NCBI RefSeq assembly: GCF_021018745.1
Contig: NZ_CP063845.1
Location: 1,612,001 to 1,676,000 of the forward strand
Direction: 5' to 3'
Origin: Gloeobacter morelensis MG652769
GTDB lineage: Bacteria > Cyanobacteriota > Cyanobacteriia > Gloeobacterales > Gloeobacteraceae
Length of the DNA: 64,000 nucleotides
Under the pieces are notes generated by a model. The model saw only the letters and a program-made list of their open reading frames with translations, ran no database searches and was not told the origin of the DNA. Shown here in pieces: positions 1 to 64,000 of this stretch (position 1 is its first letter; the number at the start of each line of letters is the position of its first letter). The position numbers and the translations under genes were made by a program.

Positions 1-677
1 TCACAGCATTGGGAAAGGCTTCCTGGACAACCTTTCGAAAACCTCCCCACATGTCGATGCTCACTTCTTCAATAGCTTCGCGCACCTCAAGCGCTTGCAG
101 GCAAAGGCTTTCAATGATCTCTTTTTGTTTGTGACTATCGATGACCTCCAGCAATTCGCCAGTCTCGATATCGCAAAGTACCGTTTTAAAATCGTGGCCG
201 CGCCGCCCACTAAACTCATCGATGCTGATGCGCTTGACGGGGCCCCAGTCTTTTTTTTAACTGCCTGGCCACATGCTCGAACATGCCTCGTACTTCGTCT
301 GGACTGATGCCTTCTTCGCGCGCAATCTGTTCGAGACTTGAGGCGGGTACCCGCTCGTAGATATCCTGCTCGAAACGGCGGGTGTGTCGCCGTCGCCAAT
401 CGACGAAATCCAGTTGTTCGGTACAGTAGCGTTCGCAGGTTTGGCAGTAAAATTGTCTTCGAGGAATGTGCAAAAATACGGGCATTTTACGTATTTTCAA
501 GTCTCGGATGTGCAGGGGACGTGCTTGATGTTCGCGGTCGGTAAACTGGCCGCAACCGCCGCAGAGTATACCTGGAGCAAGCGGCTTGAGATAGAAGATA
601 ATGCCCCGTTCATCGATGGACTGCCGTTCGACATAAACGTTGGGTAGCCCGAGCAGTTGCGTCAGTTCGATACTCAT
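1..677 (-). pseudogene. ISL3-family transposase, 3'-truncated by window edge and frameshifted
   Basis: Starting at the ATG at 677, the N-terminal part has paired Cys motifs of the ISL3 zinc-finger type (CGGC near residue 40, CQTC near residue 79) and a helix-turn-helix region ending in RQLKK. This frame stops at 216. Translating the complement of 1-250 in the next frame gives the rest of an ISL3 DDE domain: DWGPVKRISIDEFSGRRG (first catalytic Asp in SIDEF), then SIDMWGGF (second Asp, the typical DMW box). The two frames meet at a run of eight A residues on the coding strand (about 251-258); seven would restore LKKDWG. So either one base was gained, or transcriptional slippage on A8 restores the frame, or there is a sequencing error. 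The C-terminus lies beyond position 1. Family assignment is confident; activity is doubtful. Confidence 0.85.
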
Positions 678-708
678 TGGCAGAATGTATGGTGCTATAC
701 AGCATACA

Positions 709-727
709 CCATGGACTCAGGAGAGCC
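709..727 (-). repeat. candidate outer end of the ISL3-type element
   Basis: Read on the minus strand from 727 inward, the sequence begins GGCTCTCCTGAGTCC, about 50 bp outside the transposase start. ISL3-family elements usually begin with GGC or GGG and have inverted repeats of a few tens of bases at about this distance. The matching end lies outside the window, so this cannot be confirmed. Confidence 0.3.
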
Positions 728-840
728 ACTGAGTTGGTTCTGGCGAAACCGGATTTGGAAGTAATAAGTTTGGATGCAGCTTTATGACGGTTAGGAACAA
801 CGACTCAGTAACTTCGTGCCGAGCTGTTTTTTGGAGCAAA

Positions 841-1461
841 TTATGTGGTGTAAATGAATGAGCGAGGCAATGACAAAACTTTGTTCTCAAAAGTTGGAAG
901 AATTATGTTTAGTATTGTACCCATTGTGGCTAGAAAAATGATTGGGTCATCATCTTTAATTCGCATGTACCACGTATTGCACTCATCGAAGATTTCAAAT
1001 TCTCCAAACGGGCAAGGTAAAACCCGAAGCAAATCTTCCGAAAATAGATAATCAACCAAGCTTGTATTCCAACAGAAAACTTCACGTGCTTCCCAACACC
1101 GAATGAACACCTTTGTTTGGCCGGGACATTGGTCCACAAGGATTTTCGAAAGCTCGCGAGGCAAACATTTTTGACCTTCAATTAAAACATTGTTGCGTCT
1201 AACCTCTTGCAGACTGCTCGGAGAGTACTCGTGGTTGGTCATAGAGAATAATGAAACGAAATCCTCACACACACAATATTTGCCATTGACTTTGAGATAC
1301 ATATTGGAAGCGATGGCAGCGTACAACAAACCCTTGTTAGTAGGCATGACATCTGCTAGTTCTAGGTTCTTGCGCTGTTTCTTCGGTTGAAAGCCGAATT
1401 TTCTGTTCTCTTCAAACTCCGCTTCATTCAAATTCATTACTTGCAAAGGTGGATAATTCAT
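841..1461 (-). CDS. hypothetical protein, candidate immunity protein for the Rhs toxin
   Basis: 206 residues, no family recognised. Its ATG (1459-1461) overlaps the TGA of the upstream rhs gene (1458-1460), so the two are translationally coupled, the usual arrangement for a polymorphic toxin and its immunity gene. The base composition is visibly richer in A+T than the neighbours, as is common for exchangeable toxin/immunity tips. The protein appears soluble: no signal peptide, one hydrophobic stretch near the C-terminus (around IIFLATMGTILNIILP), and several scattered Cys residues. The immunity role rests on position only. It could instead be an orphan carried along with the rhs tip. Confidence 0.6.
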   Translation of the reverse strand: MNYPPLQVMNLNEAEFEENRKFGFQPKKQRKNLELADVMPTNKGLLYAAIASNMYLKVNGKYCVCEDFVSLFSMTNHEYSPSSLQEVRRNNVLIEGQKCLPRELSKILVDQCPGQTKVFIRCWEAREVFCWNTSLVDYLFSEDLLRVLPCPFGEFEIFDECNTWYMRIKDDDPIIFLATMGTILNIILPTFENKVLSLPRSFIYTT

Positions 1462-4400
1462 TTGAGGTCCTTTGGGAAAACATACTTGTTTTTGCCGACC
1501 TGAATTCGTGTTGTTCCATCCGGTTTAAAGCGAATGCGAATGGGTGTATTGTTCTCTAGAGTACCTCCAATGCCTCTCCCTCCACCTGTTTTATCCGTAA
1601 AGCGGAAGCGGCCTTCCGTGGCTGTCAACTCACGGAATAAGCTCTTTGCAATTTCCCTTCCACCAGGTACGACCAGGACATCGCCTTTGGAAGTTGGATT
1701 AAACTTTACTACGGCCTCAAAAAACGGACATTCATTGTGCACCCAGGCGTGGGTATCGCCGACGAAGAAGGAGTGGTCCCCCTCGACCTCCAGATTGTAC
1801 GTCCTCTGCCTCTGTTCCTGCGCCTGCAAACCCGCTACCCGCAGCCACTGTCCACCAGCTGCTTGCACTTGATCCCCGGCATGCAGCTTTTCTGCCGCTG
1901 TCCAGCCTTTGTCCTGAAGGAAGAACGGGTGCTCCCCGGTCACCGTCAGCGCATCACGGTCTTGATCTCCATCCGTTTCCCGCAACTCCAGCCGGTAGAC
2001 GGGCCGATTGTCGAACTGGAAAGTACTCTTGACCCTGCGCAGACTCTGCTCGCCGGTCTTTTCATTCCTGGCCAGGACTTTCTCGCCCGGCCCGACTTTT
2101 TCAATCGCCTTGCTGCCCGTCTCGGTCTGGACTTCGGTGCCTTCGGCAAAACACCCGCACGCCCGGGAAGCAGCAACGATCCCCTTACTCAGACCGGTTC
2201 TGGCCTTGAATAGACCCACTCCGGCTTTGGCAAACCCGCCGAAGGGCACCAGAGCCAGACCAGAAGCCAACACCCCCGCCGCGTCGCCCAGGGCCGCCGC
2301 CACCCCGATGCCCAAGATGGCGGAAGGCACATTCAGACCGGGGATCAATCCGCCGACCTCCGCCAAGACCTGCAACGCTCCCAACACCCCAACCAGGTCC
2401 AGATGGGCAGAAGGCGGAGCAGCCGAAGCATTCACCTTGAAACTTGACGAAGCTGTCAGGTTGACACCTGCCGCTTTGACCACCAAGGGGCCGGTGCTGG
2501 CGTTCTCAGGCAAAGACACCTGGATCTGCGTGGCACTGACGGCTACCGCATAGGCGGCGATGCCGTTGATGGTTACTGAGTTGAGGGTGTTCAGGTTCGT
2601 GCCGTTGATGAGCACCGTGTCGGAGGCACTGGCGCTGAGCACCCCGCTGCCTGGATTGCCGACCACCCCACCACTGGAGTTAATACTCGGTGTCGCCTGC
2701 ACATCGAAGAAACCACCGGTACCCGTGCCCCCCGCCGTGCTCACAGACACCGCTCCGTCGGTGGCACCGGAAGGCACCGTGGCGGAGATCTGGCTTGCGG
2801 AGACGACCGCAAAAGTGGCAGGGGTGGTGTTGAATTTGACTGCGGAGGCACCGGTGAAGTTGGTGCCGCTGATGGTCACACTCGCCCCGGTGGCTCCACT
2901 GGTCGGACTGAGGCTACTGACCGTCGGAGCGGCTAGCACCGTGAAGGTGCCGCTGTAAGCGGTGCCCCCAGCGGTGGTGACGCTGATCGATCCGCTGGTC
3001 GCCCCAGAAGGCACCGTCGCCGTGATCTGGCTTGCGGAATTGACGGTGAAACCGGCGGCGGTACCGTTGAATTTGACTGAACTCGCACCGGTGAAGTTGG
3101 TGCCGCTGATCGTCACACTCGCTCCCACACCGCCGCTGGTTGGGCTGATGCTGCTCACCGTCGGTGCATAGAGCACCGTGAAAGTGCCACTGTTGACTGA
3201 ACCACCGGAGGCGGTGACGTTGATCGGCCCGCTGCTTGCCCCGGAAGGGACCGTCGCAGTGATTTTGGTGGAGGAATTGACCGTGTAAGCAGCGTTGGTG
3301 CCGTTGAACTTCACCGCTGTGACGCCCTGGAAGTTCGTACCGTTGATGGTGACACTGGTGCCGACCAGACCGCTAGTCGGACTGATGCTGGAGATGGTCG
3401 GCGGATAAGCAGTGACGGCAATGGGCGTATAGGGCGTCACCTGGCCGAACGAACCGTACCCGTCCTGATACATCTGCCACTGAAAACCGTACGTACCCGG
3501 ATTGGAGGGGGCGGTGATGGTGAAATTGAAATCCACCTCGACAGTCTCAGAAATCTGATAGTACAACGGCACACAACTGATTCCCCAGTTGCCATTTCCA
3601 TTAGTTGCGCAGAGTTTGTAGTTTCCAAAGCTGTCCCAGGTGGACGTTCCCGGATTTTCCATCCGAACCGTGACCCCGACACTTTGGCCAGTCTTTATCG
3701 CACTGGGAACGTTCCTCTGTTCGTCAAAATAGGCATTGTTCGATTCAACATCCAAATAGATCCTGATGGGCTGAATGACGGCGTTGTTGTTGGTTTGGTC
3801 ATAACCCCCGATGGTGACCGTGTAAGAGCCCGGTGGCGTCGTCCCTCCCTGATTGGTGTAGATGACCAGTTGCACGCCGTTGGAATTGGTAAACGGGTTG
3901 GCTGGTTGGTAGCTGTAGGAGGTATTCGCGGGCAGTCCCGTCGGGGGGCTCGCCGAGATGGTGTTCTCTGGACTGCAGCCGACCCGGCAATAGATTTTCG
4001 CGGTAGTGATAGTCTGCCCTTGCAATACCTTGCAGCCGAAATCCGAAGTGGTATCCGGGTCGCAACCGGAAACGGTTTGTGTCACAGCCTGCGAAGAGGC
4101 AAATCCAAAAGCGGGCGCGACCGGGTCCGCCGCCGAGGGGACTGCAAGCCGGGGGGCGGAACTGTTCGGTGGGTCCGAAAGCAGCGATTCGGAAGCCTGC
4201 GGCGGTATCGGTAACGCCTGTACCGAGAGCTTTTCCGCTTCAAGTGCGCTTCGGTTTGGAACATCTGTGAGCCCCGGCAAGGTGGCAACCCCGCGCGGGC
4301 GCAAATCGGGCCTCAGTCCGGTCGGGTCGCTCGCCGTCACAGGAGCGTTGCCCAGATACCGGTACAGATTGGTGTCCCCACCGGCAAAGCCAATCGGATC

Positions 4401-6227
4401 TTCGGCCATGAACCGCTGGTTGCCCGCGTGGTAGTAGCGCGAGCGCAGGTGGTAGACGACACTGGCGCTATTGACCGCCTCCGCCCCGGTAAAAAGCCAC
4501 AGATTGCTGCTGGCAGTGTTGCTGGCGGTCATTTGACCAAAAGGCGAATAGCCGTAGCCGGTCTTGATCGCCTTGGTCGAGCCGTTGACCGTCGCCACCA
4601 CCGAGTTGTTGAGCGGGTCGTGCAAAAGATACTCGTCGGTGCTCCCCTCGCGGCTGATGAACACCTCATCGAGACCCAACCCCACCAGGTAGCGCTTGGT
4701 CGCAGAACCGGTCTTTTGTTCGATGACCTGGTTGCCGCTCAGCAAATAGCTGGTGGTCGTGCCGCTGACGGTCTTGCGCATGCGCCGCCCGAGTGCGTCG
4801 TAGACAAAACTGACGCTGAATCCAGCATTGTTGGTGTAACCGCTCAGCTGGTTGCGGGCGTTGTAGGTGAAAGTCACCTTGGTGGAGCCGACGTTCTGCT
4901 CGACGAGGTTGCCGCTCGCGTCGTAGATAAGCGTGCCCCCTTCGAAGGCGGTCATCCGGTTGGTGCCCGCCTCGTAACTCGGCGTGGTCGAAGCGCCCGG
5001 CCGGCTACTGGAAGTGAGGTTACCGTCTTTGTCGTAGGCGTTGGTATAGTTGCCCGCCGGGGTGGTGGCCCCGGTCAATTCCCCGGCCTCGTTGTAGCTG
5101 TAGCTCTGGGAGGTGGCCACACTCGGCGTCGAGGGACCCGATTCGCTGCGAGCGGTCAAATAGCCGCGCGTCGAGTAGTCGTACTGGTATTCGATTTCCC
5201 GAAGCAGTGTACCGCCCGGACCGCTAAAGAGCGCCCGCTCGACCTCGCCGCCGTCGTTGTAGAACAGTTCTTCTTTGACGCTGTTGGGGTAGCTGATGGA
5301 CTTGAGCGAACCGTCCGGGTCGTACTCGAAACCGACCACGGCGTTGTTTTGGTCGCAGGTGCTGTTGCCGCACAACCCGGCCGCATCCAGGCTGGCGTCG
5401 TCGTCTTTGTAGTCGTAGTTGATGAGCGGGGTGGCAATGGCGTCGCTGGTCCCCTTTTTGATCGATGTGAGGTTACCGGAAGCGTCATAGTAGTATCTAA
5501 CTATCTCGCCTGTGCCGATGCGCTCGGTCTTCAGGCGGCTGACCTGGTCGGTGCCGGTAAAGTACTCGAAATAGACGTTGCGGGCGCCGGAAGCGTCGCT
5601 ACTATCGGTGATCGAGGCCACCTGATCCAGGGTGTTATAGGAGTAGGTGAGCTTGGTGCTGTCGGCAAAAGTGACGTAGCGCAGGCGCTGCTTGGAACCG
5701 TATTCGTACAGCGTTTCCTGGCCCCGGGCGCTTTTGTACTTGCTCAGCAACCCGAGGTTGTTGTAGGAAAAGTTCTCGGTGCGGCCAGCCTGGGTGCGAG
5801 AGGCCACCCGGTCCATGGGGTCGTAAGTGTAGGTGGTCAGCACGCCGTTGGACGCCTTGACACTGGTGACGTTCGAGTTGTCGTCGTAGGTAAATTCGGT
5901 GGTGCGCCGAGTGTTGCTTGCATCGCTCGGGCCGGTGATGGTGGTGAGCCGGTTGAGCTTGTCGTAGGTGTATTCGGTCCAGCGGTTGGTCTGCTCGAAC
6001 TGATAGCAATAAAAGACCGCTTTGAGGCGCGAGAGGGTGTCGTAACGAAAACACACCTCCAGACCGGAAGGATACCTGACAAAGTGCGGATCCTGGTTGG
6101 CCGTCCCGGCGCCGACGTAATTGGTCGAATTGTAGTAATCGAATTCGGTGACGCGGCCCTGGCCGTCCACCACCCGCTCCACCTGGCCAAAAGAATTGTA
6201 AGCTTCAAAAGATGTGTTTTCGGGCAA
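1458..6227 (-). CDS. Rhs/YD-repeat polymorphic toxin with TIG repeats, Hint domain and short toxin tip; 5' end missing
   Basis: 1,589 residues from the TTG at 6227. Residues 1 to about 540 are YD repeats (for example YSYNTLDQVASITDSS). The Rhs core-associated domain follows, with the hallmarks YGYSPFGQ, RSRYYHAGNQRFMAEDPIGF and NLYRYLGNAP (about 560-645). Next come a linker, an NBR1-like Ig domain (about 820-945), three clear TIG/IPT domains (about 945-1175, repeated SPTSG..G..VTI.GTNF), a degenerate fourth, and a hydrophobic pretoxin stretch (about 1272-1345, ending PFGGFAKAG). A Hint autoprocessing domain starts at CFAEGT (about 1355), with TGEHPFF and ends at WVHN. The last 90 or so residues are a lysine/arginine-rich tip of unknown activity. 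The reading frame stays open and Rhs-like for 120 codons upstream (to 6587) but holds no ATG, GTG or TTG before a TGA at 6588-6590. The gene therefore looks 5'-truncated and probably lacks its secretion region. Confidence 0.85.
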   Translation of the reverse strand: MPENTSFEAYNSFGQVERVVDGQGRVTEFDYYNSTNYVGAGTANQDPHFVRYPSGLEVCFRYDTLSRLKAVFYCYQFEQTNRWTEYTYDKLNRLTTITGPSDASNTRRTTEFTYDDNSNVTSVKASNGVLTTYTYDPMDRVASRTQAGRTENFSYNNLGLLSKYKSARGQETLYEYGSKQRLRYVTFADSTKLTYSYNTLDQVASITDSSDASGARNVYFEYFTGTDQVSRLKTERIGTGEIVRYYYDASGNLTSIKKGTSDAIATPLINYDYKDDDASLDAAGLCGNSTCDQNNAVVGFEYDPDGSLKSISYPNSVKEELFYNDGGEVERALFSGPGGTLLREIEYQYDYSTRGYLTARSESGPSTPSVATSQSYSYNEAGELTGATTPAGNYTNAYDKDGNLTSSSRPGASTTPSYEAGTNRMTAFEGGTLIYDASGNLVEQNVGSTKVTFTYNARNQLSGYTNNAGFSVSFVYDALGRRMRKTVSGTTTSYLLSGNQVIEQKTGSATKRYLVGLGLDEVFISREGSTDEYLLHDPLNNSVVATVNGSTKAIKTGYGYSPFGQMTASNTASSNLWLFTGAEAVNSASVVYHLRSRYYHAGNQRFMAEDPIGFAGGDTNLYRYLGNAPVTASDPTGLRPDLRPRGVATLPGLTDVPNRSALEAEKLSVQALPIPPQASESLLSDPPNSSAPRLAVPSAADPVAPAFGFASSQAVTQTVSGCDPDTTSDFGCKVLQGQTITTAKIYCRVGCSPENTISASPPTGLPANTSYSYQPANPFTNSNGVQLVIYTNQGGTTPPGSYTVTIGGYDQTNNNAVIQPIRIYLDVESNNAYFDEQRNVPSAIKTGQSVGVTVRMENPGTSTWDSFGNYKLCATNGNGNWGISCVPLYYQISETVEVDFNFTITAPSNPGTYGFQWQMYQDGYGSFGQVTPYTPIAVTAYPPTISSISPTSGLVGTSVTINGTNFQGVTAVKFNGTNAAYTVNSSTKITATVPSGASSGPINVTASGGSVNSGTFTVLYAPTVSSISPTSGGVGASVTISGTNFTGASSVKFNGTAAGFTVNSASQITATVPSGATSGSISVTTAGGTAYSGTFTVLAAPTVSSLSPTSGATGASVTISGTNFTGASAVKFNTTPATFAVVSASQISATVPSGATDGAVSVSTAGGTGTGGFFDVQATPSINSSGGVVGNPGSGVLSASASDTVLINGTNLNTLNSVTINGIAAYAVAVSATQIQVSLPENASTGPLVVKAAGVNLTASSSFKVNASAAPPSAHLDLVGVLGALQVLAEVGGLIPGLNVPSAILGIGVAAALGDAAGVLASGLALVPFGGFAKAGVGLFKARTGLSKGIVAASRACGCFAEGTEVQTETGSKAIEKVGPGEKVLARNEKTGEQSLRRVKSTFQFDNRPVYRLELRETDGDQDRDALTVTGEHPFFLQDKGWTAAEKLHAGDQVQAAGGQWLRVAGLQAQEQRQRTYNLEVEGDHSFFVGDTHAWVHNECPFFEAVVKFNPTSKGDVLVVPGGREIAKSLFRELTATEGRFRFTDKTGGGRGIGGTLENNTPIRIRFKPDGTTRIQVGKNKYVFPKDLK

Positions 6228-6587
6228 CTGGTCTGCAATCGATTTGAGCGAACCCTTGTAGCCGTCGTTTTCGTAGCTGCCCGCCGGGTCGTTGTACTCG
6301 TAGTAGGTTGATTTGTTGTTGGGTGTAGTAATGCTGTCTATTTGACCGAAGGGGGCTGTAAAGCTGTAGGCGGTGCGAGCCCCGTCAGCCGTTTCGATGC
6401 CGCTCAGGTGCCGATAGTAGCTTCCGTCGTAATCAAAACGAGTCTGCTGGCCAAAGGCGTTGGTAAAGCGCGTCAGATCCCGCGTGCTCGGGTCGTACTC
6501 GAAACTGTAGGTCGCAGCGGCATCGATGGCATAGTGAGAAAGAATAGCGGGGACACTACCGGCAAACTCTGGAGCGTCCCGGCCCGG

Positions 6588-6916
6588 TCAGACCCTCCAG
6601 CGGCAGTCCTCCAGGGCAAGGGAACTGGACGATCCCCGCCAGTACCCGACAAAAGCGTTCGACTTCCGTTTCGGTAGTTCTGCTTGCGCGCACTGTTCAA
6701 ACCGAACGTTTCAAGTCGAAGCCCGGAAGATCGGCGCTCGTAGGCAGCCTGGCGCAGACGCTCGATTTCGAGGCGGTCACCCCGGCATTGCCACACCTCC
6801 GCAAGCCGGTGCAATGGGTAACGGTCTGTAAATTGTTATCTGTGTGACTACTTTTGCGGAACGCACAGGCGGCCTACTGTGGCTATCATTGGGGCTACAG
6901 AGCTTGAGGGCGCACG
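6588..6916. other. gap between rhs remnant and propeller gene; no gene supported
   Basis: About 330 bp. Upstream of the TGA at 6588-6590, no minus-strand frame continues the Rhs repeats. The open stretch 6473-6814 on the minus strand overlaps the Rhs coding frame in a different frame, and I recognise nothing in it. This may be eroded 5' rhs sequence or unrelated DNA joined by a deletion. The last 75 bp should hold the promoter of the plus-strand gene at 6917; TATCAT at about 6882-6887 is the best -10 candidate, with no convincing -35. Confidence 0.4.
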
Positions 6917-9121
6917 GTGCAAGGCTTCTGGGGCAAGGTAGTGCTGGTGGCGGGCACGGCGTGGAGTTTGGGGTGGCAAGCCACTGCGGCCTGGAGCGCC
7001 ACGGGCTATCTACTGGTCCCCAAGACCCAGGAGGTCCGCCGGGTCGATCTCGAAACCGGCAAGCTCGCCGGGACGCTGAACCTGCCGGTGGGCAACGTCT
7101 ACCACAACGCCGCGCGCACGGCGGACGGTCAGTTGCTGGTGGCGGGCGATGGGTCAGTGAGCCTCATCGACGCCGAGGGCCGCCTGGTGGAGCAGATCCC
7201 TTTGCCGGCGCCGGTGGTCTCCGCAAGCTTCAAAAAAAGCGACTCCGACATCCCGGTGCTGCAGGCGAGCGAAGCGCAGACGCGGCGGCTGGTGGGCTTC
7301 GACTACAGCCCGCGCACCCGCACCGCCTACTTGGGCATCCAAAGTGAAGAAGTGACCACCCTCTACCGCGTCGACCCGGCGGCGCGCACGGTGCAGGTCT
7401 TCGCTACCCTCAAAGACATCGCCAACCCCAAAGATCTGGTGGTGACCGCCGACGGTCTGCGCGTGTACGTCTCGGCGGTCGACTTGCTGCCCGAGCCCGC
7501 CGCGCGCGTCTATTCGGTCAACCCGGTGACCGGGGCGGTGAGCGCCCCGCTGGAGGCGGCCTTCGACCCAGCTCGACCCCAGATGGCCCTCAGCCGCGAC
7601 GGCAACTTGCTCTATCTCACGGCGGCCGACGACAGCCTGATCGTGGTCAACACCCGCTCCAACACCGCTGTGCGCCGATTGCGCATCGCCGGGGCCTCCA
7701 AAAAGGAGGCCCGCATCCAGCGGGTCTTGGGCGCCCTCGACAATCGCCATCTCTGGGTGCTCACCAACCGCCGGATGCTGCTGTGGGACCCGTTCAACGC
7801 CCGGGCGGTGCTCGACAAGGCGTTGCCGGTAGCGGCGATGGACGTGGCGATGAGTGCCGACAAGGGCCGACTCTGGTCGCTGCACCCGCCCGGCGGCGAG
7901 GGCAAACCCGCCGAAGTGCGCGCCTGGGACAGCACCAAAGATAGCCTGCCGGCGGCGGGGAGCTTTAGCGATGCAGTCTCCGGGGGCAACCGGCTGCTGC
8001 TTGCCGAGCCCCCCGACCCGGCTGCCGCTTTGAGCCTGCCCAGGGTGGCGGTGGTCGGCTTCGAGACGGGCCAGCCGCGCTACGGCCGTTATCCCAACGT
8101 CGCCGATGTGATTAGCGGCGATCTGCTCTGGACCCGGCGCTATGAGATCGTGCCGCCTTTGCAGGTGCAATCGGTGCTCGACAGCCTCGAACTGAGCCGC
8201 AATCAGGTGATGGGCAACCCCGACGCCATTCGTCAGGTGGCCACACTGCTCGGGGCGGACATTATCCTGGCGGGCGAACCGATCGGCGTCGATATGCCCA
8301 ACCGCAGCCTCGAAGCGCTCAGCTCGCTCATCAGCCCGATCGCCGCTTTTCTGGTGCCGCAGTTTTTTCAGCCCAGGGTCTTCAGCCGCGCCGAAGCGTT
8401 CGATGCGACGGGCAAATCCCTCTGGAAGGGCGATGTGGTCAACTCCGACAGCGCTTTTTTTGCCGGCAAGACCGACACGGTGCTGCTGGCCAACGCCCTG
8501 GTGATTACCGCCCACGACATCGCCAACAAGTTCTCCAAAGGCATCTACAACGAAATCAAACAAAAAGGCTGGCGCACCGACTTGCCGCCGCTGCTCAAAA
8601 ACGACGCCCTCAAAGACGTCAAGCGCGTCGCCCTGCTGGGTCCGGAGGTCGGTCCCAATTCGTCGCTATTTAACGAAGTCACCAATACCCCCGAAAGCCT
8701 CGGGCAACTGATTGCCCCCCGCCTGGGCGACGCCCTCGGTTGGGAAGTCGAAGGTCCGGACGAGGCGCTCTCGCAGCTGGCCCAACTCGGGTTGGAACCG
8801 GCGCAGATCCTCACGACCGACCCGAAACTATTGGCCCGCGCCCTCGGGGTGGACGCGGTGATGCTCGGGCTGGTGCGCAGTTCAACGTATATATCCGGCG
8901 GTTTTGTGGGCTTGTCGCAGAACGCGGCGGCGGATGTGGTACTGCAGTTCGAACTGGTCGATCAGCAGGGGCGGGTGCTCTGGAAGGATATTCAGGTGCG
9001 CAACATTGCCGTGGGCGATGCGCAAGGCAGTGCGCTCAGACAGGCGGCCAAGGCGATTGTCGAGCGGCTTGAACAGGGCATCGAGCAGGCCGAGGGAGCG
9101 GCCAAAAACCAGCGCTCTTAA
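6917..9121 (+). CDS. secreted beta-propeller protein with C-terminal CsgG-like domains
   Basis: 734 residues from a GTG. The N-terminus is hydrophobic and ends in ATAAWSA, consistent with a signal peptide cleaved near residue 30. Residues about 30-360 form YVTN/quinoprotein-like beta-propeller blades (repeats such as GYLLVPKTQEVRRVDLETGK and VYVSAVDL...VYSVNPVTGAVS). After a linker, residues about 375-540 begin LPRVAVVGFETG and continue with a CsgG/FlgO-like fold in which a named factor is tested (ATLLGADIILAGEP). A second such domain (about 570-725) begins VKRVALLGPEVG and contains LARALGVDAVMLGLV and a C-terminal LVDQQGRVLWKD strand. CsgG-like domains are lipoprotein-pore or periplasmic modules, but this protein lacks an obvious lipobox, so a pore role is not supported. 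The chlB start lies 76 bp downstream; shared transcription is possible but unproven. Confidence 0.65.
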   Translation: MQGFWGKVVLVAGTAWSLGWQATAAWSATGYLLVPKTQEVRRVDLETGKLAGTLNLPVGNVYHNAARTADGQLLVAGDGSVSLIDAEGRLVEQIPLPAPVVSASFKKSDSDIPVLQASEAQTRRLVGFDYSPRTRTAYLGIQSEEVTTLYRVDPAARTVQVFATLKDIANPKDLVVTADGLRVYVSAVDLLPEPAARVYSVNPVTGAVSAPLEAAFDPARPQMALSRDGNLLYLTAADDSLIVVNTRSNTAVRRLRIAGASKKEARIQRVLGALDNRHLWVLTNRRMLLWDPFNARAVLDKALPVAAMDVAMSADKGRLWSLHPPGGEGKPAEVRAWDSTKDSLPAAGSFSDAVSGGNRLLLAEPPDPAAALSLPRVAVVGFETGQPRYGRYPNVADVISGDLLWTRRYEIVPPLQVQSVLDSLELSRNQVMGNPDAIRQVATLLGADIILAGEPIGVDMPNRSLEALSSLISPIAAFLVPQFFQPRVFSRAEAFDATGKSLWKGDVVNSDSAFFAGKTDTVLLANALVITAHDIANKFSKGIYNEIKQKGWRTDLPPLLKNDALKDVKRVALLGPEVGPNSSLFNEVTNTPESLGQLIAPRLGDALGWEVEGPDEALSQLAQLGLEPAQILTTDPKLLARALGVDAVMLGLVRSSTYISGGFVGLSQNAAADVVLQFELVDQQGRVLWKDIQVRNIAVGDAQGSALRQAAKAIVERLEQGIEQAEGAAKNQRS

Positions 9122-9197
9122 AACGGGTGTCCCAGGCGGCAGATAGCTTAACTGGGCGTATTGTGATGAATACCAAACTGTGCGCGGAGAACCTGCC

Positions 9198-10715
9198 ATG
9201 AAACTTGCTTACTGGATGTATGCCGGCCCCGCCCACATCGGCACCCTGCGCATCGCCAGCTCCTTCAAGAACGTCCATGCGATCATGCACGCGCCTTTGG
9301 GTGACGACTACTTCAACGTCATGCGCTCGATGCTCGAGCGCGAGCGCGACTTTACCCCGGTTACCGCCTCGGTGGTCGACCGCAAGGTGCTCGGCCGCGG
9401 CTCCCAGGACAAAGTGGTCACCAACATCGTGCGCAAGGACCAGGAGGAAGCCCCCGATCTGATCGTGCTCACCCCCACCTGCACCTCGTCGATCCTCCAG
9501 GAGGATTTGCAGAACTTCGTGGCCCGCGCCCAGGAGCAGTCCAAAGCCGACGTGCTGTTGGCCGACGTCAACCACTACCGCTACAACGAGTTCACTGCGG
9601 CGGACCGGACGTTGACGCAGATCGTCAGCTACTACATCGAGAAACTGGCAGGCAATTTTCCAGCCCGCAGCGAAAAGCCCACAGCCAACATCCTGGGCAT
9701 CTCGACGCTCGGGTTCCACAACCACCACGACTGCCGCGAATTGAAGCAGTTGCTGGCAGATTTGGGCGTCGAGGTGAACGTCGTCGCCCCGGAAGGCTGC
9801 TCGGTGCACGACATCCAGAAGATGCCCAGCGCCTGGTTCAACGTCGTGCCCTACCGCGAACTGGGCCGCGGCGCCGCCGAGTACCTCCAGCGGCAGACCG
9901 GCCAGCCTTTGATCGATATCACCCCCATGGGCATCCTGCAGACCGCCCGCTTCATCCGGGCCGTCCAGCAGATCTTGAATGCCCAGGGTGCTCGGGTCGA
10001 ATACGAAGAATATATTCGCTCTCAAACATTATTCGTTTCCCAGGCCGCCTGGTTCTCGCGCTCGATTGACTGCCAGAACCTTCAGGGCAAGCGCGCCGTG
10101 GTCTACGGCGACCTTACCCACGCCGCCGCCATGACCCGCATCCTTGCCCGGGAGATGGGCGTGCGCGTCGTCTGGGCAGGCACATTTTGCAAATACGACG
10201 CCGAGTGGTTCAAAGCGGAAGTGGCGGATCTGTGCGATGAAGTTTTGATCTCTGAGGATCACGCCGAGGTGGGCGACCGCATCGCCACAGCCGAACCCGC
10301 CGCCATCTTCGGCACCCAGATGGAGCGCCACATCGGCAAGCGCCTCAGCATCCCCTGCGGGGTGATCTCTTCTCCCATCCACATCCAGAACTTTCCGGTG
10401 GGCTATCGGCCGTTCCTGGGCTACGAAGGCACCAACCAGATAGCTGATCTGGTCTACAACTCCTTCACCCTCGGCATGGAGGATCACCTGCTGGAGGTCT
10501 TCGGGGGCCACGACACCAAAGAAGTGATCACCAAGACGATGACCGCCCAGAGCGATCTCGAGTGGGACGAAGCTGCCACCCGCGAACTGGCCAAGATCCC
10601 CGGTTTCGTGCGCTCCAAAGTCAAGCGCAACACCGAAAAGTACGCCCGCGAGAGCGGCCGGGACAAGATTACCCTCGAAGTGATGTACGCTGCCAAAGAG
10701 GCGGCGGGGGCGTAG
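9198..10715 (+). CDS. chlB: light-independent protochlorophyllide reductase subunit B
   Basis: 505 residues, normal length for ChlB. It is the NifK-like subunit of dark-operative protochlorophyllide oxidoreductase, which with ChlN forms the catalytic NB complex that takes electrons from ChlL and reduces ring D of protochlorophyllide without light. Sequence signs: the N-terminus [20 protein letters not shown], the [15 protein letters not shown] block with a cluster-region Cys, [13 protein letters not shown], and the C-terminal [19 protein letters not shown]. The ATG at 9198 is chosen over an in-frame GTG at 9180 because the family starts at [11 protein letters not shown] and GGAGAA lies 6 bases upstream. 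chlN and chlL are not adjacent. Identification is firm. Confidence 0.97.
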
Positions 10716-10824
10716 CCTCTCCTTTTTGTTGCACAAACAATTGGAGCTACTACTGTTGGCTTCTCGCAAAAACCTTGTGCCTGGATGGAAGGGCACACCG
10801 TGCACACTGCACTCCTATTTTCAG

Positions 10825-10844
10825 GTGAGAACCGGGTGTCTCAC
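10825..10844 (-). terminator. hairpin between convergent genes
   Basis: GTGAGA (10825-10830) and TCTCAC (10839-10844) form a 6-bp stem, seven pairs counting the next base on each side, with an 8-base loop. It lies at the converging ends of chlB and the minus-strand gene ending at 10841, and overlaps that gene's stop. There is no good T-run, so intrinsic termination is only a possibility. Confidence 0.3.
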
Positions 10845-11935
10845 CCGCGATATTGCAAGAGCGGGGTGAAATGGGGAATTTCGCCGATGGACTGGCACCG
10901 GTGGTAAACCGCCTGGAGAGTCGGCGGTAAGGTGAAGCCGCGGTCCGCATAATCTACCTGGCGACTCATCCAGTTGTGCACGAGCCCATCGTGCTCGTGC
11001 ACAGCGGTGGCAGCGATTACTTTAGCGAGTGCGTCAATCTCCTCAAGGATGGCTCGGTAAGTGCTCAAGGCGAGTTCGTGGTTTAAATGCCAGGTGTGGC
11101 CGTTCGGTTGGAGGGCGCCGTACTCGAGGAGTTTGTTCCAGTAATAAATTGAGATCCAGCAGTCGCAATCTTCGTTGATGGAGGCGGAGAGCGGATCGTG
11201 GCGAAACCCGCGACGCCCGGTCGATAGGAGGTGCTGAAGGGTGACGTAGTACTGGATTTCGGGAAATTCCGGCAGCATCACGACGCTCAGCGTGTTGGCG
11301 GCGAGTTCGCCCATCACGCCCTGGTGAAATTCAGACAAAGACACACTCCGGGGCGAACAGGGCAAGACCCGCCAGGGACCGGCCCGGTGGCTGATTTCGT
11401 GGATGGCGGCGATCAAGTAGATGACCATACCCAGCTTTGTAGGCGTCAAAGCAGTTTGGGCCCGGCGCTGGCTGTCTAAATCGAGTACCTCGCGCGCGGC
11501 CCGCAAGCCCGATTCGATAAAGTGGTGTTGAAGCACGTCGATCAACTCGAACCCGAAAGTGTCGGACGCTTCCTGGGGCTCTAGACCGAGGGAGTCAGGA
11601 AAAAGAATGAACACGTTCGAGCCCGAACTCAACGTGCCGGTGCCCTCGACGACCCGTGCCGGCAAATGCCGGGGCCAGCCCAGATCTTGCAGATCTGGAT
11701 CGTAGGTCCGGTAGCGGTCGGCGATGCGGGCGAAAGGCACAATGCCCTCCTGCCAGTGCCGGGTCATCTGCTCGAGTAGACGGTCGATCTGCAGTACGGT
11801 CTCGCTATAACTTCTGGCCGACTTCGTCAGCTGCAGGTGAGCGCGGAGGCGAATGAACTCGTCGCCACGGACGAGGGCCTCCTTCAATTCGTTCAACACC
11901 TGGCGGGACTGGCCCACTTCGCAGTCAGTGTTCAT
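10841..11935 (-). CDS. uncharacterised protein with HEXXH motif, last gene of the biosynthetic locus
   Basis: 364 residues; ATG at 11935 preceded by CAGGAG at 7-bp spacing. I do not recognise the family with confidence. The visible signature is AAIHEISHRAGPW (about residues 184-196), an HEXXH motif at the end of a hydrophobic helix, followed about 30 residues later by MGELAANTLS. A Glu in that spacing and setting is what gluzincin-type zinc proteins use as the third ligand, for example the dipeptidyl peptidase III-like group. No signal peptide or membrane segment is evident. It follows PKS-C by 136 bp on the same strand, so it probably belongs to the operon and may process or hydrolyse a product or intermediate. 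That role is inferred from motif and position only. Confidence 0.55.
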   Translation of the reverse strand: MNTDCEVGQSRQVLNELKEALVRGDEFIRLRAHLQLTKSARSYSETVLQIDRLLEQMTRHWQEGIVPFARIADRYRTYDPDLQDLGWPRHLPARVVEGTGTLSSGSNVFILFPDSLGLEPQEASDTFGFELIDVLQHHFIESGLRAAREVLDLDSQRRAQTALTPTKLGMVIYLIAAIHEISHRAGPWRVLPCSPRSVSLSEFHQGVMGELAANTLSVVMLPEFPEIQYYVTLQHLLSTGRRGFRHDPLSASINEDCDCWISIYYWNKLLEYGALQPNGHTWHLNHELALSTYRAILEEIDALAKVIAATAVHEHDGLVHNWMSRQVDYADRGFTLPPTLQAVYHRCQSIGEIPHFTPLLQYRG

Positions 11936-12071
11936 CGTGTGCTCCTGTTTTTATTCAAGTTGGGCGTCGAACCCGACTGCCCGGTGTTGACTAATGCCCT
12001 GGCGTGTTTCCATCGGATTGCTTCTGCTTGGGTTGTTGGGTTCATCCTGAGAATTTTGAGCGGGTGCCGCC

Positions 12072-14804
12072 TCAGGGGCGCTTCGCCGTCGGCCACCAGT
12101 AACGCCGACGCTGCCAGGGGTAGGACGGCAGGCGGACGAGTCGGCCGCCGCAAGCGTAGGGCTGTTGCCAGGGTCTCCCTGCGTAGCCACGGGTGTAGAG
12201 GGCGCCCAGGGAAGTGAGCAGGGTGGCCTGCTCATCTTTGTTGCGCTCCAGGGAGGAAAGGACTGCGCCCTGGCGGCCCCGGTAATCGAGGCACTGGCGG
12301 GTGGCTCTTGCCAGGTCGGGGTGTGGGCTGATTTCGATGAACTGGTCGTAGCCCTGGCTTATAAGGGTGTCGATGGCGGCGGCGTAGTCGATCGGCTCGC
12401 GGACGGCGCAGCCCCAGTAATGCGCGTCGAAGTTGCCACTGGTCTGGTCTCTCAGGGTCGAGAACACCGCAGTCGTAGCGGGCCGTACGGTGATGCCCGA
12501 GAGCACCTGCACCAGTTCGGCCTGGAGGCTGTCCATTTGCGGGCTGTGGAGCGCGTAGTCGCAGGGTAGCCAGCGGCCGAGGGCACAGTAAGGCAGGTCC
12601 TGCAGCACGGCCTCGATGGCGGCGGTCTCGCCCGAGAGCACCGTGGCGGACGGGCTATCGATAGCCGCCACCGCGACCCGGTCTTCGTAGCCGGCGATCC
12701 ATTTTTCGGCTGTGGGCCGGTCCAATTCGGTGGCGAGCATGCGCCCGCGGCCCGGTTCGACCGTGCACTGGAGCAGCCGGGCCTGCTGGTAGACCACGTT
12801 TACGGCGTCCTCCAGATTCAAGATGCCGGCTACGTGCGCCGCTGCCGCCTCCGCCAGGCCGTAGCCGACTACCGCATCCGGTTGGATGCCCCAGCTCTTC
12901 CAGAGGGTCGCGAGCGCCACCTGCACCGCAAAGGCGCTCAACTGGGCGAACTCGAAGCGATAAAACGGCCACTCGGAAGGCTCAGCCGCGAACGCCTCCA
13001 ACACAGAGTGCCCCGCGCACGGCCGGATGTAGGCGTCACACTCGGCCAGGGCCGCGCGAAAAACCGGTTCGCGCTCGGCCAGTGCCCGGCCGATTCCCCA
13101 GTAGCGGACTTCCTGGCCCGCGAATACGAAGGCGAGCCGCGAGCGGCCCTCGCCGGACTGGGCGGCACGCACCGATTGTGGAAACGCTTCTGCCTGGTGG
13201 AAAGCCCGCAACTGATCGAGAAACTCCTGGCCCGATTGCCCGACGATGGCCAGGCGGTGGCGGTGGTGGGTTCGTCGCAAGTTTGCGCTGTAGCAGATGT
13301 CGTGCAGCGCGATGTCGCCCTGGCCGTCTAACTGTTCGATGTAGGCTGCGGCCAGGGCGCGCAGGGCCTGCCGGTCCTGGGCCGACAAGAGCAACAGGTG
13401 CACCTCACGGGAAGGAATGGCCAGGCGCGGCGGGGGCATGAATTCTTCGAGGATCACATGGGCATTGGTACCCCCAAACCCGAAGGCGCTTACTCCTGCA
13501 CAGCGGCGGGGCGAGCAGCTGGACCATTCCTGCAGATGGGTGGGGATGGCAAAGGGCGTGCCGGTCAGAGCGATATTCGGGTTGAGTTTGCGAAAGTGCA
13601 AATTGGCTGGGATGAGGCCGTGTTGCAGCGAAAGCACCACTTTAATCAGCCCCGCGATACCGGCTGCTCCTTCTAGATGGCCGATGTTGGTCTTGACGGA
13701 GCCTAGAAAGCAAGTTTCGCCCGCCGAGCGCGGCTGACCGTAGACCTCGGCCAGGGACTCGACCTCGATTGGGTCTCCCAGGGAGGTACCGGTGCCGTGG
13801 GCCTCGATGTAGCTCACCTCGCTCGCCTGGAGGCCAGCTGCTTCGAGGGCCTGGCGCAGCACGGCCTGCTGGGCGAGACCATTGGGGGCGGTCATGCCGT
13901 TCGAGCGACCGTCCTGGTTGAGGGCGGAGCCGCGGATGACGGCGCGGATGTCGTCTCCATCGGCGGTCGCCTCCGACAGGCGCTTGAGCACGATCGCCCC
14001 GCACCCCTCGCCGCGCCCGAAGCCGTCCGCTCGCGAGTCAAAAGTCTTGCACCGGCCGTCCGCTGAGAGCATGCGCGCCTTCGAGAAGGTGATGCTCATG
14101 CCGGGCGAGAGAATCAAGTTGACGCCTGCGGCCACGACCAGCCGACACTCGCCGGCGCGCAGACTCTGACAGGCCAGGTGCACGGCTACCAGCGAAGAGG
14201 AACAGGCCGTGTCGACGGCGATGCTTGGTCCTTGCAAATCGAGCAGGTAGGAGAGGCGGTTGGCGACGATGCTGGCAGCGGCACCGGCACCGGTGTGGGC
14301 GTCGATGCGCTCGGCGTCGGCATAGAGCATCCGTGCGTAGTCGTTGGCGCACAGCCCGACGAAGACGCCGGTCTTGCTGCCACGCAGGTGCTCCGCCGGT
14401 AGCCCGGCGTCCTCCAGCGCCTCCCAGGCCACCTCCAGGAGCAGCCGCTGCTGGGGGTCCATCGACTCCGCCTCGCGGTCGGAGATCCCGAAGAACTGAG
14501 CGTCGAACTGGTCTACCTGGGAGAGGAAGCCGCCCCAGCGGCTGGTGATCTTGCCGGGGGTGCCAGGCTCGGGGTTGTAGAGGGCCTGGGCATCCCAGCG
14601 GCCGGCCGGCACTTCGCCCACGGCGTCCACTTCGTCGCACAGCAACTGCCAGAAGGCTTCCGGGTGGTCGGCACCGCCGGGGAAACGGCAGCCCATACCG
14701 ATGATTGCGATCGGCTCCGGCCGCAGGTGCAGGAGCCTGGAGAGCATCGATCGCTTTTCGGCGGAAAGCCCGCCGATCAGTTTCAGGAGCGCATTGTCAC
14801 TCAT
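12072..14804 (-). CDS. PKS-C: type I polyketide synthase, KS plus inactive AT, no ACP
   Basis: 910 residues. The ketosynthase (about 30-450) is intact: DTACSSS, EAHGTGT and KTNIGH carry the catalytic Cys and two His. An acyltransferase-like domain (about 560-880) follows, but its nucleophile motif GHSxGE is replaced by GYGLAE (about residue 649) and the N-terminal GQGSQ motif is GQEVR, so the catalytic Ser is gone and the domain should not load an extender. The protein ends shortly after the post-AT linker ([13 protein letters not shown]) with no reductive domains and no ACP. It starts 9 bp after PKS-B stops. The KS must use an ACP on another protein, or the unit is a non-elongating docking or condensing module. 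Confidence 0.93.
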
Positions 14805-14813
14805 TTCGTTTCC

Positions 14814-17800
14814 CTATGACAGTTTTGTCGGTTCCAGGCAGGTTTCGAGCGGCGTTTCGGCCGAGAAGGCGGCAATGGCGGCCAGCAGATCGGCCAGCTC
14901 CAGGTCTTCACCGGTAGCACCGGGGGGCGGGGCGGTTTCCTCGAGGGGCAGGCCGAGCTTGACGCCCAAGTGGAGAACCAGGGCCGTGATAGTCGGGTAG
15001 CTCCAGAGGAGCGTCGCCGACAAAGTCAGCTCCAGGCTGGTTTCAAGCCGGTTGCGTAGCTCCAGGGCCATCAGTGAATCGACCCCCAAGCTGTTGAGGG
15101 GTGTCAGCGATTCGATGCGCGCCGGGACAAGGCCCAGGATCTGGGCTATCTCGGTGCGCAGGTGCGCTTCGAGTAAGATCCGGCGCTCTGCTGGTGCGGC
15201 CGTCTGCAACTGCTGGGGTAGAAGTGCCGCTTGCGGCTGGAGGCTCCCGCAATCGAGCAGGCGAGCCAGTAGTGGCGAGTGGGACATCCGTGGATAGTAC
15301 TGGCACCACTGCCGGACATTGAAGTCCATCACCCCGGCCTGGGCGGGTGCCTGGGCGAACAGGCGCCCAAATGCGGCCAGGCCCTGGTCGGGAGAAAAGC
15401 TACCGAGGCCGCGCAGGCCCAGCCGTTCGCCACGGTCGCTCCGGGCTGCCGCGAGGCCGACCGTGGCCCAGGGTCCCCAGTTGAGGCTCGTCGCGGGCAA
15501 GCCCTGGCCACGGCGGTGCCAGGCCAGGGCATCTAGAAAGGCGTTGGCCGCCGCGTAGTTGCCCTGCCCTGGAGAACCCAGCAGGGCCGCCGCCGACGAG
15601 AAGAGCACGAAGAAGTCGAGGGGCTGGTCCAGGGTGAGCGCGTGCAGGTTCCAGGCACCCGCCACCTTGGGAGCCAGCACGGCCTCCAGTTGCTCCCGGT
15701 CGAGTTGCAATAGCAGGCTGTCGTCGAGCAACCCGGCCGCGTGCACGATGCCGCGCAGCGGAGGGGCATCGTGCCGGGCGAGCAGAGCCTGCACTTGCGC
15801 GCTATCGGCGATGTCCACCCGTTCGGCTGTGACCCGGACGCCGGATCGCTGCCAGCGCGCAAGCGCCGCCTGGGCCGTGGCATCCGGGGGACGCCGCCCG
15901 AGGAGCACCAGGTGGCGGGCACCGCGTTCGATGAGCCAGCCTGCAACGCGCAGACCCAACCCGCCCAGGCCGCCCGCGATCCAGTAGGTACTGTCTGGGC
16001 GCACGGTGGGACCGGCTGCTGCAGCCGCTGCGAATGCGGGCGGCCGCTCAGGTATGGAGAGGACGAGCTTGCCTACGTGTTTGGCCTGGGCCATAAAGCG
16101 GAAGGCGTCGGCCGCCTCCGTGAGCGGGTACTCGCGCACCGGCGGCGGCTGGAGGGTACCTTCGGCAAAGAGCGCCATCACCTCTCGCAGGAGGGTGCCG
16201 ACCAACTGTGGGCGCTCTACGAACATGCAGGCCAGATCGACGGCGAAATACGACAGGTTCTTGCGGAAGGGTTTTAATCCGAGCGCCCGGTCTTCGTAGA
16301 TGTCGCGCTTGCCGATTTCGAGGAAGCGGCCGTAGGGTGCGAGTACATCGAGGCTGTGGGTGATAAATTCGCCCGCGAGCGAATTGAGCACCAGATCGAC
16401 GCCGTGCCCGCCGCTCCGGTGCATCACCTCCTGGGCAAACGACAGCGAGCGCGAATCCATGACGTGCCGGACACCTAGGGTCTGCAGCAGCGAGCGCTTC
16501 TCGGGGCTGCCGGCTGTGGCGTAGACCTCGGCACCGACGCGCTGGGCCAGTTGGACGGCTGCCAGGCCGACGCCGCCCGTCGCTGCGTGGATCAAGACCC
16601 GCTCTCCTGCTGCCAACCGGCCCAGGTGGTGAAGGCTGTAGTAAGCAGTCAGGTAGACTGCCGGGATGGCGGCGGCCTGGGCGAAGCTCAGCTGGGCGGG
16701 CATGGGGGCGACCAGGGCCGCGGCGGTGTAGACGAAGGATCCGAGGCTTGCGGGAGCAATTGCTACCACCGCATCCCCGACTTTTAAGCCCGTCACATCC
16801 TCGGCGCAGGCCGTGATCGTACCGGCGCACTCGGTGCCCAGGGTGAAGTCGCCCTCTGCCTGACCGGGGTAGATGCCCATCGCCTTCATCACGTCCATGA
16901 AGTTCAGGCCGCCGGCGCGCACTGCGATTTCCACTTCGCCGGGGCCGGGGGAGCGCCGGGTGCAGGGCCGCACGCCCAGGCTGTCGAGCGAACCGGGTGT
17001 GCCGACTTCGAGCCGGTAGGCCCGAGACGAGGCGGCGGGCTCAGGAGACCGGGGTCGGGGAGCGGCGGCGCCGACTGCACAGCCAGTGACGAGCCTGGCT
17101 ACGTAGCGCTGCTCACCGCGCAGGGCAATTGTGTTTTCTTTGTCTGCGTGCCAGATTTCTGCGCACAGGGAGTCGGTCGCCGCTACTGAGGGGTCCAGGT
17201 CAATGCGGGTCGGGTGCAGCTCGGGATGTTCGAGACAGAGAACACTGCCCAGCCCCCAGAGGGGTGCCTGGGCAAAGGCAATCGCAGGCGGGGTCGTGCC
17301 GACTGCCTGCGTGCCGCGGCTGACCAGCCAGAGACGGGGCGGTTCGGGCCAGTCGGCCCCGGCGATTGCCTGCACCAGGTGCACAACGCCGACGCAGCCG
17401 AGTTGCTGTGCCGCTGCCAGGCTGGTGATGGTCGTTTCGGCGCTCGGGGCTGCATCGAGGCTCCAGAGGTGAATGATGCCGCGTGGCGTGCGGACAGCCG
17501 TGCTGAGCAACTGCCGGAATGCCTCGGGTGAAGCGGGATCGATTCGGGGCTGGTCGGGTTCGCCCGCCGGGAGCGCAAAGACGAGCGTGCAACTTTCGCC
17601 TTTTGCTTCTAGAAATTGTGCGAGCTTTGCGCCGACGCCGCCCCGGTCGGCGAGGATGAGCCAGTCGCCCGCTGCGGCGGCCTGGGAAGGCAACCGGGGT
17701 TGCTCCTGCCAGTCAATTTCGTAGAGCCAGTCCTCGATGCTACCGGTCGTTGCTCCACCGGCTTCAAGGGCGCGCAGGCGCAGGGCGTCGATTTCGACGA

Positions 17801-20800
17801 GCGGCCGTCCCTGGGTGTCGAGCAGGCGCACGTCCGCCAGCCATTCGGCAGTCGCAGCGCCGGGGTGGTTGGGGCGCAGTCGGATATGTCCCCAGCACCC
17901 CGCCTGGGCAGGGCCGTAGCAGCGTACCCGCCCGAGACCGATGGGCACGCAGGGACCGCCCACGGGCAGGGCCGCCACCGCGAGCTGGAAACAGGCGTCC
18001 AGCAGGGCCGGGTGCAGGTGGTAAGCCGGTGTCACTAGACCTGTCTGCTGCAGCCGGGCGAACACTTCCGTCTCCCCCCGCCACAGTTGCTCCACCCTCT
18101 GGAAAGCAGGGCCGTAGTCGAGTCCACGCTCCTGCATCGCCCGGTAGTGTTCGAGCCCCGTCGTGCCCTGGATGCAGCGTTCCTGGATCCCAGGGATAGC
18201 CACTGCCTGGGTCGTTGGGTCCGACCGCAGCAATGTGCCGCGTGCGTGCAGCTTCCAGGGGGCCGCCTCGGCTGTGCCGGTTGCAAACGGACGGCTGGAG
18301 ATTTGAAAAGTGGCACTCCCGGAATCGGGGGTGACGAGCAGTTGTAAGGAGGCCGCCTTGCCTGTTTCATCCAGGAAGAGCGGTTCTAGAATTTCGATGT
18401 TTTCTGCGGCCGGGGTACATCCGAAGAGGTCTGCGGCCGCAGCGAGGGCCATTTCCACGTAGGCCGCCCCAGGTAGCACCACCCGTTGCAGCACGCGGTG
18501 GTCAGCCAGGTAAGGCAGCTTATCTATCCCCAGTTCGAATGACCAGAGGCGAGCGCCCGCCGGTGCGGCCAGTTCCAGGGGTTCGCCCAGGAGCGGATGC
18601 CCCACTTCGGGCGGCCGGAGCCGAGCGTCTGCGGTGTCGGGGGCCGTTTCCAGCCAGAAGGATTCGCGCTGCCAGGGGTAGTCCGGGAATGGGAGGCAGT
18701 GGCCGCCATCAGGATGCAGGGTGTCCCAGCGCACCGGCAGACCCAGCACATAGAGCGAGGCGAGTGAACCCAGCATCGCTGCCTGCTCATCCACTCCCCG
18801 CCGCAGCGAACTGATGAGCGTCACCGCAGTTCCCAGCCCTTCCGCCACCGCCGGCAACAGCACCGGGTGCGCGCTCAGTTCGAGAAACACCGTGTGTCCT
18901 TCTGAGCGCAACTGCTCAAGCACCGGCCAGAAGCGTACCGGTTCGCGCAGATTGGCGGACCAATAAGCGGCGTCGAGCAGACGTTCGGGCTCGGCGGTGC
19001 CTGTGACACTGGAGTAGAGCGGTACCGTTGGTGTCTGCGGCTGGATAGACGAAAGCTCTGCGAAAAGTTGTGCTGCTGGCCCATCCACGAGCGGGCAGTG
19101 AGAGGCAACACCCACTTTCACCCGCTGGCAGAATATCGAGCGCTCGCGCAGTTCTGAGAGTACTGCTTCTACTGCGTCCGGTTCGCCACTGAGCACACTC
19201 GAACGCGGACTGTTCGACGCCGCCAGCCACAGCCGGTCTTCCCTGCCAGCGAGCAGGCAGCGCGCTTCTTCCCAGTTCAGTTCCACTACCGCCATCGCTC
19301 CACCCGTCGCTGCCGCCAGCAGTTGGCTGCGCCGACAGATGAGCAGGGCCGCATCTTGGAGGCTGAGTGCCCCGGCGACGTGAGCGGCGGCCACCTCGCC
19401 CATGCTGTGGCCGACGACTGCCCCCGGCTCGACTCCCCAGGAGCGCCACAGGGCTGCGAGTGACACTGCCAGGGCGAAAAGGAGCGGTTGAGCAACCTCG
19501 ACGCATTCGAGGTGAGCAGGGTCGCCAGTTTTCAGTGCTTTGATGACCGACCAGCCGAGATGAGGCTGCATGGCCTGGTCGCAGCGTTCGAGGGCGGTGC
19601 GGAAGGCGGGGTGGTGCAGAAGACCGCGTCCCATGCCGGACCACTGGCTACCCTGGCCTGCGAAGACGAAGACGACTGGTGGTGGTCCTGAAGCCGGGCG
19701 GCGTCCTGAGTGCAGACCCGGGATCGCTTCGCCACGGGCAGAGTGTTCGAGCAGGGCGAGCAGTTCCCCGCGCGTCCGCACCACCGCTCCCAGGCGGTGT
19801 TCGTGTTCGCTTCGGCGCAGGCTTGCCGTGTAGCAAAGATCAGCCAGCGAAAGCTTGCGCTCGGCAATCAGACCGGCGCTCGTCCGGGCCAGCTCTTGAA
19901 GGGCCTGAGGTGTGTGGGCCGAGAGGGGGAAAAGCAAGGCGGGCGATTCTTCCGGTCGCTCCACTACCGGTGTGCCAAGTGCCAGTGGTGTCGGACCGCC
20001 ATCAGGATGCAGGGTGTCCCAGCGCACCGGCAGACCCAGCACATAGAGCGAGGCGAGTGAACCCAGCATCGCTGCCTGCTCATCCACTCCCCGCCGCAGC
20101 GAACTGATGAGCGTCACCGCAGTTCCCAGCCCTTCCGCCACCGCCGGCAACAGCACCGGGTGCGCGCTCAGTTCGAGAAACACCGTGTGTCCTTCTGAGC
20201 GCAACTGCTCAAGCACCGGCCAGAAGCGTACCGGTTCGCGCAGATTGGCGGACCAATAAGCGGCGTCGAGCAGACGTTCGGGCTCGGCGGTGCCTGTGAC
20301 ACTGGAGTAGAGCGGTACCGTTGGTGTCTGCGGCTGGATAGACGAAAGCTCTGCGAAAAGTTGTGCTGCTGGCCCATCCACGAGCGGGCAGTGAGAGGCA
20401 ACACCCACTTTCACCCGCTGGCAGAATATCGAGCGCTCGCGCAGTTCTGAGAGTACTGCTTCTACTGCGTCCGGTTCGCCACTGAGCACACTCGAACGCG
20501 GACTGTTCGACGCCGCCAGCCACAGCCGGTCTTCCCTGCCAGCGAGCAGGCAGCGCGCTTCTTCCCAGTTCAGTTCCACTACCGCCATCGCTCCACCCGT
20601 CGCTGCCGCCAGCAGTTGGCTGCGCCGACAGATGAGCAGGGCCGCATCTTGGAGGCTGAGTGCCCCGGCGACGTGAGCGGCGGCCACCTCGCCCATGCTG
20701 TGGCCGACGACTGCCCCCGGCTCGACTCCCCAGGAGCGCCACAGGGCTGCGAGTGACACTGCCAGGGCGAAAAGGAGCGGTTGAGCAACCTCGACGCATT

Positions 20801-22823
20801 CGAGGTGAGCAGGGTCGCCAGTTTTCAGTGCTTTGATGACCGACCAGCCGAGATGAGGCTGCATGGCCTGGTCGCAGCGTTCGAGGGCGGTGCGGAAGGC
20901 GGGGTGGTGCAGAAGACCGCGTCCCATGCCGGACCACTGGCTACCCTGGCCTGCGAAGACGAAGACGACTGGTGGTGGTCCTGAAGCCGGGCGGCGTCCT
21001 GAGTGCAGACCCGGGATCGCTTCGCCACGGGCAGAGTGTTCGAGCAGGGCGAGCAGTTCCCCGCGCGTCCGCACCACCGCTCCCAATCGATATCGGCCAC
21101 CGCTGCAGGCGCGTGACGCACTGCCGCACAGGGCATTTAGTGACTGGCTCGGCTCGGTGGCCAGGGCCTGGAAGCATTGAACCAGGGTGTTCAGGGCGTC
21201 CGGGCTATCGGCTGCGAGGGGCAATAGTTGGGCGCGGTCCTGGCGCAGTTCTTGCAGGACGACATGGCAGTTGGTGCCGCCAAAGCCGAAGGCGCTCACA
21301 CCGGCCAGGGCCGTTTCGTCCGCTGCGGGCCAGTCCGTGAGTGAGCGCTGCACCGCCAGACCCAGGGCATTGAAGCGGATATGCGGGTTGGGCTGCTCGA
21401 AGTGGAGGCTGGGCGGCAACAGCCGGTGCTTGATTGACAGGGCGACTTTGATCAGACCGGCGATGCCGGCGGCACTCTCCAGGTGGCCGATGTTGGTCTT
21501 GACCGAACCGATTAGCAATGGCCGGTCGGCCGGACGCTCTGTACCGAGTACGGCGCCCAGGGCACCCGCCTCGATCGGGTCGCCCAGGAGCGTGCCGGTG
21601 CCGTGGGCTTCGACGTAATGGACCGCCTCGGCCGGGACGCCGGCGCGGGCGTAGGCTTCTTGCAGCACGGCTTCTTGGGCCTGCGGATTCGGGGCGCTCA
21701 GTCCGTTGCTGAAGCCGTCGTTGTTGACCGCACTGCCGCGAATCAAGCAGTAGATCGGGTCGCCCGCAGCCAGGGCCGCCGACAGCGGCTTGAGTACGAC
21801 CGCCCCCACCCCTTCGCCGCGCACGTAGCCATTGGCACGGGCGTCGAAAGCCTTCGAGCGGCCGTCCGGGGCCATCGCTCCGAATTTCGACATCGCCACG
21901 GTGCTCGCCGGAGCGATCATCAAGTTGACGCCCCCGGCAATGGCCAGGGTCGATTCACCGTCGCGCAGACTCTGGCAGGCCAGGTGGATGGCGACGAGCG
22001 AGGACGAGCAGGCCGTGTTGACGACCAGGCTCGGCCCCTGCAGACCGAAAGTGTAGGAGACGCGGGCGGCAATAATGCTCGAATCCTGGCCGATGGCCGT
22101 GTGCTGGGCGATGTGCCGCGTGCCGCCACCGCCCAGGCGCGCGTAATCGTGCCACATTGCCCCCCAAAATACGCCGGTCTTGCTGCCGCGCAGTTGCTCC
22201 ACCGGCAGGCCGGCGTCTGCCAGGGCCGCCCAGCTCAGCTCCAGGCTCAAGCGCTGCTGCGGGTCCATCTGGATTGCCTCGCGCCCGGAGATCCCGAAGA
22301 ACTGCGGATCGAAGCGGTCCACCTGATCGAGGAATCCGCCCCAGCGCGTGCTCATCTTGCCTGGGGCGGCCGGGTCGTCACTGAAAAAGGCGCCGATCTC
22401 CCAACGCTCGGTGGGCACTTCGCGGATCGCGTCTTTGCCCTCGCAGAGCAACCGCCAGAAGGCGTCCGCGTTCGGGGCTCCCGGAAATCGGCAGGCCAGG
22501 CCGACGATGGCGATCGGCTCATGCTCGGGGCGCTCCACCGGGACGGGGCGCGGGGTGGACGGTGCCTGAGCGCCTGCCAGGTGCGCCGCCACCGCTGCGA
22601 CGGTCGGGTAGTCCCACACCAGTGTGGGAGAGAGCGGGCGGGCAAGGGCAGTGCTCAACTCCCCGGTCAGCTCCATTGCCCGCACAGAATCGAGCCCGTA
22701 GTGGTTGAAACGTTCGTGGCGGTTGAGGCCACCGGCGTCGAGGCCGAGCTTGACGGCCAGGCGACCGAGCAGCCAGGACTGGATCGCTTCGACGGTCGGG
22801 CTCTGGATGGCAGGTGTGTTCAT
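14814..22823 (-). CDS. PKS-B: fully reducing type I PKS, ACP-KS-AT-AT-DH-ER-KR-ACP
   Basis: 2,669 residues. Domains in order: N-terminal ACP (GLDSVRAMEL, about 45); KS (about 100-530; NTACSSS, EAHGTGT, KTNIGH); AT1 (about 605-930) and AT2 (about 1036-1360), both with GHSMGE and VASH; DH (about 1405-1680; His in YLADHRV, Asp in HPALLDAC); a structural region; ER (about 1950-2250; LNFMDVM and HAATGGVGLAAVQLA); KR (about 2275-2465; [10 protein letters not shown], the [19 protein letters not shown] Ser/Tyr/Asn site); C-terminal ACP (LGVDSLMALEL, about 2580). All catalytic residues look present, so the module should fully reduce its beta-carbon. The VASH motif resembles methylmalonyl-type ATs rather than the malonyl HAFH type. 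The N-terminal ACP suits a loading ACP for the methyltransferase encoded just upstream, with which it overlaps by ATGA. Confidence 0.95.
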   Translation of the reverse strand: MNTPAIQSPTVEAIQSWLLGRLAVKLGLDAGGLNRHERFNHYGLDSVRAMELTGELSTALARPLSPTLVWDYPTVAAVAAHLAGAQAPSTPRPVPVERPEHEPIAIVGLACRFPGAPNADAFWRLLCEGKDAIREVPTERWEIGAFFSDDPAAPGKMSTRWGGFLDQVDRFDPQFFGISGREAIQMDPQQRLSLELSWAALADAGLPVEQLRGSKTGVFWGAMWHDYARLGGGGTRHIAQHTAIGQDSSIIAARVSYTFGLQGPSLVVNTACSSSLVAIHLACQSLRDGESTLAIAGGVNLMIAPASTVAMSKFGAMAPDGRSKAFDARANGYVRGEGVGAVVLKPLSAALAAGDPIYCLIRGSAVNNDGFSNGLSAPNPQAQEAVLQEAYARAGVPAEAVHYVEAHGTGTLLGDPIEAGALGAVLGTERPADRPLLIGSVKTNIGHLESAAGIAGLIKVALSIKHRLLPPSLHFEQPNPHIRFNALGLAVQRSLTDWPAADETALAGVSAFGFGGTNCHVVLQELRQDRAQLLPLAADSPDALNTLVQCFQALATEPSQSLNALCGSASRACSGGRYRLGAVVRTRGELLALLEHSARGEAIPGLHSGRRPASGPPPVVFVFAGQGSQWSGMGRGLLHHPAFRTALERCDQAMQPHLGWSVIKALKTGDPAHLECVEVAQPLLFALAVSLAALWRSWGVEPGAVVGHSMGEVAAAHVAGALSLQDAALLICRRSQLLAAATGGAMAVVELNWEEARCLLAGREDRLWLAASNSPRSSVLSGEPDAVEAVLSELRERSIFCQRVKVGVASHCPLVDGPAAQLFAELSSIQPQTPTVPLYSSVTGTAEPERLLDAAYWSANLREPVRFWPVLEQLRSEGHTVFLELSAHPVLLPAVAEGLGTAVTLISSLRRGVDEQAAMLGSLASLYVLGLPVRWDTLHPDGGPTPLALGTPVVERPEESPALLFPLSAHTPQALQELARTSAGLIAERKLSLADLCYTASLRRSEHEHRLGAVVRTRGELLALLEHSARGEAIPGLHSGRRPASGPPPVVFVFAGQGSQWSGMGRGLLHHPAFRTALERCDQAMQPHLGWSVIKALKTGDPAHLECVEVAQPLLFALAVSLAALWRSWGVEPGAVVGHSMGEVAAAHVAGALSLQDAALLICRRSQLLAAATGGAMAVVELNWEEARCLLAGREDRLWLAASNSPRSSVLSGEPDAVEAVLSELRERSIFCQRVKVGVASHCPLVDGPAAQLFAELSSIQPQTPTVPLYSSVTGTAEPERLLDAAYWSANLREPVRFWPVLEQLRSEGHTVFLELSAHPVLLPAVAEGLGTAVTLISSLRRGVDEQAAMLGSLASLYVLGLPVRWDTLHPDGGHCLPFPDYPWQRESFWLETAPDTADARLRPPEVGHPLLGEPLELAAPAGARLWSFELGIDKLPYLADHRVLQRVVLPGAAYVEMALAAAADLFGCTPAAENIEILEPLFLDETGKAASLQLLVTPDSGSATFQISSRPFATGTAEAAPWKLHARGTLLRSDPTTQAVAIPGIQERCIQGTTGLEHYRAMQERGLDYGPAFQRVEQLWRGETEVFARLQQTGLVTPAYHLHPALLDACFQLAVAALPVGGPCVPIGLGRVRCYGPAQAGCWGHIRLRPNHPGAATAEWLADVRLLDTQGRPLVEIDALRLRALEAGGATTGSIEDWLYEIDWQEQPRLPSQAAAAGDWLILADRGGVGAKLAQFLEAKGESCTLVFALPAGEPDQPRIDPASPEAFRQLLSTAVRTPRGIIHLWSLDAAPSAETTITSLAAAQQLGCVGVVHLVQAIAGADWPEPPRLWLVSRGTQAVGTTPPAIAFAQAPLWGLGSVLCLEHPELHPTRIDLDPSVAATDSLCAEIWHADKENTIALRGEQRYVARLVTGCAVGAAAPRPRSPEPAASSRAYRLEVGTPGSLDSLGVRPCTRRSPGPGEVEIAVRAGGLNFMDVMKAMGIYPGQAEGDFTLGTECAGTITACAEDVTGLKVGDAVVAIAPASLGSFVYTAAALVAPMPAQLSFAQAAAIPAVYLTAYYSLHHLGRLAAGERVLIHAATGGVGLAAVQLAQRVGAEVYATAGSPEKRSLLQTLGVRHVMDSRSLSFAQEVMHRSGGHGVDLVLNSLAGEFITHSLDVLAPYGRFLEIGKRDIYEDRALGLKPFRKNLSYFAVDLACMFVERPQLVGTLLREVMALFAEGTLQPPPVREYPLTEAADAFRFMAQAKHVGKLVLSIPERPPAFAAAAAAGPTVRPDSTYWIAGGLGGLGLRVAGWLIERGARHLVLLGRRPPDATAQAALARWQRSGVRVTAERVDIADSAQVQALLARHDAPPLRGIVHAAGLLDDSLLLQLDREQLEAVLAPKVAGAWNLHALTLDQPLDFFVLFSSAAALLGSPGQGNYAAANAFLDALAWHRRGQGLPATSLNWGPWATVGLAAARSDRGERLGLRGLGSFSPDQGLAAFGRLFAQAPAQAGVMDFNVRQWCQYYPRMSHSPLLARLLDCGSLQPQAALLPQQLQTAAPAERRILLEAHLRTEIAQILGLVPARIESLTPLNSLGVDSLMALELRNRLETSLELTLSATLLWSYPTITALVLHLGVKLGLPLEETAPPPGATGEDLELADLLAAIAAFSAETPLETCLEPTKLS
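18703..19792 (-). repeat. AT duplication, copy encoding AT2
   Basis: This 1,090-bp segment of PKS-B recurs at 19996-21085 in direct orientation (offset 1,293 bp). The translations agree residue for residue in the coding frame and in shadow frames, so the DNA appears identical. Identity begins after 18702 (G here, A in the other copy) and ends after 19792. Confidence 0.9.
19996..21085 (-). repeat. AT duplication, copy encoding AT1
   Basis: Partner of 18703-19792. The 203-bp spacer between the copies (19793-19995) encodes a second, different KS-AT adaptor linker (FPLSAHTPQALQELA ... LADLCYTASLRRSEHEH), as if AT2 once followed its own KS. Confidence 0.9.
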
Positions 22824-24565
22824 AGCCGGGTGCCGGTTGTGGGTTTCGGGGTCAACAGGTTGATGCTGATGGCCGCCAGGGCCGCGGACGGGTACTGGAT
22901 CGCATAGAGCGGCTCGCTCTCGAGGCCCGCCGCACGGGCGGCGTCCAGGAATTCGCTCAGTTCGATCGGGTACTGGTCGGAGTAGCCGTGGGTGGCGTCG
23001 TAAGGTGTCGCCAGGGTGCGGCCGAGCTGGCGGGCGGCCTGCTCAGCATCGACAGTGTGCAAATCGAGCACAAGAAGGCCGAAGCGCCCCAGATGCGCAG
23101 CCCAGCGGCGGAAGTGCTCGGTCAGATTCAAGAAGAGTTCGTGGCCCTCGATCATCCGGCCCTGGTGGGCAAAGGCGCCGGTGGAGCGGCTTGGACGCCC
23201 TGGTGCCCCGGTCTGGGCGGGCGGCCGGTAGGGGCGGTTGTGGTCGAGAAACGACCGCACGCTCAGCACCTCGTTCAGGTGGATGCCGTGTTCTTGCTGG
23301 AGGCGACGGGCGAAGTCATCGGGGTCGTTGATGTCGCCGAAGATGGCGATGTGGGGAATGCCCGCGCCCGTCAGCCTCGTCCGGGCGGTGACGAGCGCCG
23401 CCTCGTTGTAGTCGGCACAGACGACGATGAGCGGGTCTTCCGAGAGCGTTCGACCGCGCGCTGTGCGGGTCTTGATCACCCGGTAGATGTGCTCGACGAG
23501 CGCGCCGTCGCCGCAGCCCATATCCGCGATGCCAAGCGGCCGGTCGGACCGCTCGAAGATATCGACGATGATGTCGTCTACTTTTTTAAAGTAGGTGTGG
23601 TGGGCTCGGCCGCTACCCCAGACGTTCATCTCGCGGTGGACGTGGGTCTCGTCGCCGCCGGCGGTCCGGACGATCAGGACAGTCGGGTCCCCGAAGATCA
23701 GTTCGGGGACGAGCAAAAAAGTCGGCAGGTAAGAAACGGTTACCCCGTAGGCGTAGGCCCGCGAGGCAGCGAAGCGCCCCGACGGGGTCAGCCGCACCTG
23801 CTCACCCGCCCGCACGGCCCAGCCCTGGTTTACCAGCAGCACGAAAGCCTCCTGCAGGTGATCGCCTGCCTGTGGGCAGCGCAGATCGGGGCTATCGAAG
23901 ACGCCGTGCATGGCAAGAGCCACCATCGTCGGTCCGACCAGCATCCCGTCTAGGTGGTGATGCACCTGTTCACGAATAAGCCGGTGCGCCCCATCTAGAT
24001 CCCAGCCGCGAGCGGACCGCTCGATCAGCCGCCGAAAGGCTGCGGACTCGGGGAGGTTGGAGAAGAGGTACTCGTCCATGCGGATGGCCAGCGGCACGAA
24101 AGCGCTCAATTCGCGGTAGACAGGTGCCAGCTTCAGAGCGCCGCGGCCCTTGGCGGTGAGGGTGTAGCCGATGCCGTTGGCTCCCACAGCACGGGTCAGC
24201 CAGCCCTGGCAGGCAAGCAGCCGCAGGGCGACGTTCAAATAGCCGACATTTCCCCCGAAGCGATCGACCAGCGAGTGCAAAGAAGCCGACTCGACCCGAG
24301 CGAACCAGGCCAGGATCCCTTTTTCTTCGAGCGCCATGATCGTCGTTGCAAGGGCAATGCCGTCGAGGTGCAAAAAGATCTTGCGGCGGATCTCGGCCTG
24401 CCCGTTTTTGTCGATAAACCGCTCCTCCACCCGCGCCGACGGCAGCAGGGGTCTGGAGGTTCCGGCTTTGGGGATTGCAATCGCACAACTGCGGCGCAAC
24501 GTCGATTGTTCTGCAGCGCTGCGGCTGCCGCTCATCAGTGGAATCGTTTCTGAATTGTCTGCCAT
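22820..24565 (-). CDS. class I SAM-dependent methyltransferase, candidate starter-unit enzyme
   Basis: 581 residues, larger than a typical small-molecule methyltransferase. The C-terminal half is a Rossmann methyltransferase: motif I is GIADMGCGDG (about residue 345), followed by VVCADYNE and LDLHTVDAE. The N-terminal half shows an internal repeat, HLDGIALATTIMAL (about 67) and HLDGMLVGPTMVAL (about 206), each within a winged-helix-like region (WLTRAVGANGIGYTLT; WAVRAGEQVRLTPSG). The stop overlaps the start of PKS-B (ATGA), whose first domain is a free-standing ACP. This size, a helical lid-like N-terminus and an adjacent loading ACP resemble the AprA-type methyltransferases of cyanobacterial PKS loading modules, which methylate malonyl-ACP to make branched starters. 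I infer that analogy from layout and motif feel, not alignment. An O- or C-methyltransferase acting later is the alternative. Confidence 0.7.
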   Translation of the reverse strand: MADNSETIPLMSGSRSAAEQSTLRRSCAIAIPKAGTSRPLLPSARVEERFIDKNGQAEIRRKIFLHLDGIALATTIMALEEKGILAWFARVESASLHSLVDRFGGNVGYLNVALRLLACQGWLTRAVGANGIGYTLTAKGRGALKLAPVYRELSAFVPLAIRMDEYLFSNLPESAAFRRLIERSARGWDLDGAHRLIREQVHHHLDGMLVGPTMVALAMHGVFDSPDLRCPQAGDHLQEAFVLLVNQGWAVRAGEQVRLTPSGRFAASRAYAYGVTVSYLPTFLLVPELIFGDPTVLIVRTAGGDETHVHREMNVWGSGRAHHTYFKKVDDIIVDIFERSDRPLGIADMGCGDGALVEHIYRVIKTRTARGRTLSEDPLIVVCADYNEAALVTARTRLTGAGIPHIAIFGDINDPDDFARRLQQEHGIHLNEVLSVRSFLDHNRPYRPPAQTGAPGRPSRSTGAFAHQGRMIEGHELFLNLTEHFRRWAAHLGRFGLLVLDLHTVDAEQAARQLGRTLATPYDATHGYSDQYPIELSEFLDAARAAGLESEPLYAIQYPSAALAAISINLLTPKPTTGTRL

Positions 24566-24765
24566 TGGAACTACCCGAATAGATTGACTTGCTCTGGAAC
24601 GCTAAACCGGGTTTCCCGGCTGTTATAGGACAATAAAGCAGTTAAAAATGGGCGGCATATAATCTCTAAGTGCCGCTGAGTAAATATGAATTTTCTGGAA
24701 GTTAGCAAACCCAAGTGAGCCGAATATGTGACCGGGACGGGTTGCTGCGCTGTCGAGGTGGAAGC
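24566..24765 (-). promoter_or_regulatory. 200-bp gap with small hairpin; possible internal promoter
   Basis: This is the largest gap within the minus-strand run between 24.5 kb and 57 kb and is AT-richer than its flanks, so a promoter for the methyltransferase-PKS-B-PKS-C genes is plausible. On the minus strand, TATAAC (complement of 24622-24627) sits just upstream of a compact hairpin (24605-24621; CCGGG-AAA-CCCGG core plus a G-U and an A-U pair). No good -35 is visible, and the element may instead act as a terminator or RNA structure. Confidence 0.3.
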
Positions 24766-26421
24766 TTATCGATTCGGTGGGTTGGGGGATGGAAGGCTAT
24801 TGAATTTTCGTTTGAGGCCAAATAAGAACCGTGCGGTGTTCGACCGCTTCACCAGCAGGTCGTACAGGCAGAGCGCACCGAGCACTGCCACCGCCGCAAT
24901 CACCAGGAATTTTTCGAGCGCACCGGTATCCCAGCGCAGGATGTAAAAACCGGCGACGACCAGAATCGTCTGGTGCAGAATGTACACCGGGTAGGCGGCC
25001 TCACCGGTGTAGCGCAAGAAAGGATTGCTGAAATTGAGATACCGGTTGGCAAAGCCAAGGACGGCCACCACGCAGCACCAGGAATTGAAACCGCGAAACG
25101 CGTCGTAGGCAATGCGCCCCGGAGAGTAAACATAGCTCGGCGTGTTCCCGCTGAGCCAGAGCGCGAAGAGCCAGCAGAGGCCCGCTCCCCCGAGGGCCGC
25201 TGCCACCCCCCGGTAACGCCCGACGGCCTCCGTCAGGCGGGCGTCCGAGGCAAGAAAGTAGCCGTAGACGAAATAGAGTAGGTATAGACAGAAATTGGCC
25301 CAATCGTTCACGAGGTTCTGATTGCCGTTCGGCCAGCCCGCCCGCAGCGACCCTTCGATCAACGCGAGCGGCAGGGCGGGCAAGAAAATAGCACCCGGCC
25401 TGACCAGGATGGCGCTCAATCTCTCCCACCCTCCGGTAGTCTTGCTTCGGGCGGCGATGAACAGCGGTAGGGCGATCAACGAGTAGACGAACAAGTAAAC
25501 GACGAACCATAGATGCGCCCACTGGAAATGTTCACCTCCTAAAAATCGCCAGTAGAAATGCCAGTAGTCGTCCTGGTAGCCTGGTCCTTTGAGCAGCCCG
25601 AAATACACCAGGGGCGGCACGACCACCAGACAACCGAAGGCGAACGGAACCAGCAGCCGCTGGAAGCGTTCGCCCACGTACTGGGCGGCGGTGCGGGAGC
25701 CGAGAGCGTACCAGGTGCCCGCGCCCGAAATTAAGAAAAAGAGCATCATGAACCACTGATCCAGGAAGAGCACCAGGCCCGTGGCCGCCGGTTGCGGGCG
25801 GGGCATGCCGACGAGCACGAAGCGGTCGGCACTGGTCTCGATGCGCTCCAGTAGTTGCCCCGCCTGAACGCGGCTGCCGATGCTCGCCCAATCGACCAGC
25901 ACCAGGGCCGGGCGACCGGGCGAGCGGAGGTAGGCATCGAGGCTCTCGCTTTCTACCTGCGCTCTGATTTGCAGCGGGCGGGCCAGATGCGGGGGGGCGA
26001 CTATCCGCAAAGGCAATCGCGCCTCCGTAGCCAGTTGCCCTAGCCCCCAGAAGGCTTCGTACACTGCATCGAAGTAGGAGAAACCGCTGCCCAGTTCTGC
26101 GCGCCGGACGATCAGGCGGTCACGGCTGGCGATCGGCGCGAGGGTGTCGCGCAGGTCGGGCGAGTAACCGGCCCGGAGGGCCAGGGCCTCGAAGCGCCTG
26201 GGGGCGAGCAGGGGCGGCAGGCTCTGTTGGCCTTCGGCGTAGAGTCGGTCGAAGCGTCGAGTGTAGGCGTAGAGCGGGTCGTCTTTGATGTAGTAGCTGG
26301 AGGCACTGAAGACGATCGCGGCGTGAAAGCAGATCACGAGCGCGGTCGTCAGTACCCGCAACCAATCAAAGTCGTAGCGCCGCGCCGTCTGGAATCTGGC
26401 CGGCTCGCCTGGTGGTCGCAT
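24766..26421 (-). CDS. acyltransferase 3 family integral membrane protein
   Basis: 551 residues from the ATG at 26421, chosen because GGAGGTG lies 6-7 bases upstream; the frame stays open further upstream but without support. The family signature is the N-terminal RRYDFDWLRVLTTALVICFHAAIVF, with the conserved Arg and His, followed by about ten membrane helices (for example FFLISGAGTWYALGSRTAAQYVGERFQRLLVPF, LWFVVYLFVYSLIALPLF, AAYPVYILHQTILVVAGFYIL). These enzymes transfer acyl groups to sugars, lipids or peptides at the inner membrane. Unusual here is an insertion of about 140 residues between helices 1 and 2 (YIKDDPLYAYTRRFDRLYAEGQ to LDQWFMML) that should face outside the cytoplasm. It lies 52 bp after the permease and before the methyltransferase, so tailoring acylation or product modification during export is a reasonable guess. 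Confidence 0.8.
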   Translation of the reverse strand: MRPPGEPARFQTARRYDFDWLRVLTTALVICFHAAIVFSASSYYIKDDPLYAYTRRFDRLYAEGQQSLPPLLAPRRFEALALRAGYSPDLRDTLAPIASRDRLIVRRAELGSGFSYFDAVYEAFWGLGQLATEARLPLRIVAPPHLARPLQIRAQVESESLDAYLRSPGRPALVLVDWASIGSRVQAGQLLERIETSADRFVLVGMPRPQPAATGLVLFLDQWFMMLFFLISGAGTWYALGSRTAAQYVGERFQRLLVPFAFGCLVVVPPLVYFGLLKGPGYQDDYWHFYWRFLGGEHFQWAHLWFVVYLFVYSLIALPLFIAARSKTTGGWERLSAILVRPGAIFLPALPLALIEGSLRAGWPNGNQNLVNDWANFCLYLLYFVYGYFLASDARLTEAVGRYRGVAAALGGAGLCWLFALWLSGNTPSYVYSPGRIAYDAFRGFNSWCCVVAVLGFANRYLNFSNPFLRYTGEAAYPVYILHQTILVVAGFYILRWDTGALEKFLVIAAVAVLGALCLYDLLVKRSNTARFLFGLKRKFNSLPSPNPPNR

Positions 26422-26473
26422 CAATAAGCACCTCCGATAAGCCGGACCGGTCGAAAAGACCGGCAGCCGGGGT

Positions 26474-28906
26474 CTACTCGCAGCGCAGGGCCACCATCGG
26501 GTCAACCCGAGTCGCCCGCCGGGCCGGGACGAAGCTTGCGACCATCACCACCGCGACCAGCAACAGCGCAACGACCGCGAAAGTCGGCGCGTCGGCGGCG
26601 CTTATCCCGAAGAGCAGACTGGCCAGGAACTGGGCTGCGACGAAGGCTACCGCGAGCCCGACGGTAATTCCCGCGAGGGCAAGCACGATGCCTTCTTGCA
26701 TCACCAGCTTGAAGATGTCCCGCGGTCTGGCGCCCAGGGAGAGGCGGACGCCGAACTCGTGGGTGCGCTGGTTGACCGAGTAGGCCATCACGCCGTAAAT
26801 ACCGATGATCGCGAGCAGTAGCGCCGCACTGGCAAAACCGCCGACCAGCAGCGTGTTGAGGCGAGCGGCGGCGGTCGAGTTGGCCAGGTGTTGTTCTAGG
26901 GTCTTGATATCCATGACTGGTTGTTCGCGGTCCACGGCCTGCAACTCGGTGCGGATGGCACCGGAGAGCGCGCGCGGGTTGGTTTCGGTGCGCACGACGA
27001 GCGTGCTGGGCTGCCAGTCACTCTGCAAGTAGGGCACGTAAAGCGCCAACTCCGGTTCGGCACCCAGGCCCTGGTGCCGGACATTGCCGACGACGCCGAC
27101 AATCGTCATCCAGGGGTCGCCTGCTTCGATGCGGATGCGGCGGCCGACCGGGTCGGTATTGGGCCAGAAGCGATCGGCCAGTGCCCGGCTGACAAGTGCC
27201 ACTTTCAGGGTGGCTTTATCGTCGCGCTCGGCGAAGCTGCGCCCCTTCAGCAGCGCAATCCCCATTGCCCGGAAGTAGTCGGGGCTGACCACGTGCCCGC
27301 CCACCATCGGTGTCTGACTCGGGTCCACCGGTCGCCCTTCGAGCAACAGGCTTACCCGTGCGCCCGTCCCGCTCAGGGGCAGGCTGTCGATCGCACCGGC
27401 GGCCTTGACACCCGGCAGGGCCGCGATGCGCTCCAGGGCCTGCTTGAAGAAGCGTTGCTGGCTTTGATCCTCGCGGTAGCGGGGGCCGGTCGGCGACACT
27501 TGCATCGTCAGAGCCTGGCTGGGGTCGAAACCGGCCTCAACTTGCTGCAGGCGCACCAGGCTGGAGACAAAAAGCCCGGCGCCAATCAAGAGCACCAGCG
27601 CCAGTGCCACCTCCGAAGCCACCAGCAGGCTGCGCAGACGGTTGCGCTTCGGCCCGCCGGTCGAACCGCGCCCGCCGTCTTTGAGCGTTTCATTGAGGTT
27701 GACTTTGGCGGTCTGCAGGGCCGGGGCGAGGCCAAAGACCACCCCCGTCAATAGGGAAACGGCCAGGGTGAAAGCGAGCACCCAGCCGTCCAGGGCAATT
27801 TCCTGGCTTCGGGGCAACTCGGCCGGACTGACGGCTACCAGGCCCTTCAGTCCCCAGTAGGCCAGTAGCAGGCCGAGGGCGGCCCCCAGTAGTGAGAGCA
27901 GCAGGCTCTCGCTCAGCAACTGCCGGATGATTCGCCCCCGGCTTGCCCCGAGCGCCAGGCGGATTGCCATCTCTTTTTCGCGCACGGTCGCCTGGGCCAT
28001 TTGCAGGTTGGCGACGTTGGCGCAGGCGATCAGCAGCACGCAGGCGACCGCTCCCGCCAGCACCAATAGCGTCGGCTGGATGTCGCCGACGAGCTGTTGA
28101 TGCAGCGGGACTATCGTGATTCCCCACTCGCCGTTGGTGTCCGGGTACTGGCGCACCAAGCGGCCGGCAACCAGATCCAGGTCGGCTTTCGCCTCGGCCA
28201 GGGTGAGCCCCGGCTTCATGCGGGCAATCACTTGTAAGTAGCGCGTATCGCGCATCTGGGTCACTTCCGTGGCACCCGCCTTGTGCTCGGGTACGCGGTC
28301 GCGCGGCGGAATCCACAGCTCTGTACGCTCCGGGAAGCGGAAGCTCGTCGGCATGATGCCGATCACGGTAAAGCGTTCGCCGTCGATGGTGAGCGTCTGG
28401 CCGATTAAAGCCGGGTCGGACCCGAAGCGGCGCTGCCACAGGCTCTCGCTGACCACGACCACCTGATTTTTGCCGGGTTGCTCTTCTTCGAGCGCGAAGG
28501 TCCGCCCGAGCAAGGGCCGCACGCCCAGCACCGTGAAGAAGCTGGCGGAGGTGACGGTCCCTTGCAGGCGTTCTGACTGTGCCCGGTCTGTGACGTTCAA
28601 GTTGCGGGAGCGAAAGGCGGCGATCTGATCGAAGACCCGGTTGTCGTCTCGCCAGTCGAGAAAGTTGGCCGGTGAGGCCGGCACTTTCTGCCCCCAGGCT
28701 TCCTTGGCGTAGGTTTCCCAGACCGACACCAGCCTGTCTGGGTTGGCGTAGGCGAGGGGTTGCAGCAGCAGGGCGTTGACGACGCTGAAAATGGCGCTGC
28801 TCGAACCGATGCCCAGGGCCAGGGCGAACACCGCCACGGCTGTAAAGAGCGGTTTCTTGATTAAAATCCGCGCACTGTATCTCAAGTCTTGCCAGAGTGA
28901 TTCCAC
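26474..28906 (-). CDS. ADOP/MacB-type ABC transporter permease
   Basis: 810 residues from a GTG at 28906, preceded by GGAGG at normal spacing. Two permease halves: each has a MacB-like periplasmic core and an FtsX transmembrane block. The start (DLRYSARILIKKPLFTAVAVFALALGIG) and the end (FVPARRATRVDPMVALRCE) are typical of the 'acidobacterial duplicated orphan permease' (ADOP) type, which carries no ATPase domain. In this locus a MacB/LolD-class ATPase and a membrane fusion protein are encoded about 31 kb upstream on the same strand (59483-60211 and 60243-61496), so the three could form one tripartite-like exporter with its genes separated by the synthetases. Export of a peptide or lipid product is inferred. 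Confidence 0.9.
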   Translation of the reverse strand: MESLWQDLRYSARILIKKPLFTAVAVFALALGIGSSSAIFSVVNALLLQPLAYANPDRLVSVWETYAKEAWGQKVPASPANFLDWRDDNRVFDQIAAFRSRNLNVTDRAQSERLQGTVTSASFFTVLGVRPLLGRTFALEEEQPGKNQVVVVSESLWQRRFGSDPALIGQTLTIDGERFTVIGIMPTSFRFPERTELWIPPRDRVPEHKAGATEVTQMRDTRYLQVIARMKPGLTLAEAKADLDLVAGRLVRQYPDTNGEWGITIVPLHQQLVGDIQPTLLVLAGAVACVLLIACANVANLQMAQATVREKEMAIRLALGASRGRIIRQLLSESLLLSLLGAALGLLLAYWGLKGLVAVSPAELPRSQEIALDGWVLAFTLAVSLLTGVVFGLAPALQTAKVNLNETLKDGGRGSTGGPKRNRLRSLLVASEVALALVLLIGAGLFVSSLVRLQQVEAGFDPSQALTMQVSPTGPRYREDQSQQRFFKQALERIAALPGVKAAGAIDSLPLSGTGARVSLLLEGRPVDPSQTPMVGGHVVSPDYFRAMGIALLKGRSFAERDDKATLKVALVSRALADRFWPNTDPVGRRIRIEAGDPWMTIVGVVGNVRHQGLGAEPELALYVPYLQSDWQPSTLVVRTETNPRALSGAIRTELQAVDREQPVMDIKTLEQHLANSTAAARLNTLLVGGFASAALLLAIIGIYGVMAYSVNQRTHEFGVRLSLGARPRDIFKLVMQEGIVLALAGITVGLAVAFVAAQFLASLLFGISAADAPTFAVVALLLVAVVMVASFVPARRATRVDPMVALRCE

Positions 28907-28955
28907 CGTCAGCCTCCATTACTAAGTGGACATTGGTTTGGTTGCAGCAAAGCGA

Positions 28956-29714
28956 CTACTGACCTTTGAGCAGGAAGCGCAGGCGCAGGAGCGCCTTACC
29001 CAGCTTGTGCAACACGGCGGCGGAACGTTTGCTCGAGAAATACTTGCGCAAGAACGCGAAGCGCTGGTAGCTGAAACCGAGCTGGAGTGCGGAGAGCGCG
29101 TGGCAACAGATCTCGGTAGTGCGGGAGGCGTACTCGGGGCGCATGATATCGATGAGCAAGATGTAGCGATTTTCAGAAGTGTTGTTCCAGGCCGTGTGGA
29201 CGTGGGCATCGCAGAACATCAAGATCTTGCCGTCTTCCCAACCGCGCATCTCGTTGCCGACTTTGAAACCGCATTCGGGTAACGGGGCGGGCACACCCAG
29301 GCCCATGTGGCAGCGGATGATCGCGTTGGTATCGCCGTGGTGGGGTCTGATCGTCGTGTTGGGTTCGAGTACGTTTAGCGAACCGCCGGTCATGTTCGGA
29401 ATCGATGCCAGCAGTGCGGCGGTCTTCGGGCACTTTTTGCAGTTGTCGTGGGATCTGGTCTTCCAGAAATAGAAGCCAAAAGTTTTCCAGCGCTTCGGTT
29501 TGGTGACCATGTCGGCAATTGGATAGGGCGTCATGATGTCGCCGTTTTCTTTCAGCAGATTTTCCAGTTCTTCGCGCACTTCGAGCCATTGAGACTCGAC
29601 TCTTTCTACCCAGGGAAAGTCGCGCTTGTCGAAATAGTAGGGCTCTGTACCTCTGAACTTGCCGCCGTGAAACGCGAACCAGAGTTTGCTCGCTTTGTTC
29701 AGCGTCTGAGTCAT
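28956..29714 (-). CDS. aspartyl/asparaginyl beta-hydroxylase-like 2-oxoglutarate/Fe(II) oxygenase
   Basis: 252 residues; ATG at 29714 with AGGAG upstream. The fold signature is SIPNMTGGSLNVLEPNTTIRPHHGDTNAIIRCHMGLGVP, where HHGD gives the iron-binding His/Asp, followed by AHVHTAWNNTSENRYILLIDI, where the distal His and the Arg (ENR) bind iron and 2-oxoglutarate. Members of this family in NRPS clusters, such as SyrP, hydroxylate the beta-carbon of a carrier-bound amino acid. It directly follows NRPS2 (36-bp gap), so it probably hydroxylates a residue of the peptide. None of the A-domain codes reads as a clear Asp or Asn code, so the target residue is open; the unassigned first residue of NRPS1 is the best candidate. 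The Cys-rich segment NCKKCPKT is unexplained. Confidence 0.88.
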   Translation of the reverse strand: MTQTLNKASKLWFAFHGGKFRGTEPYYFDKRDFPWVERVESQWLEVREELENLLKENGDIMTPYPIADMVTKPKRWKTFGFYFWKTRSHDNCKKCPKTAALLASIPNMTGGSLNVLEPNTTIRPHHGDTNAIIRCHMGLGVPAPLPECGFKVGNEMRGWEDGKILMFCDAHVHTAWNNTSENRYILLIDIMRPEYASRTTEICCHALSALQLGFSYQRFAFLRKYFSSKRSAAVLHKLGKALLRLRFLLKGQ

Positions 29715-29750
29715 GGACGTCTCCTGTGGTTGTATTGTTCTGGACTTTTT

Positions 29751-32700
29751 TTACTGGGCTGCCATCGCCTGCACCCGGTGCGATCGTGCCGCCTGTGCGT
29801 GCGCCGCTGCGAGGAAACCCTCCAGCCGTTCGGCCGTTACCTGAACGTCGGGATTTTTGACGATCGAGTAGTGGTCACCGGTGACGGCCTCGATGTGCAG
29901 GCCGCCAAGGGCGATTCCACTCCAGTCGGCAATCGGTGTGCGTTGCCTTTGAGCGGCCTGTTCGCTGGAGAGCAGCAGCGTAATCCGGCCTGAATAAGCG
30001 CGGGGCACATACTGTTGCAGCGCCCGGTAGTTGGTTTTGTACACCTGCATCAGCTTGTGGAGCTGTACAGACCGGGTCTTTTCGACTGCGGCGTTGGCGC
30101 TGCTCCAGTCGAGAATGGCCTGCAGTTGTCCGTCCAGTCCGGTCACCGCCGGGTCGGGCGGCAGTGCCACTTCGGTGCCAAGCAAGTCGGCGACGTTCTG
30201 GGCGAAGGCCGCGACCAGGTGGGCGTCGTCCGTCCCCCGGTTGCTGCGCTCGCCATCGGGAAGCGCACTGTCGAGCAAGGCGAGCAAATCGACCTGCTGG
30301 CCTTGCTGCTCCAGTTGTTGCGCCATCTCGTAAGCGACGACCCCGCCCAGGGACCAGCCGCCCAGCAGGTAGGGACCAGCCGGCTGCACCCGGCGCATTG
30401 TCTTGATATAGTGCGCGGCCATCTTTTCGATCGAGTCGAGGAGCGGTTGCCCATCGGCCAGGCCGGGGGACTGGAGGCCGTAGAAGGGTTGTTCTTTGTG
30501 CAGGTGGCGGGCCAGTTCGATGTAGCAGAGGACGCTGCCACCTACCGGGTGGATGCAGAAGAAGGGCCGCCGCACACCGGCAGGCTGAATCGCCACGATC
30601 GGGGAACCGGAAGGCCGGTTTGGTGTGTCGGTTTCGGCCGGACTGTGGGGGCGCTGACCGAACAGAAGCGGTAGAGGAAAGGCGCCCTTCAATTTCTCGA
30701 CGGCTCGCTGTACCTGCCGTTCGACCGCATCGCCCTCGAAGAATCTGGACAGGCGTTGCCCCAGGCGCGACAGCCGATTGCCCAGGGATTGCGCCTCAGC
30801 AACAGGGGTTTGCTCTTGCAGGACAAGCGCCAGGGCCTCGATCGTCGGCTTCTCGAAAAGTACAGGCAGGGTGACACTCTGACCGAATGCCTCGCGCACT
30901 TCTTCGAGTAGGCGCATGGCGAGCAGGGAGTGACCGCCCAGTTCAAAGAAGTCGTCTCGAACGCTAACGGGCTTCACTTCGAGCAACCGCTCCCAGATGC
31001 GGGTCAGTTGCACCTCGCGGGGGTTGCGAGGCGCCAGGAAGTCCTCTCCCGCTTCCGGGCGGGCGGCATCAGGAACGGGCAGGGCGCGGCGGTCGAGCTT
31101 GCCGTTTATATTCAGGGGCAATTCCGCCAGGAATACGTACAAAGAGGGCAGCATGTAGGGCGGCAAGCAGCCCTGCAACCAGGCACGCAACTCGCTCTCC
31201 AGAAGGGATTCTTTTGCCACCACGTAGGCGACAAGCCGCCTGTCGGTCCCCTGCCCGTCGGCACAGGCGATTACAGCACAGGAGCGCACTCCCGCGTGTC
31301 CCGACAACGCCGAGGCCACCTCCCCAGGCTCGACCCGGTGACCACGTATCTTCACCTGGTCGTCCGTGCGCCCTAAAAACTCGATACGACCGTCCACCCG
31401 GAATCGCGCCAGGTCGCCACTGCGGTACAACCGTGCCCCTGGCCGCTCGCTGTAAGGATGCGGCACAAACTTCTCAGCCGTCAAAGCCGCACGACCCAGA
31501 TAGCCCCGCGCTAGACCGGCACCACCCAGACAGAGCTCTCCCGCGACTCCGACCGGCACCGGCCGACCGTTGCTATCGAGAATGTACGCCTCGGTGCCTC
31601 CAATCGGCCGACCGATGGAAGGCAATGGGCCATCTGCTATCGGCGGGACGACCCCGGAAGTAGAGACGACCGTGTTCTCCGTTGGGCCGTAGTTATTGGA
31701 AAGTGCAAACGGTAGACCCGGCGGTGGTGACGAGTGCAGGGTGTCCCCGCCCACAAACAGCCAGCGCAGGGGAGCTTTTTCAGGCCAGGGCAGGGTGAGC
31801 ACCCGCTCGGCAAGCGGAGTGGGCAAGAAGCAGTGGGTGATCTGGCGATCGAGCAGCCAGTCGCGCAGGTCGGTTGGACAGAGGCGGGTGTGGGTATCGG
31901 GGAAGTGGAGGGAGGCACCGGCGCACAGGCAGGTCCAGACTTCCCATGCACAGGCGTCGAAGGCGGGTGCGGCGATTTGTGCAGCCCGGTCTCCGGGAGC
32001 GAAGGAGAAGGTTTTGAGGTGCCAGCGGATCAAGTTGGCGAGGTTGCGTCGTTCGACCTGGACACCTTTTGGGTTGCCTGTGGAGCCTGAGGTGTAGATG
32101 ACGTAGGCGAGGTCTGCCGGTGCAGACAAGCCGGGCAGATTGCTTTCTGCTCCCGGTATGTACAGCAGATCGTCCCCTTCGACCTTGGTTAGCCGGCCTG
32201 CTGTATTCAGGCAGAGCACACGAGCATTGGAGGTTGGCAGGATAGGAGCGAGGTGTTCTTGAGCGAGCAGCACCGGCACCTGAGCGTCGGTCAGCAAGTA
32301 GGTCAACCGCTCAGCCGGGTAGGCCGGGTCGAGCGGCACGTAGGCCCCGCCCGCCTTCAAGATTGCCAGCATGCCAATGACGGCCTCGGCTGAACGTTCG
32401 GCGAAAAGACCGACCAGCGACCCCGGTCCGACGCCGAGTGCCTGCAAGCGGTGGGCGAGGCGGTTGGCGCGGGTGTTCAGTTCGCCATAGCTCAAGCGCT
32501 GAGTGTCTGCCCACTCCAGGGCCGGTGCTTCGGGAGTCAGTTCGGCATGGCGCTCGAACAGTTCATGGACACAGGCCGTTTCCGCTGTGGGTACTGCCGG
32601 GTTCCACTCGACAAGCACCTGGCGGCGTTCCGACTCCGATAGCAGCGGCAATCGCGACAACCGTGTCTCTGGACGGGCGACGATGCCTGCCAGAAGCACA

Positions 32701-35700
32701 CCGAAGCGCTCCGCCAAACTCTCGACTGTCTCCACATCGAAAATGTCTGTGCTGTACTCGAAGCCACCGCACAATCCCGACGGACCTTCTTCAAGCGATA
32801 GCGTCAGGTCGAACTTCGCTGTGCGACCTTTTGCCGACAGCGACTCTATCGACAAACCAGGTAGCTCAAGCGCGGAAGCCGGGGCGTTTTGCAGAGCGAA
32901 GACTGCCTGCACCAGAGGCGAACGGCCCCATCGCTGCTGGGGTGCCAGATGCTCGACAAGCTTCTCGAAAGGTAGGTCCTGATGGGCATAAGCACCCAAC
33001 GCCGACTCGCGAGCACGGGCAATCAGTTGGCGGAAACTCGGGTCACCGCTGAGGTCGGCCCGCAAAGGCAGGGTGTTGACGAAAAAGCCAATCAGGGGTT
33101 CGAGTTCACCGCGATGACGATTGGCGACGGGGGTGCCGATGAGGAAATCGGTTTGTCCACCGCAGCGGTAGAGCAGGGTCTGCAAGGCAGCAAGCAACAC
33201 CATGAACGGTGTCGCCCCTTCGCGGCGAGCTAACAAAGCTATTGCTGTAGCTGTTTCGGGTCCCAACTCGATAGGCACCCATCCTCCGGCAGAGGAGGGA
33301 GCCTGGGGTCTTGGTCGGTCTAGAGGTAGTTCGAGCAGTGGTGGCACACCGGCTAGTTGGTTTTGCCAGTAGTGCAACTGCTCCTCAAAGGCGCCGTCCT
33401 GCAAAAAGCGGTGCTGCCACTCGGAGAAGTCTGCGTACTGCACGGAAAGAGGCGGCAAAGGTGAGGGCTGAGCGGACTGGAAGGCCGGGTAGAGAACGGC
33501 CAGTTCTCGGGTGAGCACTCCCACAGACCAGCCGTCCGCCGCGATGTGGTGCAGGGTCAAAAGCAAGGCATGCTCGTCCTCACCGAGTCGAATGACGACA
33601 GTGCGTAGCAGCGGTCCGTGTTCGAGGTCGAAGGGACGGCAGGCCTCGGCGGCGAGCAGTTGCTGGAGGTGCGCTTCACGTTGAGGTTCTGCCAGAGCGC
33701 AGAGGTCGACCACCCGCAGCGGAGCATCGTCGTTGGTGGGCGGGGCGATGCGTTGGACGGGTTGACCGCCTTGGAGGGTGAAGGTGGTGCGCAGGCTTTC
33801 GTGGCGACGCACGACTTCTGTAAAGCAGCGCCCGAGAGCATCGAGGTCGAGTGTGCCTTTGAGACGCAGGGCAAAGGGGACGTTGTAGGCAGGGTCGCCG
33901 GGTTCGAGCCGGTCTAAGAACCACAGCCGTTGCTGGGCAAAGGACTGGGCGAAGCGGGCGACACCGTCGGGTCGGGGAGCGACAGGGATGGGATCTACGC
34001 CTACCCCAATCGCAGCGGTTTCGGCTGCAACCGCGTTGCAAAGACCGGCAATAGTCGGCCGCTCGAAGAAGAGTTTGAGCGGTACTTCCAGACCGAGGGC
34101 GTCGCGCAGCCGAGAGACGGCCTGGGTGGCGCGCAGGGAGTGGCCGCCCAGTTCGAAGAAATTGTCGTGGATGCCGACCCGCTCGATACCCAGCACTTCC
34201 GACCAGACGCGGGCGACTGCACGTTCTGCGTCGGTGCGGGGAGCGACAAACCCTGCCTCGGTGTCGGGGCGCTTCGCTCCGGGAACGGGCAGGGCGCGGC
34301 GGTCGAGCTTGCCGTTTATATTCAGGGGCAATTCCGCCAGGAATACGTACAAAGAGGGCAGCATGTAGGGCGGTAGGCGGTCCTGCAACCAGCCGCGCAA
34401 CTCGGCCGTGCCCGTCTTATCGCCTTCCTGGACCACGTAGGCGACAAGCCGTTTATCTGCTTGCTCGTCATCGGCACAGGCGATTACAGCACAGGAGCGC
34501 ACTCCCGCGTGTCCCGACAACGCCGAGGCCACCTCCCCAGGCTCGACCCGGTGACCACGTATCTTCACCTGGTCGTCCGTGCGCCCTAAAAACTCGATAC
34601 GACCGTCCACCCGGAATCGCGCCAGGTCGCCACTGCGGTACAACCGTGCCCCTGGCCGCTCGCTGTAAGGATGCGGCACAAACTTCTCAGCCGTCAAAGC
34701 CGCACGACCCAGATAGCCCCGCGCTAGACCGGCACCACCCAGACAGAGCTCTCCCGCGACTCCGACCGGCACCGGCCGACCGTTGCTATCGAGAATGTAC
34801 GCCTCGGTGCCTCCAATCGGCCGACCGATGGAAGGCAATGGGCCATCTGCTATCGGCGGGACGACCCCGGAAGTAGAGACGACCGTGTTCTCCGTTGGGC
34901 CGTAGTTATTGGAAAGTGCAAACGGTAGACCCGGCGGTGGTGACGAGTGCAGGGTGTCCCCGCCCACAAACAGCCAGCGCAGGGGAGCTTTTTCAGGCCA
35001 GGGCAGGGTGAGCACCCGCTCGGCAAGCGGAGTGGGCAAGAAGCAGTGGGTGATCTGGCGATCGAGCAGCCAGTCGCGCAGGTCGGTTGGACAGAGGCGG
35101 GTGTGGGTATCGGGGAAGTGGAGGGAGGCACCGGCGCACAGGCAGGTCCAGACTTCCCATGCACAGGCGTCGAAGGCGGGTGCGGCGATTTGTGCAGCCC
35201 GGTCTCCGGGAGCGAAGGAGAAGGTTTTGAGGTGCCAGCGGATCAAGTTGGCGAGGTTGCGTCGTTCGACCTGGACACCTTTTGGGTTGCCTGTGGAGCC
35301 TGAGGTGTAGATGACGTAGGCGAGGTCTGCCGGTGCAGACAAGCCGGGCAGATTGCTTTCTGCTCCCGGTATGTACAGCAGATCGTCCCCTTCGACCTTG
35401 GTTAGCCGGCCTGCTGTATTCAGGCAGAGCACACGAGCATTGGAGGTTGGCAGGATAGGAGCGAGGTGTTCTTGAGCGAGCAGCACCGGCACCTGAGCGT
35501 CGGTCAGCAAGTAGGTCAACCGCTCAGCCGGGTAGGCCGGGTCGAGCGGCACGTAGGCCCCGCCCGCCTTCAAGATTGCCAGCATGCCAATGACGGCCTC
35601 GGCTGAACGTTCGGCGAAAAGACCGACCAGCGACCCCGGTCCGACGCCGAGTGCCTGCAAGCGGTGGGCGAGGCGGTTGGCGCGGGTGTTCAGTTCGCCA

Positions 35701-38700
35701 TAGCTCAAGCGCTGAGTGTCTGCCCACTCCAGGGCCGGTGCTTCGGGAGTCAGTTCGGCATGGCGCTCGAACAGTTCATGGACACAGGCCGTTTCCGCTG
35801 TGGGTACTGCCGGGTTCCACTCGACAAGCACCTGGCGGCGTTCCGACTCCGATAGCAGCGGCAATCGCGACAACCGTGTCTCTGGACGGGCGACGATGCC
35901 TGCCAGAAGCACACCGAAGCGCTCCGCCAAACTCTCGACTGTCTCCACATCGAAAATGTCTGTGCTGTACTCGAAGCCACCGCACAATCCCGACGGACCT
36001 TCTTCAAGCGATAGCGTCAGGTCGAACTTCGCTGTGCGACCTTTTGCCGACAGCGACTCTATCGACAAACCAGGTAGCTCAAGCGCGGAAGCCGGGGCGT
36101 TTTGCAGAGCGAAGACTGCCTGCACCAGAGGCGAACGGCCCCATCGCTGCTGGGGTGCCAGATGCTCGACAAGCTTCTCGAAAGGTAGGTCCTGATGGGC
36201 ATAAGCACCCAACGCCGACTCGCGAGCACGGGCAATCAGTTGGCGGAAACTCGGGTCACCGCTGAGGTCGGCCCGCAAAGGCAGGGTGTTGACGAAAAAG
36301 CCAATCAGGGGTTCGAGTTCACCGCGATGACGATTGGCGACGGGGGTGCCGATGAGGAAATCGGTTTGTCCACCGCAGCGGTAGAGCAGGGTCTGCAAGG
36401 CAGCAAGCAACACCATGAACGGTGTCGCCCCTTCGCGGCGAGCTAACAAAGCTATTGCTGTAGCTGTTTCGGGTCCCAACTCGATAGGCACCCATCCTCC
36501 GGCAGAGGAGGGAGCCTGGGGTCTTGGTCGGTCTAGAGGTAGTTCGAGCAGTGGTGGCACACCGGCTAGTTGGTTTTGCCAGTAGTGCAACTGCTCCTCA
36601 AAGGCGCCGTCCTGCAAAAAGCGGTGCTGCCACTCGGAGAAGTCTGCGTACTGCACGGAAAGAGGCGGCAAAGGTGAGGGCTGAGCGGACTGGAAGGCCG
36701 GGTAGAGAACGGCCAGTTCTCGGGTGAGCACTCCCACAGACCAGCCGTCCGCCGCGATGTGGTGCAGGGTCAAAAGCAAGGCATGCTCGTCCTCACCGAG
36801 TCGAATGACGACAGTGCGTAGCAGCGGTCCGTGTTCGAGGTCGAAGGGACGGCAGGCCTCGGCGGCGAGCAGTTGCTGGAGGTGCGCTTCACGTTGAGGT
36901 TCTGCCAGAGCGCAGAGGTCGACCACCCGCAGCGGAGCATCGTCGTTGGTGGGCGGGGCGATGCGTTGGACGGGTTGACCGCCTTGGAGGGTGAAGGTGG
37001 TGCGCAGGCTTTCGTGGCGACGCACGACTTCTGTAAAGCAGCGCCCGAGAGCATCGAGGTCGAGTGTGCCTTTGAGACGCAGGGCAAAGGGGACGTTGTA
37101 GGCAGGGTCGCCGGGTTCGAGCCGGTCTAAGAACCACAGCCGTTGCTGGGCAAAGGACTGGGCGAAGCGGGCGACACCGTCGGGTCGGGGAGCGACAGGG
37201 ATGGGATCTACGCCTACCCCAATCGCAGCGGTTTCGGCTGCAACCGCGTTGCAAAGACCGGCAATAGTCGGCCGCTCGAAGAAGAGTTTGAGCGGTACTT
37301 CCAGACCGAGGGCGTCGCGCAGCCGAGAGACGGCCTGGGTGGCGCGCAGGGAGTGGCCGCCCAGTTCGAAGAAATTGTCGTGGATGCCGACCCGCTCGGT
37401 ACCCAATACCTCTAGCCAGATCCCGGCCATCACCTGCTCGGCGGCGGTGCGCGGGGCAACAAAGTCAGTCCCGGCTTCCGGGCGGGCAGCATCGGGAGCA
37501 GGCAGGGCATGGCGGTCGAGTTTGCCGTTTATATTCAGCGGCAATTCCGCCAGGAACACGTAGGCCGAAGGCAACATGTACGATGGCAACCGGTTGTGCA
37601 ACCAGGCTCGCAACTCGCTCTCCAGGAAGGCTTCCCCTCGCGATACCACATAAGCGACAAGGTACTTTTCTCCTTGTTTGCCGTCGGTGCGAGCAATCAC
37701 AGCACAGGAGCGCACTCCCGCGTGTCCCGACAGCACCGACTCTACCTCCCCAGGCTCGACCCGGTGACCACGTATCTTCACCTGGTCGTCCGTCCGGCCC
37801 AAATACTCAATCACTCCGTCCACCCGGAATCGTGCCAGGTCACCACTGCGGTACAACCGTGCCCCTGGCCGCTCGCTGTAAGGGTGGGGCACAAACTTCT
37901 CAGCCGTCAGTCCCGCTCGATTCAGATAGCCCCGCGCCAGACCGATGCCGCCCAGGTACAGTTCCCCGGCTACACCGACCGGCACCGGCTGACCGTTGCT
38001 ATCGAGAATGTACGCCTCGGTGCCTCCAATCGGCCGACCAATCGGAGTACCCCTACCCAACTCCAGCGGGTGGCAACAACTGAACGTCGTGTTCTCAGTC
38101 GGGCCGTAGCCGTTGATCAGCTGGCATCGACCGGCACTCGACAGCAGACGCTCCGCATGAGCGAGCGATACCGCATCGCCACCGGCAAGCAAGTGTGACA
38201 GCGACCTCAGCACCGGCAGTTGTTCATCGACCATCACCCGAAACAGACCGGCACTCAGCCAGAGCGTATCGACCGCGTGGGTAGTAATCAGAGCGGCCAG
38301 TTCGCTACTGCCGAGGGGTCCAGCCGGGGCGATGGCGAGGCGGGCACCGTTGAGCAGCGGTCCCCAGATTTCGAAAGTGGCGGCATCGAAGCACAGGGGA
38401 GCGAACTGGAGGAAGACCTGTTCTGAGTGGAAGTGCAGGTAGCCGGGTTCGCGGACGAGTCGGTTGATGGCCTGGTGCGGGACGAGGACGCCTTTCGGGT
38501 TGCCGGTGGAGCCTGAGGTGTACATCACACAGGCAAGAGCGGCAGAACTTACTTCGGCGGATAGATTCTCGCCATCTTCAGGGCCTTGCACATCTGCGTC
38601 TGCAAAAAAGAGCACACGAGCATTGGAGGTTGGCAGGATAGGAGCGAGGTGTTCTTGAGCGAGCAGCACCGGCACCTGAGCGTCGGTCAGCAAGTAGGTC

Positions 38701-40481
38701 AACCGCTCAGCCGGGTAGGCCGGGTCGAGCGGCACGTAGGCCCCGCCCGCCTTCAAGATTGCCAGCATGCCAATGACGGCCTCGGCTGAACGTTCGGCGA
38801 AAAGACCGACCAGCGACCCCGGTCCGACGCCGAGTGCCTGCAAGCGGTGGGCGAGGCGGTTGGCGCGGGTGTTCAGTTCGCCATAGCTCAAGCGCTGAGT
38901 GTCTGCCCACTCCAGGGCCGGTGCTTCGGGAGTCAGTTCGGCATGGCGCTCGAACAGTTCATGGACACAGGCCGTTTCCGCTGTGGGTACTGCCGGGTTC
39001 CACTCGACAAGCACCTGGCGGCGTTCCGACTCCGATAGCAGCGGCAATCGCGACAACCGTGTCTCTGGACGGGCGACGATGCCTGCCAGAAGCACACCGA
39101 AGCGCTCCGCCAAACTCTCGACTGTCTCCACATCGAAAATGTCTGTGCTGTACTCGAAGCCACCGCACAATCCCGACGGACCTTCTTCAAGCGATAGCGT
39201 CAGGTCGAACTTCGCTGTGCGACCTTTTGCCGACAGCGACTCTATCGACAAACCAGGTAGCTCAAGCGCGGAAGCCGGGGCGTTTTGCAGAGCGAAGACT
39301 GCCTGCACCAGAGGCGAACGGCCCCATCGCTGCTGGGGTGCCAGATGCTCGACAAGCTTCTCGAAAGGTAGGTCCTGATGGGCATAAGCACCCAACGCCG
39401 ACTCGCGAGCACGGGCAATCAGTTGGCGGAAACTCGGGTCACCGCTGAGGTCGGCCCGCAAAGGCAGGGTGTTGACGAAAAAGCCAATCAGGGGTTCGAG
39501 TTCACCGCGATGACGATTGGCGACGGGGGTGCCGATGAGGAAATCGGTTTGTCCACCGCAGCGGTAGAGCAGGGTCTGCAAGGCAGCAAGCAACACCATG
39601 AACGGTGTCGCCCCTTCGCGGCGAGCTAACAAAGCTATTGCTGTAGCTGTTTCGGGTCCCAACTCGATAGGCACCCATCCTCCGGCAGAGGAGGGAGCCT
39701 GGGGTCTTGGTCGGTCTAGAGGTAGTTCGAGCAGTGGTGGCACACCGGCTAGTTGGTTTTGCCAGTAGTGCAACTGCTCCTCAAAGGCGCCGTCCTGCAA
39801 AAAGCGGTGCTGCCACTCGGAGAAGTCTGCGTACTGCACGGAAAGAGGCGGCAAAGGTGAGGGCTGAGCGGACTGGAAGGCCGGGTAGAGAACGGCCAGT
39901 TCTCGGGTGAGCACTCCCACAGACCAGCCGTCCGCCGCGATGTGGTGCAGGGTCAAAAGCAAGGCATGCTCGTCCTCACCGAGTCGAATGACGACAGTGC
40001 GTAGCAGCGGTCCGTGTTCGAGGTCGAAGGGACGGCAGGCCTCGGCGGCGAGCAGTTGCTGGAGGTGCGCTTCACGTTGAGGTTCTGCCAGAGCGCAGAG
40101 GTCGACCACCCGCAGCGGAGCATCGTCGTTGGTGGGCGGGGCGATGCGTTGGACGGGTTGACCGCCTTGGAGGGTGAAGGTGGTGCGCAGGCTTTCGTGG
40201 CGACGCACGACTTCTGTAAAGCAGCGCCCGAGAGCATCGAGGTCGAGTGTGCCTTTGAGACGCAGGGCAAAGGGGACGTTGTAGGCAGGGTCGCCGGGTT
40301 CGAGCCGGTCTAAGAACCACAGCCGTTGCTGAGCAGACGAAAGTGGGCAGGGAGAGTGCTGCTCTCTTTTGGGTATCGTCTGTACCTGTGGAGCACTCAC
40401 TCCTTTTTGCTTCAGCATTTGCGCGAAGAGCTTGAGTTGCTCGGGTGAGGGACCAGTTCCTGAAGTCGAAGAATTACTCAT
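29751..40481 (-). CDS. NRPS2: trimodular non-ribosomal peptide synthetase, C-A-PCP x3 plus TE
   Basis: 3,576 residues from the ATG at 40481 (MSNSSTSG); an upstream in-frame extension is not synthetase-like. Domains: C1 (about 45-480), A1 (about 510-1000), PCP1 (about 1040), C2 (about 1110-1545), A2 (about 1575-2065), PCP2 (about 2110), C3 (about 2185-2610), A3 (about 2640-3135), PCP3 (about 3185), TE (about 3298-3560). Each C has HHIAADGWS, each A has YTSGSTGNPKG, each PCP has LGGHSL, and the TE has GWSLGG and GDHYS. Reading the binding pocket against GrsA-Phe positions gives DAFWLGGTFK for A1, one change from the Val code DAFWIGGTFK, and DAWFFGNVVK for A2 and A3, one change from a Leu code DAWFLGNVVK. 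Predicted residues are therefore Val-Leu-Leu, then release or cyclisation by TE. Modules 2 and 3 are near-identical copies. NRPS1 ends 95 bp upstream. Confidence 0.95.
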   Translation of the reverse strand: MSNSSTSGTGPSPEQLKLFAQMLKQKGVSAPQVQTIPKREQHSPCPLSSAQQRLWFLDRLEPGDPAYNVPFALRLKGTLDLDALGRCFTEVVRRHESLRTTFTLQGGQPVQRIAPPTNDDAPLRVVDLCALAEPQREAHLQQLLAAEACRPFDLEHGPLLRTVVIRLGEDEHALLLTLHHIAADGWSVGVLTRELAVLYPAFQSAQPSPLPPLSVQYADFSEWQHRFLQDGAFEEQLHYWQNQLAGVPPLLELPLDRPRPQAPSSAGGWVPIELGPETATAIALLARREGATPFMVLLAALQTLLYRCGGQTDFLIGTPVANRHRGELEPLIGFFVNTLPLRADLSGDPSFRQLIARARESALGAYAHQDLPFEKLVEHLAPQQRWGRSPLVQAVFALQNAPASALELPGLSIESLSAKGRTAKFDLTLSLEEGPSGLCGGFEYSTDIFDVETVESLAERFGVLLAGIVARPETRLSRLPLLSESERRQVLVEWNPAVPTAETACVHELFERHAELTPEAPALEWADTQRLSYGELNTRANRLAHRLQALGVGPGSLVGLFAERSAEAVIGMLAILKAGGAYVPLDPAYPAERLTYLLTDAQVPVLLAQEHLAPILPTSNARVLFFADADVQGPEDGENLSAEVSSAALACVMYTSGSTGNPKGVLVPHQAINRLVREPGYLHFHSEQVFLQFAPLCFDAATFEIWGPLLNGARLAIAPAGPLGSSELAALITTHAVDTLWLSAGLFRVMVDEQLPVLRSLSHLLAGGDAVSLAHAERLLSSAGRCQLINGYGPTENTTFSCCHPLELGRGTPIGRPIGGTEAYILDSNGQPVPVGVAGELYLGGIGLARGYLNRAGLTAEKFVPHPYSERPGARLYRSGDLARFRVDGVIEYLGRTDDQVKIRGHRVEPGEVESVLSGHAGVRSCAVIARTDGKQGEKYLVAYVVSRGEAFLESELRAWLHNRLPSYMLPSAYVFLAELPLNINGKLDRHALPAPDAARPEAGTDFVAPRTAAEQVMAGIWLEVLGTERVGIHDNFFELGGHSLRATQAVSRLRDALGLEVPLKLFFERPTIAGLCNAVAAETAAIGVGVDPIPVAPRPDGVARFAQSFAQQRLWFLDRLEPGDPAYNVPFALRLKGTLDLDALGRCFTEVVRRHESLRTTFTLQGGQPVQRIAPPTNDDAPLRVVDLCALAEPQREAHLQQLLAAEACRPFDLEHGPLLRTVVIRLGEDEHALLLTLHHIAADGWSVGVLTRELAVLYPAFQSAQPSPLPPLSVQYADFSEWQHRFLQDGAFEEQLHYWQNQLAGVPPLLELPLDRPRPQAPSSAGGWVPIELGPETATAIALLARREGATPFMVLLAALQTLLYRCGGQTDFLIGTPVANRHRGELEPLIGFFVNTLPLRADLSGDPSFRQLIARARESALGAYAHQDLPFEKLVEHLAPQQRWGRSPLVQAVFALQNAPASALELPGLSIESLSAKGRTAKFDLTLSLEEGPSGLCGGFEYSTDIFDVETVESLAERFGVLLAGIVARPETRLSRLPLLSESERRQVLVEWNPAVPTAETACVHELFERHAELTPEAPALEWADTQRLSYGELNTRANRLAHRLQALGVGPGSLVGLFAERSAEAVIGMLAILKAGGAYVPLDPAYPAERLTYLLTDAQVPVLLAQEHLAPILPTSNARVLCLNTAGRLTKVEGDDLLYIPGAESNLPGLSAPADLAYVIYTSGSTGNPKGVQVERRNLANLIRWHLKTFSFAPGDRAAQIAAPAFDACAWEVWTCLCAGASLHFPDTHTRLCPTDLRDWLLDRQITHCFLPTPLAERVLTLPWPEKAPLRWLFVGGDTLHSSPPPGLPFALSNNYGPTENTVVSTSGVVPPIADGPLPSIGRPIGGTEAYILDSNGRPVPVGVAGELCLGGAGLARGYLGRAALTAEKFVPHPYSERPGARLYRSGDLARFRVDGRIEFLGRTDDQVKIRGHRVEPGEVASALSGHAGVRSCAVIACADDEQADKRLVAYVVQEGDKTGTAELRGWLQDRLPPYMLPSLYVFLAELPLNINGKLDRRALPVPGAKRPDTEAGFVAPRTDAERAVARVWSEVLGIERVGIHDNFFELGGHSLRATQAVSRLRDALGLEVPLKLFFERPTIAGLCNAVAAETAAIGVGVDPIPVAPRPDGVARFAQSFAQQRLWFLDRLEPGDPAYNVPFALRLKGTLDLDALGRCFTEVVRRHESLRTTFTLQGGQPVQRIAPPTNDDAPLRVVDLCALAEPQREAHLQQLLAAEACRPFDLEHGPLLRTVVIRLGEDEHALLLTLHHIAADGWSVGVLTRELAVLYPAFQSAQPSPLPPLSVQYADFSEWQHRFLQDGAFEEQLHYWQNQLAGVPPLLELPLDRPRPQAPSSAGGWVPIELGPETATAIALLARREGATPFMVLLAALQTLLYRCGGQTDFLIGTPVANRHRGELEPLIGFFVNTLPLRADLSGDPSFRQLIARARESALGAYAHQDLPFEKLVEHLAPQQRWGRSPLVQAVFALQNAPASALELPGLSIESLSAKGRTAKFDLTLSLEEGPSGLCGGFEYSTDIFDVETVESLAERFGVLLAGIVARPETRLSRLPLLSESERRQVLVEWNPAVPTAETACVHELFERHAELTPEAPALEWADTQRLSYGELNTRANRLAHRLQALGVGPGSLVGLFAERSAEAVIGMLAILKAGGAYVPLDPAYPAERLTYLLTDAQVPVLLAQEHLAPILPTSNARVLCLNTAGRLTKVEGDDLLYIPGAESNLPGLSAPADLAYVIYTSGSTGNPKGVQVERRNLANLIRWHLKTFSFAPGDRAAQIAAPAFDACAWEVWTCLCAGASLHFPDTHTRLCPTDLRDWLLDRQITHCFLPTPLAERVLTLPWPEKAPLRWLFVGGDTLHSSPPPGLPFALSNNYGPTENTVVSTSGVVPPIADGPLPSIGRPIGGTEAYILDSNGRPVPVGVAGELCLGGAGLARGYLGRAALTAEKFVPHPYSERPGARLYRSGDLARFRVDGRIEFLGRTDDQVKIRGHRVEPGEVASALSGHAGVRSCAVIACADGQGTDRRLVAYVVAKESLLESELRAWLQGCLPPYMLPSLYVFLAELPLNINGKLDRRALPVPDAARPEAGEDFLAPRNPREVQLTRIWERLLEVKPVSVRDDFFELGGHSLLAMRLLEEVREAFGQSVTLPVLFEKPTIEALALVLQEQTPVAEAQSLGNRLSRLGQRLSRFFEGDAVERQVQRAVEKLKGAFPLPLLFGQRPHSPAETDTPNRPSGSPIVAIQPAGVRRPFFCIHPVGGSVLCYIELARHLHKEQPFYGLQSPGLADGQPLLDSIEKMAAHYIKTMRRVQPAGPYLLGGWSLGGVVAYEMAQQLEQQGQQVDLLALLDSALPDGERSNRGTDDAHLVAAFAQNVADLLGTEVALPPDPAVTGLDGQLQAILDWSSANAAVEKTRSVQLHKLMQVYKTNYRALQQYVPRAYSGRITLLLSSEQAAQRQRTPIADWSGIALGGLHIEAVTGDHYSIVKNPDVQVTAERLEGFLAAAHAQAARSHRVQAMAAQ
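31258..34185 (-). repeat. 2.9-kb module repeat, copy in module 3 of NRPS2
   Basis: Direct repeat of 34471-37398 (2,928 bp, offset 3,213). It covers the end of the preceding PCP, C3 and most of A3. Every translated stretch compared, in coding and shadow frames, is identical, so the two DNAs appear identical or nearly so. Confidence 0.9.
32213..33935 (-). repeat. 1.7-kb C-domain repeat, module 3 copy
   Basis: 1,723-bp segment (C domain plus start of the A domain) found three times in NRPS2; the other copies are at 35426-37148 and 38609-40331. It lies inside the 2.9-kb repeat. Confidence 0.85.
34471..37398 (-). repeat. 2.9-kb module repeat, copy in module 2 of NRPS2
   Basis: Partner of 31258-34185. 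Outside these limits the modules differ: the A-domain C-terminal parts and the A-PCP linker diverge (for example TAELRGWLQDRLPPYML against LESELRAWLQGCLPPYML). Confidence 0.9.
35426..37148 (-). repeat. 1.7-kb C-domain repeat, module 2 copy
   Basis: Second of three copies; offsets 3,213 bp to module 3 and 3,183 bp to module 1. Confidence 0.85.
37334..39041 (-). repeat. 1.7-kb A-domain repeat, NRPS2 module 1 copy
   Basis: Direct repeat of 40777-42484 (offset 3,443 bp), covering PCP start and the Val-type A domain. Two mismatches noticed: 37399 G against 40842 A, which changes the residue (GTERV/GIERV), and 38955 C against 42398 T. Confidence 0.85.
38609..40331 (-). repeat. 1.7-kb C-domain repeat, module 1 copy
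   Basis: Third copy. Identity with module 2 stops at 40331 (CGTTGCTG, then A here and G there) and at 38609, where the A domain switches to the type shared with NRPS1. Confidence 0.85.
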
Positions 40482-40576
40482 CGCAGCTGCCCAGTTATGT
40501 AGAATTTGCGTTTGTCGTGGTCTTTTGTACCCGTCGAAACTTTGCCTCGACGGATGCAATCGGCAGAAACCTGCCG

Positions 40577-43500
40577 CTACTGGTTGGAAAGCATCGCCTT
40601 GATTTCGTCCTCTGAAAGTTGCTGGACCTCTACGAAGGTCTGAGCAACCGCTTCGAGTACCGCACGATCGCCCCACTGCAAGGCGAGTGTGTCGAGCAGG
40701 CCCGCGATGGTCGGCGTCTGAAACACGTCCCGCAGGGGCAGTTCGATTTGAAAGGCAGCGCGGATGCGGGAGACAACCTGGGTGGCGCGCAGGGAGTGGC
40801 CGCCCAGTTCGAAGAAATTGTCGTGGATGCCGACCCGCTCGATACCCAATACCTCTAGCCAGATCCCGGCCATCACCTGCTCGGCGGCGGTGCGCGGGGC
40901 AACAAAGTCAGTCCCGGCTTCCGGGCGGGCAGCATCGGGAGCAGGCAGGGCATGGCGGTCGAGTTTGCCGTTTATATTCAGCGGCAATTCCGCCAGGAAC
41001 ACGTAGGCCGAAGGCAACATGTACGATGGCAACCGGTTGTGCAACCAGGCTCGCAACTCGCTCTCCAGGAAGGCTTCCCCTCGCGATACCACATAAGCGA
41101 CAAGGTACTTTTCTCCTTGTTTGCCGTCGGTGCGAGCAATCACAGCACAGGAGCGCACTCCCGCGTGTCCCGACAGCACCGACTCTACCTCCCCAGGCTC
41201 GACCCGGTGACCACGTATCTTCACCTGGTCGTCCGTCCGGCCCAAATACTCAATCACTCCGTCCACCCGGAATCGTGCCAGGTCACCACTGCGGTACAAC
41301 CGTGCCCCTGGCCGCTCGCTGTAAGGGTGGGGCACAAACTTCTCAGCCGTCAGTCCCGCTCGATTCAGATAGCCCCGCGCCAGACCGATGCCGCCCAGGT
41401 ACAGTTCCCCGGCTACACCGACCGGCACCGGCTGACCGTTGCTATCGAGAATGTACGCCTCGGTGCCTCCAATCGGCCGACCAATCGGAGTACCCCTACC
41501 CAACTCCAGCGGGTGGCAACAACTGAACGTCGTGTTCTCAGTCGGGCCGTAGCCGTTGATCAGCTGGCATCGACCGGCACTCGACAGCAGACGCTCCGCA
41601 TGAGCGAGCGATACCGCATCGCCACCGGCAAGCAAGTGTGACAGCGACCTCAGCACCGGCAGTTGTTCATCGACCATCACCCGAAACAGACCGGCACTCA
41701 GCCAGAGCGTATCGACCGCGTGGGTAGTAATCAGAGCGGCCAGTTCGCTACTGCCGAGGGGTCCAGCCGGGGCGATGGCGAGGCGGGCACCGTTGAGCAG
41801 CGGTCCCCAGATTTCGAAAGTGGCGGCATCGAAGCACAGGGGAGCGAACTGGAGGAAGACCTGTTCTGAGTGGAAGTGCAGGTAGCCGGGTTCGCGGACG
41901 AGTCGGTTGATGGCCTGGTGCGGGACGAGGACGCCTTTCGGGTTGCCGGTGGAGCCTGAGGTGTACATCACACAGGCAAGAGCGGCAGAACTTACTTCGG
42001 CGGATAGATTCTCGCCATCTTCAGGGCCTTGCACATCTGCGTCTGCAAAAAAGAGCACACGAGCATTGGAGGTTGGCAGGATAGGAGCGAGGTGTTCTTG
42101 AGCGAGCAGCACCGGCACCTGAGCGTCGGTCAGCAAGTAGGTCAACCGCTCAGCCGGGTAGGCCGGGTCGAGCGGCACGTAGGCCCCGCCCGCCTTCAAG
42201 ATTGCCAGCATGCCAATGACGGCCTCGGCTGAACGTTCGGCGAAAAGACCGACCAGCGACCCCGGTCCGACGCCGAGTGCCTGCAAGCGGTGGGCGAGGC
42301 GGTTGGCGCGGGTGTTCAGTTCGCCATAGCTCAAGCGCTGAGTGTCTGCCCACTCCAGGGCCGGTGCTTCGGGAGTCAGTTCGGCATGGCGCTCGAATAG
42401 TTCATGGACACAGGCCGTTTCCGCTGTGGGTACTGCCGGGTTCCACTCGACAAGCACCTGGCGGCGTTCCGACTCCGATAGCAGTGGTAGCTGTGATAGA
42501 CGCGCTTCCGGGTGGGCGACGATGCCTGCCAGCAGTATCTGGAGATGACCCAGCATCCGGGTGATGGTCGGCGGGTCGAAGCGGTGGCGGTCGTAGCTCA
42601 GTTGTAAAAACAGCTGCGGGCCGGGTACGGCGACCACAGTCAGTGGATAGTTGGCGTAACCGATGAATTGCACATCGTGGGCCGCCAGGGGGGGCTGGGC
42701 TTGCTCAGCAGAAATGGTGTGGGTCGGGTAATTTTCGAAGGCGAGCAGACTCTCAAATAGGGGCTGGCCGTGGGGTACTTCACTCCAGGTCTGCACCTGG
42801 ACCAGCGGGCTGTGCTCGTACTCGAATAGTTCGGCTTGCTGGTTCTGGAGCTGCTTCAGCCACGGCAGCACCGTTGCCTGGCCCGATGCCTGGACGCGGA
42901 TCGGCAGCGCGTTGACCAGCAGGCCGACCAGCGATTCTACGCCCGCCCGCCCCCCGGCACGGCCCGATACGACCGTGCCGAAGACGATGTCTTCTTCGTT
43001 GCTGTACTGGCGCAGCAGCAAAGCCCAGGCTCCCTGTACCACCGTATTCAGTGTCAGCTGGTGCCGCTGGGCGAAGGCGACCAGGCCGTCTGTGGCCGTG
43101 GCTGAAAGGCTTGTTTGCTCGTTGAGATAACTCTGACCCTGGGGGTCACCCGCCGCGCTATCCACTCCCAGGGGCGTGGAGCGGTAGAAACCGGCGAGCG
43201 TCTGCCGCCAGAAGCGCTCGGCCTGTGCCAGATCCTGCTTTGTCAACCAGTCGATGTGATCGCGGAAGGAGCTGGTCCTACCCAGGTGGACTGACTGGCC
43301 CACGAGCGCCGCTTCGTAGAGGGTGCTGAGTTCTTTGTAGATGACGTTCATACTCCAGCCGTCGATTAACAGGTGGTGGTGGCTCCAGATCAGCCGCGAA
43401 ACATCGTCGGACAGGCGAATTAACAGCAGGCGCATCAGCGGCGGGCAGGCCAGGTCGAAGCCGCGCCGCCGCTGGGCGGCCAGACACTCTTCCAGGCGCT

Positions 43501-46500
43501 CCTGCTGGGTGAGGGGGTCAAGATCCCGCCAGTCGTATTGCTCCAGGGGCAGTGCGACCCCCTGACAAACCACCTGCACCGGCTCGTCGAGGTCTTCCCA
43601 GACAAAGATCGTGCGCAGGACGGGGTGCCGCTCCAGTAACTGTTGCCAGGCCCGCTTGAAGACTGGAATGCTCAAGTCGGTGTGTAGAGTCAGGCTCAAG
43701 TGGCCGACGTAAACGCCTGCCTCCGGGGCATAAAGAGTATGGAACAGCATCCCGCGCTGGGTGGGCGAGAGCGGATAGAGGTCAATCAGGTCGGGGTAAG
43801 TTGCCTGGAGCGCATCGAGGCGAATGCGGCTCAAAGCGGTGTTCGGAAAGTCGGACGGTGTGTAGCTCCCCTTGCCTACCGACAGGCAGTGAGCAATCAG
43901 GCCCCTGAGTGCCCGAATGAAGCCCTGGGTGAGTGCCTCCAGCGTGGCCGGTCGGTGGCGGTTGGCGCTGTAGGTCCAGTTCATCTGCAATCGGCCTTCG
44001 ATGATCAGGCTATCCACTTCGATCAGGTGGCAGCGCTGTGCCTGGAGGTGGTGGATCGGCCCGCTCGGCTCGTGGGCCAGCTTGAAGATCGACGACTCCG
44101 GTAAGGTCTGGTCGAATTGGCCCAGGTAGTTGAAGCGAATTTCGGCCTGGGGTAACTGGCGCAGTTGGGCGGCGGCGCGCTCGTCATGGCAGGAGTAGCG
44201 CAGTAGACCGTAGCCCAGGCCCTGGTTGGGTAGCGCCCGCAGCTGTTCTTTGACTGTCTTCAGCGCTTCTGCCTCATCGGCATTCCCCGGCAATGCGAGG
44301 ACGACCGGGAAGAGCGCCGTGAACCACCCGACCGTGCGCGCGAGGATCAGATCGTCGAAGATTTCTTCGCGCCCGTGCCCTTCTAGATCAAACAAAAGGG
44401 CCGTCTGCCCGGTCCACTCCGAGACGGCCTGGGCCAGGGCGGTCAATAAAACGTCGTTGATCGTGGTGCGGTAAACTCCAGGCACCTTGCGCAGCAGCGC
44501 AGTCGTTTCTTCGACGCCGAGGCCGACTTGCAGGGTGCGGGCGGAAGCTTCTGTGTTGGCACCGATGCAATCAACGGGCAATGGTCGGATCCGGGCGCGG
44601 ACCGGGGCAGACCAGTAGGCCAATTCCGCTTGCAGGGCAGGCGACTGCGCGTACTGCTCGAAGTGGCAGGCCCACTCCTGAAAGGAGGAAGTCTTGGGGG
44701 GCAGGGCGGGCGGGCGGTGCTCGCTCAGTCTCTGGTAAGCCGTCTGGAGATCTTCGATCAAGAGGCGCCAGGAGACGCCATCGATCGCCAGGTGATGCAC
44801 CACAAGCAGCAGGCGAGCGGAGTCCTGGCCCAGTTCGAAGAGGACGACCCGCATAAGCGGACCTTCCGCCAGATTCAGCCCGGCCTGCCGGAGGGCGGCG
44901 GCGGCTTGCAGTGCCGGTTGTTGCTCGGCAGGCGGCAGCGTAGAGAGATCGATACACTCGAAAACCGCCTCTGGGCCGACGCCTTCGTTGCGCTGTTCCC
45001 ATCCGGACACGCCCGGTGTAAAGCGCAGGCGCAGCCCGTCGTGGTGGGCGAGTAGTTGTGCTACGGCTGCTTCGAGCAACGCCGGGTCGAGCTTCTGCTT
45101 CGCCTCCAGCAACAGGACCATGTTCCAGTGCTGGGGCTCGGCAAACTCCTGTTCAAAGAACCAGCGCTGGATGGGCGTGAGTGGCAAAGGCCCGGTCACA
45201 GCCTCCTGCTTAATCTGGATGGCCGGGGCCTGGGTGGCCACGGCTGCCAGTTCGGCAATCGTTCGGTGGATGAATAGTTGCTTGATGTTGAGCTGGAGAC
45301 CCGCCTGGGCGGCCCGAGCTACTACCTGGATACTCAAAATCGAATCGCCGCCCAACTCGAAGAAGTTGTCGTGGAGACCGACGCGGCCAACCCCGAGGAC
45401 CGATTCCCAGATCTGGGCCAGTACCCGCTCCACCGGGGTACGCGCCAAGGCGAAATTGGCTCCCGCTTCCGGGCGTACCGCTTCCGGGGCAGGCAGGGCG
45501 CGGCGGTCGAGTTTACCGTTCGCGTTCAGGGGCAATTCCGGCAGGAACACGTATAAAGCAGGCAGCATGTAGGCCGGTAAGCGCTCCTGCAACCAGGCCC
45601 GCAACTCGCTCTCCGGGGAACCCGCTTCCATGACCAGATAGGCGACCAGCCGCTTGTCGGCTCCCGGTCCGTCGGCGCGGGCGAGGACGGCGCAGGCGCA
45701 CACGTCCGGATGCCCCGACAGTGCCGCTTCCACTTCTCCAGGCTCGATCCGGTAGCCGCGAATTTTTGCCTGGCCGTCCGTGCGGCCCACGAACTCGATT
45801 GCCCCGTCCGCCCCGAAGCGCGCCAGGTCGCCGCTGCGGTACAGCCGTGCTCCCGGTTGCTCACTGTAAGGGTGCGGCACAAACTTCTCAGCCGTCAGCC
45901 CCGCACGACCCAGGTAACCCCGCGCCAGCCCAGGACCGCCCAGGTACAGTTCCCCGGCTACCCCGACGGGCACCGGCTGACCGCTGCTGTCCAGGATATA
46001 AGCCTGGGCGTTGGGAAGCGGGCGGCCGATTGGTAGGCCCTGGGAGGCCGTGTCCATGCGGGCGGTGGCCGACAATTCGTGCATCGTCGCCGAAGCCGTT
46101 GCCTCGGTCGGGCCGTAGCTATTGATCACGCGTGGGTGCAGGCCCAGGTGTGACCGCCATAGTCGCAGCCGCTCCGCGAGCGCCTGTTCGCCGCCGATCA
46201 CCACCAGGCGCAACGACGGCGGAAAGCGGTGCCGCTCGCTGCCCAGGTGGTTGGTTAGCTCGTGCCAGTAGGCCGTCGGCAGGTTCAAGACGCTCAGCCG
46301 CCAGTCGCGGCATTTCTGCCAGAAACTTTGCGCCGATTGCAGCATCGCTTCTGAGCGCAACACCAGGGTCGCGCCGCTGGCGAGGGTGGGGTAAATTTCC
46401 TCGGCGCTATGGTCAAAGCTGATCGACACGAACTGTAGCACCCGGTCTGCGGGCGTGAGTGCAAATTTCGCCCGAATTGATTCGATGTGGTTGACGACCG

Positions 46501-48451
46501 AACGGTGCTGGGTCAGCACGCCCTTGGGCCTGCCCGTCGAGCCAGAAGTGTAAATGACGTAGGCCAGATGGTCGGCAGTCGTCACCGTGGGCAGATTCTC
46601 CGCGTCCCCAGGCGCGGCAAATTCTTCTAGAAAGAGCACCGGCGTCCCGGTAGACGGCAGGAGAGTTGGGGCCAGATGGGCCTGGGTGAGCAGCACCGAC
46701 ACCTGGGCGTCCGCAAGGATAAACGCCAGCCGCTCGGCGGGGTAGGCCGGGTCGAGGGGCACGTAAGCCCCGCCCGCCTTCAAGATCGCGAGCATGCCGA
46801 TCACGATCAGGGGCGAGCGTTCCACGCACAGCCCGACCAGCGTCTCAGCCCCGACGCCCAGGTGTCGCAGCCGGTGGGCGAGCCGGTTGGCCCGGACGTT
46901 CAGCTCCCGGTAGCTCAATTGCTCGCCTTCGTAAACGAGCGCCGTGGCGTCGGGGGTGCGCGCGGCCTGTTGCTCAAAAAGTACGTGCAGGCAGGTATCC
47001 GGGTAGGTACTGGCGGTCGCGTTCCACTCGACTAGCACCAGTTGCCGCTCAGCCTCGGCCAGGAGCGGCAACTGCGAGAGCCGCGCCCGTGGGCAATCGA
47101 CGATTCCGGCAATCAGCGTCTGGAAGTGACCGGCCAGGCGGGCAATGGTTTCCGGTTCAAAGAGGTCTGTGTTGTATTCGAAGAAGCCGACCAGCCGCTG
47201 GTCGTACTCGTACAGCGACAGACTCAAATCGAGTTTCGCTGTGCCGTTGTGGGCATCCAGGAGCGACAGGGCCGCCTCCGATGCTGCCTCCGGTCCGAGG
47301 AAGTTCTGCATGTCAAAGCCGACCTGGAAGAGCAGGTTGCGGCTCGCGTCCGGTTCCAGCCGCAGAGCCTTGACGAGCTTTTCGAAGGGCAGATCCTGGT
47401 GCTCGTAAGCTTCCAGGCTCACCTCGCGCGTATTCGCCAGCAACTCGCTAAAACTGACGTCGCCCGACAGGTCGATGCGGATTGGAATCGTGTTGGAAAA
47501 AGGACCGATCAGCCCCCAGAAATCGCTGTTTTCACGGTTGGCAAAATTGGTGCCAATCACCAAATCGGTCTCGCCGCTGTAGCGGTGGAGCAATACGCCG
47601 AAGGCCGCCATCAGCGCCATGAAGGGCGTCGCCCCAGCGCGCTGGGCGAGTGCCTTGAGCGCTACTGTCACCGGCTGCGACAATTCCAGTGGCTGGCTGG
47701 CTCCCCGGAAAGTCTGGATGGCCGGGCGCGGGCGATCGGTCGGTAGGGCCAGGGAGCACGGTGCCCCCTGCAGGCGCGCTTTCCAGTACGCCAGGTGGGT
47801 TTCGAGGGCCTCGCCCCGGACGCGCTCGTGCTGCCAGCGTACGAAGTCGAAATACTGTACCGGCCGCCCGGTCGGCGGCGGGTAGCCGTCCGCGTCGTAG
47901 ACCTTGCCCAGTTCGCGCAGGAGCACTCCTGTGGACCAGCCGTCGAAGACGATGTGGTGGACGATCACGATCAACACGTAGCGCACTTCGCCCAGGCGCA
48001 GCAGGTGGGCGCGCAGGAGCGGGGCGCAGGCGAGGTCGAAGGGTTTTTGGGCCTGGGCCTGGGCCAGCCTTTGCACCTGGGTTTTCCAGTCGGCCTCCAG
48101 TTGGTTTCGCAGATCTGTGGTCGATAGCGCCACCGTGAGAGCAGGTACCACCGTCTGCACAGGTTGTCCGCCGACGAGCTCGAAAGTCGACCGCAGCACC
48201 TGATGGCGTTGCAGGACGGCGTTGAGAGCACGCTTCAACCGCTCGGGGCAGACCTCGGCGTTGACGCAAATGATCAGCGGTATGTTGAACGCGGCGCTCT
48301 CGGGGTCCAGTTGCTGCAAGAACCAGAGTCGCTGCTGGCTGGAGGACAGGGCCGATTGCTTCGGCTCCGCTGCTTTCTCGCGCAGTAGCTGTGCCAGGGC
48401 CAGCCGTTTTTGTTCGCTCGTGAGGCGGTTCGGATCGATATTCGTAGTCAT
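40577..48451 (-). CDS. NRPS1: bimodular non-ribosomal peptide synthetase, C-A-PCP-E-C-A-PCP
   Basis: 2,624 residues from the ATG at 48451 (MTTNIDP); a TTG nine bases upstream is possible. Domains: C1 (about 35-460; HHIVFDGWS), A1 (about 485-990; YTSGSTGRPKG), PCP1 (about 1034; LGGDSILSIQ), epimerase (about 1090-1535; HHLAIDGVSW and GYGLLRY), C2 (about 1560-1980; HHHLLIDGWS, preceded by LYPLSPTQRGMLFH as in DCL domains), A2 (about 2015-2490), PCP2 (about 2551; LGGHSL). The E-then-DCL order means residue 1 is delivered in D form. The pocket of A1 reads roughly DHENVGSAS(K), which I cannot assign; the E/N pair is reminiscent of some Orn-type codes. A2 reads DAFWLGGTFK, Val-like. C1 would accept the polyketide acyl chain from a PKS ACP. 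Confidence 0.95.
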   Translation of the reverse strand: MTTNIDPNRLTSEQKRLALAQLLREKAAEPKQSALSSSQQRLWFLQQLDPESAAFNIPLIICVNAEVCPERLKRALNAVLQRHQVLRSTFELVGGQPVQTVVPALTVALSTTDLRNQLEADWKTQVQRLAQAQAQKPFDLACAPLLRAHLLRLGEVRYVLIVIVHHIVFDGWSTGVLLRELGKVYDADGYPPPTGRPVQYFDFVRWQHERVRGEALETHLAYWKARLQGAPCSLALPTDRPRPAIQTFRGASQPLELSQPVTVALKALAQRAGATPFMALMAAFGVLLHRYSGETDLVIGTNFANRENSDFWGLIGPFSNTIPIRIDLSGDVSFSELLANTREVSLEAYEHQDLPFEKLVKALRLEPDASRNLLFQVGFDMQNFLGPEAASEAALSLLDAHNGTAKLDLSLSLYEYDQRLVGFFEYNTDLFEPETIARLAGHFQTLIAGIVDCPRARLSQLPLLAEAERQLVLVEWNATASTYPDTCLHVLFEQQAARTPDATALVYEGEQLSYRELNVRANRLAHRLRHLGVGAETLVGLCVERSPLIVIGMLAILKAGGAYVPLDPAYPAERLAFILADAQVSVLLTQAHLAPTLLPSTGTPVLFLEEFAAPGDAENLPTVTTADHLAYVIYTSGSTGRPKGVLTQHRSVVNHIESIRAKFALTPADRVLQFVSISFDHSAEEIYPTLASGATLVLRSEAMLQSAQSFWQKCRDWRLSVLNLPTAYWHELTNHLGSERHRFPPSLRLVVIGGEQALAERLRLWRSHLGLHPRVINSYGPTEATASATMHELSATARMDTASQGLPIGRPLPNAQAYILDSSGQPVPVGVAGELYLGGPGLARGYLGRAGLTAEKFVPHPYSEQPGARLYRSGDLARFGADGAIEFVGRTDGQAKIRGYRIEPGEVEAALSGHPDVCACAVLARADGPGADKRLVAYLVMEAGSPESELRAWLQERLPAYMLPALYVFLPELPLNANGKLDRRALPAPEAVRPEAGANFALARTPVERVLAQIWESVLGVGRVGLHDNFFELGGDSILSIQVVARAAQAGLQLNIKQLFIHRTIAELAAVATQAPAIQIKQEAVTGPLPLTPIQRWFFEQEFAEPQHWNMVLLLEAKQKLDPALLEAAVAQLLAHHDGLRLRFTPGVSGWEQRNEGVGPEAVFECIDLSTLPPAEQQPALQAAAALRQAGLNLAEGPLMRVVLFELGQDSARLLLVVHHLAIDGVSWRLLIEDLQTAYQRLSEHRPPALPPKTSSFQEWACHFEQYAQSPALQAELAYWSAPVRARIRPLPVDCIGANTEASARTLQVGLGVEETTALLRKVPGVYRTTINDVLLTALAQAVSEWTGQTALLFDLEGHGREEIFDDLILARTVGWFTALFPVVLALPGNADEAEALKTVKEQLRALPNQGLGYGLLRYSCHDERAAAQLRQLPQAEIRFNYLGQFDQTLPESSIFKLAHEPSGPIHHLQAQRCHLIEVDSLIIEGRLQMNWTYSANRHRPATLEALTQGFIRALRGLIAHCLSVGKGSYTPSDFPNTALSRIRLDALQATYPDLIDLYPLSPTQRGMLFHTLYAPEAGVYVGHLSLTLHTDLSIPVFKRAWQQLLERHPVLRTIFVWEDLDEPVQVVCQGVALPLEQYDWRDLDPLTQQERLEECLAAQRRRGFDLACPPLMRLLLIRLSDDVSRLIWSHHHLLIDGWSMNVIYKELSTLYEAALVGQSVHLGRTSSFRDHIDWLTKQDLAQAERFWRQTLAGFYRSTPLGVDSAAGDPQGQSYLNEQTSLSATATDGLVAFAQRHQLTLNTVVQGAWALLLRQYSNEEDIVFGTVVSGRAGGRAGVESLVGLLVNALPIRVQASGQATVLPWLKQLQNQQAELFEYEHSPLVQVQTWSEVPHGQPLFESLLAFENYPTHTISAEQAQPPLAAHDVQFIGYANYPLTVVAVPGPQLFLQLSYDRHRFDPPTITRMLGHLQILLAGIVAHPEARLSQLPLLSESERRQVLVEWNPAVPTAETACVHELFERHAELTPEAPALEWADTQRLSYGELNTRANRLAHRLQALGVGPGSLVGLFAERSAEAVIGMLAILKAGGAYVPLDPAYPAERLTYLLTDAQVPVLLAQEHLAPILPTSNARVLFFADADVQGPEDGENLSAEVSSAALACVMYTSGSTGNPKGVLVPHQAINRLVREPGYLHFHSEQVFLQFAPLCFDAATFEIWGPLLNGARLAIAPAGPLGSSELAALITTHAVDTLWLSAGLFRVMVDEQLPVLRSLSHLLAGGDAVSLAHAERLLSSAGRCQLINGYGPTENTTFSCCHPLELGRGTPIGRPIGGTEAYILDSNGQPVPVGVAGELYLGGIGLARGYLNRAGLTAEKFVPHPYSERPGARLYRSGDLARFRVDGVIEYLGRTDDQVKIRGHRVEPGEVESVLSGHAGVRSCAVIARTDGKQGEKYLVAYVVSRGEAFLESELRAWLHNRLPSYMLPSAYVFLAELPLNINGKLDRHALPAPDAARPEAGTDFVAPRTAAEQVMAGIWLEVLGIERVGIHDNFFELGGHSLRATQVVSRIRAAFQIELPLRDVFQTPTIAGLLDTLALQWGDRAVLEAVAQTFVEVQQLSEDEIKAMLSNQ
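40777..42484 (-). repeat. 1.7-kb A-domain repeat, NRPS1 module 2 copy
   Basis: Partner of 37334-39041. The last module of NRPS1 and the first module of NRPS2 thus share one A domain although their C domains belong to different types. Confidence 0.85.
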
Positions 48452-48490
48452 CGCCGGCAAGTCCAGGAGAATGAAGAGTAAGAGCGGGCT

Positions 48491-49243
48491 TCAACCGAGG
48501 TGTGGCTGCAGCGCTTCTGCGATTGATTCGAGCAGCAGCGGCTGCGCGGAGCGCAAGAAGAAGTGATCGCCGGGGAACATCTGTAGACAGAAGCGTTCGC
48601 TCGTCTGGCCGCGCCAGGCTTCGAGACGTTCGCAGCCCACTTTGCCGTCTTGCAGACCCCCGAAGACCGAGATCGGACAGGAGAGCGGGGCAGCGTTGCG
48701 GTAGAAATAGGTCTCGTAGAGCGTGAAATCGGCCCGCAAAACCGGCAACATCAGTTGCATCAATTCTTCGTTTTGCAACACTTCTTTGGGGATGCCGTTG
48801 AGCGAGCAGAGCCTTTTGAGAAAACCGTCGTCGGATAGAGCGTTCAGCGGCTGTAGTTCGGGAGTCTGGGGGGCACCGGCTGCCGAGGCGAACAGATGCA
48901 CCGGCCCCGGCCCGGATCTGCGCAGGGCGCGGGCTAGCTCGAAACCCACGAGTGCACCCATGCTGTGGCCGAAGAAGGCGAAGGGCCGGTCGAGATAGGG
49001 CGGCAGGGCGGCGGCGAGCGACGCGACGAGCGCTTTTAGATCGCAGCAGGCGGGCTCGTCGAGCCGGTTCTCGCGGCCGGGGTACTGGATTGCGCAGACT
49101 TCGAGCGTTTCGGGCAACCCGGCAGGCCAGGTGCGGAAGACCGCCGCTCCCGAACCCGCGTAAGGAAAACAAAAAAGCCGCAGTTTTGCCCTCGGGTTCG
49201 GCCGGTGCAGGACGACCCAGGGATCAGTGACGGTAGGTATCAT
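48491..49243 (-). CDS. type II thioesterase
   Basis: 250 residues from the ATG at 49243 with AAGGG upstream; an in-frame ATG ten codons earlier is the alternative. The start LRLFCFPYAGSGAAVFRTWP, the nucleophile motif GHSMGA, and GDHFFL near the end (catalytic His) identify an external editing thioesterase of the GrsT/SrfA-TE type. It removes misprimed acyl groups and non-reactive residues from carrier-protein arms of the synthetases. It sits between the exporter and NRPS1, 39 bp upstream of NRPS1, in the same direction. Confidence 0.95.
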   Translation of the reverse strand: MIPTVTDPWVVLHRPNPRAKLRLFCFPYAGSGAAVFRTWPAGLPETLEVCAIQYPGRENRLDEPACCDLKALVASLAAALPPYLDRPFAFFGHSMGALVGFELARALRRSGPGPVHLFASAAGAPQTPELQPLNALSDDGFLKRLCSLNGIPKEVLQNEELMQLMLPVLRADFTLYETYFYRNAAPLSCPISVFGGLQDGKVGCERLEAWRGQTSERFCLQMFPGDHFFLRSAQPLLLESIAEALQPHLG

Positions 49244-49295
49244 GGCGCAAACCCTTGCAGTAGAGCTGTGCAATGTGGATGGCGATGGTCCCGGT

Positions 49296-50930
49296 TCAAG
49301 TTCTCTTGCAGGCCGCCGGATATTTTTGCTCGATGATCTTGCCGCTATCGAGCTTGATGATCTTGTCGGCGACGTCGTAGTAGAGGTCGTCGTGGCTGAT
49401 CACCAGGACCATCTTTCCGCGGGCTTTCAATTCCGGCAGGAGTTGCAAGTAGAAAATCTCTTTGAAGTAGGGGTCTTGATCGGCGGCCCACTCGTCAAAG
49501 ACGTAAATGGGCCGGTCTTCGAGGTAGGCCGTCAGGAGCGCCAGCCGCTTGCGCTGGCCCTGGGACAAATTCGTCGTCGAGAAGACGCCGTCTTTAATCT
49601 GGACTTTGCTGGCAAGCTGCAACTTCTGGAGGTAATGCAGCGCCTGGGCGTCGAGGTCCGGGTTGTACAGGCCGACCAGGCTCTCGAAAAGATAAAAGTC
49701 GGAGAAGACGACCGAGAAGTGCTGGCGATAATCGTCGCGGTTTTCGTTGTCGATGCGGCGTCCGTCCAGGCGCACTTCCCCTGCGTCGGGAGCATAGAGG
49801 CCTGTAATCAACTTGACGAGGCTGCTCTTGCCACTGCCGTTGCCGCCGATGACAAAAGTAATTTCCCCGGCCTTGCACTGCAAGTCGATCGGGCCGAGGG
49901 TGAAGTCGTGGTCCTCCTGCTCAGATCGGTAGGTGTAGCGCAGTTTTTTCAGTTCGAGCGTCCGGCCATTGGCAGTGGCCGGTGTCGCCTTCTCCTCGCA
50001 AATCGTGGGCGTCAGCGACAGGCCCAGGGATTCGAGTTTTTCAAGGGCGATAGTTGCTCGGCGAAACGAAGGGAAAGTGCCGACCAGGTACGATAGGGGG
50101 GCGTTCATGTAGATCACGATTAACGTGAAGCCGGTCAGCACCTGCGGGTCGAAGCGGCCAAATCCGGGCGCGGCGAACAAAATCAAGCCGATCAACACGA
50201 AGTAGAGCGCCTGGCCGTAGCTGTTGGCGAGGGCGAAGATGCTCTGGCAGGTGAAGGCCAGTTTGCGCATGGTGAGGGCGGTCGGCTGCAGGACGCCCGA
50301 GAAGAAAAATTCCCGCCGCTGCCGGTGCAGTCTCAGTTCTTTGCTGCCGTGAATCAGGGTCTGGTAGCCGCCGATCAGCACGTCCCAGGTCTCGCGGGTC
50401 GAGACCAGGTAAGTCCGGGCGCGGCGCTCGATTGCTTCGTGGGTAAGCGTGCCGAGGACCACGAAGGCGATCAATGCGAGGGCCAGTAGCGGTGAAAGCC
50501 AGAGCAAGTAGCCCAGGCAGCAGGTGAAAATCGCTAGATTGACGCAAAAGAGCGGGAAATCCGCCAGGGTCGTCGTGATCGTGAGCACGTCCTCGGTCAG
50601 CGCTGCCAGCAACCGGTTGGAGCCCAGGCTCTCAAGCCGCTGAAAGGAAGTTGAGAGGATCTGCCGACACAGGTACAGGCGCATTTCGAGGATGGCCTGG
50701 GTCGAGAGGTTCAAGAGCAACACCCGCGAGCTGTAGTTGAGCACGAGGACGAGGGCGGTGACAGCAAAGAAGGTGACGATGCTGGCGGTGGTTGCCGGCC
50801 CGGTACCCGCCAACTCCCGGTTGATGAGCGCGACGAGCGTGGCACTGGCCAGACCGCTGCTCACTCCGGCCAGAATGGCAAAGGCGGTCGTGGTCTTCGA
50901 GAAGCGGAGCAAAAACAAAAGCATCTTCAT
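49296..50930 (-). CDS. cyclic-peptide exporter, ABC permease-ATPase fusion (SyrD/PvdE type)
   Basis: 544 residues, half-transporter length. The N-terminal 300 residues hold about six membrane helices (FSKTTTAFAILAGVSSGLASA; LPTDVLTIT region; LFCVNLAIFTCCLGYLLWL; ALYFVLIGLILFAAPG). The C-terminal ATPase has Walker A GGNGSGKSS, the signature LSQGQRKRL, Walker B PIYVFDEWAAD, and the His in VISHDD. The order and the DEWAADQDP variant are typical of the 'cyclic peptide transporter' group, which moves siderophore precursors and lipopeptides across the inner membrane. Position between PKS-A and the thioesterase implies it exports the product of this locus. Confidence 0.93.
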   Translation of the reverse strand: MKMLLFLLRFSKTTTAFAILAGVSSGLASATLVALINRELAGTGPATTASIVTFFAVTALVLVLNYSSRVLLLNLSTQAILEMRLYLCRQILSTSFQRLESLGSNRLLAALTEDVLTITTTLADFPLFCVNLAIFTCCLGYLLWLSPLLALALIAFVVLGTLTHEAIERRARTYLVSTRETWDVLIGGYQTLIHGSKELRLHRQRREFFFSGVLQPTALTMRKLAFTCQSIFALANSYGQALYFVLIGLILFAAPGFGRFDPQVLTGFTLIVIYMNAPLSYLVGTFPSFRRATIALEKLESLGLSLTPTICEEKATPATANGRTLELKKLRYTYRSEQEDHDFTLGPIDLQCKAGEITFVIGGNGSGKSSLVKLITGLYAPDAGEVRLDGRRIDNENRDDYRQHFSVVFSDFYLFESLVGLYNPDLDAQALHYLQKLQLASKVQIKDGVFSTTNLSQGQRKRLALLTAYLEDRPIYVFDEWAADQDPYFKEIFYLQLLPELKARGKMVLVISHDDLYYDVADKIIKLDSGKIIEQKYPAACKRT

Positions 50931-50974
50931 AGCGGACTGTCCTTGGTGGCGGTGAACACCGGCTGATCGTGGAC

Positions 50975-50999
50975 CCGCCCGGCCGCCGGGGCCGGGCGG
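50975..50999 (-). promoter_or_regulatory. GC-only hairpin between PKS-A and exporter genes
   Basis: CCGCCCGGCC (50975-50984) and GGCCGGGCGG (50990-50999) are perfect complements, giving a 10-bp stem made only of G-C pairs with a 5-base loop. It begins 9 bp after the PKS-A stop and no T-run follows, so RNA processing, 3'-end protection or attenuation within the operon is more likely than intrinsic termination. Confidence 0.5.
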
Positions 51000-51008
51000 A
51001 CCCGCCGC

Positions 51009-54000
51009 TCATTCCTCGGCGAGGATCGAGTTGAGCAACCGGTGGACTTGCTCGTCTGAGAGTTGTTCGAGTTCGCCGAGCAGCACCTCGGCCTGGTCGC
51101 TGTCGAGCACTTCGACCGGAACCGGGAGCGCCGGAGCCGTGGGCGGGGCGACCAGTTTGCTCAGCACCTGTTCTGCCAATTGGGCGATAGTTGGGCCGCG
51201 CAACAGGCTGGTGACGGAGACGAGTGTGCTCATTGCACTTTCGATCCGGTTTTTGACTTCGAGGGCCACCAGCGAATCGAGGCCCATCGCACTCAGCGAC
51301 TGGTGATGGTCCACCCGCTCCGGGTCGAGCTGCAATACCTGGGCAATCGCCCGAGTGAGGCGGGATTCGAGGACGGCGCACCGCTCGTCGGGCGGTAGGG
51401 CTGCGAGCGCTTCGGCGGTCAGCGGACCGTTTGCCGGGGCTGGGGGGTCGTTCTGGCCTTCTACGAGACAACTGAAGTAGGGGCTGTCGCAGACAACCGG
51501 GTGTGAGCGGTACCACATCCGCCAATCGAGAGCGATCACCCCGACCTGGGCCGCCTCCTGGCCGAGCAGGGCTTCAAGGGCATCGAGCCCCTGCTCGGGC
51601 GGCACGCCGCCCAGTCCCCACTCCTGCAGGCGTTCTTGCAGGTCTTCATCGACTGCCATGCCGACTTCGTACCAGGGTCCCCAGCAGACGCTCAAAGCCT
51701 GTTGGTCCTGGGCTTTGCGGTGGTGGGCCAGGGCGTCGAGGAAGGCGTTGGCGGCTGAGTAGTTGCCCTGGCCGGGCGAACCGAGCAGCGATGCGAGGGA
51801 GGAATAGACGACGAAGAAGTCGAGGGGCGTACTGGCCGTATGCACGTGCAGGTTCCAGGCCCCATGCACTTTCGAGTGCATGACCGAGCGAAAGCGCTCC
51901 TCATCCATTTGCAACAGGAAGCCGTTGGCCAGGACGCCGGCTGCGTGCACGATGCCTCGCAAGGGCGGCATCGAAGCACCCAGATGGTTGAGTGCATCGA
52001 CGATCTCCTGCTCCCTGGCAACATCCGCCTGGACGACCCGGACCTGAGCGCCGGCGGCCGTCATGCGGGCGATTGCCTGCTGGGCCGCCGGGTTGGGACC
52101 GCGTCGGCCGACCAGGGCCAGGTGGCGGGCGCCGCGCTTGACGAGGCGCTCGGCCAGGCGCAAGCCGAGGCCACCCAGGCCGCCTGTAATCAAGTAGGTG
52201 CCGTCAGGCCGCAGGCTTACTGCTCCGGCTGCGGCCGGTTCGCTCAGCACCAGCGCCAGGCAGGTGCCCGCAGCTTCAGGTTCGCTCAGGCGATCGGCTT
52301 CCTGGAAGGTGACCGCCACCACAGGTAAAGGCGCGTAGATCCCGGCCTCGAAACAGCTCAGCACTTCGGTCAAGAGCGTCCCGACCGCCGCCGGGCGTTC
52401 GCGGATCAAATTCTCCAACTCGACTGCAAAACACGCCAGATTCTTCTGGGGGGCGACTACGGGCGCGCCGCCAAGCTGGACGAAGCGCCCGCAGGCGCCG
52501 AGGGTGCGTACGCTTCGGCGCTCGCTCGTCCCCACTCGGCAGCTCAAGACGACATCCATCGCCGCACCCCCGGCAGCTGAACGCAGTTCGCTCGCAAAGG
52601 CCAGCGACTGCGGATCGATCACGCGTTCGGGGCCGAGTATGGACAGCGGGGCTGCCGCCGTGGCAAAGACCACCGCCCCGCGCCGCTGGGCCACCTGCAC
52701 AGCGGCCAGGCCCACGGGGGTGTCGGTCCCATCGACGAGCAGGCGCTCGCCAGCCTCGATCCGCGCCAACCCGTCTAAGGCGTGGTGGGCGATCAAGTAA
52801 GCCACGGGCGCTGTCGCTGCCTGCTCGAAACTCCAGTGAATCGGCTTGGGAGCGGCCAGCACGGCCGGTACGATCAAAAAGGGAATGACCGGACCGGGAG
52901 CGACTGCCAGTACGGCATCTCCCGGTGCAAAGCCACTCACCCCCTCGCCGACCGCCGCGATGTAACCTGCCCAGCCCTGGGCCAGTTCTAGAGTGCTGCC
53001 GTCCGGTCCGCGCTTCAGGCTGACCGCGCACACCTGCAACTCGATTTGTCCGGGGCCTGGAGCCTGTCGGGCTGCCGACTTGCCGATCAAACTGGCCACG
53101 GCCACCGGTGCCGGTGCCGTCTCGGGTGGTGCGTGGCGCACGAGCCGGGCCACGTAGCGCCGCTGACCGCGCAGGGCAACTTGATCGTCGCGCTCGTCCG
53201 ACCAGCACTCTTCAAAGAGCGACTCGATCTCCGCGGGCGTGCACTGCGGGCTCAAATCGATCGCGGTGAAACCGAGTTCGGGGTGTTCGAAGGGCATCAC
53301 TTTGCCCAGGCCCCAGAGGGGCGATTGGGCAATCGACACAGCTCCGGTGTCTCCCTCCACCCGCTGGACCCCCCGCATCACCGCCCGCAGCCGGGGCATC
53401 TGCTCCAACCCGGCCGCAGCCAGGGCCTGGACCAAATGCAGGATGCTGATGCAGCCCAGGGTCTGGGCCGCTTCGATTGACTGCATCGTGGTCGTTTCAC
53501 CCGGCGATGCGTCGAGACTCCAGAGGTGGATGATGCCCCGGCAGGCAGGTTTAGCTTTGTCGAGGGCCGCTGCCAGCAGGCGGCGCATGTCCTCACCGCG
53601 CGCGGGGTCGATACAGAAATAGGATTCGCTCAACTGCACGTACTCCCGTCCGTGGACGACCAGCACGCAGCGCTCTCCCCGAGAACGCAGGCAGGCGGCC
53701 AGGGTTTCTCCGGTGCCGCCGGTGTCGCTGAAGATGAGCCAGCTTCCGCTTTTGCGCTCGTTCGGCCGCTCAGCTGGGCGCTCCCTGGGCTGCCATTCAC
53801 TCCGGTAAAGCCAGTCCTCCCAGTGGGTGGGAATGCCCGAGGCTCCGGAGCGGGCGGGCTGGAGGCGCACGCCCTCGATCTGGGCAATGGGCGTGCCGTC
53901 CTCGTCAAAGCAGTGCACATCGCCGCGCGGCGACGCCTCGCCCGGCTCAGCCCAGGTGCGCAGGCGGGCGTAGACCCAGACAGTCTCGCCGGGTGGAGCA

Positions 54001-57000
54001 AAGAGGCGAGCCCGCTCGATCTGGTCGGCAACCAGGGGCACCGCTTTTTCGCCCTGCGCCGCGATCAGCAGCTGCTGACCGGCTTCGAATAGCGCCGGGC
54101 TTATACCGCCTGGCGACAATTGCACCCGACCGAGGGCAGCACCGTCTCCCCGCCACAACTGATCGAGGCTTCGCAGGGGTGCGCCGTAGTCGAGCCCACC
54201 GCCACTCAGCCGGTTATAAAATTCAGTGGCGACTAGTTCCTGATTGCAGGCGGCCTGCAGTTGGGCGAGCGATGTAGGCGATGCTGTGCCCGAGTCGGCG
54301 CGTTCGAGCGTGCCGGTTGCTTGCGACGTCCAGGCCGGGTCGCCCGCGATCTGGGTGTAGAAGTGCACGATTGCCCCGCTGTCCCCGGCCGCCGACAGGA
54401 CTACCTGCAGCAGCGGCGAAGCTTCCGGCGCAAAGTGCAGCGATTCAGGAATCTCCAGATTTGTCAGTTGCCAGCTGCCCGCCCCGAGGCCGCGCTCGGC
54501 GGCGGCCAGGGCGAGTTCGACGAAAGTGGCGGCGCTCAGCAAGATCTGGCCATCTACGCGACAGGCGCCGATCAGGGGTGAAGAGCTGTCGAGGGGTACC
54601 TGCCAGGTCGGTTGGGCGAGGGGCAACCGCTGACTCAGCAGCGGGTGGTTGTCGGCCGTCGCCTGCATTGCCACACCCGCCTGGCCATGAGCTGGGAGCA
54701 TGTCCAGCCAGAGGCGTTCGCGCTGCCAGGGGTAGGAGGGTAACCGCACGCACACGCCCTCAAATGGATAGAACTGCTGCCAGTCCACCTCGTAGCCCTG
54801 GGTGTAGAGCGCGCCCAACGACTGCAGCATCAGCGACTGCTCAGGTTCGTTGCGGCGTAAAGAAGGCAGCACCGTCGCCTGCATTTCCAGCGACTGCAAC
54901 GTCTGGGTAATCACTCCGGAAAGCACCGGGTGCGGACCCAGTTCGACAAACAAGTTGTAGTCCTCGGCAGCCAGGGCAGCCAGGGCGTCGGCGAAGCGGA
55001 CCGCCTGGCGGATGTTGGCACCCCAGTAGGCCGCTCCAAAGTCCTCGCCTCGGGCGGCATCACCGCTCACCGTCGAGAAAATGGCAATCGAGGCGGCCCG
55101 TGGCTGCAAACCTGCCAGAGCTTCGATCAGGGCAATTTTAAAAGGCTCCATCTGGCTGCTGTGAAAGGCGTAATTCACAGGCATCAAACGGTGGTAAATC
55201 TCTGTTTCGGCCAGGGTCGCCACCAGGCGGTCAATTGCCTCAGGTTCGCCCGAGATCACAACCGAGGTCGGACTGTTGACGGCGGCAATCGACAACCCCT
55301 CGGTGTCGGCCAGCAGCTGCTTCGCTGCGGGTTCGCTCAATTCAGTGACGACCATCTTGCCGTGCCCGGTCGCTTGCTGCATCAGACGGCTGCGGTGGAA
55401 GACGACCGACACGGCGGCTTCGAGGTCGAGCGCCCCGGCAATGTAGGCGGCTGCCACTTCTCCGACGCTGTGGCCGACCACCGCATCGGGGACGACACCC
55501 CAGGAGCGCCAGAGAGCGGCGAGGGCTACCTGGAGAGCAAAGAGCGCCGGTTGGGCCACCGCCGTCTCGTCGAGCCGCGAGTCCGACTGGGGTAGCGTCA
55601 GCTCGGTCTTCAGGGACCAGCCGGTGTGCGGGGTAAGCAGAGCGTCACAGCGCTCGATTTCCCGGCAAAACACCGGTTCGCGCTCCAGTAGCTCGCGCCC
55701 CATCGCCCACCACTGCGGACCCTGGCCGGGAAGGACGAACACCAGCCGCCGCCGACCGGCGGCCCCCCGGCCGGGAGCGGTGCCGCCGCTTGCCTGGTCG
55801 ATAAATTGCGAAAGTGCGCCCACCAGTTCGGCTGCACCCGTCCCGACCACGGCGAGGCGATGGTCAAGGTGTCCCCGGCGCCGACTGGCTGTGTAGCAGA
55901 TATCCACCAGCGAATCTTCGGTTTGACTGGCAAGAAAGTCGCAGTAGCGCCCCGCCAGACTGCTCAGAGCCGCCGGGCTACGGGCGGAGAGTGGCAGCAC
56001 CAAAGGTCGGACGCTCGCATGCGGTCGCGGCTTTGGCAGCTGGGGCGGCGCTTCTTGGAGCACGATATGAATATTGGTGCCCCCGACGCCAAAGCCGTTG
56101 ACGCCGACGAGGTTGGCCTGTTCTTTTTTCGGTAGCGGCCCGAGGGCCGTCTGGACCCGCAGGGGGAGTCTATCGAAGGGAATGGCCGGATTGGGTTCGT
56201 TGAAGTGCAAACTGGCCGGGATCTGCCGGTGCTTGAGGACCAGGGCCGCTTTGATCAAGCTGGCGACGCCTGCGGCGGATTCCGAGTGTCCGATGTTGGT
56301 CTTCACCGAGGCCAGGGCACAGTAGCTGCCCGGCGGCCGGTCGATGGCGAGCACCGCTCCCAGGGCATTGACCTCGATCGGGTCGCCCACGGGCGTGCCG
56401 GTGCCGTGGGCTTCGACAAAGTCGATCTGCCCCGGCGACACGCCGGCCAGGCGGCAGGCATCGAGGATGACCGCCTTTTGCGCTTCGCCGTTGGGTGCCG
56501 TGAGACCGTTGCTGCGTCCGTCCTGGTTAATCGCACTGCCGCGAATCACGGCGTAAACCGAGTCGCCGTCCGCCAGGGCCTGCGCCAGGGGCTTCAGTAC
56601 GACGACGCCGGCACCGTCGGCGCGGACGTAGCCATTGGCCCCGGCATCGAAGGACCGGCAGCGTCCATCCGGCGACATCATTCCCGCTTTGCTGAGCGTC
56701 AGGGTAATCGATGGCGACAGTTGCAAATTGACGCCGCCCGCCAGGGCCAGGGTGGCCTGACCGTCCCAGATGCTGCGGCAGGCCAGGTGGACGGCAGTGA
56801 GTGCCGAGGAGCAGGCCGTATCGACGGCGAGCCCCGGCCCGCGGAAGTTATAGAAGTACGAAATCCGTTTGAGCACCATGTTCAGGGCGGTGCCGACCCC
56901 GGAGTAGGCGTCTGTCAGCTCCATCGAGGAGAACTGGTTCATCCCGTAGTCGCTACCCGAGATGCCGATGAAGACGCCGGTGGCCGACCCGTCCAGTTGG

Positions 57001-57401
57001 GCCGGCACCTGACCGGCATCTTCGAGGGCTTCCCAGGTGGATTCCATCAGGAGCCGGTGTTGGGGGTCGAGGCGGATCGCCTCGCGGTTGGAGATGCCGA
57101 AGAAATTGACATCCAGGCCGTCGATGTTTTTGAGAAAGCCGCCCCAGCGCGTATTCAGCTTGCCGGGTTTGAAGCGGTCGGGGTCGTAGAGGGTCCCCAC
57201 GTCCCAGCGCTCGGGCGGTACCTCGGTGATCGCATCCACGCCGTCGCGCATCAGTTGCCAGAAAGCGGCAGGACCGTCCGCGCCAGGAAATCGGCAGCCG
57301 ATGCCGATGATGGCAATCGGTTCAAGCGAAGCGGATTCACACTTCGTACTTTCAGGAGCGCTCGGCACCGGACCGGCGGCAATCGGATCTGTCTCGTACA
57401 T
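51009..57401 (-). CDS. PKS-A: type I polyketide synthase, KS-AT-DH(inactive)-ER(inactive)-KR-ACP
   Basis: 2,130 residues from the ATG at 57401, with AGAGGT upstream; an upstream in-frame extension runs into transposase remnant DNA and is discarded. KS (about 28-445): DTACSSA, EAHGTGT, KTNIGH. AT (about 555-870): GHSVGE and YAFHS, malonyl-type. DH region (about 915-1190): the HxxxG motif is missing ([11 protein letters not shown] where PKS-B has LPYLADHRVLQ) and the second catalytic Asp is Glu (SPALFEAG), so it should be inactive. ER region (about 1448-1720): the nucleotide-binding glycines are lost ([16 protein letters not shown]) and the NFxD motif is gone, so inactive. KR (about 1735-1930): GGLGGLG and [19 protein letters not shown] intact. 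[13 protein letters not shown] (about 2038). The net chemistry is ketoreduction only, leaving a beta-hydroxyl. Confidence 0.94.
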
Positions 57402-57417
57402 ACAATAGACCTCTTGC

Positions 57418-57884
57418 ATGAATGGTGAGGAGAGGTCACAAGTGGGGTGGCGACTCTCCCTTCTGCTGATGACTGACCGGCAGATCAAACACCTCAAATC
57501 TGCCGAGTTCAAGCGCTTGTGTGGCGTGCAGCCCGAAACCTTCCAGGCGATGGTCGTGGTGCTCCAACCCGCTCTGGAGCGTACCGGCAAACGCGGCGGA
57601 CAGGCCAAGCTCGCCACCGAAGAGCAGCAACTGGTGGTCGAGCAGTGCACCTGTCGGATACTGAGCACGGTCTGTGGCCGTGGTCGGCTCCACGATTTGC
57701 GCTGGTTCAAGAACAGTCGCACGCGCTTTGCCCCGTGGACGAAGTGCCTGGCAGACAAGGGCTACCGGGGGCCAACAGCCAGATGCCGATCAAAAAATGC
57801 CGACGCCCAGCCGGGTGTCGGATAAAACGACAGTTCCCGCGCGGAGGCCCGTGCCGGGAGCTGGAAGGCAAGCGACGCTTTTAG
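57418..57884 (+). pseudogene. remnant of an IS5/IS4-like transposase gene between mbtH-like gene and PKS-A
   Basis: The plus-strand frame from 57418 reads LKSAEFKRLCGVQPETFQAMVVVLQPALE..., followed by GKRGGQAKLATEEQQLV, which looks like the N-terminal helices of IS5-group transposases. It then jumps to ADKGYRG, the DKGY motif normally about 100-150 residues later, and continues only in another frame (GANSQMPIKKCRRPAG...). So there is an internal deletion and a frameshift. It fills nearly the whole space between the MbtH-like gene stop (57881-57883) and PKS-A start. I saw no clear terminal repeats. It splits the minus-strand operon, but on the opposite strand. Confidence 0.65.
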
Positions 57885-58141
57885 CTGCTGGGCTTGTGGC
57901 CGCAGATGGTCTCATCCCAATTGTCGGTAGCCGGTTCCTGTTTGCGCAGGCTGAGGGGCCGCATGTCGAGCCAGACGGCGTCGATGTGGGCCAGGCACTC
58001 GGCTTTGGAGCCGCGCTTACCGGCCGCGAGCCAGCCCAGGGGCGGCGGGTCGCCTACCGCCCAGATGGAATACTGCTCTTCGTGGTTGACGACCACCTGG
58101 TACAGGTCCTGGGGTGCTTCTACGCCGATCGGTTGAGTCAT
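57881..58141 (-). CDS. MbtH-like protein
   Basis: 86 residues. The family signature is complete: NHEEQYSIW (about 19-27), the PLGW Trp, [17 protein letters not shown], and DMRPLSLR (about 59-66). MbtH-like proteins bind adenylation domains of NRPS and are needed for their folding or activity, so it should serve NRPS1 and NRPS2. It starts 9 bp after the phosphopantetheinyl transferase stop. The IS remnant ends at its stop codon, so the C-terminus may be slightly changed (the tail CGHKPSS is short). Confidence 0.97.
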
Positions 58142-58150
58142 GATCTTCTC

Positions 58151-58924
58151 CTAATCAGGTTGGTTGGATGATTGGGGCCACCGCCGCCAGAGCAGACGGC
58201 CCAAAAGACCCTGCACAGCCAGGGCGGCAGCGTAATTGAAAGCAGGCTGCAGTTCCCGCAAAGACCACCCTGCCGCCGCCTTTTTGTCGCCATCGATGGC
58301 GAGCAGCCGGGCCGGACCGTCCCCGTCGAAGCCCACCTCCACCCGGTCGAGGGGTGCTGTAAGCCCATCGCCCGTCGCCTTCAAGCAGGCTTCTTTGCAG
58401 GTCCAGCTTCGAAAAAACGCCTGGCGCCTTTTGTCGGCCGGTAAGACTCGAAAGGCCGCCGCTTCGCGCTTGGAGAAGTAGCGCTCGACCAGTGACTCGA
58501 CTACCAGGGTGGAACGGTTGTACTCGATGTCGATGCCGATTTCCCGGTTCAAAGTGACGGCGTAGAGGGCAAGCCCTGCCGAGTGCGACAGGTTAAAGCG
58601 CAGCGGGCTTGCCACAAACGCCCCCGCCAGGGCCGGTTTGCCCGAGCTGCCGTAGCCAAAGTCCAGATCTACGGGCTCGCACTGCAAATAGCCGCTCAAA
58701 ATTGTTCGCAAAACCCCCCGGCCAATGATGAAGAGGTCGCGGTCGCGCTCGAAGTGGTAGCGCCCGGCGCGCGCGCACTCCTCGGGATCGAGGGTTCGTC
58801 GCCACCGGTCCACCGGTCCGAGGGCCTGCAGGGAGACGCACCAGACGTGCAGGTCCCCACTGGCCAGTTCACCGACGCTCGCGCCGGTCAGTGCATCGTC
58901 CGCTAAGAGTAATCGAGTTTCCAT
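58151..58924 (-). CDS. Sfp-type 4'-phosphopantetheinyl transferase
   Basis: 257 residues from the ATG at 58924, four bases after the upstream stop; longer in-frame extensions overlap the zinc-ribbon gene and are rejected. Motifs of the Sfp group: FNLSHSAGLALYAV (about 137-150), GIDIEYNR with the Mg-binding Asp/Glu (about 157-164), and FFRSWTCKEACLKATGDGL (about 200-218). It transfers the phosphopantetheine arm from CoA to PCP and ACP domains, and so would activate all nine carrier domains of the locus. It is co-transcribed with the MbtH-like gene. Confidence 0.96.
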   Translation of the reverse strand: METRLLLADDALTGASVGELASGDLHVWCVSLQALGPVDRWRRTLDPEECARAGRYHFERDRDLFIIGRGVLRTILSGYLQCEPVDLDFGYGSSGKPALAGAFVASPLRFNLSHSAGLALYAVTLNREIGIDIEYNRSTLVVESLVERYFSKREAAAFRVLPADKRRQAFFRSWTCKEACLKATGDGLTAPLDRVEVGFDGDGPARLLAIDGDKKAAAGWSLRELQPAFNYAAALAVQGLLGRLLWRRWPQSSNQPD

Positions 58925-58928
58925 AGGA

Positions 58929-59309
58929 TCACGCAAGCGTGTAGAGGTCGTGGCCGTCGCAGCGGCGGTTGCGCAGGCGGTTGGCCTCCCTCTGGGTAAA
59001 TTGGCTGACTGACGGGTTGCCCCGGCTCGGATCGGCTGTGCCCGTGGTGCGCTGCCAGACACCTGGGGCGACCGGCGAAAGTTCGTGGTGGTTGTCGAGT
59101 TTGCGGACTTGATACCAGGTGCTCTGTTGGCACTCGGTGCACCAGAAAGCTTCGAGCCAGGTGCGCTGCGGGGCCGGTCCCGTCGCGACGTCGTAGTACA
59201 GGGGTCGTTTCTGACTGACGCTGGCCGCGTAACAGCCGTGCACCGGGCACTTGATGCGCCGACCGCCGGGCTGGGTGCGCCGACGATTTCTCTCACACCT
59301 TTTCTGCAT
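58929..59309 (-). CDS. small zinc-ribbon protein of unknown function
   Basis: 126 residues from the ATG at 59309 (AGGGG upstream); an in-frame ATG at 59348 is weaker. Visible features: an N-terminal basic stretch (KRCERNRRR), a CPVHGC pair (about 21-26), and FWCTEC (about 55-60), together a likely four-Cys zinc site. Then come TWYQVRKLDNHHEL and a C-terminal PSVSQFTQREANRLR. I associate this layout with a conserved cyanobacterial hypothetical family, without a known function. It precedes the phosphopantetheinyl transferase gene by 4 bp, but may be a resident gene rather than part of the pathway. Confidence 0.7.
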   Translation of the reverse strand: MQKRCERNRRRTQPGGRRIKCPVHGCYAASVSQKRPLYYDVATGPAPQRTWLEAFWCTECQQSTWYQVRKLDNHHELSPVAPGVWQRTTGTADPSRGNPSVSQFTQREANRLRNRRCDGHDLYTLA

Positions 59310-59411
59310 ATCCACCCCTGTTGAAAACAGCACGCTCAAAGGCGCCAAAGGGTTTCGGCAAAGGGGCGGAGATTATCAAAACCGTCACAGCCCGCTTTGA
59401 ATGATCGCCTC

Positions 59412-59435
59412 GCATCGATTGGTCGCAATCGATGC
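59412..59435. promoter_or_regulatory. perfect 9-bp inverted repeat upstream of the zinc-ribbon gene
   Basis: GCATCGATT (59412-59420) and AATCGATGC (59427-59435) flank GGTCGC. It lies in the 173-bp gap between the ATPase stop (59483) and the zinc-ribbon start (59309). It may be an operator or an RNA hairpin; no T-run follows on the minus strand. The spacing suits control of transcription for the zinc-ribbon/PPTase/mbtH unit. Confidence 0.45.
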
Positions 59436-59482
59436 CATTCGGCGCGTCGACCAATACAAAATCAACTTCGCCCCAGGATGAC

Positions 59483-60211
59483 TCAGTGGGAAACCCCGGC
59501 CTGGGATTGAGAAGCCATCTCGCCGGCCTTGCCCACCCCAATGACCTGCCCGTCCAGCATCCAGACAGTCCGGTCGCCGTAGCTTGTAAAGCGCGGTTCA
59601 TGGGTGACCATGCAGATGGTCGTCCCGGCCCGGTGCAGTGCACGCAGCAGTTCCATCACCGCTTCGCCGTTGGTGGAATCAAGGTTGCCTGTCGGCTCGT
59701 CCGCAAGCAGGATGGCGGGGGTACCGGCCAGGGCGCGGGCGACGGCGACGCGCTGCTGCTGACCTCCCGACAACTGGGCCGGGTAGTGGCGCAGGCGGTG
59801 GGACATGCCGACTTGCTCAAGGGCCTGTTCGACGGCCTGTTTGCGCTGAGGAGCGCTAAGGCCGCGGTAGGTGAGGGGCAGTTCGACGTTCTCCGCCACC
59901 GTTAGGTCGCCGATCAAGTTGAAACTCTGAAAGATGATGCCGATTTCGCGATTGCGGATCCGCGAGCGTTCATCGACGCTCAGGCGCTCTACCGGCGTGC
60001 CGTTGAGAATGTAGCGGCCTTCGCTAATCGAATCGAGCAATCCCAAAATCGACAGCAACGTCGATTTGCCGCAGCCGGAGGGGCCGGTAATCGAGACGAA
60101 CTCGCCTGGATAAATTTCGAGATGGACGTTCGCCAGGGCGTGGGTTTCCAGTTCGTCGGTGCTGAAACGTTTGGTAATCCCTTCCAGGCGGATCAAGGCT
60201 TGTGCGGTCAT
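59483..60211 (-). CDS. ABC transporter ATPase, MacB/LolD class
   Basis: 242 residues from the ATG at 60211 with GGAGAG upstream; a longer in-frame extension overlaps the fusion-protein gene and is rejected. Walker [10 protein letters not shown] (about 42-50), signature LSGGQQQRV, Walker [13 protein letters not shown] and the switch His in MVTHEPR are all intact. The typical sequence [16 protein letters not shown] marks the MacB/LolD group, which works with FtsX-like permeases by mechanotransmission. Its gene follows the membrane fusion protein with a 31-bp gap. No permease is adjacent; the ADOP permease at 26474-28906 is the only candidate in the window. Confidence 0.95.
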
Positions 60212-60242
60212 TATGACTCTCCATAGGTTTGATGAACTAAGT

Positions 60243-61496
60243 TCACTGCAGGCGGATGCGCTCGGCTTTTTCCTGGGCCGACATGTCAGAGAGAATGACC
60301 TGGTCGCCGACTTGCAGACCCTCCAGCACCTCGGCGGTGTTGACCGAACTGCGGCCCAAGCGCACCTGCACGCGCTGTGCATCGTCGGTGCCGCGAATCA
60401 TCTTGAACAGGCCAACGGTGCTGCGATCCTGACCGGAGGCCGGTCGGCCGATGTAGAGTACGTCTTCGAGGCGCTCCAGTTCGATCACGCCGTCCACGCT
60501 CAAATCGAGGCGGGCCCCGGCGGGCAGCGGCCCGCTGAGCGCCAGATCGACGGTGACCGTGCCGTTTTGCACAGCCGGGTCGATCCGGGTCACCCGACCG
60601 GGGATAAGCCCGTTGTGGGTATCGACGCTGGCGGGTTGGCCGATTTGAACGTCTTTCGCCTGGGCCTCGGCAATTTTGAGTTCCGCCTTGAGCTGTTTCG
60701 GGTCGGCGATGCGCGCCAGGTTGGTGCCGGTGGTCAGTTGCTGGCCGACTTCCGGGGGCAACAGTTGCAAGACCCCGCTCGTACCTGCCCGGACGCGCAG
60801 AGCCTGCAACTGGCTCTGCTGTAACTGCAGACGGCTGCGCAACTGGTCAATTTTGGAGCGCTGGACGGCGAGGCGCGCGGCCGCCGCCCGCGTCGCAATG
60901 GCGACGCGCTGCTGTTCAAGCTTGCTGCGGGTGCCCAGTTCCGCCGCCCGCACCTGGGAGAGCCTGGCGGTCAGTTTCGGGAGCAGATCTTGTCTTGTGA
61001 GGTCTTGATCGACATCGTTTTGAATTTTTGCCTGGCTGTATTCCGACTCGACGGCGGCCAGGGCCGCTTTTTGAGTCAGCAACTGGCTTTCAAGCTCGAC
61101 CCCCAGGTTGGTGAGCTCCGCCTCGGCGCCTTGAAGTTGCAGGCGCAAGTCCGCGGTCGATTGCTCAAGGATCGGGTTGCTCAGTTCGAGTAAGACCGTG
61201 TCGGGTTTCACAATCGCCCCCGGCTTCACGAGGATGCGCTCGACCCGCCCTTCGGTCGTGGAGGCAATCCAGTGCACCTGTTCGCTGATGAGCGTGCCCA
61301 GCCCGCGCACCTGGCGCAGCATGGTGCCGCGCTTGACGGTGTCCACCAGCACAGTCGCTCGATCGACGCCGGGCAGGGCCGGCTGGAGGTTGCTCACGGC
61401 GAAACTGACCAGGGCCAGTCCCCCGACCGCCACGCCGGAATAGAGGAGCAGACGGAGATAGCGATTGTGCGCTTTTGTTGCGCGTGGGATGTCCAT
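60243..61496 (-). CDS. HlyD/MacA-type membrane fusion protein
   Basis: 417 residues. One N-terminal membrane helix (about 13-36, YLRLLLYSGVAVGGLALVSFAV). A split lipoyl/barrel-sandwich domain follows: first half STTEGRVERILVKPGAIVKPDTVLLEL (about 79-105), a long Gln/Leu/Ala-rich coiled-coil hairpin (about 110-245), second half VRAGTSGVLQLLPPEVGQQLTTG. Then a beta-barrel (LKAELKIAEAQAKDVQIGQPA) and a membrane-proximal region. It bridges an inner-membrane ABC transporter to the periplasm or an outer-membrane channel. It is paired with the downstream ATPase gene. Confidence 0.93.
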   Translation of the reverse strand: MDIPRATKAHNRYLRLLLYSGVAVGGLALVSFAVSNLQPALPGVDRATVLVDTVKRGTMLRQVRGLGTLISEQVHWIASTTEGRVERILVKPGAIVKPDTVLLELSNPILEQSTADLRLQLQGAEAELTNLGVELESQLLTQKAALAAVESEYSQAKIQNDVDQDLTRQDLLPKLTARLSQVRAAELGTRSKLEQQRVAIATRAAAARLAVQRSKIDQLRSRLQLQQSQLQALRVRAGTSGVLQLLPPEVGQQLTTGTNLARIADPKQLKAELKIAEAQAKDVQIGQPASVDTHNGLIPGRVTRIDPAVQNGTVTVDLALSGPLPAGARLDLSVDGVIELERLEDVLYIGRPASGQDRSTVGLFKMIRGTDDAQRVQVRLGRSSVNTAEVLEGLQVGDQVILSDMSAQEKAERIRLQ

Positions 61497-61539
61497 TTTT
61501 TCTCCGGAATAATTGAGATATGGCGTTTGGGGCAGGGTT

Positions 61540-62310
61540 TCAGGCTGCGCGGGACATCAGGCTCGACCCGTGAGCGCTCAGGCGGTCGGGAGTTCCTCTC
61601 AACGCCTTCAAGCACTTCCCCGTGCGCTCGTCCCAGAGGCGGAGGGTGGGTGCCGCCTCGGCAGTATCGGCCGGGCTAAAAGTCAGCAGCAATGCCTCTG
61701 CAACTGCTGTTGCGGCGTAATTTGCCGCCATGCAGACGGCCTCCGCTAGCTGCACTGCGCTGGGCCGGGTGTGGTCGAGGGGCCGGTCGTATTCCGAAAT
61801 CGCACGGGTCGCCACAAAAGTAGAAAAAACGGTGCACCGCTGCGAACCTGCCGACTGCGGCGCCTCGGCTGCGAGACGTTCGGCTGCGTAGTAGCCGCTA
61901 CCGAGTGCTGGCGGAGAGCTGACGGCAGGTGCAACGGCAACCAGCATCCCTGCCGGTTTAGCTGCTTCGAAGGCCCGCACGACGGCCAGTTCTGCTGGTG
62001 AATAGGGCACCTGCATCGAGGCGACGATCCGATCGGCCATGGTGGCATTTACGCGCAAATCGAACGACTGAGATAGCGCGAAGCAGGAAGCGGCATCGAG
62101 ACCGAGGCACACCACCGCAGCCCCGGCCTGCAGGCAAGATTCAGCGGTCTGGGTGAGTACTGCTGCGCTCTCGGCGAGCAGTACCAGGTCGTATCCTTCC
62201 TCGGCCAGGGCCAGGGCGATCGCGCCGCCGATCAGGCCGTCGGCACCCGCCACCAGGGCGACCCTTGCCTGCGCTTTTGCTGCCACACTTTGGGTCGTTC
62301 TTTCTGCCAT
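61540..62310 (-). CDS. divergent SDR-like NAD(P)-binding protein with a WD40-like tail
   Basis: 256 residues from the ATG at 62310 (AGAGGTAAG upstream). Residues about 17-45 read ARVALVAGADGLIGGAIALALAEEG, a Rossmann dinucleotide-binding start. The SDR active site is not clear: GYYAAERLAA keeps Tyr but has Arg where Lys is expected, so dehydrogenase activity is doubtful. The last 35 residues contain TLRLWDERTGKCLKALRG, a near-perfect WD40 blade end, with nothing of the preceding blade. This suggests the original 3' end was replaced by a fragment of a WD40 gene. It is the first gene of the minus-strand run, 43 bp before the membrane fusion protein; whether it belongs to the pathway is uncertain. 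Confidence 0.6.
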   Translation of the reverse strand: MAERTTQSVAAKAQARVALVAGADGLIGGAIALALAEEGYDLVLLAESAAVLTQTAESCLQAGAAVVCLGLDAASCFALSQSFDLRVNATMADRIVASMQVPYSPAELAVVRAFEAAKPAGMLVAVAPAVSSPPALGSGYYAAERLAAEAPQSAGSQRCTVFSTFVATRAISEYDRPLDHTRPSAVQLAEAVCMAANYAATAVAEALLLTFSPADTAEAAPTLRLWDERTGKCLKALRGTPDRLSAHGSSLMSRAA

Positions 62311-62607
62311 GCCGCTTACCTCTTCATGCGTGGAGATGCTTGAGATTCGACAGCCCTGCCCTGCAGGAACTAGGCAAATACTAAAGACCCGGCGCTCGGG
62401 AAACCAGGCGAGAACGACCGAGATTGGTCGACTTAAGCAATTTCGCCGACCCAAACGCCCAGAGTCTCTCCAGGAAAGCGTTGGCGCTCCTGAACAATTT
62501 GAAGGACAGGCCTTAAGTGGCCGAAGTTGCGCAATTGTATCCGAGCGGTCGCTTCGTTTTAGAGCGCCCGAGTAATCTGAAGTGGCGATCTACGGCTGCC
62601 TCTATTC
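62311..62607. promoter_or_regulatory. divergent intergenic region, start of the minus-strand locus
   Basis: About 300 bp between divergently transcribed genes; no ORF supported. It should hold the promoter of the first minus-strand unit and that of the STAND gene. Inverted repeats seen: CGACC-GAGATT-GGTCG (62425-62440) and the palindrome TTGCGCAA (about 62527-62534). No convincing -35/-10 pair was found by eye. Confidence 0.35.
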
Positions 62608-64000
62608 GTGGTTCTACCTCCCAAACAACGCAAGCGCGGCGTCATCCTGACACCCGAAGGTTATCGGCGTCTGCAAGAAGCCCGGCGTCAGATCGAGCGC
62701 CAGGAAAATCTGGGCGGGCGCTATTCTCTTGAAAACTTGAGTGAGCGCACCGGCCTCGCGCCCCGGACCGTCACCCGCGTTTTGGGCTGCGCGGAGGGCG
62801 TCGACAAGCAGACCCTGGAGCAGTTGTTCTGGGGTTTCAGTCTGGAACTGACCCGGCGCGATTACACCAGCGTCGGAGCCGCTGTCGCCCGTGAGCCTGC
62901 CGCCCCGGACACGCGCGTGAGCCTAGGTGACGCCCCGGATGTGTCGGCTTTTCACGGCCGCACCGAAGAACTGGCGCTCTTGAAGGGCTGGCTCCTGGAG
63001 GACAACTGCCGACTGGTGGCCCTGGTAGGCATGGGGGGCGTCGGCAAGACGTCCCTCGCTCTCAAGTTGTGCGAGCAGGTCCAGGGATCGTTCGAGTACG
63101 TAATCTGGCGTTCGCTGCGCAACGCGCCGCCCGCCCAGGACCTTCTGGCCGAGAGCATCCGTTTTTTCTCGGCCGGCGTTCAGAGCGACCTGCCGCCGGG
63201 TTGCTTTGGCAAGCGCGTTCTGTTGCTGCTCGATCACCTGCGCCGATATCGCTGCTTAATCGTGCTCGACAACGCAGAAACAGTGCTGGGCAGCCAGGGT
63301 TTGAGCGGCTACTGCGACGGATTCGCAGACTACAGCGAGCTGTTGCGCTGCATCGGCAGCACCGCCCACCGCAGTTGCCTGATCCTGACCAGCCGCGAGA
63401 AACCCCAGGAAGTGGCAGTCGGCGAAGGGCGGACCCAGCCGGTCCGCTCGCTCCTGGTGGGCGGTTTACCGGCGGAGTTCGGCCAGAAGATTTTGCTTGA
63501 AAAAGACCTGCAATCGCCGAGCGACGAGGCGGCGCGTGCCCTAGTTCAGCACTACTCGGGCAATCCCCTCGCGCTCAAGATGGCGGCCAGCACAATCCAG
63601 GACCTCTTCGCGGGCAGCATCTCCGACTTTATGGCCCAGGGCACGACTATCTTCGGTGAAATTCGCAACCTGCTCGCTCAGCAGTTCAACCGGCTTTCCG
63701 AGATCGAGCGCGAAATCGCCTACTGGCTTGCCATCAACCGCGAGCCGGCTTCCCAGGCGCAGTTGCGCGAAGACCTACTCTCGCCCGTCTCTAAGCTGCG
63801 GTTGCTCGAAGCGCTCGAATCACTCGGGCGGCGCTCCCTGACCGAGTCGCAGGCCACCCGCTTTACCCTGCAACCCGTTGCCCTCGAATATTTGACCGGG
63901 CGGTTGGTAGAGCAGATCTACGAAGAACTGGTCTGCGGTCGGCTGGTGCTCTTGAAAAGCCACGCCCTGCTCAAACCCCAGGGCACGGAGTATATCCAGA
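62608..64000 (+). CDS. NB-ARC STAND NTPase with N-terminal helix-turn-helix, 3' end beyond window
   Basis: At least 464 residues from the GTG at 62608 (the first start after an in-frame TGA at 62578-62580), open to the window edge. The N-terminal part (RKRGVILTPEGYRRLQEARRQ, then SLENLSERTGLAPRTVTRVL and VDKQTLEQLFWGF) resembles the helix-turn-helix domain that precedes NB-ARC modules in cyanobacterial STAND proteins. The ATPase follows: FHGRTEELALLKGWL, P-loop VGMGGVGKTSLALKL, Walker B RCLIVLDNAETVL, the CLILTSREKP sensor, and GNPLALKMAAS, the NB-ARC GxP motif. The missing C-terminus would normally carry WD40 or TPR repeats. Such proteins act as ligand-triggered oligomerising switches in signalling or defence. 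Confidence 0.88.
   Translation, partial: MVLPPKQRKRGVILTPEGYRRLQEARRQIERQENLGGRYSLENLSERTGLAPRTVTRVLGCAEGVDKQTLEQLFWGFSLELTRRDYTSVGAAVAREPAAPDTRVSLGDAPDVSAFHGRTEELALLKGWLLEDNCRLVALVGMGGVGKTSLALKLCEQVQGSFEYVIWRSLRNAPPAQDLLAESIRFFSAGVQSDLPPGCFGKRVLLLLDHLRRYRCLIVLDNAETVLGSQGLSGYCDGFADYSELLRCIGSTAHRSCLILTSREKPQEVAVGEGRTQPVRSLLVGGLPAEFGQKILLEKDLQSPSDEAARALVQHYSGNPLALKMAASTIQDLFAGSISDFMAQGTTIFGEIRNLLAQQFNRLSEIEREIAYWLAINREPASQAQLREDLLSPVSKLRLLEALESLGRRSLTESQATRFTLQPVALEYLTGRLVEQIYEELVCGRLVLLKSHALLKPQGTEYIQ

Follow-up and report, generated by a model that had tools for sequence, protein, structure and literature searches.

PKS-B, a protein of the cyanobacterium Gloeobacter morelensis, carries two tandem acyltransferases (AT1 and AT2) that are 100% identical in DNA. 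Its architecture is of a known, if uncommon, kind, the ACP-KS-AT-AT starter module; its carrier is new, and so is the identity of the two ATs. The best explanation as a whole is probably that of a split starter module in which AT1 was converted and in which the starter is methylated on the N-terminal, loading ACP (ACP_L). The architecture and the conversion, taken jointly, can be proposed with high confidence. Coordinates refer to the window, i.e. the whole 64,000-nucleotide stretch of DNA that was analysed, and every feature described in it lies on the minus strand.

Domain organization of PKS-B and extent of the repeat

PKS-B is encoded by a single open frame of 2,669 aa (14814-22823), in which Pfam orders the domains, along the minus strand, as ACP-KS-AT-AT-DH-ER-KR-ACP. 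The protein has two PP-binding stretches, the first of which, ACP_L (22569-22796; near residues 10-85, motif GLDSV), stands ahead of the KS of module 1 and aligns with the N-terminal ACP of homologues. The ketosynthase (KS, 21246-22526) carries the motifs TACSSS, HGTGT and NIGH and is of the condensing type, with an active Cys, and not a KSQ. It is followed by two Acyl_transf_1 domains in tandem, both containing GHSMGE and VASH, and by the processing domains of module 1: a dehydratase (17754-18599; PKS_DH_N, PS-DH), an enoylreductase (16059-16946; ADH_N, ADH_zinc_N), a ketoreductase (15465-15992; KR) and the C-terminal ACP (14967-15161; PP-binding, 2555-2619 aa).

The AT region consists of five consecutive parts. 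L1 (21086-21245) is the part outside the repeat of a degenerate KS-AT adaptor. Repeat copy 1 (19996-21085) encodes the second half of an adaptor, AT1 (aa 620-927), the putative loading AT, and a truncated post-AT linker that stops at LHPDGG. L2 (19793-19995) is a 203-bp spacer encoding a canonical KS-AT adaptor, which holds an equal position in homologues. Repeat copy 2 (18703-19792) encodes the second half of this adaptor, AT2, the putative extender AT, and the start of its post-AT linker. The linker continues as HCLPFPDYPWQRESFWLE (18648-18701), identified by a motif check, after AT2 only.

The two 1,090-bp copies form an exact direct repeat and, together with the spacer, stay within the PKS-B frame. 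In an in-register comparison their similarity ends abruptly on both sides, the tract starting inside the KS-AT adaptor, between ...RL and GAVV, and ending in the post-AT linker at ...LHPDGG. In the rest of the genome, the best resemblance to the repeat is 73-77% over 106-151 bp. The identical bases include about 363 third codon positions, and their identity cannot be due to chance. As far as the sequence can tell, the repeat is real, and it encodes two complete, identical ATs, in agreement with the preliminary description, which had reported an AT-AT arrangement with 1,090 bp repeated. The same description had read the spacer as a second and different KS-AT adaptor. This is borne out by PF22621, which matches L2 at 53 bits but L1 at 22 bits, against a cut-off of 27 bits, and by the 21 residues out of 54 that L1 and L2 share. 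A search of the window against Rfam gave no matches, and an AlphaFold2 model of adaptor-AT1-adaptor-AT2 (mean pLDDT 44, pTM 0.34) is useless for geometry.

The next PKS protein (12072-14804) is a KS-AT without an ACP, in which the AT nucleophile motif GHSxGE is replaced by GYGLAE at aa 647. Lacking this motif, its AT would need malonyl transfer from elsewhere, or is decaying; the tandem ATs of PKS-B are possibly the malonyl donor.

Precedent and homologues of the ACP-KS-AT-AT layout

The N-terminal ACP, which does not figure in the preliminary description, alters how the module is read. The ACP-KS-AT-AT order is a known 'split' starter layout in the myxobacterial soraphen, myxothiazol, myxalamid, chondramide and miuraenamide (MiuA) systems (PMC10051162). 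In MiuA, the KS of the first elongation module separates the loading AT, which is the first AT, from the starter ACP (PMC10051162). These modules resemble PKS-B in their N-terminal order, a likeness of layout alone. They differ from it in that their first AT is assigned to the starter (acetyl-CoA in MiuA) and their second to the extender, whereas the ATs of PKS-B are identical, and in that the hosts of the soraphen-type modules are myxobacteria and not cyanobacteria. Further modules of this layout are listed in PMC10646177. Kid13 of the kidamycin pathway also has two ATs in one starter PKS but, unlike PKS-B, lacks an N-terminal ACP, and its two ATs differ and were proposed to serve two different starters (PMC10646177).

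When the AT1-spacer-AT2 junction was searched for in 386 genomes of the phylum, the matches listed included no other full one. When a profile of three junctions was run against 218 Nostocaceae genomes, a single genome, G560, appeared among the matches listed. Its homologue (L085:9068-13837; 1,589 aa) has the order ACP-KS-AT-AT-ACP and is co-linear with PKS-B from the ACP to the post-AT linker, with 49% identity over a 1,410-column alignment and 71.5% identity between the KSs. Its two ATs, with the motifs IAVH and CAFH, are 45.9% identical to each other. PF22621 matches a single stretch of this protein, the adaptor between the ATs (69 bits), with no match reported before AT1, and AT2 is closed by SYPWQEQRYWVE, the equivalent of the YPWQR linker. 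The protein differs from PKS-B in lacking DH, ER and KR, and no MT1-like gene was seen within the 20 kb read; it is a clean cyanobacterial example of the ACP-KS-AT-AT layout.

Outside the phylum, the Streptomyces plasmids NZ_CP107856 and NZ_CP102510 (L066/L077) encode ACP-KS-AT-AT-DH-ACP proteins which, unlike PKS-B, lack ER and KR. The one compared in full is co-linear with PKS-B and 41% identical to it. The AT pairs of the two proteins are 41.1% and 40.3% identical to each other, and a canonical adaptor is present only between the ATs, the stretch before AT1 being down to 23 residues.

The KS tree, which also samples the remaining ketosynthases of the window and KSs from elsewhere in this genome and from related genomes, unites the window KS with the Nostocaceae and Streptomyces KSs in one clade (100/98), within which the window and Nostocaceae KSs group at 99/98. 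All members of the larger clade come from ACP-KS-AT-AT starter modules, the Nostocaceae and Streptomyces members being assigned to this type by layout. The tandem-AT layout is thus common to these co-linear homologues and of older origin, rather than something that befell the PKS-B gene recently.

AT2 as the AT of the module itself

In a normal module, a KS-AT adaptor lies ahead of the AT and a post-AT linker with the YPWQR motif lies behind it. Both in PKS-B and in the Streptomyces protein, this linker is found behind AT2 only. Together with the canonical adaptor between the two ATs, this marks AT2 as docked in the module and AT1 as an insert; on the sequence, AT2 is thus read as the module's own, extender AT and AT1 as an inserted loading AT. 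The position of the adaptor in the ACP-KS-AT-AT layout therefore reveals the docked member of the AT pair.

The preliminary description had instead taken AT2 for what is left of a further module after the loss of its KS. Under such a history, two adjacent modules would have been fused by deletion of the second KS, leaving L2-AT2 as a remnant, and AT1 would later have been converted by AT2 or the reverse. L2 is indeed a full KS-AT adaptor that starts exactly where a KS would end, and its best score is obtained with a methyltransferase-associated KS-AT module of Nostoc (142) rather than with a tandem-AT homologue (116). These two scores also leave room for an exchange of the L2-AT2 cassette itself. 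Against a lost KS stands the distribution of the incomplete parts, since it is AT1 that has the degenerate adaptor and lacks the YPWQR linker, and not AT2. In addition, Pfam finds no remnant of a second KS between the ATs, and the arrangement, including the inter-AT adaptor, is shared with homologues in two phyla whose KSs are sister to the window KS in the 100/98 clade. On these comparisons, a fusion of this kind is clearly unlikely and the claim is not supported. The matches listed for the 386 cyanobacterial and 218 Nostocaceae genomes included no homologue that keeps an intact KS between its ATs. The simpler reading is that of an old, inserted loading AT1 placed before the module's own adaptor and AT2; a KS loss in the distant past of the whole family may have occurred but is not needed to explain the layout.

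Probable homogenization of the two ATs and its likelier donor

PKS-B lacks the unlike loading and extender ATs that are usual for this layout, although they do not define it. The AT pairs of its homologues are 40-46% identical, compared to 100% in PKS-B, and present identity in what was of old a pair of differing ATs implies that one was recently copied over the other. On these sequence comparisons, the two ATs were most likely made identical by gene conversion or recombination, which upholds the part of the preliminary description that had proposed a homogenization by conversion. The NRPS modules of the same cluster (29751-42484) contain exact inter-module repeats of 2,928, 1,723 and 1,555 bp, which points to strong homogenization between modules and shows that it is general here.

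As to the direction of the copying, AT2 is the favoured, inferred donor. The repeated stretch contains a canonical adaptor half and the LHPDGG end, as expected beside AT2, and in the homologues this stretch is shortened or absent before AT1; both tract ends carry sequence of the AT2 side. Furthermore, of the sites that distinguish the loading AT (AT_L) of Streptomyces from its AT2, the window agrees with AT2 at 74 and with AT_L at 38, which also favours AT2. The windowed comparison with the Nostocaceae pair gave 44 for AT2 to 38 for AT_L, i.e. a tie. In the AT tree, the clade that holds the window AT contains loading as well as extender ATs and not AT2s exclusively, so the tree does not settle its specificity.

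A tandem duplication of a 1,293-bp unit (spacer and AT) in an ancestor that had one AT, with the front ACP-KS-L1 part replaced afterwards, would account for the 100% identity without conversion, and it is consistent with the fact that the spacer begins just where copy 1 has its 3′ end. It would also agree with the GC3 of the AT and spacer block (0.65-0.69), which is below that of the KS (0.83), a gap compatible with several histories. However, two events would be required, and the layout found in the KS sisters would have been rebuilt by coincidence, which makes such a duplication very unlikely. That an error of assembly or polishing created the second AT, or that short-read polishing made diverged copies identical, is extremely unlikely, since polishing may erase a few differences but would not make ATs of about 45% identity identical, even if the repeat is exact and the same cluster holds several other exact long repeats. 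Moreover, the spacer, a unique stretch that keeps the frame, is homologous to the adaptor lying between the ATs in other starter modules, which shows the AT-AT layout to be real, and the exact NRPS repeats in this single 4.92-Mb chromosome, the longest of 2,928 bp, indicate that the assembler separated repeats longer than 1,090 bp.

An AprA-MT1-like methyltransferase and the putative starter unit

Directly upstream of PKS-B, and overlapping its start by 4 bp with the start codons as listed, lies a frame for an AprA-MT1-like C-methyltransferase (22820-24565). Pfam matches (AprA_N, WH_AprA, Methyltransf_36) place it in the AprA-type MT1 family over the N-terminal, winged-helix and methyltransferase domains, and its PDB match is 6b39, 'AprA Methyltransferase 1' (E 1e-70), from the loading module of apratoxin. 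It resembles AprA MT1 in belonging to the same family and in being sited at the start of an assembly line; unlike AprA MT1, it is a stand-alone enzyme without GNAT, MT2 or ACP domains. AprA MT1 reportedly adds methyl groups to malonyl-ACP in one or two rounds, decarboxylation then yielding a propionyl, isobutyryl or pivaloyl starter, and the ACP is said to receive its charge from a malonyl transferase. If the ATs of PKS-B use malonyl-CoA, two identical malonyl ATs make sense, AT1 supplying ACP_L with the unit to be methylated and AT2 the module ACP with the unit for extension.

In Nostoc calcicola, Desmonostoc muscorum and a Trichormus MAG (L040, L041, L045), an MT1-like gene precedes a single-AT KS-AT-KR-ACP protein that has no ACP_L. 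This context and the missing GNAT domain, a decarboxylase domain that its characterised relatives possess, suggest that the methyltransferase may act on the extender and not on the starter. The MT1-like/KS-AT-KR-ACP cluster of these three genomes is conserved and unstudied. Downstream of the KS-AT-KR-ACP gene, L040 and L041 contain a thioesterase-like gene, and all three loci contain three genes whose translations resemble, by eye, the E1 alpha, E1 beta and E2 components of 2-oxoacid dehydrogenases. Stand-alone MT1-like genes, 38-40% identical, are also found in Flavobacteriales genomes (L048, L049), with no long frame of PKS size within the 21 kb read.

The gene content of the genome bears on the unit loaded by the two ATs. 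No match to methylmalonyl-CoA mutase was found in the genome, and Carboxyl_trans has only two matches in it, with frame sizes that fit AccD and AccA. Hence methyl branches are probably SAM-derived and the ATs probably use malonyl-CoA. In other systems, VASH goes with methylmalonyl or ethylmalonyl, and malonyl is thus not certain for the ATs of PKS-B. A methylmalonyl extender was considered for VASH and set back, there being neither a mutase nor a propionyl-CoA carboxylase candidate in the genome. On balance, the ATs of PKS-B probably load a malonyl-type unit.

PKS-B would work as a split starter module, ACP_L-KS-AT1-AT2-DH-ER-KR-ACP, in which AT2, to which L2 and the post-AT linker belong, would be the docked extender AT, and AT1 a displaced loading AT inserted between the KS and the adaptor and meant to charge ACP_L. 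AT1 would have been overwritten, most likely from AT2, over a tract that opens midway through the KS-AT adaptor and closes where the post-AT linker starts, which would leave both ATs with one specificity. AT1 would then load ACP_L and AT2 the ACP of the module, both with the identical malonyl-type unit. The AprA-MT1-like enzyme would methylate malonyl-ACP_L, and decarboxylation would give an (iso)acyl starter for transfer to the KS. The KS would extend this starter once with the unit loaded by AT2, and the product would be fully reduced. This starter model, with methylation of malonyl on ACP_L by the MT1-like enzyme, is put forward tentatively, at somewhat less than even chances.

Implications

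The ACP-KS-AT-AT layout, reported from myxobacteria, is now extended to cyanobacteria, where it occurs in two families. Beside the cluster, a 1,589-aa protein (1458-6227) with RHS repeats, TIG domains and a C-terminal pretoxin HINT domain has a polymorphic-toxin-like architecture.

Swapping of ATs is one of the main approaches to PKS engineering, in which it is hard to decide where to place the boundaries. The probable homogenization of AT1 and AT2 would be a natural version of the domain swap attempted by enzyme engineers, and PKS-B is one of few seemingly recent in-module AT exchanges whose ends can be read to the base, in the middle of the KS-AT adaptor and in the first residues of the post-AT linker. 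Because boundary choice is the weak point of such swaps, these natural boundaries are of direct use. It is conceivable, though rather doubtful, that this natural AT swap moved the module from a dedicated starter acyl-CoA to a starter built from the extender unit, with both ATs delivering malonyl and the free-standing MT1-like enzyme methylating it on ACP_L. If this is true, the conversion tract would end at boundaries that evolution itself has set for an AT exchange that works.
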